A stretch of 41,048 nt of DNA from Segetibacter sp. (GTDB lineage Bacteria; Bacteroidota; Bacteroidia; Chitinophagales; Chitinophagaceae): the NCBI GenBank assembly GCA_025963675.1, contig JAOQAJ010000290.1, positions 1-41,048 on the forward strand, written 5' to 3'. The notes under the pieces were generated by a model that worked only from the letters and a program-made list of their open reading frames with translations, made no database searches and was not told the origin of the DNA. Both the position numbers and the translations under genes were made by a program. Every line of letters starts with the position of its first letter. The first letter of the stretch is position 1. This document shows, one piece after another, positions 1-41,048 of this stretch.

Positions 1-66
1 TTTTTCAGCAACATCAGGGAAAAGCATCTTTTCAAAACCTAGCGGATACTCTACAAATGATTTCAT
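1..66 (-). CDS. Start of an unidentified gene, cut by the window edge
   Basis: An ATG at 66-64 on the minus strand opens a frame that stays open for 22 codons to the window edge, beginning MKSFVEYPLGFEKMLF. It lies downstream of rny on the same strand, past the rny terminator, so it is probably a separate transcript. Only the N-terminus is visible and I do not recognise the family. No clear TAnnTTTG promoter is seen upstream. An 8-bp inverted repeat (CACCAATT at 68-75, AATTGGTG at 122-129) lies just before the start and could form structure in a leader. The call rests on one short open frame and is tentative. Confidence 0.4.
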   Translation of the reverse strand, partial: MKSFVEYPLGFEKMLFPDVAEK

Positions 67-224
67 ACACCAATTAATTATTTCAAAAAATTTTAGGGGG
101 GTAAATAATTCCAGCCGAGAAAATTGGTGGTTCTTTGTAGAAATAGAGGATAATCGATTGGTAATCTTACTACTTAGACTGCTATTAAGCTTGTTTAGGT
201 TGCATCATTTGTTAACGGAAATAA

Positions 225-250
225 AAAACCCGCTCATTTTAGCGGGTTTT
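225..250 (-). terminator. Rho-independent terminator of rny
   Basis: A perfect 10-bp inverted repeat (AAAACCCGCT at 225-234, AGCGGGTTTT at 241-250) has a 6-nt loop. Read on the minus strand it ends in a T run and lies 24 bp past the rny stop codon. Confidence 0.85.
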
Positions 251-274
251 GTAAAAAATATGCTCAAATAGTCA

Positions 275-1840
275 TTATCGTGCGATGTTAACGGCTCTCT
301 TTTCCCTGATGACAGTCACTTTTATTTGTCCCGGATAAGTCATATCAGTTTGTATCTTTTGAGCGATCTCGAAGCTTAGCTTGTCACTATCGTTGTCTGT
401 AACTTTATCAGCCTCTACGATTACCCTCAGTTCGCGCCCCGCTTGTATTGCATACGCTTTCTCTACACCCTGGTACGTCAGCGCCAGCGTCTCCAACTCT
501 TTTATCCGCTGCAGGTATTGCTGCATAATTTCTCTGCGAGCACCTGGTCTTGCTCCGCTAATGGCATCACAAGCCTGTATGATGGGTGAAATAACATATT
601 GCATTTCCATCTCATCGTGGTGAGCACCGATGGCATTTATTACCGCTGGATTTTCACCGTATTTTTCTGCCAGCTTCGCTCCAAGTAGTGCATGGCTTAA
701 TTCAGTTTCTTCATCAGGCACTTTGCCGATGTCGTGAAGCAAGCCGGCACGTTTTGCCAGCTTAGGGTTCATTCCTAATTCACTGGCCATTAAACCGCAA
801 AGATTAGCAACCTCGCGGCTGTGCATTAGCAGGTTTTGACCATAGGAAGACCTGAACCTCATTTTACCAACAATACGAACCAGTTCTTTATGAAGACCGT
901 GGATACCTAATTCAATTACAGTACGTTCACCGATTTCCATAATTTGTTCTTCCAACTGCTTACGTGTCTTTTCAACTACCTCTTCAATACGGGCAGGATG
1001 AATACGTCCATCAGAAATCAGGCGTTGTAAACTTAAACGGGCAATCTCACGACGAAGCGGGTCAAAAGAAGAAAGTACAATCGCTTCAGGGGTGTCATCT
1101 ACTATCAGGTCAACCCCGGTAGCAGCTTCAATGGCACGAATGTTACGTCCCTCACGGCCGATGATCTGGCCTTTTATCTCATCTGTTTCAAGGTTGAAAA
1201 CGGTTATCGCATTTTCAATTGCTTGTTCGGCTGCAGTTCTTTGGATTGTTTGGATAATGATTTTACGGGCTTCTTTATTTGCCTTTTGTTTTGCATCATC
1301 AATTATTTCCTGCTGCATGCTTAGGGCACGGCTCTGCGCTTCCTGCTTCAGACTTTCTATCAATTGATTTCTTGCTTCATCGGCTGTAAGAGCAGCAATT
1401 TTTTCAAGTCGTCGGATGTGTTCTTCCTGGTGTTTTTCTAATTCTGTTCTTTTTTGACTAACCACCTCGAGTTGCCGGTTAAGGTTTTCTTTGATGGCCT
1501 CATTGTCTTTCAGTTGTTTGTCAAGATTCAGCTCTTTTTGATTTATTGAAACTTCTTTTTGTTTTAACCTGTTCTCTACGTCAGCGATTTTGCGGGTTCT
1601 ATCTAAAACCTCTTTGTCATGCTCGCTTTTAAGTTGAACAAATCTTTCTTTTGCTTCAAGAATTTTCTCTTTTTTTATTGTTTCAGCTTGCATTTGTGCA
1701 TCTGAAATAATTCTTTGCGCCTGCTGATCGGCATCTTCAACCTGTTTCTTTGTGTCTTTTGCAAAAATGACTTTGCCGGCAATAATGCCCGCAACAATGC
1801 CTACAATTCCAATAATTATGGATAATACTATCGACCCCAT
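275..1840 (-). CDS. rny: Ribonuclease Y
   Basis: This is a membrane-anchored endoribonuclease that starts mRNA decay. The 521-residue length matches the family (B. subtilis RNase Y is about 520). An N-terminal membrane segment (residues ~3-25, Ile/Val/Gly-rich) is followed by a long charged coiled coil (~30-200). A KH RNA-binding domain has its GREGRN loop near residue 228. An HD domain carries the metal-binding His-Asp pair at about 369-370 in LLHDIGK. The ATG at 1840 begins directly with the membrane segment, as expected. It ends at a strong terminator. The upstream 575-bp gap suggests its own promoter: TATCTTCG, one mismatch from TAnnTTTG, reads on the minus strand at 1928-1921. This would give a leader of about 75 nt containing a hairpin. 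Confidence 0.97.
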
Positions 1841-1880
1841 GCTGTTTTGTTTGTTTTTAAAATGTTTAAACTCATATGGC

Positions 1881-1914
1881 TATACACTGCAGTTTCATCT
1901 GTAAACCAGTTATA
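1881..1914 (-). other. Hairpin in the predicted rny leader
   Basis: On the minus strand the arms TATA, ACTG and GTTT pair with AAAC, CAGT and TATA across a 7-nt loop with small bulges. It lies between a predicted -7 element (1921-1928) and the rny ATG. A regulatory role is inference only. Confidence 0.35.
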
Positions 1915-2089
1915 GGTTCGCGAAGATAATTATTATGAGCGATAAAAGCAGTTGATAAAAGCGGGGGAAGGTAAAGGGCATCTTTCCTTAATACCACTTA
2001 AAAATCACGCATATCTTATTATTTATATCGCCTTCTATTAGATATGATATTTTTTTATTTTTTGTTACCGGCATTTTTCCTTTCTTAAA

Positions 2090-2114
2090 CATTGTTGTGT
2101 CACTCACTTCTACC
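2090..2114 (-). repeat. Dispersed intergenic repeat, copy A
   Basis: Read on the minus strand it matches the 25-bp repeat best seen at 25668-25692 at 21 of 25 positions, including the whole core GAGTGACACAAC. It lies in the zapA-rny gap. Confidence 0.7.
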
Positions 2115-2415
2115 GCAACCCTTTATTGAGCCTTGCTAAGCCAAATTACATTTTTATCATCGCCACCTTACTTGACCAACTTCGATTTAGCATAAACCAA
2201 AAAACCCTTAAAAAAAGTTCAATAATGTAACTACAGACGAACGAATTGCGACGCAACGGTGACGAGGAAAATTACCAGAGCCCGGCTAAAAATTAAAAAA
2301 CTTAAAAAAATACCAGTGCAGTTGGCTGAAGTAAAAAATTGGTATGTACAGTATTTTAGCTGGATACTTTATTAGATACCTGTATCCGTACCCGATTGCC
2401 TTTAAAAGCAGGTGC

Positions 2416-2712
2416 TTATTTTGCCGACAGTGTTTTATTGAGCAGTTCTTCTAATTTATCCAGTTTTTCCTGGCTGCCTGTCAACGATGTCATTTCAGGA
2501 GTTGGCTTTTGTTGTTCTGTTGCATACCAAAGCAGCACCATTGCAACATAATCCTGCATATCCTTTCCCGCAAAGTTGGTCTTATAGTCTACAATTTTTT
2601 CGTTGATGGTTTTTATAGTCTTTCTTACCATCTCTTCATCGTCAGGGTCAATTTTTAAACGATAGCTTCGATCGGCTACTATTATATTTATAGGAATGAG
2701 TGGCTTCGCCAT
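2416..2712 (-). CDS. zapA: Cell division protein ZapA
   Basis: This small cytosolic protein binds FtsZ and promotes Z-ring bundling. The 98 residues fit ZapA. The N-terminal part (residues ~5-60, INIIVADRSYRLKID followed by EEMVRKTIKTINEKI) is the typical ZapA globular domain. A helical stretch with MQDYVAMVLLWYATEQQ follows, then a short tail that is likely coiled coil. It starts 3 nt after the stop of the upstream coiled-coil gene, so the two are translationally coupled and belong to the pheT operon. The stop is followed by possible hairpins at 2341-2388 and then the long gap before rny. Confidence 0.88.
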   Translation of the reverse strand: MAKPLIPINIIVADRSYRLKIDPDDEEMVRKTIKTINEKIVDYKTNFAGKDMQDYVAMVLLWYATEQQKPTPEMTSLTGSQEKLDKLEELLNKTLSAK

Positions 2713-2715
2713 GGG

Positions 2716-3003
2716 TTATGAATGAAGTAAGGCTAGACATTTATCAATGTCTTTTAAATAAGTATTAATGCGCTTTTCAAGGTCTCTTTTTGCTTTGTCT
2801 TCCATATTGGAGCCAGAAAATGTTTGTGCATCAACTTTTTGATGGAGCTGCTTTGCTTGTTCTGTTTGCGATTGTAATTGCTTGCTTAGGTGTTCGTTCT
2901 CTTTCTGCAAACGCTGAATTTCTTTTTGTGAAGCATTGTACTCTTTGAGCAATTGCTGCACTTTTATATCAATTCGTTGTATTTGCTCCTGCATTTCTTC
3001 CAT
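2716..3003 (-). CDS. Small coiled-coil protein of unknown function in the pheT-zapA operon
   Basis: This 95-residue protein has heptad-like leucines and is rich in Gln, Glu and Lys from residue ~5 to 60 (IQRIDIKVQQLLKEYNASQK, then RLQKENEHLSKQLQ). A short C-terminal segment contains the charged helix RDLEKRINTYLKDIDKCLAL. It has no signal peptide or membrane segment. It starts 17 nt after pheT and ends 3 nt before zapA, so it is co-transcribed and probably coupled to ZapA. Its shape and position recall ZapB, a small coiled-coil partner of ZapA in Enterobacteria. I see no sequence evidence of homology, so the function stays unknown. Confidence 0.8.
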   Translation of the reverse strand: MEEMQEQIQRIDIKVQQLLKEYNASQKEIQRLQKENEHLSKQLQSQTEQAKQLHQKVDAQTFSGSNMEDKAKRDLEKRINTYLKDIDKCLALLHS

Positions 3004-3020
3004 ACCTGACGATTTGCAAA

Positions 3021-5447
3021 TTATTTTCTGATTTCTGCACTTAGTTCTGTTTCAAAACCTTGAATAAGCCGGTTCATCATTCCATCAATTTCTTTATCTG
3101 TCAAAGTCTTTTCTTCATCAAGGAAAGTGAAACTAACTGCCATTGATTTCTTTTCGTGTCCAAGTTTCTCACTTTCAAAAATATCGAACAACTGCACGTC
3201 TTGTAATTTAGGAACTTTTACTTTTCCAACCACATTTTCAACAGCTTCGAACGTTACTTTTCGGTCGACCACAATGGCAAGGTCTCGCTGTACTGCCGGA
3301 AATTTTGAAACTTCCCTGTATGTTATTGTTTGGTTTGCAGCTAATTGAAGCAAAAGGAGCCAATCAATGTCTATAAAATAAACGGGCTGCTTTATATCAA
3401 AGGTTTTCAATTTTTCTGCGCTAATTTCTCCCACAGTGATCAGTTGCTGCTGACTTACTGTACCTGTAAGAGCAGTAGAAAATCCGTTAACAGTTGTTAC
3501 TTCGAAATGAGGATTTTCTATTCCGCAAAGTTGGATCATGCCTGAGGCAATTCCTTTGGCGCGATAAAAATCAATGTTATTTTGCTTTGACTTCCAGCTA
3601 TCTTTTTGTTGCTGGCCTGTCAGGTATAAAGCCAGGTGCTCTTTTTCGTTGTAGTTACCAACGCCGTTTGAATGATAGGTTTTACCAAACTCAAAAAGTT
3701 GCAGATCTTTATTTTTCCGGTTAAGGTTATAAGTAATTGTTTCCAGCCCTGTCTCAACCATTGATAACCGCATCACATCAAGGTCTATACTTAAACTGTT
3801 GATCATTTTGGCAGATCCTGCCAGTTCACCTTCATTATAATACTTACTGTTAGTGATAGAATTGGTAACGATCTCATTGAACCCGAGACCCACAAGATAA
3901 CCAGCAATCTTTTCCCTAAGATTTTCCTTCAGAATGTTTTCATCGATAGCGGGAGTAATAGTCATGCTTCCCGTAATTTGCACATTGTCGAGCCCATCGA
4001 TCCTCAAAATTTCTTCAACAATGTCAGCAGGTAATGAAATATCAGGCTTACTATAAGGAACCGCCACCCATAATTCATCCAAGCCTTCTTTTATGATCTC
4101 AAATCCAAGGCTGGTTAAGATTCTCTTGACGGCGTCAGGATGGTAATTCTTGCCGCTTAATTTTTTCAGGTAATGGTATTTTATTCCAACCTGCGTTTTA
4201 TCTTCCGGTGAAGGATATACATCTATTATGTCTGACGAAATTTCTCCGCCTGCCACTTGTTTGATTAACAAAGCAGCACGTTTTAAAACAGTAACCACAT
4301 TTGAAATATCGACCCCTTTTTCAAATCTTGCTGCGGCCTCAGTTCTTAAACCGTGGCGGAAAGACGTCTTGCGAATACTTGTAGGATTAAACCACGCACT
4401 TTCCAGAAAGATGTTTTTGGTATCACTCTTTACACCACTCTGCGCACCACCAAACACGCCTGCTATACACATTCCTTCTTTTGCATTGCAAATCATTAAA
4501 TCTGCGCTGTCAAGTTTTCTTTCCTTTTCATCCAGCGTTACAAACAGCGAGTCCTGAGGTAAGTTTTTAACTATTATACTACCACCCTTAATAGCTGCTA
4601 CATCAAAAGCATGTAAAGGCTGGCCGGTTTCATGGAGAATAAAATTGGTAATGTCTACTATATTATTAATTGGTCTTTGTCCAATTGCAATCAATTTGTC
4701 CTGTAGCCATTTTGGACTTTCTTGTACAGAAACCCCTGAAATCGTTACCCCTGAATATCGTTTACATGCTTCTGTATTTTCAATGGTTACTTTTATTGCA
4801 GCGGAATGACTATCTGCTTTAAAATTATTGGTGAAAGGGCTGCGTGGTCTTACCTCCTGCTTATGATGATGAGTTAAATAAGCGCAAACGTCTTTGGCTA
4901 CACCAAAATGACTCATTGCATCCATTCTGTTTGGAGTAAGTCCAATTTCAAAGATGTAATCAGTATAAGGTTTAAAATAATCCGAAGCTTTAGTACCTAT
5001 AGGAACTTCCTGAGGTAAAACCATAATCCCTTCATGACTGGTTCCAAGACCGATCTCATCTTCGGCGCAGATCATTCCCTGGCTTTCCTCACCTCTTATT
5101 TTTGCAGCCTTCAAAGTAATCGGCTGCCCGTTAACCGGATAAATTGTCGATCCTACAGTTGCAACCAAAACCTTTTGTCCGGCAGCCACATTTGCAGCAC
5201 CGCAAACAATTTTCAAAGGATCTGATTCACCTATATCAACCTTGGTCAGTTTCAGTTTATCAGCGTTAGGGTGTTGTGTAACCTCTAGTACCTGTCCTGT
5301 AACGACGCCTTGTAACCCGCCTTTTATGCTCTCAAATTTTTCAAGGTTTTCTACTTCTAAGCCAATTGAGGTTAAAATTTTTGAGAGCTTTTCAGGTTCA
5401 ATTTCTTCGGGAAGGTACTCACTAAGCCATTTATAACTAATCGTCAT
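3021..5447 (-). CDS. pheT: Phenylalanine--tRNA ligase, beta subunit
   Basis: With PheS (not in this window) it forms the alpha2beta2 enzyme that charges tRNA-Phe in the cytosol; the beta subunit carries tRNA-binding and editing functions. The 808 residues fit bacterial PheT. An N-terminal EMAP-type tRNA-binding domain includes VVTGQVLEVTQHPNADKL at ~48-65. The B3/B4 editing region is central, with RPINNIVDITNFILHETGQP. The B5 domain follows at ~408-480, then the catalytic-like core. The C-terminal anticodon-binding FDX-ACB domain contains KFPAVQRDLAIVVD near residue 720. The start MTISYKWLSEYLP is canonical. It is the first gene of a minus-strand operon with the coiled-coil gene and zapA. Confidence 0.97.
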   Translation of the reverse strand: MTISYKWLSEYLPEEIEPEKLSKILTSIGLEVENLEKFESIKGGLQGVVTGQVLEVTQHPNADKLKLTKVDIGESDPLKIVCGAANVAAGQKVLVATVGSTIYPVNGQPITLKAAKIRGEESQGMICAEDEIGLGTSHEGIMVLPQEVPIGTKASDYFKPYTDYIFEIGLTPNRMDAMSHFGVAKDVCAYLTHHHKQEVRPRSPFTNNFKADSHSAAIKVTIENTEACKRYSGVTISGVSVQESPKWLQDKLIAIGQRPINNIVDITNFILHETGQPLHAFDVAAIKGGSIIVKNLPQDSLFVTLDEKERKLDSADLMICNAKEGMCIAGVFGGAQSGVKSDTKNIFLESAWFNPTSIRKTSFRHGLRTEAAARFEKGVDISNVVTVLKRAALLIKQVAGGEISSDIIDVYPSPEDKTQVGIKYHYLKKLSGKNYHPDAVKRILTSLGFEIIKEGLDELWVAVPYSKPDISLPADIVEEILRIDGLDNVQITGSMTITPAIDENILKENLREKIAGYLVGLGFNEIVTNSITNSKYYNEGELAGSAKMINSLSIDLDVMRLSMVETGLETITYNLNRKNKDLQLFEFGKTYHSNGVGNYNEKEHLALYLTGQQQKDSWKSKQNNIDFYRAKGIASGMIQLCGIENPHFEVTTVNGFSTALTGTVSQQQLITVGEISAEKLKTFDIKQPVYFIDIDWLLLLQLAANQTITYREVSKFPAVQRDLAIVVDRKVTFEAVENVVGKVKVPKLQDVQLFDIFESEKLGHEKKSMAVSFTFLDEEKTLTDKEIDGMMNRLIQGFETELSAEIRK

Positions 5448-6016
5448 GTAATCATCTATTTTGCAGGCTGCAAATATAGCAGGTGCAAAACAGCATTCAT
5501 AATTCTACTTTATGCCACATAAGTAATTTGGCAACAAAAAGAGCAAGACGTTATAAAAGAAGCTTAAAGATATGTATCAAAAAAACGCCTTTCCTCTAAT
5601 TTTCTTAATTGTATTTTTTTACTTACTAACCGCATTTTCTACTTAAATTTTTATTAATTTTTGTGGAAAATTTTCCCCGTCGAATTAATATTAAAACCGG
5701 TCCAAACCTATTTTTTAACAATAATTCTTTCTGCACACGGTGTGTGAATTCAATTTGAAAAGTAGTCGAAAACTTTTTTAGCTTGTGAACATCTTGCTGT
5801 TTTTTGTTAGCAAGCGGGAGTTTTACTTGAAGAACTGTGTTGAATAAAATAGGAGAACTATACATTGCTTAAAAGTTTTTTACTCAGTTTTTAAGACGCT
5901 ATATTCGCCGTCCTGTAAAATTCTTCTAACGATTTTTTGATATTGGAAAAAAGAAAAATGTGTGCTGAATAAATAGTTTAGGATCGAAAAACAGTACAAA
6001 GACCAAACGAAAAATA
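5448..6016. other. 569-bp AT-rich divergent intergenic region between pheT and dnaB
   Basis: The region is AT-rich with no convincing gene; a 79-codon minus-strand frame at 5626-5865 has no recognisable features. It contains the pheT -7 element (5471-5478), a perfect 12-bp palindrome GGAAAATTTTCC (5665-5676) and the near-palindrome CACACGGTGTGTG (about 5734-5746). It also contains the inverted repeat CTTGCT/AGCAAG (5793-5798, 5809-5814). A minus-strand TTTTCCACA overlapping the first palindrome fits the DnaA-box consensus TTWTNCACA. The dnaB promoter must lie here, but I could not place it. Confidence 0.6.
5471..5478 (-). promoter_or_regulatory. Predicted -7 element of the pheT operon promoter
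   Basis: TATATTTG on the minus strand matches the Bacteroidota consensus TAnnTTTG exactly. It lies 24 bp before the pheT ATG. No good -33 TTTG is seen at the expected distance. Confidence 0.5.
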
Positions 6017-7615
6017 ATGGAATTAACCAACTTTAATAAGGACCGCAAGAAAGGAAGAAAGCCTTCGCTCGACATGAGCACAATGGTTTATGGAAAGGTG
6101 CCCCCGCAGGCAAAAGAACTGGAAGAAGCCGTATTAGGTGCAATCATGCTTGAGAAAAGCGCATTTGACAATGTGGTTGAAATTTTAAAACCGGAATGTT
6201 TTTATGTTGACGCTCACCAAAGGATTTTTAAATGTTTTCAATCTCTCGCGCAGAAAAGTCTGCCGATAGATATTTTAACTGTTGTTGAGGAATTAAAGAC
6301 TAAAGAAGAATTAGACGTTGTGGGCGGACCTTATGCTATTACCAAGCTCACTAACATGGTAGTATCGACTGCCAATATTGAAGCGCATGCCAGAATAATC
6401 TTACAAAAGTTTATACAAAGAGAACTGATCCGGATTAGCGGAGAGATTATAGGTGATGCATATGAAGATAGCACTGATGTTTTCGATTTGCTCGATGAAA
6501 GTGAGAGCAAAATGTTTAACATCACCAACAACTACCTAAAAAAGAACTTTGATGACATTGGTAGTGTCCTGGTTAAAACGATTCAAAGAATAGATCACCT
6601 TAGAAATAAGCAGGAAGAGATTTCCGGTGTTCCTACCGGATTTCCTTCGATGGACAAGGTGACATTTGGATGGCAACCAACAGATCTTATCATTCTTGCC
6701 GCACGTCCGGCGGTAGGTAAAACGGCATTTGCGCTAAACTTAGTTCGTAGTGCAGCTTTACATCCTACAAAGCCAACCGCCGTTGCGTTTTTTAGTCTTG
6801 AGATGAGCTCTGCCCAGTTGGTCTCGCGTATTCTTAGTGCCGAGAGCGGTATCATGCTTGAAAAGATCAGCCGGGGCCGTTTGGAAGATTATGAAATGCA
6901 ACAGTTGTATAGTAAAGGGGTAACCAAACTAAGTGACGCACCTATTTATATTGACGATACTGCTGCACTAAACATTTTCGAATTCAGAGCTAAAGCTCGC
7001 CGGTTGGTGAATAAGCACAAAGTTGGCTTAATCATCATTGACTACCTGCAACTGATGAGTGGAAGCGGCGACAAGAACTCTAACCGTGAACAGGAGATCA
7101 GTCGCATCTCAAGAGATTTGAAGAGTTTGGCAAAAGAACTGCAGGTTCCGATAATTGCTTTAAGCCAGTTAAGCCGTGCTGTTGAAACACGTAAAGAAAG
7201 CAAAATGCCGCAGTTGAGTGACCTGCGGGAATCGGGTGCTATTGAGCAGGATGCGGATATGGTAATGTTCCTTTATCGTCCTGAATATTATGAGATAAAT
7301 ACGAATGAATTAGGTGAAAGTAACAGAGGTGAAACACACGTAAGAATTGCCAAACACAGAAACGGTAGTCTGGAAACCATTAAGCTGAGAGCCCTACTCC
7401 ATATACAAAAATTCGTAGAAGAAGAAGGCGATGATTTGGGAGGTGGTAACCCGCCGTCAACAGGTGGAGGTGGAAGCTGGAAACCGATATCGTCGGGTGG
7501 GGGACCTGGAACACCGCCACCAGCAAATGATGGCGCCCGTTTATTTATCCAGAAAGGAAGTAAGATGAATACAGGTGAATTTGATGAAGGGTTTGATGAA
7601 GCGTCACCGTTTTAA
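6017..7615 (+). CDS. dnaB: Replicative DNA helicase DnaB
   Basis: This is the hexameric 5'-3' helicase that unwinds DNA at the replication fork and recruits primase. It has 532 residues. The N-terminal helical domain (residues ~28-130) begins PPQAKELEEAVLGAIMLEK. A linker (~150-200) leads to the RecA-like domain, with the Walker A Lys in ARPAVGKT at 235. The Walker B region is GLIIIDYLQLM near 347, followed by LSQLSRAVE and LRESGAIEQDAD. The tail after ~470 is Gly/Pro/Ser-rich and disordered, ending in acidic EFDEGFDEASPF, which is longer than in E. coli DnaB (471 residues). It stands alone on the plus strand, diverges from pheT, and ends in a terminator. Confidence 0.97.
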   Translation: MELTNFNKDRKKGRKPSLDMSTMVYGKVPPQAKELEEAVLGAIMLEKSAFDNVVEILKPECFYVDAHQRIFKCFQSLAQKSLPIDILTVVEELKTKEELDVVGGPYAITKLTNMVVSTANIEAHARIILQKFIQRELIRISGEIIGDAYEDSTDVFDLLDESESKMFNITNNYLKKNFDDIGSVLVKTIQRIDHLRNKQEEISGVPTGFPSMDKVTFGWQPTDLIILAARPAVGKTAFALNLVRSAALHPTKPTAVAFFSLEMSSAQLVSRILSAESGIMLEKISRGRLEDYEMQQLYSKGVTKLSDAPIYIDDTAALNIFEFRAKARRLVNKHKVGLIIIDYLQLMSGSGDKNSNREQEISRISRDLKSLAKELQVPIIALSQLSRAVETRKESKMPQLSDLRESGAIEQDADMVMFLYRPEYYEINTNELGESNRGETHVRIAKHRNGSLETIKLRALLHIQKFVEEEGDDLGGGNPPSTGGGGSWKPISSGGGPGTPPPANDGARLFIQKGSKMNTGEFDEGFDEASPF

Positions 7616-7638
7616 CTATTGCCGCAACCAATCTTTAT

Positions 7639-7672
7639 ATGCAAGCCCCGGTTTTCCGGGGTTTTTGTTTTT
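7639..7672 (+). terminator. Rho-independent terminator of dnaB
   Basis: The GC-rich hairpin AGCCCCGGTTTTCCGGGGTT is followed by TTTGTTTTT. It lies within 60 bp of the dnaB stop and just before the rsmE ATG, so rsmE has its own promoter. Confidence 0.85.
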
Positions 7673-7684
7673 AATTTTACAGCT

Positions 7685-8380
7685 ATGGATGTGCCTATTT
7701 TTTTTCTTGATGCATTTTCTTCGGCTGATATTCTCACATTGAATGAAGAGACTTCGAAACACGTAGTGCAGGTTTTGAGAATGAAAGCAAAGGAGAGATT
7801 ACAACTGACAGATGGTGGTGGAAATTTATTGACGGCAGAAATAATAGATGAGCACAAAAAAAAATGTACGGTTAAAATAATAGAGAGAAAAGTTGTTGCA
7901 CAAAAACTACAGAAGGTGTGTGTAGGTGTTTCATTATTAAAAAATGCCAGCCGGTTCGAATGGTTGCTGGAAAAAGTAACAGAAATAGGTGCTACAGAAA
8001 TCATCCCTTTATTATGTGAAAGAACAGAAAAGCAACACTTTCGATATGAAAGGATGAGACAGATCGTTATCAGCGCAATGATGCAAAGCAAGCAGGTCTG
8101 GCTACCGATACTACAGCAACCGACTCTTTTGAGCAGAGTGATTCCAACTTCTGATTATGAATTAAAATTAATAGCGCATTGTGAAGAAGAAATGAAAGCC
8201 ACCATTACTGATTTTCGAAAACAAGAGTCTGTTCAAATATTGATTGGACCTGAAGGTGATTTTACAAAGGATGAAATTTCATCGGCTCTTGATAATGGAT
8301 TTAAACCGGTTACTTTAGGTGAGACAAGATTAAGGACAGAGACGGCAGGTGTTGTTTCTGCAACCGTTCTGTGTATCTGA
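7685..8380 (+). CDS. rsmE: 16S rRNA (uracil1498-N3)-methyltransferase
   Basis: It methylates N3 of U1498 in 16S rRNA of the 30S subunit using S-adenosylmethionine. The protein has 231 residues. An N-terminal PUA-like domain (residues ~1-70) includes ETSKHVVQVLRMKAKERL. A SPOUT methyltransferase domain follows, with the knot motifs ILIGPEGDFTKDEI (~190-203) and LGETRLRTETA (~213-223), where the cofactor binds. I chose the ATG at 7685. The frame can be read upstream to 7619, but that stretch contains the dnaB terminator and family proteins begin close to this Met. A long bidirectional terminator follows. Confidence 0.93.
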   Translation: MDVPIFFLDAFSSADILTLNEETSKHVVQVLRMKAKERLQLTDGGGNLLTAEIIDEHKKKCTVKIIERKVVAQKLQKVCVGVSLLKNASRFEWLLEKVTEIGATEIIPLLCERTEKQHFRYERMRQIVISAMMQSKQVWLPILQQPTLLSRVIPTSDYELKLIAHCEEEMKATITDFRKQESVQILIGPEGDFTKDEISSALDNGFKPVTLGETRLRTETAGVVSATVLCI

Positions 8381-8432
8381 TTTTAAGCGGAAAACTTCAG
8401 GTCGATTAACAGTAAGATTAACCAGGTTTTTT

Positions 8433-8475
8433 AATAAATGAAAAAGCATCCTAAAAAGATGCTTTTTCATTTATT
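8433..8475. terminator. Long-stem bidirectional terminator between rsmE and terC
   Basis: The 18-bp arms are perfect (AATAAATGAAAAAGCATC at 8433-8450 and its complement at 8458-8475) with a 7-nt loop. It lies between convergent genes and ends 3 bp before the terC stop. Its outer arms resemble those of the terminator at 37433-37482. Confidence 0.9.
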
Positions 8476-8478
8476 ATG

Positions 8479-9282
8479 CTACTTAATAAGAGGCTTGGCT
8501 ATATCCCCCAATCCTGCATCATCCAGTTTCGGTGACCGTAATTCCACTGGATTCGTGACTGTTTTCCTGAGGCGCATATTTAGCAGCTCGACGATAAATG
8601 AGAACGCCATGGCAAAATAAACGTAGTTTTTCAGGTGTAAATTATGAGCCGCGTCGCCAGCCCAACCTTCAACCAGTAAGACGAAACCTACCATTACTAA
8701 AAATGACAAAGCAAGCATCTTTAATGTAGGGTGGCGGGCAATAAAATCAGCTATTCTTTGGCTAAAGGTGAACATTATGATCATCGCAATTACTACAGCT
8801 ATGATCATTACTTCAAGGTGAGTTGCTATACCAACTGCTGTTATAATGCTGTCAAAGGAAAAGATCATATCCACCAATATTATTTGTCCAATCGCACTGG
8901 CAAAAGATGCCGGTTTAGTGCCTGAGCCAGGACCATGTTCTTCTTCACCTTCAAGCTTGTGGTGAATTTCTTTAACGGTTTTGTAGATAAGAAATAAACC
9001 TCCTGCAAGCATTACAAGACTGGCAAGGTCAAAGCCTTTTCCGAATAATTCAAACAGCGGTTTGCCTTTTTGCCGGATAAGCCAACCCAATGCCATTAAC
9101 AATAGTACACGCACAATTATACCTGTAACCATCCATAAGCGCCGGGCATTTAATTGTTGGTTTTTGGGCATTCTGCCCATTATGATTGAAACAAAAATTA
9201 CATTATCAATACCCAATACTACCTCAAGAACCGTAAGTGTCAACAGGCTTATTAACGCATCTAATGAAAGCAAATACTCCAT
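8479..9282 (-). CDS. TerC family integral membrane protein
   Basis: This 267-residue inner-membrane protein has about seven hydrophobic segments. The conserved TerC signature LEVVLGIDNVIFVSI is in the first transmembrane pair (~19-33), and a second acidic membrane motif, IILVDMIFSFDSIITAVGIA, is near residue 135-154. These paired Asp-containing motifs are the family hallmark. TerC relatives such as Alx and MeeY/YkoY are linked to Mn2+ export or loading of exported metalloproteins; that role here is by family only. A His/Glu-rich cytoplasmic loop (HHKLEGEEEHGPG, ~107-119) could bind metal. It is monocistronic with an exact -7 element at 9305-9312. Confidence 0.9.
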   Translation of the reverse strand: MEYLLSLDALISLLTLTVLEVVLGIDNVIFVSIIMGRMPKNQQLNARRLWMVTGIIVRVLLLMALGWLIRQKGKPLFELFGKGFDLASLVMLAGGLFLIYKTVKEIHHKLEGEEEHGPGSGTKPASFASAIGQIILVDMIFSFDSIITAVGIATHLEVMIIAVVIAMIIMFTFSQRIADFIARHPTLKMLALSFLVMVGFVLLVEGWAGDAAHNLHLKNYVYFAMAFSFIVELLNMRLRKTVTNPVELRSPKLDDAGLGDIAKPLIK

Positions 9283-9304
9283 CTCGTAAAATTTTTTAAA
9301 GTGG

Positions 9305-9312
9305 CAAATATA
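9305..9312 (-). promoter_or_regulatory. Predicted -7 element of the terC promoter
   Basis: TATATTTG on the minus strand matches TAnnTTTG exactly and lies 22 bp before the terC ATG. No matching -33 is seen. Confidence 0.5.
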
Positions 9313-9363
9313 AGAGAAGACATCCCCTCTTGATTTTGCGAATGATGAAATGGTAATAAATAA

Positions 9364-10401
9364 TTACGCCTGCTTTTTTGCAGCAAGTTCGGTGCAAATG
9401 TTCTTCACAATCGCAGGACCTTCATAAATAAACCCGGTCCAAACCTGAATTAAGGATGCGCCAGCGGCGAACTTTTCACTTGCATCATCACCTGTAAAAA
9501 TTCCACCGCTTGCAATTACCGGCAAGGCTCCACCTGTTTGCTTAACGATGTATTGAACTATTTGTGTAGATTTTTGCCTCAAAGGTTTACCACTAAGGCC
9601 ACCCTGTCCGATTTTGCTAACCACTTCCGATCCGGTTTGCAGGTTTTCTCTGCTTATTGTAGTATTGGTTGCAACAAGACCATTTAGTTTAACCTCATGT
9701 GCCAGTTCTATAATATCATCTAACTGGCCAACCGTAAGGTCCGGGGCAATCTTCAATAACAGCGGCTTTGTATTCATTCGGCCCTGGTTGATATTTTGTA
9801 ACTGGCTTAATATTTTTCTCAGCGACGATTTCTCCTGCAACTCCCTTAAACCTGGGGTATTAGGTGAGCTTACATTAACGACAAAGTAATCAACACAATC
9901 AAACAGTTCGTTCATACAAATCTCATAATCCTTCCAGGCGTCGTCGTTCGGGGTAGCCTTGTTTTTTCCAATGTTTCCGCCAACAATAATGTTTCTTTTT
10001 GTCGCCCTCAGTCTGGCCGCTACCGCTTTTACCCCGTTGTTGTTAAACCCCATCCTGTTTATGATCGCCTCATCTTTAGGCAGGCGAAATAACCTTGGTT
10101 TATCATTACCAGGTTGAGGCAGGGGTGTCACTGTACCGATTTCAATAAATCCAAAACCTATTGCTTCCAGTTCTTTCAGGTAGAGTGCATTTTTATCGAA
10201 GCCTGCACCAAAACCAACAGGATTTCTAAACGGTAAACCAAACACTTGTTTATGTAAAGAGGAATGTTCGAAATGAAAATTTTTTGCGATCATTTTCTGT
10301 AAGACGGAAATGTTGGAGGCTCTTTTAAGCGAGTTCATTGCGAAGTAATGGACGGCTTCCGGGTCGAAGTTGAAAAGTAAATTGCGAATCAACGAATACA
10401 T
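9364..10401 (-). CDS. pyrD: Dihydroorotate dehydrogenase (quinone), class 2
   Basis: This FMN enzyme oxidises dihydroorotate to orotate in pyrimidine synthesis and passes electrons to membrane quinone. The 345 residues include the N-terminal helical extension (residues 1-45, MYSLIRNLLFNFDPEAVHYF) that marks the membrane-associated class 2 enzymes. The barrel carries NPVGFGAGFDKNA (60-72), NRMGFNNNG (115-123) and NVSSPNTPGLREL (176-188). By alignment with E. coli, Ser179 would be the catalytic base. Near the C-terminus, VIASGGIFTGDDA binds FMN phosphate. It sits alone on the minus strand, divergent from the thiolase. A one-mismatch -7 element (TACCTTCG) reads on the minus strand at about 10413-10406. 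Confidence 0.96.
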   Translation of the reverse strand: MYSLIRNLLFNFDPEAVHYFAMNSLKRASNISVLQKMIAKNFHFEHSSLHKQVFGLPFRNPVGFGAGFDKNALYLKELEAIGFGFIEIGTVTPLPQPGNDKPRLFRLPKDEAIINRMGFNNNGVKAVAARLRATKRNIIVGGNIGKNKATPNDDAWKDYEICMNELFDCVDYFVVNVSSPNTPGLRELQEKSSLRKILSQLQNINQGRMNTKPLLLKIAPDLTVGQLDDIIELAHEVKLNGLVATNTTISRENLQTGSEVVSKIGQGGLSGKPLRQKSTQIVQYIVKQTGGALPVIASGGIFTGDDASEKFAAGASLIQVWTGFIYEGPAIVKNICTELAAKKQA

Positions 10402-10586
10402 GCTGCGAAGGTAATGTTCGAAAATGTTTAAATTTGGTAAAAGAGCAGAAATATGAAATGGACGCTACGGGCATGCATTCTAAAACTAGTCGTGAACCAC
10501 CAATCTTAAGTAGGGCCGACAGGGTCGAATGTTAATCAGTATGATGCGTCTTGGACCGGTAAAGATTTCAAGGCGACTAAAGCACT

Positions 10587-10604
10587 TAGTTGCCTATGCA
10601 ACTA
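10587..10604. promoter_or_regulatory. Perfect 18-bp palindrome, likely operator of the thiolase gene
   Basis: TAGTTGCCTATGCAACTA has 7-bp perfect arms around CTAT. It lies 15 bp upstream of the -7 element at 10619, where it would overlap the -33 region. The shape resembles operators of MarR-family dimers. No regulator gene is in the window, so the binding protein is inferred. Confidence 0.55.
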
Positions 10605-10618
10605 CTGTTACTTTTTAT

Positions 10619-10626
10619 TACATTTG
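10619..10626 (+). promoter_or_regulatory. Predicted -7 element of the thiolase promoter
   Basis: TACATTTG matches TAnnTTTG exactly and is 21 bp before the thiolase ATG. There is no consensus -33; the palindrome at 10587-10604 occupies that position. Confidence 0.6.
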
Positions 10627-10647
10627 AATTCATAACTTTTATACAAT

Positions 10648-11826
10648 ATGCAGGAAGCTTATATAGTTGCAGGGTACAGAACTGCAGTAACTAAAAGTAA
10701 AAAAGGAGGATTTCGTTTTACCCGCCCCGATGACCTGGCAATTGACGTGATTAAAGGGTTAATGGCATCTATACCTCAATTGGAGGCAAAGAGAGTAGAC
10801 GATGTCATAGTAGGAAACGCAGTTCCCGAAGCTGAACAAGGATTGCAGGTAGGGAGGATCATAGCTGCAAGGGCTTTGGGATATGACACACCGGGAATGA
10901 CGGTGAATCGTTATTGTGCCAGCGGACTTGAAACTATTTCGATCGCTACGGCGAAAATAAGAATGGGAATGGCAGATTGTATCATTGCCGGCGGTGTAGA
11001 AAGCATGAGCATGGTACCCACGGCAGGTTGGAAAACTGTTCCCGCTTTCTCGATTGCTTCTGAAGAACCGGATTATTATTTAAACATGGGATTAACAGCG
11101 GAAGCTGTATCAAAAGAATACAAAGTCAGCCGCCAAGACCAGGATGAGTACAGCTACCAATCACATCAAAAAGCAATTAGTGCTATTTCTACCGGTTTTT
11201 TCAAAAACGGCATTTTACCGATAAATGTTGAGCAGGTATATCTTGATGAGAAAGGCAAAAAGCAAAAGAAAACGTATACTGTTGATACCGATGAAGGTCC
11301 TCGGGCAGATACCAGCATGGAGGCACTCACCAAATTAAAACCTGTTTTCGCTGCCGGCGGCGTTGTTACTGCAGGCAACTCTTCACAGACAAGTGACGGA
11401 GCAAGCTTTGTAATTGTGATGAGTGAGAAAATGGTTAATGAACTTGGATTAAAACCGATAGGTCGATTAGTTGCTTGTTCAAATGCCGGAGTTAATCCAA
11501 GGTTAATGGGGATCGGACCAGTCGCTGCTGTTCCAAAAGTTTTGAAAGCTGCGGGAATGACCCAAAATGAAATTGAGCTTATTGAATTGAATGAAGCATT
11601 TGCTGCCCAGGCTGTAGCTGTTATAAGGGAATTGAATTTAGATCCTGGAATAGTCAATATAAACGGTGGAGCCATAGCGCTTGGTCATCCACTCGGCTGT
11701 ACAGGAAGCAAATTGACTGTACAGATCTTAAATGATATGAAGCGACTTAATAAAAAATATGGAATGGTAACCGCATGTGTTGGCGGGGGACAGGGTATTG
11801 CAGGAATTATTGAAAACCTGCAGTAA
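10648..11826 (+). CDS. Thiolase (acetyl-CoA acyltransferase / acetyltransferase)
   Basis: This cytosolic enzyme performs thiolytic cleavage of 3-ketoacyl-CoA, or the reverse condensation of two acetyl-CoA. At 392 residues it matches the family. The acylated Cys is C90 in NRYCASG. The catalytic His is H347 in GHPLGCTGSK and the second Cys is C377 in CVGGGQG. NEAFAAQAVAV is also present. These motifs do not separate FadA-type beta-oxidation from biosynthetic AtoB/PhaA; no other fad gene is adjacent, so I give no symbol. It is monocistronic behind a consensus -7 element overlapped upstream by a palindrome, so it is probably under repressor control, as expected for a catabolic thiolase. No obvious terminator follows. 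Confidence 0.93.
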   Translation: MQEAYIVAGYRTAVTKSKKGGFRFTRPDDLAIDVIKGLMASIPQLEAKRVDDVIVGNAVPEAEQGLQVGRIIAARALGYDTPGMTVNRYCASGLETISIATAKIRMGMADCIIAGGVESMSMVPTAGWKTVPAFSIASEEPDYYLNMGLTAEAVSKEYKVSRQDQDEYSYQSHQKAISAISTGFFKNGILPINVEQVYLDEKGKKQKKTYTVDTDEGPRADTSMEALTKLKPVFAAGGVVTAGNSSQTSDGASFVIVMSEKMVNELGLKPIGRLVACSNAGVNPRLMGIGPVAAVPKVLKAAGMTQNEIELIELNEAFAAQAVAVIRELNLDPGIVNINGGAIALGHPLGCTGSKLTVQILNDMKRLNKKYGMVTACVGGGQGIAGIIENLQ

Positions 11827-11922
11827 TAATTTGTGCCCACCATCAGGTAAATTCTGGCGTGAAGAAAATTTATAGATTATAATGAAATAGAAGTATTATC
11901 CTGTAAATTACACATCTAACAC

Positions 11923-11932
11923 GTTTGCCCAT
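11923..11932 (+). promoter_or_regulatory. Motif shared by the glpD and glpF leaders
   Basis: GTTTGCCCAT occurs 16 bp before the glpD ATG and again at 15100-15109 upstream of glpF, each followed by a TA-rich stretch and CCGT. It may be a regulatory or promoter element, but two copies are weak evidence. Confidence 0.3.
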
Positions 11933-11948
11933 ATAATAACCCGTTTTA

Positions 11949-13607
11949 ATGCCTGAACAGCAACGAATTACAAAGTTCTCAAGGGATGAGTTTGTACAAA
12001 GAATTAACGACCAATCTGCATGGGACATAATTGTGATTGGCGGAGGAGCAACGGGCTTAGGCGTTGCAGTTGATAGTGCAAGCCGCGGTTATTCCACATT
12101 ACTTTTAGAGCAGGCTGATTTTGCTAAAGGTACTTCCAGCAGAAGCACAAAACTGGTGCATGGCGGTGTGCGCTATTTGGCTAAGGGTGATGTAAGGCTG
12201 GTGTATCATGCATTAGATGAAAGGGCAATCATGCTTAAAAATGCATCTCACCTCGTAAAAGCCCAATCTTTTATTATTCCCTGCTACAGCTTATTTTCCA
12301 CTATTAAATATGTTATCGGTCTAAAGCTTTATGACTGGCTTTCGGGCCGTTTCAGTTTTGGCAAATCAAGCTTTTTTAGCAGGAAAAAGGTAATACAACA
12401 ACTACCTAATATCAACACTAAGGGTTTAGCATCGGGCGTCGAATATTTCGATGGTCAATTTGATGATGCCCGCCTGGCAGTCAACCTTGCTCAGACAAGC
12501 GCTTCAAAAGGCGGGGTTCTTTTAAACTACTTTAAGGTAACGGGCTTACATAAACAACATGGGAAAGTAAATGGGGTTTCTGCTATAGACCTTGAAACTA
12601 ATAAGGAATATAACCTGTCAGCAAAGGTGGTGATAAACGCTACAGGAATTTTCGTTGATGAGGTGCTTAAGTTTGATGAACCGGGAAGACCGCCCCTGGT
12701 GAGGCCAAGCCAGGGAATTCATATCGTTTTAAAAAAATCCTTTCTAACAAGCACAAACGCAATACTTATACCTGAAACTAAAGACGGAAGAGTTTTATTT
12801 GCTGTTCCGTGGCATGAGCATGTACTGGTGGGTACCACCGATACTCCACTTACTACAAACAGCCTGGAACCTGTTGCACTGGAAGAGGAAATTGAATTTG
12901 TTCTTGAAACAGTGAAAAGTTATTTTACTGTTACCCCAACCCGCAAAGATGTCTTAAGCGTTTTCGCTGGCTTGCGTCCACTGGCAGCGGACAATAAAAA
13001 TTCAAACAGTACCAAGGAAATTTCACGTGATCATAAGCTACTGGTAAGCGCCTCAGGCCTTATAACAATTACCGGAGGCAAATGGACCACCTATAGAAAG
13101 ATGGCTGAGGAAACGGTAAACAAGGCAATTGAAGTTGGCAGGTTGGCAAAAAGCGTTTGTCTTACAAAAAAATTAAGGGTACATGGTTGCACAACCACTC
13201 ACATTAATAGCCATCTTTCAGTCTACGGAACCGACGCAGCAGGTATACAGGAATTGATCAAAGAAAACCCATCCTTAGATCGACTATTAGTTAATCAGTT
13301 ACCATATGTAGAAGCTGAGGTTGTTTGGGCAGTCCGCTACGAAATGGCAAGAAATCCTGAAGATGTGTTGGCGAGAAGGTTGCGGATTTTGTTTTTAGAC
13401 GCACTGGCTGCTATTGAAGCTGCTCCTCGTGTTGCAGAGCTGATAGCGGAAGAGCTTGGTTACTCCGAAGAATGGAAAAGAGTGCAATTAGCACGGTTCA
13501 ATCAGCTGGCTTATCAATACTTGCCAAATTTAAGATCGGATAATACCACCGAAACTAATAACAGAAACCAACAACCAAGTGATGGAAAAATTCATTCTTT
13601 CAATTGA
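11949..13607 (+). CDS. glpD: Glycerol-3-phosphate dehydrogenase, FAD-dependent (aerobic type)
   Basis: It oxidises sn-glycerol 3-phosphate to dihydroxyacetone phosphate at the inner face of the membrane and reduces quinone. The 552 residues fit GlpD. The FAD-binding Rossmann motif is [18 protein letters not shown] near residues 30-47. It is followed by the DAO-family segment [17 protein letters not shown] and, near residue 370, [20 protein letters not shown], which binds FAD and substrate. A C-terminal helical cap domain runs from ~390 to 525. It is the first gene of a glpD-glpK-glpF operon and its 3' end overlaps the glpK start by 26 nt. Whether it is induced by glycerol 3-phosphate cannot be read from the sequence; no glpR is in the window. 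Confidence 0.96.
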
Positions 13608-15072
13608 CCAGGGAACTACCAGTTCAAGGGCTATCGTCTTTAATCACAATGGCAATATTGAATCTATCGCTCAAAAAGAATTTACTCAGATTTATCCCCA
13701 GCCTGGTTGGGTAGAGCATGACGCCAATGAGATCTGGTCTTCACAGGCAGGAGTGGTTGCAGAAGCCGTCATTAAAGCAGGATTAAGGCCAATTGACATT
13801 GCCGCAATTGGTATAACCAATCAAAGAGAAACAACTATAGTTTGGGAAAGGGAAACTGGTCGCCCGATTTATAATGCAATTGTCTGGCAGGATCGCCGGA
13901 CCGCATCGTTTTGTGATGAGTTAAAACAAAAAGGGATCGATAAACTGATTCAGCAAAAAACCGGTCTTATTGTAGACGCTTATTTTTCGGCAACAAAAAT
14001 CAAATGGATATTAGAGAATGTAGCTGGTGCCAAAGAAAAGGCTTTAGCAGGCAAGCTTGCTTTTGGAACAGTAGACTCATGGCTTATCTGGAATCTAACA
14101 GCAGGAAAAACACATGTTACAGATGTAACCAATGCATCGCGAACAATGCTTTTCAATATTCATACACTTCAGTGGGATGAAGAGTTATTGAAAATATTCG
14201 ATGTTCCGTTAAATATGTTGGCAGAAGTTCGTTCTTCGAGTGAAGTATTTGGCGAAACTGCAGGTGAAATCTTAGCTGCAAAAATTCCAATCGCTGGTAT
14301 TGCGGGAGATCAACAGGCGGCACTATTTGGACAGATGTGTACGAAGACGGGAATGGTCAAGAATACTTATGGTACGGGATGTTTTATGCTGATGAATATT
14401 GGTGATCGTCCTGTCCTTTCTAAAAACAATTTAATTACGACCGTCGCCTGGAAGATCGGAGACCAGGTACAATATGCATTGGAAGGAAGCATTTTTGTTG
14501 GAGGCGCAGTTGTGCAATGGTTAAGAGATGGATTGCAAATCATTTCGTCCTCTGCCGAAGTTGAAGAACTTGCACAAAAAGTAGCCGACAATGGTGGTGT
14601 TTATGTTGTTCCGGCCTTTACCGGTTTAGGTGCGCCACATTGGAACCAGGATGCCCGCGGCACAATTGTCGGTCTTACCCGTGGCAGCACTTCAGCTCAC
14701 ATTGCCCGGGCAGCATTAGAAAGCATTGCTTTCCAGACAATGGAAGTTTTAAAGGCGATGGAAGCCGACTCCGGAGTTTCTATTGGTGAGTTGCGTGTCG
14801 ATGGTGGTGCTACTGTAAACGACCTGCTGATGCAGATACAGGCTGACGTGCTGCAAGCCAATGTTGTGAGGCCTGAGATCACTGAAACCACAGCAATGGG
14901 TGCAGCTTACCTTGCCGGTCTCGCAGTTGGTTATTGGAGCAGTGTTGATGAGATCAGCCAGCAATGGAAAGTAAACAGAACATTCGAACCGTCTAAAGAG
15001 AACAAACCAGAAGTTTTGATAAAAGGATGGCACAAAGCGGTAAGAGCCTGTAAGGCGTGGGCTGAGGATTAA
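13582..15072 (+). CDS. glpK: Glycerol kinase
   Basis: It phosphorylates glycerol with ATP to glycerol 3-phosphate in the cytosol, trapping glycerol that enters through GlpF and feeding GlpD. It has 496 residues from the ATG at 13582. The phosphate-binding loop [14 protein letters not shown] is at ~7-20, followed by [21 protein letters not shown] and [12 protein letters not shown]. The second FGGY-family region has [17 protein letters not shown] and [18 protein letters not shown]. The annotated frame could start at a GTG directly before the ATG, but the ATG gives the family's normal [15 protein letters not shown] start. It overlaps glpD by 26 nt in another frame, which implies translational coupling. 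Confidence 0.97.
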
Positions 15073-15099
15073 ATTGTTTAATTGATTGATGGTTTAATT

Positions 15100-15109
15100 G
15101 TTTGCCCAT
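15100..15109 (+). promoter_or_regulatory. Second copy of the glp leader motif
   Basis: GTTTGCCCAT is identical to 11923-11932 and lies 73 bp before the glpF ATG. A low-complexity CTCAAAA-type stretch (15141-15171) sits between it and the gene. Confidence 0.3.
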
Positions 15110-15182
15110 TTACTATCCGTACGCCATTCACGTTTTAAAGACTCAAAACTCAAAACCCAAAACTCCCAAACCGATTAAAGCC

Positions 15183-15932
15183 ATGTCAGAATTTACAGCC
15201 GAATTAATAGGTACCATGCTTGTTATTTTATTAGGCAATGGTGTTGTAGCCAACGTAGTATTGCATGGAACAAAAGGAAACAATGCTGGTTGGATGGTTA
15301 TCACTACGGGCTGGGCTCTTGCAGTGTTTGTGGGTGTGGTCATAGCGACTCCTTACAGTGGCGCTCATTTAAATCCTGCGGTTACGATTGGTCTTGCCGT
15401 TGCCGGAAAATTTGCCTGGAACAAAGTATTGACCTTCATCATTGCCCAATTGATAGGATCTGTTATAGGCGCTTTTTTAGTTTGGATCGTTTACCGGGAT
15501 CATTTCAACATGACAAAAGACCCAAATTCTCAATTAGCAGTTTTTTGTACAGCTCCCGCTATTCACAACCGCATTTTTAACTTGCTAAGTGAAATCGTTG
15601 GAACCTTCGTGCTTGTTTTTGTAATCTTTTATTTTACCAGTGCAGAAATTACCGATCAAAAAACACGTATCGGTCTTGGTTCATTAGGCGCTATACCCGT
15701 TACCTTTCTGGTGTGGGCGATTGGGTTGTCTTTAGGTGGAACAACCGGTTACGCCATCAATCCTGCGCGTGATTTCGGTCCCCGGATTGCTCATTCTATA
15801 TTGCCTATTAAAGGAAAAGGAAGCAGTAACTGGACATACGGTTGGATCCCGATCATTGGACCCTTTATAGGTGCTGTGATTGCTGCTCTTGTCTTCACCT
15901 GGCTAAAAGTAGAAATTGCCCCTGTTGAGTAA
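15183..15932 (+). CDS. glpF: Glycerol uptake facilitator (aquaglyceroporin, MIP family)
   Basis: This inner-membrane channel passes glycerol down its gradient. The 249 residues carry six transmembrane helices and two NPA half-helix motifs: SGAHLNPAVTIG with NPA at 64-66, and GYAINPARDFGPR with NPA at 193-195. The Asp after the second NPA (NPARD) marks glycerol-conducting members, not pure water channels. I chose the ATG at 15183 because MSEFTAELIGTMLVILLG begins the first helix as usual; the frame runs upstream through low-complexity DNA without conserved residues. It is the third gene of the glycerol cluster, 110 bp after glpK. That gap is long for an operon and may hold an internal promoter. 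Confidence 0.94.
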   Translation: MSEFTAELIGTMLVILLGNGVVANVVLHGTKGNNAGWMVITTGWALAVFVGVVIATPYSGAHLNPAVTIGLAVAGKFAWNKVLTFIIAQLIGSVIGAFLVWIVYRDHFNMTKDPNSQLAVFCTAPAIHNRIFNLLSEIVGTFVLVFVIFYFTSAEITDQKTRIGLGSLGAIPVTFLVWAIGLSLGGTTGYAINPARDFGPRIAHSILPIKGKGSSNWTYGWIPIIGPFIGAVIAALVFTWLKVEIAPVE

Positions 15933-15972
15933 AGAGAATTTTGGTGTTGCAAGCATTCGGACGTTCATGAAT

Positions 15973-15997
15973 CATCGTTGTGTCACTCTCTTGTACC
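15973..15997 (-). repeat. Dispersed intergenic repeat, copy C
   Basis: Read on the minus strand its 24-bp core differs from the 25669-25692 copy at one position. Similarity may extend to about 15943, where CGAATGCTTGC (minus strand) matches tails of other copies. Confidence 0.85.
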
Positions 15998-16032
15998 TAC
16001 CGTCTGTACTCATCTTTTTTCTCCAAACAATA

Positions 16033-16194
16033 GAACACGGATGACACGGATCAAACTGATAAAAACCGATTCTAAAATTGTTTCCCTGGTAATATCACTT
16101 CGCTAACGCTGTTTTTCCGGATAAAAACGGATTGGTTTAGGTTTTCTTACCTCGGTAATCTGCCTAATCCTCTCAATCTGTGTTATCCGTGTTC
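16033..16194. repeat. Inner inverted repeat pair
   Basis: GAACACGGATGACACGGAT at 16033-16051 is complementary at 17 of 19 positions to 16176-16194. The pair is centred inside the outer inverted pair of dispersed repeats and separated by 124 bp. Confidence 0.75.
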
Positions 16195-16317
16195 CAAAAA
16201 AACTTGTGCGCTCACCGTAGCACTTATACCTTTTCATGTTTGCTCAGCCAAAAGTGCCTGCTAAATTTCATATCGCTACGGTCATAGCTGGTTTGTTCTG
16301 CCGCATTTATATTTTAC

Positions 16318-16342
16318 AGTACAAGGGAGTGACACAACGATG
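16318..16342 (+). repeat. Dispersed intergenic repeat, copy D
   Basis: It begins AGTACAAGGGAGTGACACAA and is identical over 25 bp to the copy at 25668-25692. It is inverted relative to copy C, 320 bp away. Confidence 0.9.
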
Positions 16343-16444
16343 ACTCCACGTGTTACCAATGTTTGCTAAAACATTTTAGACTTTTGATCAGAACTATATA
16401 ATGCATTAATAAACCGATTTCCGTAAATACTAAAAGGCAATAAA

Positions 16445-16473
16445 AAAAGCTGCAATGATGTTTTGCAGCTTTT
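16445..16473 (-). terminator. Rho-independent terminator of fabH
   Basis: The 11-bp arms are perfect (AAAAGCTGCAA at 16445-16455, TTGCAGCTTTT at 16463-16473) with a 7-nt loop. On the minus strand it runs into a T tract, 22 bp after the fabH stop. Confidence 0.85.
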
Positions 16474-16494
16474 CTTATTTTTTCGAAAACGAAC

Positions 16495-17505
16495 TTATTT
16501 TGTAACATTCCCATCATAGGCCCACTTGATCAAAGTTGCGCCCCAGGTAAAACCGCCACCAAAAGCGGCAAGCACCAGGTTATCGCCTTTTTTCAATTGG
16601 TTTTCCCACTCCCATAAACACAAAGGAATTGTTCCCGAAGTCGTGTTGCCATAGCGCATAATATTGAGCATCACCTTTTCAGGAGGTATCCCCATGCGCT
16701 TTGCAGTAGCGTCAATTATTCTTTTATTGGCCTGGTGAGGAACCAGCCACGCTATATCATCACCAGTGAGGTTATTTCTTTGAATCAATTCATAAGATAC
16801 ATCTGCCATACCTACCACGGCAAATTTGAAAACCGATTGCCCTTCCTGGTATATATAATGTTCTTTTGCCGCAAGTGTTTCTGCAGAGGCGGGTTTTCGT
16901 GAACCCCCGGCTTTCATGTTAAGATATTTTTCGCCGCTTCCGTCTGTTTTAAGGTTACTGTCTAAAACGCCATATCCTTCTTCGCCTGGTTCAAGTAAAA
17001 CAGCTCCGGCTCCATCGCCGAATAAAATGCAAGTTGTTCTATCGCTGTAATCGACAATTGCACTCATTTTATCAGCACCAACCACCACTACTTTTTTGTA
17101 ACGACCGCTTTCTATGAGTGACGCGCCCATCGTTAAGCCAAATAGAAACCCCGAACAAGCTGCTCCCAAATCGAAGCTGAATGCGTTTTTTGCACCTATT
17201 TTTTCACTTATGATATTAGCAGTCGCCGGAAAAAGCATATCGGCAGTAACGGTGCAGCAAATGATCACCTCAATTTCCAGAGGATCTATACCGCGTTTTT
17301 CACATAAATTAAGCACTGCAGGTGCACCAAGATCAGATGTTGCTTTTCCTTCACCTTTCAAAATTCTCCTTTCTTCTACACCTGTTCTCGACTTTATCCA
17401 CTCATCGTTTGTTTCTACAAGCGTTTCTAACTCCTTATTTGTCAATCTGTATTCAGGAACATATCCACCCACACCGGTAATTGCTGCGCTAATTTTTTGT
17501 GACAT
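16495..17505 (-). CDS. fabH: 3-oxoacyl-[acyl-carrier-protein] synthase III
   Basis: It condenses acetyl-CoA or branched acyl-CoA primers with malonyl-ACP to start fatty acid synthesis. The 336 residues carry the full catalytic triad: C117 in [10 protein letters not shown]257 in [11 protein letters not shown] and N287 in [11 protein letters not shown]. The C-terminal [16 protein letters not shown] is typical. Primer preference cannot be read with confidence. It sits alone on the minus strand, divergent from ruvA and convergent with glpF, with its own terminator. Bacteroidota often have several FabH-like proteins, so it need not be the only one in the genome. Confidence 0.95.
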
Positions 17506-17616
17506 TGATTGCTTTATAATTATTTAATTCGGGGGATAAAAGTAATTGTTTATTCTTGAATAGTAAAAGCAGCAGCTTGCAGGTCTCGCTAAGCAAATTT
17601 TTATTTTAAAATAATA

Positions 17617-17647
17617 TTTGTACTTCGCTTTTCATCTTATATTTTTG
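17617..17647 (+). promoter_or_regulatory. Consensus Bacteroidota promoter of ruvA-sprA
   Basis: TTTG at 17617-17620, a 19-nt spacer and TATTTTTG at 17640-17647 match the Bacteroidota consensus (TTTG, 19-21 nt, TAnnTTTG) at every defined position. Transcription would start near 17653, about 17 nt before the ruvA GTG. Confidence 0.75.
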
Positions 17648-17669
17648 AAACCCCGTTAAATACTTGTAT

Positions 17670-18254
17670 GTGATCGCGTTTGTCAGAGGAAAGTTTGCAG
17701 TTAAAAATCCCGCCCAAATTATTGTTGATGTAAATGGAGTTGGTTACGAATGCCAGGTGAGCCTAAATACCTATTCTGCTATTAGCGACCAGGATAGCGG
17801 ACAACTGTTTACATACGTTCATATTACTGAGAACAACCAGACCTTATATGGATTTGCAGATTTGTCTGAAAAAGAACTGTTCACCCAACTAATCAGTGTT
17901 TCGGGCGTTGGTGCAGCGACAGCAAGAATGATGTTGTCTGGAATGAAGCCTGACGAAATTATTAGAGCAATCGTGCAAAGCAATGCACGCCTACTGGAAA
18001 GCATCAAAGGAATAGGTAGAAAGACTGCTGAACGACTATGTTTAGAGTTAAAAGACAAATTAAGTAAGAACTTAAACGATGCTAATCTTACACCTTCCGT
18101 TGCAAATAAAATGGAAAACGACGCATTGAATGCGTTAATTTCTTTAGGAATTCCAAAGCCGAACGCAGAAAAGGCAATAAAAAACGTTATTGATGCAAAT
18201 GGTGCAAACATTCCATTAGAAGAGCTCATAAAAAGAGCCCTAAAAAACATTTAG
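17670..18254 (+). CDS. ruvA: Holliday junction branch migration protein RuvA
   Basis: RuvA binds Holliday junctions as a tetramer and positions the RuvB motor during recombinational repair. The 194 residues show an N-terminal OB-fold (1-65), with the helix-hairpin-helix segments FTQLISVSGVGAATARMMLS and LLESIKGIGRKTAERLCLEL (~70-130). A short C-terminal RuvB-contact domain follows (~145-194). The start is most likely the GTG at 17670, giving MIAFVRGKF. A TTG two codons upstream is possible, while the ATG at 17668 is out of frame and hits a stop at once. The upstream promoter is a full consensus. sprA follows after 33 bp on the same strand. Confidence 0.95.
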   Translation: MIAFVRGKFAVKNPAQIIVDVNGVGYECQVSLNTYSAISDQDSGQLFTYVHITENNQTLYGFADLSEKELFTQLISVSGVGAATARMMLSGMKPDEIIRAIVQSNARLLESIKGIGRKTAERLCLELKDKLSKNLNDANLTPSVANKMENDALNALISLGIPKPNAEKAIKNVIDANGANIPLEELIKRALKNI

Positions 18255-18287
18255 CCTATAGAGAGAATTGTACATAAACTACTTTCG

Positions 18288-21200
18288 GTGTCGGTACGTT
18301 ATTATTACAAATTTTCTTTAATACTTTTCATAATCTTTTTTGCTTTTGCGGCAACCTGTACTTATGCACAGGATACCAGCCGTCGTGCTACAAAAGACAC
18401 TACCCGCTTTCCTATAAGCGACAGGGTAGGCGATCCTTTTACCTACAAATCAAATAATCCTTTCAATCTTTCTGACACTGGCTACATAAAAAGAGACATT
18501 CAATATGACCCAAAAACAAAGCAATATTATATAGTTGAGAAAATAGGCAATTCAAACTATAGGACACCCACTTACATGACCTTTGAGGAGATGATGCGTT
18601 TTAAGGCAAGGGAGTCTGAAAGTGAATATTTTAGAAAAAGAGCAAATACCTTAAGTGTCTTAAACAGAAAAGTTGAGCGCCCAAAACTAAAAACGTACGA
18701 TAAGCTTTTTGATAGAATATTTGGTGTGGGGCCAAACGGATTAAAAGTTGACATCAGGCCTCAAGGTAATGTTGATATTACCGCCGGATACGAGGGGCAA
18801 AATATTAAAAATCCTACACTTCCTGAAAGTGCAAGAAAGAATGGTGGCTTTGACTTCAATATGAATTCAAATATCAATGTTATTGCCAATATCGGAGACA
18901 AGCTCAAACTTCCTATTAATTATAATACACTTGCAAACTTTGACTTTGAAAACCAGTTGAAGCTGGATTACAAAGGAATGGACGATGAAATTATAAAGTC
19001 CATTGAAGCAGGAAATGTATCGTTTACGTCAAAAGGAACCCTAATTCCAAGTGCACAAAGTCTGTTTGGTTTAAAGACTCAGTTGCAGTTTGGTAAATTA
19101 TTCTTGTCCGGAGTAATCGCAACCCAAAAAGCCCAACGGCAATCACTTGCATTACAAGGCGGCGCCGCCACCTCCACGTTCAACAAGAAAATTGATGATT
19201 ATGAAGAAAACAGGCACTTCCTGTTAGCAGATTATTTCAGAGCAAATTATAACAGGGCAATGCAAAGCTTGCCGGTAGTTAATAGCCAGGTGCAAATTTT
19301 AAGGATGGAAGTTTGGGTAACCAACCGGACCGGAGCAACTACAGAGACAAGGGATGTAGTTGGTTTGATGGATTTAGGTGAATCTACCCCCTTCAATCCA
19401 AATGTTCATAGTAACAATACCGGTGTACTTCCTGAAAATAAGGCGAATGACTTGTATACAAATTTGATTAATTCTCCCTCGATCCGTAATCCTGTTTTAA
19501 TAAATTCTATTTTAATCGGTAAAGGCTTGCGCGCAGTTGAAGATTATGAAAAAACATTTGCAAGAAAACTAAATCCAAACGAATATTACTTCAACCCACA
19601 AATTGGTTTCGTTTCCCTAAACCAGCAATTACAGGCTGATGAGGTATTGGGAGTAGCATACCAGTATACGTACAACGGAAGGGTTTTCCAGGTAGGAGAG
19701 TTTTCACAGGATGTTGCACTTGACTCTACACAAGGTGTGCAAAAAGTATTGTTACTGAAATTATTAAAAGCGACTTCACAACGTCCCGCGCTGCCAATTT
19801 GGAGATGGATGATGAAAAATGTTTATTCATTGGACCTGCCGGGAATTCAAAGGCAGGATTTTAAGTTGAACGTTTTGTACCAGGAGCCAAGCGGAGGTTT
19901 AAAAAGATATTTACCCGAGGGAGATTCTTCTGTAGAAGGAAGAACGTTGCTGCGAATTTTGAATCTTGACCGACTCAATAACCAGAATGACCCGTTACCT
20001 GACGGGGTCTTCGATTATGTGGAAGGCTTTACAGTACTATCCCAACAGGGAAAAATAATTTTCCCGCTTCTTGAGCCTTTTGGGCGCGATCTGGAAAGAC
20101 TCGCTTTTTCCGGTACATCAAGTGCACTTGCCCCAAAATACGTCTATCGCCAGTTGTACGACTCTATAAAAGCAATTGCTCAAACTTATGCAAACCTAAA
20201 TCGGTATGTGATGCAAGGTGCCGGAAAGGGCAGTTCTTCATCTGAGATCTATTTAGGCGCATTCAACGTTCCACCGGGATCGGTTACTGTTACAGCAGGA
20301 GGCCAGATCTTAAGAGAGAATTTTGATTATAGTATTGATTATAATCTTGGTACAGTAAAAATTCTGAATGGAGCTATCCTAAACAGTGGTGTCCCGGTAA
20401 ATGTTCAATTTGAAAATAATGCGGGTTTTGGTATACAACAACGAAGTTTCCTGGGGTTACGCGCCGACTATTTAGCAAATAAAAAGCTGTCGTTAGGGGC
20501 AACAATGGCCCGCCTGTCTGAGCGGCCTTTTTTTACCAAAATGAATTATGGTGAAGATCCGATCAGAAACACAATGTATGGTGTAGACTTTAATTATCGT
20601 ACGCAGTCGGCCGGCCTTACCCGACTTTTAAATAAGCTTCCTTTTTATGAAAGCAATACGATGTCTTCAATTAATGCTTACGGAGAAGCTGCTTTTTTAA
20701 AGCCGGGTCATCCAGCTCAAATTGGTTCAGGAAGCAATGGATTGATTTATGTTGACGACTTTGAAGGAACACGAAATAGCATTGATCTGCGGTTTCCTTT
20801 TATTTCCTGGGCTTTGGCCAGTACACCGCAAAATAACGGGTTGTTTCCTGAAGCGACTTTAATTGACTCCTTACCTTATAACTATAACAGGGCAAAATTA
20901 GCCTGGTATAATATAGAACCAATTTTGCAGGATAGAAACAGTGTAAACAATCCTTTAAGGAGAAATGTAGCTGAATTGAGCGATCCAAGAGTGAGGGCGG
21001 TTTTCAACCAGGAGCTGTATCCGCAGAGAACGAATAATTTGGGCGAAAACCAGTTAGTGACTTTTGACCTTGCATATTATCCAACTGATATCGGACCTTA
21101 CAACTACGTGAGCGATGCAGCGCAGGTGGATGCAAATGGAAAATTGAAAAATCCACGAAAGCGTTGGGGCGGTATAATGAGATCGATTGATCAAACCGAT

Positions 21201-24200
21201 TTTGTGACCAGTAATGTAGAATTTGTTGAGTTCTGGGTACAGGACCCTTTTATCAAAAAACCTAATAGCACCGGCGGAAAATTATATTTAAACCTGGGTT
21301 CAATTAGCGAAGACGTATTGAAGGATGGAAGACGTTTTTACGAAAATGGCTTAAACTCACCAAATCAGCCATCTGCCGTCGACAACTCCTCTACTTGGGG
21401 TAGAACACCCGTTAACCCGATCCAGGTTACACAAGCTTTTAGCAACGATCCTGCTGACCGCCCTTTCCAGGATGTAGGTTTTGATGGATTAGATGACGGT
21501 GGGGAAGCGACGAAAAGATCAACTTATTTAAATAATGTGCTGGCCAATTTTGGCCCCGGTTCTGCCTTATATGCAAGGGCACAGCAAGACCCGTCAAACG
21601 ATAACTATAGATGGTACCGTGACAACGCCTATGATGCAGCAAATACCGGCATTCTTGGCAGATATAAAAACTTCAATAACCCGCAAGGCAATTCCCCGAT
21701 AGCTACAGGCAATTCTCAGTTTAGTCCTGCAGCTACATTATATCCTGACAATGAAGATTTAAACAGGGATAACACGCTGAATGAAAGTGAAGAATATTAT
21801 CAATATGAGATTGACCTTCATCCAAACATGCGGGTAGGAGATAAATACATTACCGACCGGCAAAATATTTCAATTAGATATGCCGATGGTTCTACCGGCA
21901 CCGAACCATGGTATTTGTTTAGAGTACCCATTTCCGATTATCAGCAAAAGGTGGGCAATATTCCCGATTTTAAATCAATTCGATTTGTCAGGATGTTTCT
22001 TACAGATTTCGAAGATTCTGTTGTACTTCGTTTCGCCCGCCTCGACCTTGTTCGTAACCAATGGAGAAACTTTGCTTTTAAATTAGATACTACCGGCAAT
22101 TACGTTCCGCAACCTCGTGGTGGTAATACCACTTTTAATGTTTTGGCTGTAAACGTTGAAGAAAACAGTAAAAGACAACCTGTTAACTATCTAATTCCTC
22201 CGGGCATAGAAAGAGTTCAGCAATTAAGTAATAATGGCATTAACCTGTTGCAAAACGAACAGGCCATGAGTTTTCAAATTCGAAATCTTCCTACCAATGA
22301 TGTTAGGGCTGCATTTAAAACTATGAACCTCGACATGAGGCAGTATGGTAGCTTAAACATGTTCGTGCATGCTGAAAGTGTAGTAGGAAGCCAGCCTTTG
22401 AATAATAAGCAACTAAACGCCGTAATTCGAATTGGAAGCGATTTTCTTAATAACTATTATGAGATAAAAATACCTCTTGTAGTTACACCACCGGGCTTTT
22501 ATGCAAATACTGAGGAAGGCCAGAGAAAGGTTTGGCCAGATAGTAACAATCTGGATTTTAACATCCAGGACCTCGTTCAGTTAAAAAACCGGCGAAACAA
22601 CGCTACTGCAAATATTACCGGTTATTACCAGGAAACTATTGGTACTAAAAAGTATGCAATTAAGGGAAATCCTAATCTTGGAGAGGTGCAGGCGTTCCTG
22701 ATTGGAGTTGAAAACTCCCAGGCCTCCGATGGTATTCCCGCCAGCGCCGAAGTTTGGATCAATGAACTTCGTTTATCTAAACTAAACGAAAAAGGGGGAT
22801 ATGCAGCAACCGGTCGCGTTGACATTAATCTGGCTGACCTCGGTACGGTAGCGATTTCCGGAAGCACACATACCACTGGTTTTGGTACCCTTGAGCAACG
22901 TGTAAACGAGAGAGCCAGGGAAAACTTTATGCAGTATGATATAGCAGCAAACCTCGAAATGGGTAAGTTGCTACCGAAAAGTCTGGGGATTTCTATTCCG
23001 CTTTATGCAAGCATCAATCAGACAATTACTACTCCCGAATATGACCCTTATGATCTGGATGTTAGGCTAAAAGACAAGTTGAATACTTTAGGAGGTAACG
23101 CTAAGGTGACGGCCAGAAAGGCTGCAATTGATAAAACGACCATTAAAACGATCAATTTTACTAACATGCGCATAATGCCTTCTGCCAAAACCAGGATCTG
23201 GAGCGTTAGTAATTTTGACTTTAGTTATTCTTATATAAAGTTCGAACAGGCTAATCCGCTGATACTTAAAAACGATGTAATTAAGCATAGAGGAGGTTTG
23301 GGTTATACATTTAATAAACAGGCGAAATATATAGAGCCGTTTAAAAAGATCATAAAATCAAAATCGCCCTGGTATGCACTAGTTCGCGAGTTCAACTTCA
23401 ATCCTCAGCCATCTTTATTAAGCTTTAGAGCAGATGTCAACCGTCAGTTTGGAACGTTTGTTCCCCGCATTGTAAACACTTTCGACAGTAAGGTGGATAG
23501 GGTAGATACTACTTACGACAAGTTTTTTACTTTCGACAGATATTACAATTTAAGGTGGGATTTAACCAAATCATTAAATGTTGATTTCTCTGCCGTAAAC
23601 AATGCACGGATTGATGAGCCGGAAGGAGCAATCAATACCAGTGCTAAAAAAGATACTATTCGAACCAATTTTTTTAAGGGTGGCAGAAATACATTGTATC
23701 AGCAAAGAGCAATAGCCAGTTATACATTTCCATTCGCCAAGTTGCCACTTACAGATTGGATTAACGCCCGTTATAGTTATACTACCACTTACAATTGGAT
23801 CGGTGCAAGCCGACTGGCCTTAAGCCTTGGTAATACAATTGAAAATAGCCAGGAAAATAACATTAACGGTGAATTTGATTTTACGAGGCTATACTCAAAG
23901 AGCAGGTGGCTACGGGGGTTAGAGCAACCGGCTCAAGCAGGAAACCAGGACCCAAATTCGAAGGGTCGAAATCAGAAGCCGCCTCAGGCTGCAAACCCAA
24001 ATGCTCCGGCTGCATCCACTTTGCCTTCGCGCGAGGAGGTGACAAAAGGGTTGACAGGAAAAGCGAAACGAGTGGCATTGCGTAAATGGAGAAAGCAGCG
24101 CCGTGATGAGCGAAAAGCTGCCCGATTATTAAAAGCAGCACAACCGGTCGAAATGCCGGGCATCGCAAGAGCTGGCGGACAACTGTTAACGATGGTAAAA

Positions 24201-25583
24201 CGAGGCACTGTTAATTATGGCGAAAGTTATCGCAGCAGAATTCCCGGTTACACAGATATTCCGAAAGCCCTTGGTCAACATTGGGCGAGTATGGCCCCGG
24301 GTCTTGACTACGTCTTTGGCAGACAACCCGATTCGAGCTGGCTTAATGAAAAAGCGGCAAGAGGTTTAATATCACGTGATACTACACTGAATTTTATGTT
24401 CCGGCAAAGTCTTGATCAAAAGCTGGCTATTACCGCACAGATAGAACCGATTAGAGAATTTACCGTGGACCTTAATATGGAAAAAACGTACACGAAGGAT
24501 TATTCAGAATTATTTAAAACAGTATCTCAAAATGGCAATTTTGAACATTTAAGTCCTTTGGCAACTGGAGGCTTCAACGTTTCCTATATCGCATTTAAGA
24601 CTTTATTTACTAAAAACAAACCGACTGAGATTTCTCAGACTTTCAGGAATTTTGAGGCTTACCGGCTTATTTTATCTGAAAGATTAGCGCTTGCAAATCC
24701 ATATCAAAAAGGATTGGGCATAAACCAGGATGGCTTTTATAAAGGCTATAACCGTTATGCGCAGGATGTTTTAATTCCAGCTTTCATTGCAGCCTATTCT
24801 GGCCAGGATCCTAAAGCTGTAGGTTTAATCGAGCAAACAAACCCTAATATAAAATCTAATCCGTTTAAGAGCATTAAGCCAAAACCAAACTGGAGAGTAA
24901 CATATACAGGGCTTACCCGCATTCAAGCTCTGGCTAAAACCTTCAGTAGTATCAGCATAACACATGCTTACACCGGCAGTTTGGGTATGAATAGTTTTAA
25001 TAGTGCTTTGAATTTCACTGATCCTTTTGCGTACAGCGCCCCGGGGTTTTTGGATACGGTTTCAGGCAATTTTGTGCCGTTTTTCCTTGTTCCTAATGTC
25101 ACCATTCAGGAAGGGTTTAGTCCTTTTTTAGGTATTGATGTAACCACGGTTAGTCAATTAACGGCCAGCCTGCAATATAAAAAGAGTCGGCAATTGAGTT
25201 TAAGCCTGGTAGATTATCAGCTAAGTGAAGTAAACAGTACAGAGATCACTATTGGTGGAAGTTTCAGGAAGCGCGGCTTTAACCTGCCATTTAAATTGCC
25301 CGGGACGAAAGGAAAAAAACTGCAGAATGACATCAATTTCAGGTTCGACCTGAGTGTTCGTGACGATGCTACCAGTAATAGCCGGCTTGATCAGGATAAT
25401 GCGTTTAGCACCGGAGGTCAAAAAGTTGTTACACTGCAGCCATCAATAGATTATGTTTTAAACAACAGGGTGAATATAAAATTGTACTTCGACCAGAGAA
25501 AGGTGGTGCCTTACATCTCAACCTCCGCCCCGGTCACAAATACCCGCGCTGGTGTGCAAATCAGGATTTCGTTGGCGCAGTAA
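18288..25583 (+). CDS. sprA: SprA, type IX secretion / gliding motility outer-membrane translocon
   Basis: SprA forms the giant outer-membrane barrel through which type IX secretion substrates, including gliding adhesins, leave the periplasm. The 2431 residues match the family. A signal peptide (LILFIIFFAFAATCTYA, likely cleaved after A27) is followed by SprA-type repeats. GLRADYLANKKLSLGATMA is near 720-740 and IYVDDFEGTRNSIDLRFPFISW near 820. The C-terminal half is rich in alternating beta-strand sequence and ends VQIRISLAQ, a barrel-like terminus. A basic, Pro/Gln/Ala-rich segment at about 1880-1970 looks disordered. The start is a GTG 33 bp after ruvA, with no in-frame ATG nearby, so the two are probably co-transcribed. 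A strong terminator follows. Confidence 0.96.
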   Translation: MSVRYYYKFSLILFIIFFAFAATCTYAQDTSRRATKDTTRFPISDRVGDPFTYKSNNPFNLSDTGYIKRDIQYDPKTKQYYIVEKIGNSNYRTPTYMTFEEMMRFKARESESEYFRKRANTLSVLNRKVERPKLKTYDKLFDRIFGVGPNGLKVDIRPQGNVDITAGYEGQNIKNPTLPESARKNGGFDFNMNSNINVIANIGDKLKLPINYNTLANFDFENQLKLDYKGMDDEIIKSIEAGNVSFTSKGTLIPSAQSLFGLKTQLQFGKLFLSGVIATQKAQRQSLALQGGAATSTFNKKIDDYEENRHFLLADYFRANYNRAMQSLPVVNSQVQILRMEVWVTNRTGATTETRDVVGLMDLGESTPFNPNVHSNNTGVLPENKANDLYTNLINSPSIRNPVLINSILIGKGLRAVEDYEKTFARKLNPNEYYFNPQIGFVSLNQQLQADEVLGVAYQYTYNGRVFQVGEFSQDVALDSTQGVQKVLLLKLLKATSQRPALPIWRWMMKNVYSLDLPGIQRQDFKLNVLYQEPSGGLKRYLPEGDSSVEGRTLLRILNLDRLNNQNDPLPDGVFDYVEGFTVLSQQGKIIFPLLEPFGRDLERLAFSGTSSALAPKYVYRQLYDSIKAIAQTYANLNRYVMQGAGKGSSSSEIYLGAFNVPPGSVTVTAGGQILRENFDYSIDYNLGTVKILNGAILNSGVPVNVQFENNAGFGIQQRSFLGLRADYLANKKLSLGATMARLSERPFFTKMNYGEDPIRNTMYGVDFNYRTQSAGLTRLLNKLPFYESNTMSSINAYGEAAFLKPGHPAQIGSGSNGLIYVDDFEGTRNSIDLRFPFISWALASTPQNNGLFPEATLIDSLPYNYNRAKLAWYNIEPILQDRNSVNNPLRRNVAELSDPRVRAVFNQELYPQRTNNLGENQLVTFDLAYYPTDIGPYNYVSDAAQVDANGKLKNPRKRWGGIMRSIDQTDFVTSNVEFVEFWVQDPFIKKPNSTGGKLYLNLGSISEDVLKDGRRFYENGLNSPNQPSAVDNSSTWGRTPVNPIQVTQAFSNDPADRPFQDVGFDGLDDGGEATKRSTYLNNVLANFGPGSALYARAQQDPSNDNYRWYRDNAYDAANTGILGRYKNFNNPQGNSPIATGNSQFSPAATLYPDNEDLNRDNTLNESEEYYQYEIDLHPNMRVGDKYITDRQNISIRYADGSTGTEPWYLFRVPISDYQQKVGNIPDFKSIRFVRMFLTDFEDSVVLRFARLDLVRNQWRNFAFKLDTTGNYVPQPRGGNTTFNVLAVNVEENSKRQPVNYLIPPGIERVQQLSNNGINLLQNEQAMSFQIRNLPTNDVRAAFKTMNLDMRQYGSLNMFVHAESVVGSQPLNNKQLNAVIRIGSDFLNNYYEIKIPLVVTPPGFYANTEEGQRKVWPDSNNLDFNIQDLVQLKNRRNNATANITGYYQETIGTKKYAIKGNPNLGEVQAFLIGVENSQASDGIPASAEVWINELRLSKLNEKGGYAATGRVDINLADLGTVAISGSTHTTGFGTLEQRVNERARENFMQYDIAANLEMGKLLPKSLGISIPLYASINQTITTPEYDPYDLDVRLKDKLNTLGGNAKVTARKAAIDKTTIKTINFTNMRIMPSAKTRIWSVSNFDFSYSYIKFEQANPLILKNDVIKHRGGLGYTFNKQAKYIEPFKKIIKSKSPWYALVREFNFNPQPSLLSFRADVNRQFGTFVPRIVNTFDSKVDRVDTTYDKFFTFDRYYNLRWDLTKSLNVDFSAVNNARIDEPEGAINTSAKKDTIRTNFFKGGRNTLYQQRAIASYTFPFAKLPLTDWINARYSYTTTYNWIGASRLALSLGNTIENSQENNINGEFDFTRLYSKSRWLRGLEQPAQAGNQDPNSKGRNQKPPQAANPNAPAASTLPSREEVTKGLTGKAKRVALRKWRKQRRDERKAARLLKAAQPVEMPGIARAGGQLLTMVKRGTVNYGESYRSRIPGYTDIPKALGQHWASMAPGLDYVFGRQPDSSWLNEKAARGLISRDTTLNFMFRQSLDQKLAITAQIEPIREFTVDLNMEKTYTKDYSELFKTVSQNGNFEHLSPLATGGFNVSYIAFKTLFTKNKPTEISQTFRNFEAYRLILSERLALANPYQKGLGINQDGFYKGYNRYAQDVLIPAFIAAYSGQDPKAVGLIEQTNPNIKSNPFKSIKPKPNWRVTYTGLTRIQALAKTFSSISITHAYTGSLGMNSFNSALNFTDPFAYSAPGFLDTVSGNFVPFFLVPNVTIQEGFSPFLGIDVTTVSQLTASLQYKKSRQLSLSLVDYQLSEVNSTEITIGGSFRKRGFNLPFKLPGTKGKKLQNDINFRFDLSVRDDATSNSRLDQDNAFSTGGQKVVTLQPSIDYVLNNRVNIKLYFDQRKVVPYISTSAPVTNTRAGVQIRISLAQ

Positions 25584-25600
25584 ATAAAATCTTAGTAGAA

Positions 25601-25642
25601 AAAATCAATTGCCCCGGGTTTAAAGCCGGGGCAATTGATTTT
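25601..25642 (+). terminator. Rho-independent terminator of sprA
   Basis: The 17-bp arms are perfect (AAAATCAATTGCCCCGG at 25601-25617 and its complement at 25626-25642) with an 8-nt loop, 18 bp after the sprA stop. Confidence 0.9.
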
Positions 25643-25667
25643 AGGGAAAGTTCAATAGATGACTAAA

Positions 25668-25692
25668 AGTACAAGGGAGTGACACAACGATG
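25668..25692 (+). repeat. Dispersed intergenic repeat, copy E
   Basis: It is identical over 25 bp to copy D at 16318-16342, 9.3 kb away. It lies after the sprA terminator. Confidence 0.9.
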
Positions 25693-25788
25693 TTGAAAGT
25701 GCCGCGAATGTTGGTCTACAAAAAAGGACTAATTCTCCCATTACTTTGAGTTTTTTCCTGGTAACCATCAGTATAGCAGCCCGAAGCT

Positions 25789-25812
25789 TTTGTTGCGACG
25801 CTCCTTTCATCT
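25789..25812 (+). repeat. Second intergenic repeat, copy 1
   Basis: TTTGTTGCGACGCTCC followed by TTTCATCT matches the complement of 30606-30629 at 23 of 24 positions. Confidence 0.8.
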
Positions 25813-25894
25813 CATGTAATTCTATGGCACTTTTCCTTAAGCTTTTTGCTGCTTATTAAGCTTTTCTTTCAAGTGAAACGCGATGTACTTTCCT

Positions 25895-25902
25895 TACCTT
25901 TG
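25895..25902 (+). promoter_or_regulatory. Predicted -7 element of the ileS promoter
   Basis: TACCTTTG matches TAnnTTTG exactly, 39 bp before the ileS ATG at 25942. It lies inside the upstream extension of the open frame and so supports the shorter protein. Confidence 0.6.
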
Positions 25903-25941
25903 CCCACCTTTTTATTATTATTATTGAGCAGTTTTATATTT

Positions 25942-28900
25942 ATGAGCGTCAAATACAAAGAATTTTCCGGGTTAAACCTTCCTGCAATTGAAAAAGAAAT
26001 TTTGAATAAGTGGGAGGAAACTAATGCCTTTGAAAAGAGTGTGGATTTGAGAGAAGGAGCAGAACCTTTTGTTTTTTACGAAGGTCCGCCAAGTGCTAAT
26101 GGTTTGCCGGGAATTCACCACGTTATTTCCCGCACCCTAAAGGATCTGGTTTGTCGCTACAAAACGATGCAAGGCTTCCAGGTAAAACGCAAGGGCGGCT
26201 GGGATACTCATGGATTACCAGTTGAATTAGGTGTTGAAAAAGAATTAGGCATTACGAAGGAAGATATCGGGAAGAAAATAACTGTCGAAGAGTACAACCA
26301 AAAGTGTCGCGAGGCAGTGCTTCGATACAAAGACAAATGGGATGATATCACCAAAAAAATGGGTTATTGGGTTGATCTAAATAACCCCTATATCACTTTT
26401 GACAATAATTACATTGAGACGTTGTGGTGGTTGTTAAAACGGTTATTTGACAAAGGATTGTTGTACCAAAGCGTGAGCATACAGCCCTACAGTCCGGGCG
26501 CAGGAACGGGGTTAAGTTCTCACGAACTCAATCAGCCTGGTACCTATAAAAATGTGAAGGATACTTCGGTGGTTGCGATGTTTAAGGCGGTTGAAAATGA
26601 GAAAAGTAAATTTCTTTTTGGTACTGTCAACAGTCAGCCGTCAACTGACATCTTCTTTCTTGCGTGGACCACAACGCCATGGACACTTCCGTCAAATCTT
26701 GGTTTAACCGCCGGACCGAACATCGATTATGTCCTGGTAAAAACTTTCAATCCTTATACGCATGTTCCAACTAATGTTGTGTTGGCAAAAGCTTTAATTA
26801 GTAAATATTTTAAAGCTGAGGGAGAAAACGGTGAATTTGAAAATTATAAAGAAGGCGATAAACTACTTCCGTGGAAGGTATTGGCAGAATTTAAAGGGTC
26901 GGAATTAGAAGGAGTAGAATATCAGCAGCTATTGGCGTATGAGGCAAATAGCAGGGAAAAAATTCAGTCTCTTGCAGACGATGGAGAAGTGAAACCCTTT
27001 AGAGTGCTTCTCGGTGACTTTGTTACAACTGAAGATGGTACCGGTATTGTTCATACTGCTCCTGCCTTTGGTGCAGATGACTATAAAGTGGGTAAGAAGT
27101 ACAATGTTGGTATCTTAACCATGGTCGACCGGCAGGGAAAATTTGTAGACGGCCTCGGCGAGTTCAGCAACCGGTTTGTGAAAAATTACAAAGACGATAA
27201 GGCATATGAAGATGTGAACGTAGACATCTGCGTCAAGCTAAAAAAAGAAAACCGTGCTTTTAAGGTCGAAAAATACGAACACACATACCCACACTGCTGG
27301 CGTACTGATAAGCCGATTCTATATTATCCTCTTGACGCCTGGTTTATCAAAACCACGGCCTTGAAGGACAGAATGGTTGAGTTAAATAAAACGATTAACT
27401 GGAAGCCAAAGTCAACTGGTGAAGGACGCTTTGGTAACTGGTTGGAGAATATGGTGGACTGGAACCTGAGCCGCAGCCGCTTTTGGGGTACACCCTTGCC
27501 TATTTGGAGAACGGCGGATGGCGGTGAACAAACTTGCATAGGCAGTATTGAAGAATTAAATGCAGGAATCCGAAAAGCGAATGAAGTGTTAGGTGGAGAC
27601 GTAAACTCTCACTACCTGCATGAAGGCATTCTTGACCTGCACAAACCTTATGTGGATGAAATAATACTGGTTAGTGACTCTGGAAAACCAATGAAACGTG
27701 TTCCTGACCTGGTCGACGTATGGTTTGATAGTGGAGCCATGCCTTATGCTCAATGGCACTATCCATTTGAGAATAAGGATATGGTGGATGGACACAAAGC
27801 TTTTCCTGCCGATTTCATTTGCGAAGGTGTAGACCAGACTCGTGGTTGGTTTTATACTTTACATGCATTGGGCGTTTTGTTGTTTGATAGTGTGGCCTAC
27901 AAAACTGTCGTTTCAAACGGGCTGGTGCTCGACAAGAATGGCAACAAAATGAGCAAGCGTCTTGGAAACGTTGTTGACCCTTTTCAAACCATTGATAAGT
28001 TTGGAGCTGATGCTACCCGTTGGTATCTCATCACAAACGCGAGCCCGTGGGATAATTTAAAATTTGACATCGGTGGAATACAGGAAGTGCAAAGGAAGTT
28101 TTTCGGCACTTTATACAATACATACCAATTCTTTTCTCTATACAGCAACCTCGACGGGTTTGCATTTAAGGAAGCATATATACCGCTTCAGCAGCGATCA
28201 GAAATTGACCGATGGATCTTGTCCTCTTTGAATACTTTGATTAAGACGGTAACTGAGAGCATGGACGATTACGAACCAACCCAGGCCGGTCGTGCTATCG
28301 AAGAGTTCGTTGATGAACATCTAAGCAACTGGTACGTTCGCTTGTGCCGCCGGCGGTTTTGGAAAGGTGAGTACGAGCAGGATAAAATTGCTGCTTACCA
28401 GACATTGTACGAATGCCTTGAAACGGTCGTAAGGTTAATAGCACCGATTTCGCCGTTTTTTAGTGATGCTGTTTTTCAAAACCTGAATGCTGTCACCCGC
28501 CGGTTCAACGCCGAAAGTGTTCATCATGCCGATTTTCCGACAGTGAACGAAGCTGTTATAGACACCGCTTTGGAAGAAAGAATGCAATTGGCTCAGGGTG
28601 CCTCTTCATTAATATTAAGCATTCGTAAAAAAGTTAATATTAAAGTTCGCCAGCCGCTTCAAAGAGTTTTGATCCCGGTTTTAAACCCTACAATGAAAGA
28701 ACAGCTTTCTAAAGTGGAGGATTTGATAAAAAGTGAAGTAAATGTGAAGGAAATAGAATATCTGACGGCGACTGAGGGTTTTATCAATAAAAAAATAAAA
28801 CCAAATTTTATTGCCCTTGGTAAAAGGCTTGGACCAAAGATGAAAGCGGTTTCTGCCGCCTTGGGAAGGTTCACTCAGCAAGACATTTCGCAGTTTGAAA

Positions 28901-29310
28901 GGGATGGAAAATTTATTTTGGATGTAGATGTTGAACCTCTTATCTTGCAATTGACTGATGTAGAGATCTCTGCCGAAGACATTCCTGGTTGGAGTGTAGC
29001 AAGTAAAGGTACTCTGACGGTAGCTCTCGATATTACAATCACGGACGAACTAAGAAAGGAAGGGGAAGCACGGGAATTTGTAAACCGTATCCAAAATTTA
29101 AGAAAGGACAGTGGTTTTGAAGTTACTGATCGAATTAACATTAATATAGTTGAGAACGAAAGGTTGGTAAATTCGATAAATGATTATAAAAACTATATTT
29201 GCGCGGAAATTTTAGCTGATTCTATAGATTTTGTGCCAGAAATCGCTGATGGCACTCAAATTGAAGTTAACGATATTTCATTAAAAGTTAGTGTAATTAA
29301 AAAAGCTTAG
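25942..29310 (+). CDS. ileS: Isoleucine--tRNA ligase
   Basis: This cytosolic class I synthetase charges tRNA-Ile and edits valine. It has 1122 residues from the ATG at 25942. The HIGH-like motif is GLPGIHHVIS (near 54-63, with HHV in place of HIGH) and the KMSKS motif is NKMSKRLGN near 667-675. The editing domain includes FLAWTTTPWTLPSNLGL and GTGIVHTAPAFGADDY. The WDTHGLPVELGVEKELGI and VDVWFDSGAMPYAQWHYPF segments are typical of IleRS. The length and architecture fit the larger IleRS subtype. The frame extends 32 codons upstream, but that stretch is a Leu/Phe-rich translation of promoter DNA. The DksA-like gene starts 2 nt after the stop, so the two form an operon. Confidence 0.97.
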   Translation: MSVKYKEFSGLNLPAIEKEILNKWEETNAFEKSVDLREGAEPFVFYEGPPSANGLPGIHHVISRTLKDLVCRYKTMQGFQVKRKGGWDTHGLPVELGVEKELGITKEDIGKKITVEEYNQKCREAVLRYKDKWDDITKKMGYWVDLNNPYITFDNNYIETLWWLLKRLFDKGLLYQSVSIQPYSPGAGTGLSSHELNQPGTYKNVKDTSVVAMFKAVENEKSKFLFGTVNSQPSTDIFFLAWTTTPWTLPSNLGLTAGPNIDYVLVKTFNPYTHVPTNVVLAKALISKYFKAEGENGEFENYKEGDKLLPWKVLAEFKGSELEGVEYQQLLAYEANSREKIQSLADDGEVKPFRVLLGDFVTTEDGTGIVHTAPAFGADDYKVGKKYNVGILTMVDRQGKFVDGLGEFSNRFVKNYKDDKAYEDVNVDICVKLKKENRAFKVEKYEHTYPHCWRTDKPILYYPLDAWFIKTTALKDRMVELNKTINWKPKSTGEGRFGNWLENMVDWNLSRSRFWGTPLPIWRTADGGEQTCIGSIEELNAGIRKANEVLGGDVNSHYLHEGILDLHKPYVDEIILVSDSGKPMKRVPDLVDVWFDSGAMPYAQWHYPFENKDMVDGHKAFPADFICEGVDQTRGWFYTLHALGVLLFDSVAYKTVVSNGLVLDKNGNKMSKRLGNVVDPFQTIDKFGADATRWYLITNASPWDNLKFDIGGIQEVQRKFFGTLYNTYQFFSLYSNLDGFAFKEAYIPLQQRSEIDRWILSSLNTLIKTVTESMDDYEPTQAGRAIEEFVDEHLSNWYVRLCRRRFWKGEYEQDKIAAYQTLYECLETVVRLIAPISPFFSDAVFQNLNAVTRRFNAESVHHADFPTVNEAVIDTALEERMQLAQGASSLILSIRKKVNIKVRQPLQRVLIPVLNPTMKEQLSKVEDLIKSEVNVKEIEYLTATEGFINKKIKPNFIALGKRLGPKMKAVSAALGRFTQQDISQFERDGKFILDVDVEPLILQLTDVEISAEDIPGWSVASKGTLTVALDITITDELRKEGEAREFVNRIQNLRKDSGFEVTDRININIVENERLVNSINDYKNYICAEILADSIDFVPEIADGTQIEVNDISLKVSVIKKA

Positions 29311-29312
29311 CC

Positions 29313-30230
29313 ATGACTGCACAAAAAACCGCAAAAGGAGCGACAAAAGCTTCTAAAGCGCCAGTTTCTTCGAAGAAGCCAGCTGCCAAAAAAGTGTCAA
29401 AACCTGTAAAGGCAGCATCTTCGAAAGCAGCACCGCTCTCAACGGTAAAGCAGTCAATTAAAAAAGCGAATACTAAAGAAACAAAAGCAGTAAAAACTCC
29501 GGCAAAGGGAACTTCTGCAAAACTTACTAAACCTTCAACTGTTGCTTCAATAATAAAAAAAGTTGTAAAGACAGTAGATAAAAAATTAAAAGAACCAGTG
29601 AAAAAAACACCAGAAGCAGATAAAAAAGAAGCAAAATCAGTTTCATCAAAAAAAGAAGCTCCTGCCGAAAAGAAATCTAAAGCAGAAGCTGCACCGCTAG
29701 TTAAAGAAGCAAAACCTGCGAAGGTCGCAAAATCAGAAGTCGAAAAGCCAGCTAAACCTGTAGTGATTCCTAAAACATCTACCGACAAAAAAGTAGATTA
29801 TGAGCCTGATTTTCTAAAAAGCGTTTTAGATACTCCCGCCGTTGTATCGCAGGGACCAACTATGCGTTACAGTGACTCTGAGTTGCAGGAATTTAGAGAT
29901 TTAATTGGTAAAAAATTAGATGCTGCTAAAAAGGAACTAGCTTACCTGCAGGGATTAATCACCCGTCGCGATGAAATGGGTGGTGATGAGACTGATAACC
30001 GCTACATGACAATGGAAGATGGTGGTATGAGCATGGAAAGAGAGCAGCTTAGCCAAATGGCAAGTCGCCAGATCACTTTTATTGATCATCTTGAAAAGGC
30101 AATTATGCGTATAGAGAATAAAACGTATGGTATTTGCCGTGTTACAGGTAAGTTGATTGATAAAGCTCGTCTTCGCGCTGTGCCTCACGCTACTTTAAGT
30201 ATGGAAGCTAAGCTGGGAATTACGAAATAA
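29313..30230 (+). CDS. TraR/DksA-like protein with a long Lys/Ala-rich N-terminal tail
   Basis: The C-terminal ~120 residues (185-305) look like a DksA/TraR regulator of RNA polymerase. A coiled-coil hairpin (SELQEFRDLIGKKLDAAKKE, then MASRQITFIDHLEKAIMRIE) leads into NKTYGICRVTGKLIDKARL and VPHATLSMEAK. DksA acts through the RNA polymerase secondary channel, often with ppGpp; that role here is by homology. The usual four-Cys zinc finger is degenerate, with a single Cys in the whole protein. The first ~165 residues are Lys/Ala/Pro/Ser-rich, low complexity and strongly basic, like histone H1-type or other DNA-binding tails. The gene begins 2 nt after ileS and is followed by a terminator. The domain call is fairly sure; the tail function is unknown. 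Confidence 0.88.
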   Translation: MTAQKTAKGATKASKAPVSSKKPAAKKVSKPVKAASSKAAPLSTVKQSIKKANTKETKAVKTPAKGTSAKLTKPSTVASIIKKVVKTVDKKLKEPVKKTPEADKKEAKSVSSKKEAPAEKKSKAEAAPLVKEAKPAKVAKSEVEKPAKPVVIPKTSTDKKVDYEPDFLKSVLDTPAVVSQGPTMRYSDSELQEFRDLIGKKLDAAKKELAYLQGLITRRDEMGGDETDNRYMTMEDGGMSMEREQLSQMASRQITFIDHLEKAIMRIENKTYGICRVTGKLIDKARLRAVPHATLSMEAKLGITK

Positions 30231-30252
30231 ATGATCGAACATATTTTTAGTG

Positions 30253-30283
30253 ATAAGGGAACGCAGCTTCCCTTATTCTTTTT
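30253..30283 (+). terminator. Rho-independent terminator of the ileS-dksA-like operon
   Basis: The 9-bp arms ATAAGGGAA and TTCCCTTAT (30253-30261, 30268-30276) enclose a 6-nt loop and are followed by TCTTTTT, 22 bp after the stop. Confidence 0.85.
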
Positions 30284-30340
30284 GTATCAAATCGGTTCGA
30301 TTTCTTTCTTTTGTAGCGGTCTGCGATATTTCGATTTCAC

Positions 30341-30365
30341 TTCCGTTGTGTCTCACTCCTGTACT
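30341..30365 (-). repeat. Dispersed intergenic repeat, copy F (with indel)
   Basis: Read on the minus strand it begins GTACAGGAGTGAGACACAAC. Relative to copies D and E it lacks two bases in the G-rich part and has two extra before ACACAAC. It lies after the DksA-like gene. Confidence 0.7.
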
Positions 30366-30605
30366 TTTTGCAAGTTGTCAGAGCCGGGATTTGTGAGATG
30401 TATGTAGATTGTGTGATTGAAACCTCCAAGCATCGCTGATCTTGTTTTATTTCCGTAGCCTACAATCCTTCCTTTGCCCCGACTTACTTTCAGTCATCAA
30501 CGCAATCGAGCCAAAAAGAAACCGAGCAAAACTTTTAGAATTGAACCTGGTTGTAGGAATTTATTCTCTATATATATGAGACTGAAGTAAAATAGCGAAT
30601 CCAAA

Positions 30606-30629
30606 AGATGAATGGAGCGTCGCAACAAA
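30606..30629 (-). repeat. Second intergenic repeat, copy 2
   Basis: AGATGAATGGAGCGTCGCAA followed by CAAA is the inverted partner of 25789-25812, with one mismatch in 24. Confidence 0.8.
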
Positions 30630-30693
30630 GTCAATTCATTGAACCGCCTGACTGCATCAAAATCCACCAACTCAAAATCCTTAACGTCCCAAA

Positions 30694-32523
30694 CTATCTA
30701 ACCTCCTGCATATCCACCAGTCTTTTATAAATTCCGCCCTTTAATAGTAGTTCGTCGTGCGTTCCGCGCTCGACTATTTCGCCTTTTTGCATGACCGCAA
30801 TCTCATCTGCATGACGAATTGTACTTAACCGGTGGGCAATAACAATAGAGGTTCTGTTCTGCATCATATTGTTAATGGCATCTTGCACCAGGCGTTCACT
30901 TTCTGTGTCTAATGCTGAAGTAGCTTCATCGAGGATTAGTATCGGTGGATTTTTTAGAACTGCGCGGGCTATGGTAAGACGTTGTCTTTCACCCCCGCTC
31001 AGTTTACCTCCGCGATCTCCAATATTTGATTGGTATCCCCCTTCTTTTTGCGATATATAATTATGGGCATTTGCAATTTTTGCGGCATTTTCCACTTGTT
31101 CGGCAGAGGCATTTTCGACACCCAATGCAATGTTACTTGCAATGGTATCATTAAACAAAATAGGTTCCTGTGTCACGATACCCATTTGTTTCCTAACGGA
31201 AAAAAGCGAATAGTCTTTGATATTCACCCCGTCAACCAGTAGCTCGCCCTCGGTTACGTCATGAAATCTCGGGATAAGGTCTGCAAGCGTACTTTTACCA
31301 GCACCGGACGAGCCGACTAATGCAAGGGTTCGGCCTTTTTCAATTTTTAGATTGATGTTTTTAAGAATGATTTTGTCTTCGTAGGAAAAGCTCACATTTT
31401 TAAATTCTATTGAATTCTTAAACTTTTCAAGTTGTAAGCCGTTAACATTTTCATCAACTTTTACCGGTGCGTTTAAAATCTCTTCTATCCTTGTAATAGC
31501 TGCGCTTCCCTTCTGCATGTTGTAAAACGACGAAGAAAGTGCTTTTGCAGGATTTATAATCTGTGTAAAAATACCGACATACATTATAAAGCCTTCTGCT
31601 TCCAAACCTGCAGTTCCTGCTAAAACCAGCCTGCCACCAAACCAAAGGATACCACAAAGAACCATTACGCCTAATAATTCGCTCAAAGGAGAAGCGAGGT
31701 CGCGCCGATATTGCATTTTGTTGCGTAAGTGAAACAGCCTGTTATTTGTATCATTAAAACGGTTTTGAAGTAACCTTTCTGCATTAAAAGCTTTAATCAC
31801 CCGTAATCCACCTAATGTTTCATCTAACACAGACAATGCTTCTCCAAGCATAATAGCGGCGGCGTTCGATTGTTTTTTTAATGAGCGGCTTACACGGCCG
31901 ATAATAATTCCAGTCAATGGAAGAAAAATTAAAAGAAACAACGACAGAGTTGGACTGATATAAATGAGTGTCGCAAGAATGATGATGATGTTAAGTGGAT
32001 CCTTTATAAATCCTTCCAATGTACCTACGACTGAACCTTCCAATTCTCCAATATCGTTTGTCATCCGACTCATAACATCTCCTTTACGTTGCTCAGTAAA
32101 ATAGCCAATAGGCAACTGAAGCAGTTTGTTGTAGAGATCTTCTCTTAGCCTGGTCATAACCGAATTTTTTATCGGCGCCAAAACATAAAAAGACAAGTAA
32201 AGGAATAAGTTTTTTAAAAGAACCGAAATAATAACGGTAATGCAAATCAAAGCAAGTGCAAGTACGGGACCGCTGGCTCCATTTGTAATAATAAGATGAC
32301 TGATTTGATAGTTGATGTATTCAATAAGATCGCCTGAACCGTCTATTGAAGCTGGTTTGCTTAGAACAAGTTTTTCATGAGAAAAAATCAGGCGTAAGAA
32401 AAAAGGCAGTGTGCCTAAAGAAACCAGGGAGAAAACAATAGAAAAGATGGTGAATAAAAAGTAAAGAACAATGTTTCCTTTATAAAATCGTAGGTATTTA
32501 AAAAGACGCGAGTATTTTTTCAT
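30694..32523 (-). CDS. ABC exporter, fused membrane and ATPase domains (MsbA-like)
   Basis: This is a half-transporter of 609 residues that would dimerise in the inner membrane. Six transmembrane helices occupy ~20-330. The nucleotide-binding domain (~365-600) has Walker A GSSGAGKST near 404-412, the signature LSGGERQRL, Walker B ILILDEATSALD and the H-loop IVIAHRLST. The architecture is that of MsbA/lipid or drug exporters. The substrate cannot be told from sequence; lipid A flipping is a common assignment for such genes in this phylum but unproven here. It is divergent from rbfA across 64 bp, which must hold both promoters. Confidence 0.93.
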   Translation of the reverse strand: MKKYSRLFKYLRFYKGNIVLYFLFTIFSIVFSLVSLGTLPFFLRLIFSHEKLVLSKPASIDGSGDLIEYINYQISHLIITNGASGPVLALALICITVIISVLLKNLFLYLSFYVLAPIKNSVMTRLREDLYNKLLQLPIGYFTEQRKGDVMSRMTNDIGELEGSVVGTLEGFIKDPLNIIIILATLIYISPTLSLFLLIFLPLTGIIIGRVSRSLKKQSNAAAIMLGEALSVLDETLGGLRVIKAFNAERLLQNRFNDTNNRLFHLRNKMQYRRDLASPLSELLGVMVLCGILWFGGRLVLAGTAGLEAEGFIMYVGIFTQIINPAKALSSSFYNMQKGSAAITRIEEILNAPVKVDENVNGLQLEKFKNSIEFKNVSFSYEDKIILKNINLKIEKGRTLALVGSSGAGKSTLADLIPRFHDVTEGELLVDGVNIKDYSLFSVRKQMGIVTQEPILFNDTIASNIALGVENASAEQVENAAKIANAHNYISQKEGGYQSNIGDRGGKLSGGERQRLTIARAVLKNPPILILDEATSALDTESERLVQDAINNMMQNRTSIVIAHRLSTIRHADEIAVMQKGEIVERGTHDELLLKGGIYKRLVDMQEVR

Positions 32524-32587
32524 TAGTGTTTTAAATCAGTCAAATCGACGCAAAGTAACTAATTTTACGTCCATTAAAATGTGAATA

Positions 32588-32968
32588 ATGCAGGAAGGAA
32601 AACGTCAGAAACAAGTAGCTGCCGTCATTCAGCAGGAAATGAATGACGTTTTTATGCGGCTTGGATTGAATATGATAGATGGGGGAATGGTTTCAATATC
32701 ATCAGTTAAGGTAACACCTGATCTGCTGGAGGCTAGAATTTACCTTAGTTTATTTAAAGTAGCAGACCCGCAGGCTACGATGAAAAAAATACAGGCGCAG
32801 GCGTGGGAAGTTAAAAAGGAATTGAGTGAAAGAGTGAAACACCAGTTGAGGAGAATACCCGTTTTACATTTTTATCTTGACGATACGCTGGACTATGTAT
32901 TTAAAATGGAAGATATTTTTAAGGAGATTAAAGCACAGGACCAGCCTGAAAAAGAAACAGACGAATAA
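32588..32968 (+). CDS. rbfA: Ribosome-binding factor A
   Basis: RbfA binds the 30S subunit during late 16S rRNA maturation and is needed at low temperature. At 126 residues the length is usual. The start MQEGKRQKQVAAVIQQEMNDV is the typical first helix. The KH-like core includes SISSVKVTPDLLEARIYLSL and the C-terminal part LRRIPVLHFYLDDTLDYVFKMEDIF, the family's conserved P-x-L-x-F-x-x-D-x-[ST] pattern. A permease gene follows after 28 bp on the same strand, so the two are probably co-transcribed. Confidence 0.94.
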   Translation: MQEGKRQKQVAAVIQQEMNDVFMRLGLNMIDGGMVSISSVKVTPDLLEARIYLSLFKVADPQATMKKIQAQAWEVKKELSERVKHQLRRIPVLHFYLDDTLDYVFKMEDIFKEIKAQDQPEKETDE

Positions 32969-32996
32969 AGTAACCACCAGACAGCAAGTGTTATAA

Positions 32997-34214
32997 ATGA
33001 CGATTTTATTCGCCTGGAGATATTTTAAAGGCAAGAAAACAACGAATGCTATTAACCTGATCGCCTGGATCAGTATTTTGGCAATTGCAGTAGGTGCAGC
33101 TGCACTAATATTAGTATTAAGCGTGTTTAATGGTTTTGAAGACCTGGTTAAAGGGCTTTACGCTGATTTTTATACTGATATCAGGATTACTGGAGCAAAA
33201 AGTAAGTTTGTAACCCTAACACCCGAACAGCTTAAACAAATAAAAGGAACTAGCGGTGTAAAGCAAATATCTACAATCACCGAAGAAAAGGCAGTTTTGG
33301 TAAATGAAGAGTATCCCAGCATTATATTTCTAAAAGGAGTAGACTCCAACTACACGGATGTAAGTGGCTTGGCAAGGCATACCTCGGGAAAAGGTTTTAA
33401 TACAGGAACTGTTGACAAACCTGCGTTAATAGTGGGAGTGGGTATTGCAAATGCGGTTAGGGTTGATCCGGGAATGAGTCTTACCCCGCTTACTGTTTAC
33501 CTGCCAAACCTTAAAGCGACTAATTTTTCCGGCACCGACGCACTCAATTCTTACAATGTTGACGTAAGTGGAAGCTTTAATTTACAACAAGACTTTGATA
33601 ACAAATACGCCATTACAAATATTGAATTTGTAAAGTACATGCTGGATTTAGGTCCTGATCAGTATAGTGCTGTTGAAGTTGTTTTACATAATTCGGAACA
33701 AACCGAGGACGTCAAGAGCCTTTTGCAAAAACAGTTGGGTAACAACTTTAAAGTGGAAACCAGGTATCAGCAAAACCAGAGTTTGTACTCGGTAATGCAG
33801 GTGGAGAAATGGGTTATTTATGCTATTTTATCGCTTATCCTCGTGGTTGCCGCCTTTAATATGATTGGTGCCCTCACTATGTTTGTATTGGAAAAGCAAA
33901 AAGACATTGCCGTTTTAAAAGCAATGGGTGCTGATGAGGGCTATATTCAAAGGATTTTTTTGAATGAAGGTTTTGTTTTGGCTTTTGTTGGCGGGGGCTC
34001 AGGAATTCTTATAGCTATCGTTTTATGCGTGTTGCAGTTAAAATTCAAGTTATTAAAATTAGCCGGGGGAAGTTTCATAATAGATTATTATCCCGTCAAA
34101 ATGGTTCCCTCTGATTTTTTACTGGTGATTGCTACCGTTTTTTTTATCGCCTTACTCGCCGCATGGATTCCTTCTAAAAAAGCAAGTCAGCAGGATTTTT
34201 CACTAAAAAGCTGA
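32997..34214 (+). CDS. FtsX-family ABC transporter permease (LolC/LolE-like)
   Basis: This 405-residue inner-membrane protein has one N-terminal transmembrane helix (~20-46, ISILAIAVGAAALILVLSVF). A large periplasmic domain (~47-270) of the MacB/LolC type follows. Three C-terminal helices (~273-299, 320-346, 372-392) form the FtsX permease domain, with LEKQKDIAVLKAMGADEGYI between them. That coupling motif is typical of LolC/E proteins, which release lipoproteins from the inner membrane with the ATPase LolD. No ATPase gene is adjacent, so it would need one encoded elsewhere. Lipoprotein release is plausible but inferred. It follows rbfA by 28 bp. Confidence 0.9.
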   Translation: MTILFAWRYFKGKKTTNAINLIAWISILAIAVGAAALILVLSVFNGFEDLVKGLYADFYTDIRITGAKSKFVTLTPEQLKQIKGTSGVKQISTITEEKAVLVNEEYPSIIFLKGVDSNYTDVSGLARHTSGKGFNTGTVDKPALIVGVGIANAVRVDPGMSLTPLTVYLPNLKATNFSGTDALNSYNVDVSGSFNLQQDFDNKYAITNIEFVKYMLDLGPDQYSAVEVVLHNSEQTEDVKSLLQKQLGNNFKVETRYQQNQSLYSVMQVEKWVIYAILSLILVVAAFNMIGALTMFVLEKQKDIAVLKAMGADEGYIQRIFLNEGFVLAFVGGGSGILIAIVLCVLQLKFKLLKLAGGSFIIDYYPVKMVPSDFLLVIATVFFIALLAAWIPSKKASQQDFSLKS

Positions 34215-34479
34215 CCACTTCAAACTTAATGTCTCAGGTATTAATAGTAATATTTGAAGCATTAATCCGTTACTAATTGAGGGTATTTTAGATTTTAGAG
34301 GTATAGGTTGAAATGCACGCAGCTATGGAACATGTAACGTTGTCCTACAACCAATGTTTTGTTTTTAGTCAACTTGATTGTTACTATTTTAACTAAATAT
34401 TTCACTTTCATCTATAAATGCATTTATTTTGCTATCCGTTCCAGCGGTAGCAGCGTAATGATCTAAAATGGCTTATTGA

Positions 34480-35619
34480 ATGCAACAAATAATCTTTGGT
34501 GGAATAATAGCTTTTATTGTTACTTTTTTGGTGATACCTGTAATTATAGTTATAGCAAAAAAGAAAAAGCTTTACGATGTACCTGATGATAAAAGAAAAC
34601 TTCACAAACAACCCATCCCGTCATTGGGAGGTTCTGGAATGTTTGTTGGTTTTATTCTAAGTATTCTTCTTACAATCAATTTTGCAACTGACGCCCCGGA
34701 ATTTCAGTTTTATGTGGCCGCTTTTCTGCTAATTTTCTTTTTAGGTATCAAAGACGATATAATGGTACTTTCTGCCTCGAAGAAATTTTTCGGGCAATTG
34801 TTAGTTGCCGGTCTCCTTATTTACAAAGCCGATCTTGTTATCACAAACATGCACGGTCTGTTTGGCTTGTCCCAATTGAATCCGTTTTGTAGTTATTCTC
34901 TGACAATTTTTGCAATAGTTGTAATTATTAACGCCTTCAATCTAATTGATGGTGTTGATGGGCTTGCAGGAGGGCTAGGACTTATTTCTTCCCTGGTTTT
35001 TGCCATTTTTTTCCTTGTTAATCAAAATATTCCTTACGCAGTTTTAGGATTTAGCTTTTCGGGTTGTCTCCTTGCTTTTTTATACTATAACTTCCATCCC
35101 GCAAGGATTTTTATGGGTGATACAGGATCGTTAATGATTGGGCTTGTAAACAGTATACTGGTAATAAAATTTATACAAGAGGGAAGCAATTATGCTTCTT
35201 ACCCGGTAGCGTCTGCTCCTGCTGTTGGTTTTGGCATCTTATTATTGCCCTTAATGGATACTCTAAGGGTATTTACTATAAGGGTGGTTGAGGGACGTTC
35301 ACCTTTTAGCCCGGACCGAAACCACATTCATCATCTATTTCTAAGTAAAGGTTTTGATCATAAGAGCGTTACTTTAACCTGCGTTTTGGCAACAATAGTA
35401 ACATCGGTAGCTTCTTTCACCTTTCAAAAAATCGGTACAAATCTCCTTATCGCAGCGCTTATCACCTCTTTTTTATCACTTATTTATATTTTAAATTATC
35501 ACAAATCGAAGTACAAATTGAGGGCAATAAAAGGTGAAGTAAAAGCGGACTCAAAGGAAGATAATGTACGCCTTGTTCCGCTGTTCGACAAAAAAGCAGC
35601 CGTGGTTGACGAAGATTAA
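34480..35619 (+). CDS. Polyprenyl-phosphate N-acetylhexosamine-1-phosphate transferase (WecA/MraY family)
   Basis: This polytopic inner-membrane enzyme of 379 residues would transfer a sugar 1-phosphate from a UDP-sugar to undecaprenyl phosphate, starting a surface polysaccharide. Family motifs are in order: DDKRKLHKQPIPSLGG at ~36-51, the Mg2+-binding GIKDD at ~89-93, NAFNLIDGVDGLAGG at ~151-165, FMGDTGSLMIG and DRNHIHHLF near 280-288. The HIHH motif points to WecA-type GlcNAc-1-P transferases and away from MraY. The C-terminal ~40 residues after the last helix are charged and cytoplasmic. No other polysaccharide genes are nearby. The upstream 265-bp gap shows no clear promoter or terminator. 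Family is sure; substrate is inferred. Confidence 0.93.
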   Translation: MQQIIFGGIIAFIVTFLVIPVIIVIAKKKKLYDVPDDKRKLHKQPIPSLGGSGMFVGFILSILLTINFATDAPEFQFYVAAFLLIFFLGIKDDIMVLSASKKFFGQLLVAGLLIYKADLVITNMHGLFGLSQLNPFCSYSLTIFAIVVIINAFNLIDGVDGLAGGLGLISSLVFAIFFLVNQNIPYAVLGFSFSGCLLAFLYYNFHPARIFMGDTGSLMIGLVNSILVIKFIQEGSNYASYPVASAPAVGFGILLLPLMDTLRVFTIRVVEGRSPFSPDRNHIHHLFLSKGFDHKSVTLTCVLATIVTSVASFTFQKIGTNLLIAALITSFLSLIYILNYHKSKYKLRAIKGEVKADSKEDNVRLVPLFDKKAAVVDED

Positions 35620-35713
35620 TAGATCGAAATCAAAATTCTGTATTTCACACTTTCGCTTTAATATTTCCTTAGAAGCAATTAATATTACTGTCTTCAAGTA
35701 TTGCCGTTATCCT

Positions 35714-35721
35714 TAGTTTTG
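35714..35721 (+). promoter_or_regulatory. Predicted -7 element of the frr promoter
   Basis: TAGTTTTG matches TAnnTTTG exactly, 19 bp before the frr ATG. No good -33 is seen. Confidence 0.5.
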
Positions 35722-35740
35722 CGTTTGAAAATTTGTTACG

Positions 35741-36304
35741 ATGTCAGAAGAATTGGAGTTTATAATCGAAGATGCAGAAGACTCAATGAAGAAGGCTATT
35801 GGTTTTCTCGAAGTTGAACTGGGCAAAATCAGGGCGGGAAAAGCAAATCCGCAAATGCTGGATGGAATAATGGTTGACTACTACGGTGCGCCAACTCCTA
35901 TTAACCAGGTCGCAAATATCAATATCATGGATGCTCGGACAATAAGCATTCAACCGTGGGAGAAAAAGACACTTCAAACAATTGAAAGAGCAATTATAGC
36001 AGCAAACATCGGGTTGAATCCACAAAATGATGGAGTTAATATCAGGCTTTTTTTGCCTCCTTTGACAGAAGAACGAAGAAGAGAACTGGTTAAAAAATCT
36101 GCGGCTGAGGCTGAACACTCAAAAATTGCAATCAGAAATATCAGGCGCGAAGCCATTGAAGAAATTAAGAGACTGCAAAAGGATGGATTAAGTGAAGACA
36201 TTGCTAAAGACGCTGAAAAAGAAGTACAAGACATTACCGATAAATACATTGCATTAGTAGAAAAACATCTGGCGGCTAAGGAAAGAGATGTAATGTCAAT
36301 CTAA
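35741..36304 (+). CDS. frr: Ribosome recycling factor
   Basis: RRF splits post-termination ribosomes with EF-G. The 187 residues match the family. The long three-helix bundle is evident, with the conserved LGKIRAGKANPQMLDGIMVDYYGAPTPI split at ~27-54, ISIQPWEKKTLQTIERAI (~73-90), then LPPLTEERRRELVKKSAAEAE (~108-128). It stands alone here, without the pyrH or tsf neighbours common in other phyla. It has its own -7 element and terminator. Confidence 0.97.
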   Translation: MSEELEFIIEDAEDSMKKAIGFLEVELGKIRAGKANPQMLDGIMVDYYGAPTPINQVANINIMDARTISIQPWEKKTLQTIERAIIAANIGLNPQNDGVNIRLFLPPLTEERRRELVKKSAAEAEHSKIAIRNIRREAIEEIKRLQKDGLSEDIAKDAEKEVQDITDKYIALVEKHLAAKERDVMSI

Positions 36305-36320
36305 TCTCAACATATCTTTT

Positions 36321-36348
36321 AAAAATCCTGGTTTTCGCCGGGATTTTT
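36321..36348 (+). terminator. Rho-independent terminator of frr
   Basis: AAAAATCCTGG (36321-36331) pairs with CCGGGATTTTT (36338-36348), with one G-U pair and a 6-nt loop, 17 bp after the frr stop. Confidence 0.85.
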
Positions 36349-36470
36349 TATTTAGTCTCATCGCCACATTTAACCCAATCCTGTTGGTTCAACAAATTTT
36401 CTTTTAAATAACTAATCCACATGTGGATTTCGTGTTTATTCTCAAAAACCTGATCCTTAACTCTTAACAA

Positions 36471-36478
36471 TACATTTG
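36471..36478 (+). promoter_or_regulatory. Predicted -7 element of the scpA promoter
   Basis: TACATTTG matches TAnnTTTG exactly and is 41 bp before the scpA ATG. The -33 is not clear. Confidence 0.5.
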
Positions 36479-36519
36479 TCGATAGAACCGGATATAAATA
36501 CGAGTTTTAAAAAGAACCG

Positions 36520-37323
36520 ATGACAGCTACAGAAACATACCAGATAAAACTACCTCAATTTGAAGGACCTTTCGATTTGTTGCTGTTCTTTATTGAAAGG
36601 GATGAATTGGATATTTACAACATCCCAATTACAAGAATTACCAAGGATTTTCTAAATTATATTCATTCACAGGAGGCTTTGAATATCGAATTAAGCAGTG
36701 AGTTTATTTTGTTTATTTCGACCTTAATGCGCATAAAAGCGAAGCTCTTGTTGCCGAGAAAAGAAATAGACCACCACGGAAATGAAATTGACCCAAGGCA
36801 GGAGCTGATTGATAAAATTCTGGAATATAAAAGGTTTAAGCAAGCGGCGGCTGAAATGGCGGAAATGGAAGCGGTGCGGCTGTTAATGATGAAAAGAGGT
36901 AACCTGCAAAAGGAAATGGCAGCGATTGGAGAGCAGTCAGGTGAGGGAACGGAAATACAAAACATTACTTTATTCAAGCTGATGAAGTCGTTTGAAAAGG
37001 TAATGCAGAAAGTGCACGACAGGCAGAATAAGCCGGTTCACACAGTTGTAACTTACAACTATACGATGGAAGAAACCCGTGAATTTGTACTGAAACTTGC
37101 AAGTCGTGAGAAAACAGTTTCTTTTGAAAAAGTGTTTGAGAAATGTAATGATCGCATCCAGGCAATATTTTTTTTCTTATCAATGCTTGAACTGATACAG
37201 TTGGATTATATGAGTATTATTGTGGGCGAGGGAAGAAATAATTTTATAGTTGAATGGAATGATAACAGGGTCGAGACAGAGGCATTTGCAACAGCAGTTG
37301 GTTTTGATCCAACACTGAATTAG
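36520..37323 (+). CDS. scpA: Segregation and condensation protein A
   Basis: ScpA is the kleisin subunit that, with ScpB, bridges the Smc heads in chromosome condensation. The 267 residues start with the family signature YQIKLPQFEGPFDLLLFFIE (~6-25), then RDELDIYNIPITRITKDFL. LSSEFILFISTLMRIKAKLLLPR follows at ~58-80. The C-terminal winged-helix (~185-255) contacts the Smc head, with AIFFFLSMLELIQLDYMSI. Neither scpB nor smc is in the window. It is monocistronic between its own -7 element and a long bidirectional terminator. Confidence 0.95.
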   Translation: MTATETYQIKLPQFEGPFDLLLFFIERDELDIYNIPITRITKDFLNYIHSQEALNIELSSEFILFISTLMRIKAKLLLPRKEIDHHGNEIDPRQELIDKILEYKRFKQAAAEMAEMEAVRLLMMKRGNLQKEMAAIGEQSGEGTEIQNITLFKLMKSFEKVMQKVHDRQNKPVHTVVTYNYTMEETREFVLKLASREKTVSFEKVFEKCNDRIQAIFFFLSMLELIQLDYMSIIVGEGRNNFIVEWNDNRVETEAFATAVGFDPTLN

Positions 37324-37432
37324 TAGTAATAAGGAAGTATCTGTACAAGCAGCATATAAAGGTAGAAGTGTGCGACGCAAGAGAGTTTAATAGACATACT
37401 TTAGCTCGATACAAAAAAGTTCTTTCTAAATC

Positions 37433-37482
37433 AATGATAAATGAAACAAGCTGCTTTTGAGCAGCTTGTTTCATTTATCATT
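37433..37482. terminator. Long-stem bidirectional terminator between scpA and dxs
   Basis: The 22-bp arms are perfect (37433-37454 and 37461-37482, core ACAAGCTGC/GCAGCTTGT) with a 6-nt loop, between convergent genes. The outer arm ATAAATGAAA is shared with the terminator at 8433-8475. Confidence 0.9.
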
Positions 37483-37496
37483 GGATTTATTATACG

Positions 37497-39434
37497 TTAT
37501 CCTCCAATTAGAGTTGATACTGTAATTTTATCTTTCACCATCTCTCTAACGGCTTCTGCAATTCCCTGCGCGTCAAATCCACACTCGCGATGAAGTTCTT
37601 TAGCCGTTCCGTGTTCTACAATTCTATCGGGTATTCCCAGCATTTTCACGTCTGCTTTGTATTCATTCGCAACCATAAATTCAAGGATAGCGCTTCCAAA
37701 ACCGCCTACAATTGTTCCATCTTCGACGGTTACAATTTTATCAAATTTTGAAAATACCTCGTGTAAAAGGGCTTCATCCAAAGGTTTTACAAACCTAATG
37801 TCGTAATGTGCCGGATTAAGTCCTTGAGTTTTCAATTCACGTATAGCAGTAGTTGCAAAGTTGCCAGGATGTCCAAAGCTTAAAATCGCCACATCTTCAC
37901 CGTCTTTAATTTTGCGCCCCGTGCCGATTCGTATTTCTTCAAAGGGTGTTTGCCAATTGGTCATAACACCTTCTCCGCGTGGATAACGAATAACAAATGG
38001 AGCATTTGTGGTTTCAAGTTGCGCCGTATACATCAAATTGCGTAACTCCGATTCGTTCATTGGTGCACTGATCACCATATTTGGAATACAACGGAAATAC
38101 GCGATATCATAAGCTCCATGATGCGTTGGACCATCCTCACCAACCAAACCTGCCCGGTCTAAACAAAGTATCACCGGGAGCTTTTGAATAGCTACGTCGT
38201 GGACAACCTGGTCAAAAGCTCTTTGCATAAAGGACGAATATATGTTGCAAAAAACCTTTAAACCTTGTGTTGCAAGACCAGCACTTAACGTAACTGCATG
38301 CTGTTCGCAAATGCCGACATCGAAAGATCGGTGCGGCATTTTATCCATCATAAACTTAAGGGATGAACCGCTTGGCATAGCAGGAGTTACACCCATGATT
38401 TTATCATTTTGCTCTGCAAGCTCTATTATGCTTACGCCAAAAACGTCCTGGTATTTTGGCGGCTGCACCCCCGTAAATTTCTTCTTGACTATTTCCCCTG
38501 TTATTTTATCGAAAAGTCCTGGCGCATGCCATTTTGTTTGGTCTTTTTCTGCAAGCGAATAACCTTTTCCTTTAACCGTAATGATATGTAAAATCTTCGG
38601 CCCCGGAATTTCTCTCAGGTCTTTTAAAGTATCGACCAGTTTTGTGATGTTATGTCCGTCAATCGGACCGAAATACCTGAGTTTCAATGCTTCAAATAAG
38701 TTAGCGCTGCTGCTGACCATTCCTTTCAGGCTTTCAGCAACTTTATGTGCCATTGTACGCGTGAAGCCTTTGCCTACAGGCAGTTTGCCTAATGCCTTCC
38801 AAACATCATCCTTAAACTTATTATAAGTAGGTGATAAGGTAATATCGGTAAGGTATTCTTTAAGAGCACCGACATTTGGGTCGATGCTCATACAATTGTC
38901 ATTTAAAATAATTAACAGGTCACTGTCAGCAACACCGGCATGATTCATTGCTTCGAAAGCCATACCTGCAGTCATAGCACCATCACCAATTACTGCAACA
39001 GATTTACGATTAGTTTCACCTTTATATTTTGCAGCCATCGCCATGCCTAGCGCTGCTGAAATAGAAGTGGAAGAATGCCCAACACCAAATGTATCGTATT
39101 CGCTTTCTCCTCTTTTAGGAAAACCGCTTAGCCCATGGTATTTGCGATTAGTATAGAAATTATCGCGGCGGCCCGTAAGTATTTTATGACCATAAGCCTG
39201 GTGGCCGACATCCCAGACCAGTTGATCGTATGGAGTGTTATAAATGTAATGGAGGGCAACAGAAAGTTCAACTACTCCCAGGCTTGCTGCGAAATGACCA
39301 CCATGAACGCTGACAACATCAATTATGTATTGCCTTAGTTCGTCACATACTTTATGTAGCTGTTCACGGCTTAGTTTTTTAAGGTCAGCGGGACTATCAA
39401 TTCCCTTTAATAAAATCCCTGGCGTAATTTCCAT
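37497..39434 (-). CDS. dxs: 1-deoxy-D-xylulose-5-phosphate synthase
   Basis: It condenses pyruvate and glyceraldehyde 3-phosphate with thiamine diphosphate, the first step of the MEP isoprenoid pathway. It has 645 residues from the ATG at 39434. VWDVGHQAYGHKILTGR (~73-89) binds the cofactor and substrate. The ThDP motif is GDGAMTAG (150-157) through LNDNCMS (177-183). The pyrimidine-domain segment is DRAGLVGEDGPTHHGAYD near 425-442. The C-terminal transketolase domain ends the protein. A TTG three codons upstream is in frame, but the ATG gives the usual length. It lies alone on the minus strand. Confidence 0.97.
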   Translation of the reverse strand: MEITPGILLKGIDSPADLKKLSREQLHKVCDELRQYIIDVVSVHGGHFAASLGVVELSVALHYIYNTPYDQLVWDVGHQAYGHKILTGRRDNFYTNRKYHGLSGFPKRGESEYDTFGVGHSSTSISAALGMAMAAKYKGETNRKSVAVIGDGAMTAGMAFEAMNHAGVADSDLLIILNDNCMSIDPNVGALKEYLTDITLSPTYNKFKDDVWKALGKLPVGKGFTRTMAHKVAESLKGMVSSSANLFEALKLRYFGPIDGHNITKLVDTLKDLREIPGPKILHIITVKGKGYSLAEKDQTKWHAPGLFDKITGEIVKKKFTGVQPPKYQDVFGVSIIELAEQNDKIMGVTPAMPSGSSLKFMMDKMPHRSFDVGICEQHAVTLSAGLATQGLKVFCNIYSSFMQRAFDQVVHDVAIQKLPVILCLDRAGLVGEDGPTHHGAYDIAYFRCIPNMVISAPMNESELRNLMYTAQLETTNAPFVIRYPRGEGVMTNWQTPFEEIRIGTGRKIKDGEDVAILSFGHPGNFATTAIRELKTQGLNPAHYDIRFVKPLDEALLHEVFSKFDKIVTVEDGTIVGGFGSAILEFMVANEYKADVKMLGIPDRIVEHGTAKELHRECGFDAQGIAEAVREMVKDKITVSTLIGG

Positions 39435-39627
39435 CCTGTCCAATTTATGTAAAATTAAGGTATAAATATAATTACCGTGTTTTCAATACCTTCTTATATA
39501 ACGTAATTTGTTAATTGAAAGTTTAAAACTTATTTATTAAAATATTATTCCACCGGTTAACAGGCTTATTCACCTTTAGTCAAAAGAAGTATGTAATAAC
39601 AGTTATTATTTTTATTTTTGAGAACGT

Positions 39628-40677
39628 ATGAATAAAACCCTTTCAAAATATTGGCTTTGCCAGATCGGCGGGTGGAGCACCTATATTATTGTTTACACGT
39701 TTTTTTACCTCACACTTCGTACAAAAGAGCAACCTGATTTTTACAAAGTTCTTTTCATAGATGCAGTTCTAGGCGTCATCATTACACATTTGATGAGGGC
39801 ATTTATACAACGGGCAGGGCTTTTAAAGATGCGGCTCGACAACCAGATCACTTACATGTTTTTAACGACAGTAATTGCATCTTTCGTCTTTGCGTTTACA
39901 ACTATTTATTTAGAAGATACCTTCAATCTTACCAGTGAAAACTTTAGGCATTATAGTCTTTTGTACAAAACGATCAGAACATCGTTTGGCAGTTTCACTT
40001 TTTTAATAATATGGAACCTTATATACTTCACCTATCATTATGTGATCAAAAGTCAGCAGGAGCAGTTAGACAAAGTGAGATTGCAAAGCGTGGTGAAGGA
40101 ACTCGAGTTGAAAACAATCAAAGCTCACATTAACCCCCACTTTATTTTCAACGCCCTTAATAGTATCCGTGCCCTGGTAGATGAAAACCCGCAAAGGGCA
40201 AGACAGGCAATCACAGAGCTAAGCAACCTTTTGAGAAGCAGTATGCAAGCGGAGAAAGTTGAAACTACCCCGTTATCAAAAGAATTAAATATTGTACGCG
40301 ATTACCTCGCACTCGAGCACATAAGATTCGAAGACCGTCTCAATATAGAATACGATATAGATGAAGACACTCTAAGCCAGCCCGTACCGCCTATGATGTT
40401 ACAAACTCTGGTTGAGAATGCGATCAAGCATGGCATTAGCAAAAAGATGGAAGGTGGCATTATAAAAATCATTTCTGATTTTAAAGACAACCATCACGAA
40501 CTCATTGTGACTAATACAGGTCACCTAAACGGCGATTTTAATCCTGATGGTTTTGGGTTGTCTAGTACTCAGAGCAGGTTAATGTTGTTATACGGTGACA
40601 AAGCTCATTTTGAAATTAAAAATAAAAGTGACGACATGGTTGAGGCGACTGTAAAGATGCCAGTACTTGCTATTTAA
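39628..40677 (+). CDS. Membrane sensor histidine kinase, LytS/YehU type (His_kinase family)
   Basis: This 349-residue protein has four predicted transmembrane helices in its first 140 residues (~15-31, 41-60, 74-95, 119-140) and no separate sensor domain. A short coiled coil (~143-165) leads to the kinase core. The phosphorylated His is H171 in KAHINPHFIFNALNSIRAL. The ATP-binding domain has the N-box TLVENAIKHGI and the glycine box DGFGLSSTQSRL. The next gene is its likely partner, a response regulator starting 134 bp downstream. Such pairs usually control a few genes through a LytTR DNA-binding domain. The signal sensed is unknown. Confidence 0.92.
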   Translation: MNKTLSKYWLCQIGGWSTYIIVYTFFYLTLRTKEQPDFYKVLFIDAVLGVIITHLMRAFIQRAGLLKMRLDNQITYMFLTTVIASFVFAFTTIYLEDTFNLTSENFRHYSLLYKTIRTSFGSFTFLIIWNLIYFTYHYVIKSQQEQLDKVRLQSVVKELELKTIKAHINPHFIFNALNSIRALVDENPQRARQAITELSNLLRSSMQAEKVETTPLSKELNIVRDYLALEHIRFEDRLNIEYDIDEDTLSQPVPPMMLQTLVENAIKHGISKKMEGGIIKIISDFKDNHHELIVTNTGHLNGDFNPDGFGLSSTQSRLMLLYGDKAHFEIKNKSDDMVEATVKMPVLAI

Positions 40678-40714
40678 GTTTCAATTATGAGCCGGGCTAT
40701 TTGCAGAGATGACA

Positions 40715-40740
40715 CCTTCGTTGCGTCGCACTCTTGTACT
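40715..40740 (-). repeat. Dispersed intergenic repeat, copy G
   Basis: Read on the minus strand it is GTACAAGAGTGCGACGCAAC followed by GAAG, matching copy E at 19 of 24 positions. It lies in the 134-bp gap between the kinase and its response regulator. Confidence 0.75.
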
Positions 40741-40811
40741 TTTTTTAATTCTATTCTGCTTTTTCAAAAAAAATAAAGCGATCAATAAGGTAAACTTAAA
40801 AACCAGGAACT

Positions 40812-41048
40812 ATGTCTGTCAGAACGATTATAATTGATGATGAAAGGTTAGCCCGGAACGAATTAAAAAAATTGTTGCAGGATTTTTCAGAAATTGAAGT
40901 AATTGATGAAGCGTCTAATGTACAGGAAGGTCTTGAAAAAATTGAGCAGCACAACCCTGATTTGATATTTCTCGACATTCAAATGCCGGGAAAGACTGGT
41001 TTCGATTTGCTGGAAGAATTGGAGCGTACTCCTAAAGTTATTTTCACT
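40812..41048 (+). CDS. Response regulator, N-terminal part (probably LytTR type), cut by the window end
   Basis: The first 79 codons of a receiver domain are present. The acidic pocket is D9-D10 in TIIIDDERLARNEL and the phospho-acceptor is D55 in LIFLDIQMPGKTGFDLLEEL. The wording DDERLARNEL and IQMPG is typical of the LytTR family, and the LytS-type kinase directly upstream supports this. The output domain is outside the window, so the LytTR assignment is an inference. The ATG at 40812 is preceded by AGGAAC. Confidence 0.88.
   Translation, partial: MSVRTIIIDDERLARNELKKLLQDFSEIEVIDEASNVQEGLEKIEQHNPDLIFLDIQMPGKTGFDLLEELERTPKVIFT

Follow-up and report, generated by a model that had tools for sequence, protein, structure and literature searches.

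An intergenic repeat of Segetibacter and other Chitinophagaceae whose core may be kept as a protein-binding site

Introduction

High-copy extragenic repeats of bacteria are usually explained as mobile hairpins. The repeat described here was noticed in a 41,048-nucleotide contig of a Segetibacter species (the whole of which is called the window below), where a 25-bp core recurs at several intergenic places. Is such a repeat a parasite, or is it a site that has been tamed by its host? An earlier note on this DNA offered three explanations: a REP-like element moved by a RAYT-type transposase, a protein-binding element, and an RNA element. No description of the Segetibacter repeat family and no mention of a Segetibacter intergenic repeat were found in open-licence PMC text. 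The core 14-mer was also absent from that text, and GCGACGCAACG was found there only in papers unrelated by title.

The genome containing the window (G000; 4.93 Mb, 444 contigs, 88% complete) was compared with those of nine sister species (G001 to G009), making ten genomes of one genus, and with wider sets from the family, order and class. G001, G049, G164, G004, G010 and G013 were read as samples and not whole. Named loci were chosen for carrying the version-1 core, and some of them belong to the genome of G001, so a few copies are counted twice. Genes were predicted with our own hexamer ORF caller, and a core was counted as coding if at least 7 of its 14 bases overlapped an ORF.

Copies in the window and the anatomy of the unit

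All six core copies described in the earlier note were found again at the same positions and on the same strands. A low-threshold scan of the window (score >2) with a matrix of 26 positions yielded eight copies, compared to none in the reversed window, and recovered the two stretches that had been called degenerate relatives, at 2236-2261 (+) and 37360-37385 (+). Every copy in the window lies outside predicted genes, as the note had said. The features are as follows, with the strand where one applies.

2090..2115, minus strand: core copy, version 1 (ACAATG), head to head with 2236-2261
2236..2261, plus strand: weak core copy, version 2 (GCGACGCAACGGTG), head-to-head partner of the 2090 copy, matrix score 8.0
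15973..15998, minus strand: core copy, version 1, head side cut by the MITE starting at 15997, so that the final two bases of the matrix match belong to the MITE
15988..15996: left flanking 9-mer of the MITE, CTCTTGTAC, which is the arm of the core
15997..16220: MITE of 224 bp with ends CTACCGT...CACCGTAG; its left end is repeated in G000
16221..16229: right flanking 9-mer of the MITE, CACTTATAC, like the left 9-mer at 7 of 9 positions
16317..16342, plus strand: core copy, version 1, the copy originally reported, found by the matrix
25667..25692, plus strand: core copy, version 1, beyond the hairpin-like terminator of a 2431-aa gene
30341..30366, minus strand: degenerate core copy, facing 30614-30626
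30614..30626, plus strand: variant core GGAGCGTCGCAAC, which aligns with similar sequence in G009, G006 and G005
37360..37385, plus strand: weak copy, matrix score 4.0
40716..40741, minus strand: core copy, version 2 (GCGACGCAACGAAG), found by the matrix

A further possible core of the third version (see below), GGAGCGTCGCAAC on the minus strand, was seen at 25792-25804, about 100 bp from the 25667 copy.

When copies were aligned on the exact core, the conserved block was a 26-bp core reaching from -12 to +14. The loose tail described in the earlier note was right in kind; the real tail is of the type GC[C/T]GGTAACAAAAA and ends about 30 bp past the core. A weak head with GCTGAATA lies about 30 bp ahead of the core. 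With head and tail, the whole unit spans roughly 75-85 bp and occurs either singly or as a head-to-head doublet.

The core comes in two versions, AGTGACAC and TGCGACGC, and mixing of the two is almost absent. Version 1 has the layout GTACAAGTGA-GTGACAC-AACGATG, and version 2 has arms with a terminal T followed by GCGACGC. A third version, GCGTCGC, was found at window position 30614 and in its counterparts. Positions 1 and 5 covary in the 305 exact cores (207 T/A, 97 C/G and 1 T/G), and position -1 shifts too. Base pairing was considered as a source of this covariation and rejected: the top standard-pair signal came from positions 1 and 5, which have three bases between them and would form a minimal stem, and folding gave no support. 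In 70 sampled copies (-40 to +55), folding was no better than in shuffled sequences, with a mean z of -0.16 and 0.31 on the two strands and a z below -2 in 2 of the 70 copies on each strand. Arms of the type that ends in GATT are associated with the tail GCTGGTATT, and weaker links of arm and tail were seen in other types; no pairing rule was found for this association.

Abundance in the genus and beyond

A total of 482 matches to GTRACRCAACGATG with at most one mismatch were counted in G000, compared to 4 for the pattern read backwards, and the exact GYGACRCAACGATG was found 369 times compared to 0 for the reversed control. The genome-wide count is therefore far above chance. Exact counts of GYGACRCAACGATG in G000 to G009 were, in order, 369, 923, 14, 159, 51, 478, 270, 49, 2 and 231, where the 14 comes from a genome that is only 71% complete (G002). 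The reversed control was 0 in each of the ten.

In the family, at least one match to GYGACRCAACGAWG was found in 112 of 244 genomes, and high counts were scattered over few genera, for example 362 in G164, 284 in G172, 281 in G049 and 277 in G087. Congeners of G049 were low (2 in G145 and 0 in G213), and both genomes of the genus of G164 were high (147 and 362). In the class sample, 6 of 119 genomes had a match, namely G000 (369), G013 from the same family (11) and four of the 115 genomes from other families, which carried a single match apiece. No exact core was found in 15 genomes from other families of the order. Among the named contigs listed, in a scan that may omit records very near the window, the extended core was found mostly in Segetibacter, then in Ferruginibacter and in other Chitinophagaceae and Bacteroidetes.

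A dialect of the core in low-copy genomes was looked for and rejected. Matrix matches above 5 numbered only 7, 4 and 0 in the samples of G004, G013 and G010, respectively, with 0, 0 and 1 in the reversed control. Loci of G004 (L287-L296, L260 and L261) contain other repeated words, TTGGCTAAAGCC and TTGGCTTTAGCC, which are unlike the core.

Placement and orientation

The intergenic bias seen in the window holds more widely, since none of the 305 exact cores was inside an ORF, even though coding sequence makes up 81-87% of the DNA sampled, and only 2 of 545 matrix matches above 8 were (the reversed controls gave 4 matches). For seven matrix matches, the caller had placed a start codon on the core's own ATG. 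Of the 305 exact cores, 18 lie at a locus edge and have no neighbour class.

Occupancy of intergenic regions climbs with their length. Among 728 regions of at least 40 bp in four genomes, a copy was held by 10 of 160 regions below 100 bp, by 70 of 221, 77 of 153 and 74 of 131 in the intermediate length classes (ascending), and by 38 of 63 regions of at least 500 bp; all 13 regions of this last class in G001 were occupied. Copy-rich genomes had a copy in 189 of 347 sampled intergenic regions of at least 200 bp. Tandem, convergent and divergent regions all hold copies, in both orientations. The tail of antisense copies often abuts a stop codon, and the shortest core-to-stop distances were 15 (once) and then at least 26. 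Replication-strand bias was absent in the one-contig genome G164 (66 vs 59, p = 0.59), so there is no KOPS-like polarity. The occurrence of both orientations in all types of region, together with this lack of strand bias, suggests a role in DNA and not in mRNA.

A cassette arrangement, in which genes would be bracketed by copies with their tails inward, was also considered and rejected, with 3, 13, 5 and 1 cases observed compared to 3.9, 9.4, 9.4 and 1.8 expected. At 10063-12316 of locus L265 in G001, outward cores flank an insert of about 2 kb with one 550-aa gene and new intergenic DNA. The genes on either side of this insert adjoin each other in the window's genome and in several sister species, and the product of the 550-aa gene presumably resembles a sulfatase/phosphoethanolamine-transferase.

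Neighbouring copies within 400 bp of each other in four genomes were arranged -+ 35 times, +- 6 times, ++ once and -- never. The excess of -+, which is head to head, means that the tails point outward. With a looser test for an inverted partner, the head side and tail side gave 37 of 87 vs 4 in G164, 14 of 81 vs 7 in G001, 7 of 26 vs 0 in G049 and 1 of 61 vs 2 in G000; only in G164 was the head-side excess significant in a rank test (p = 2e-6). Heterotypic doublets made up 30 of the 48 classified compared to 20.2 expected (p = 0.003; five pairs in which a member was unclassified are omitted), and 18 of 29 compared to 12.4 expected once the ascertained named loci were left out (p = 0.03). Doublet members were no better conserved than singles in G000, G001, G164 and G049 (p = 0.93, 0.52, 0.18 and 0.80, respectively).

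Conservation between sister species

In a first comparison of 40 orthologous intergenic pairs, a copy was present in both members of 14 pairs, in one member of 15 and in neither of 11. These numbers are biased, since carrying the core was the reason for choosing the named loci. Alignments of orthologous regions showed that the core was retained and the flanks had drifted.

A less biased test used copies from G000 only, taken from three 20-kb stretches and the window (the window yielded no pair with a copy), and scored how well the 26-mer could be matched without gaps in the sister's orthologous region. The core matched at 20 or more of 26 positions in 11 of 22 orthologous pairs (10 regions), compared to 14 of 215 control windows taken from these regions (Fisher p = 6e-7, which assumes independent pairs, and the pairs are not fully independent). 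Six of the 11 kept copies scored 24-25 of 26 with drifted flanks, and the rest scored 20-23. The other 11 pairs scored 13-18, close to the control mean of 15.2. Since half of the orthologous pairs are without a good core match, turnover is fast. For 7 of the 10 regions, one or more sister species had retained the core.

On alignment, two of the low-scoring pairs proved to be kept copies. The score in G009 at region 14 of L228 was lowered by a 2-bp deletion, and at region 9 of L226 G000 carries version 1 of the core, whereas G009 carries version 2. The rare arm GTTGCAGTGA at region 14 of L228 is common to G009, G000 and G006, which points to vertical descent. Some control windows, several of which lie at gene edges, were as conserved as the core, and in L216 region 12 and L226 region 9 they were better conserved.

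For the window itself, the copy at 25667, after the 2431-aa gene, recurs in G009, G006 and G007 on the same strand and the same side; G005 has a distant counterpart and G001 an opposite one, and G004 and G003 lack it. The copy at 16317, after a ketoacyl-synthase III gene (Pfam), has counterparts in G009, G006, G005 and G001, and they are absent in G007, G004 and G003; G002 and G008 were not assessable at this locus. A protein-binding site would be expected to keep a fixed place while its flanks drift, and both the counts (11 of 22 vs 14 of 215) and the alignments are consistent with this.

A MITE in the arm of the core

When the genus was searched with window positions 13600-32600, the stretch 15967-16234 was found to be repeated in G000 at least 29 times with 89-95% identity. 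This stretch contains a MITE that is species-specific and has about 40 copies: its left end was found 40 times in G000 (at most one mismatch) and 0 times in the nine sister genomes. The 20 parsed copies have inverted ends CTAC[C/G]GTG on both sides and a length of 220-232 bp, as expected of a MITE.

All 20 fetched copies, out of 29 listed, and the window copy sit in the arm of a core element, although copies outside cores could be missed because the list was ranked by likeness to a stretch that includes a core. The copy L246 is in a degenerate core. The insertion context is C[A/C/T]CTT followed by GTAC, CAAC, GTGC or CGAC. Near-same left flanks are found in L235 and L240 and in L237 and L251, so the independent left sites possibly number 18. 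The right flanks of these same copies differ, which suggests exchange between MITE copies or mis-assembly.

The flanking 9-mers were identical in 8 of 20 copies, with a mean of 7.60 of 9 compared to 7.03 for shuffled partners (reached in 28 of 5000 shuffles); L240 was not parsed here and L252 was parsed poorly. Since several copies have mismatched flanks, a target-site duplication is rated as likely and no higher. Exchange between copies or assembly errors may have produced mixed MITE ends.

In the window, the MITE splits a would-be head-to-head pair with a spacing of 110 bp. By simple arithmetic, without the MITE and the duplicated 9-mer the 16317 copy would lie 110 bp from the 15973 copy, which is an ordinary head-to-head spacing. 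Several other features of the MITE were observed. Its interior contains a ATCCGTGT-type inverted sequence, and several copies lie near contig ends and may break the assembly. In G000, a core-like stretch in intergenic region 8 of L219 is interrupted by about 20 bp with CTACCGGTAG, a possible scar of MITE ends.

Recent spread and RAYT mobility

The earlier note had read the 25-bp identity of distant copies as a sign of recent spread or selection. Recent spread was not borne out, as the identity is that of the conserved core and near-identical copies were not found. Among 324 copies from four genomes, no pair exceeded a score of 0.82 over -40 to +50, where the score is an alignment score per base and not plain identity. 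Mean pair scores fell from 0.71-0.76 for the core to 0.49-0.51 for the tail, 0.42-0.45 for the head and 0.39-0.40 at distant positions. The lack of near-identical copies and these pair scores argue against a recent burst.

The proposal of a REP-like element moved by a RAYT, an IS200-type Y1 transposase, held in part. The arrangement is REP-like, with intergenic placement, hundreds of copies and inverted doublets. Y1 transposase matches were found in 14 of 16 genomes tested, including four in G000, but their number does not track that of the cores: G001 has 923 cores and two Y1 matches (a weak one and one containing three stops), G007 has 49 cores and none, and G008 has 2 cores and seven. Moreover, a copy was present within the fetched flank (about 1.5 kb) at just 2 of 10 Y1 loci, three of which are from other genera. 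Both of these copies were in low-copy sisters and one was weak, and none of the four loci from copy-rich genomes (G000, G003, G006 and G009) holds a core copy. A hairpin is also lacking, with folding z averaging about 0 on both strands of the 70 copies. Movement by a RAYT is therefore considered extremely unlikely.

Discussion

The explanation that we favor, with slightly less than even confidence, is that this is an old Chitinophagaceae-specific extragenic repeat whose arms are under purifying selection as putative double-stranded recognition sites of a sequence-specific DNA-binding protein. Judging from sequence comparison, a bound protein would fit best as the keeper of the core, given that the core is retained, occurs in both orientations, shows no RNA structure and is indifferent to the direction of genes and of replication. 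A protein-binding element would thus be the best fitting of the options in the earlier note. The putative protein would most plausibly be a dimer reading half-sites GYG/GYG around a central A, and positions 1 and 5 change together as would be expected if each site had to suit a dimer of one or the other half-site specificity. Instead of two dimer specificities, the versions could reflect old subfamilies that conversion has kept distinct. The job of the sites would be chromosome organisation or insulation between transcription units and not the control of single genes; an insulator, a nucleoid site and a topoisomerase site are all compatible with the data. The sites may derive from an old mobile doublet, as the doublets, their heterotypic composition and the uneven copy numbers suggest. 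It is possible, though doubtful, that the cores are putative sites of a Chitinophagaceae nucleoid/insulator system that is read by a dimer with GTG or GCG half-sites, would be bound in roughly half of the intergenic regions of at least 200 bp in copy-rich genomes, and arose from a tamed, extinct mobile doublet. Counting against a protein site are the copy number, which ranges from 2 to 923 within one genus and is odd for an essential site, and the origin of all 22 orthologous pairs from three 20-kb stretches of one genome.

Another possible explanation, which we find rather unlikely, is that the copies are remnants of an ancient non-autonomous mobile element, namely a doublet of REPIN or MITE type whose two ends differed. 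Doublets would have moved, singles would be decayed doublets, and the arms would be conserved by the needs of a transposase and by conversion between copies. The predominance of head-to-head pairs (35, compared to 6 tail to tail and 1 in the same orientation), the heterotypic excess (30 of 48 vs 20.2), the head-side partners in G164 (37 of 87 vs 4) and the patchy copy number among genera would all follow from such an origin. However, the 324 copies from four genomes include no near-identical ones, conservation is no higher in doublet members than in singles, and the head-side excess is clear in G164 only and absent in G000 (1 vs 2). The rare variant common to three species also points to vertical descent, and no linked transposase was found among the ten Y1 loci.

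An RNA element, such as an untranslated-region signal, a terminator or a small RNA, could explain why the antisense tail often comes directly after a stop codon, with a T-run following the stop. This is quite unlikely, since the independence of orientation in tandem, convergent and divergent regions and the lack of structure in 70 folded copies disfavor it. In addition, inspection by eye suggests that the genes that end at 25583 and 16495 each have their own hairpin-like terminator ahead of the element, and Rfam gave 5 weak matches in the window, with 0 over a core and 0 at the gathering score. A DNA-uptake or self-recognition sequence would also occur in hundreds of copies in both orientations, and the same core is found in several related genera. 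Known uptake sequences occur in genes too, but copies of this repeat are excluded from genes, and the low-copy G004 has just 7 matrix matches above 5 in 221 kb and words unlike a dialect of the core, making this explanation very unlikely.

The repeat shares features with several known systems. REPINs (PMC3116915) are inverted doublets of hairpins tied to RAYTs, with doublets better conserved than singles. The Segetibacter repeat is likewise extragenic, with hundreds of copies, inverted doublets and singles that are possible remnants, but its unit has no hairpin, a RAYT association was not found, and its doublets are not better conserved. The CGTC-tagged REPs (PMC3733652) form head-to-head dimers, with heterodimers predominant in some families, and have a stem-loop but no dedicated transposase. 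Head-to-head dimers, heterodimers and an apparent lack of a dedicated transposase are found here too, and version 2 read backwards contains CGTC; in contrast, the 26-bp core is not a hairpin and no stem-loop lies beside the CGTC. The insertion sequences ISPpu9 and ISPsy8 target REPs with high selectivity (PMC1525189). The MITE of G000 is similarly selective for an extragenic repeat, but it is a 224-bp element without a gene and its target is an arm that is not a hairpin. Small mobile intergenic sequences such as ERIC resemble the repeat in being intergenic, dispersed and on the order of 100 bp long.

The repeat differs from the mobile hairpins by which such families are usually explained. A hairpin-free repeat that often stays nearly unaltered from one species to another, at fixed positions between genes, makes the question of a parasite or a tamed site testable, and the MITE in the arm of the core provides a natural marker of target recognition.
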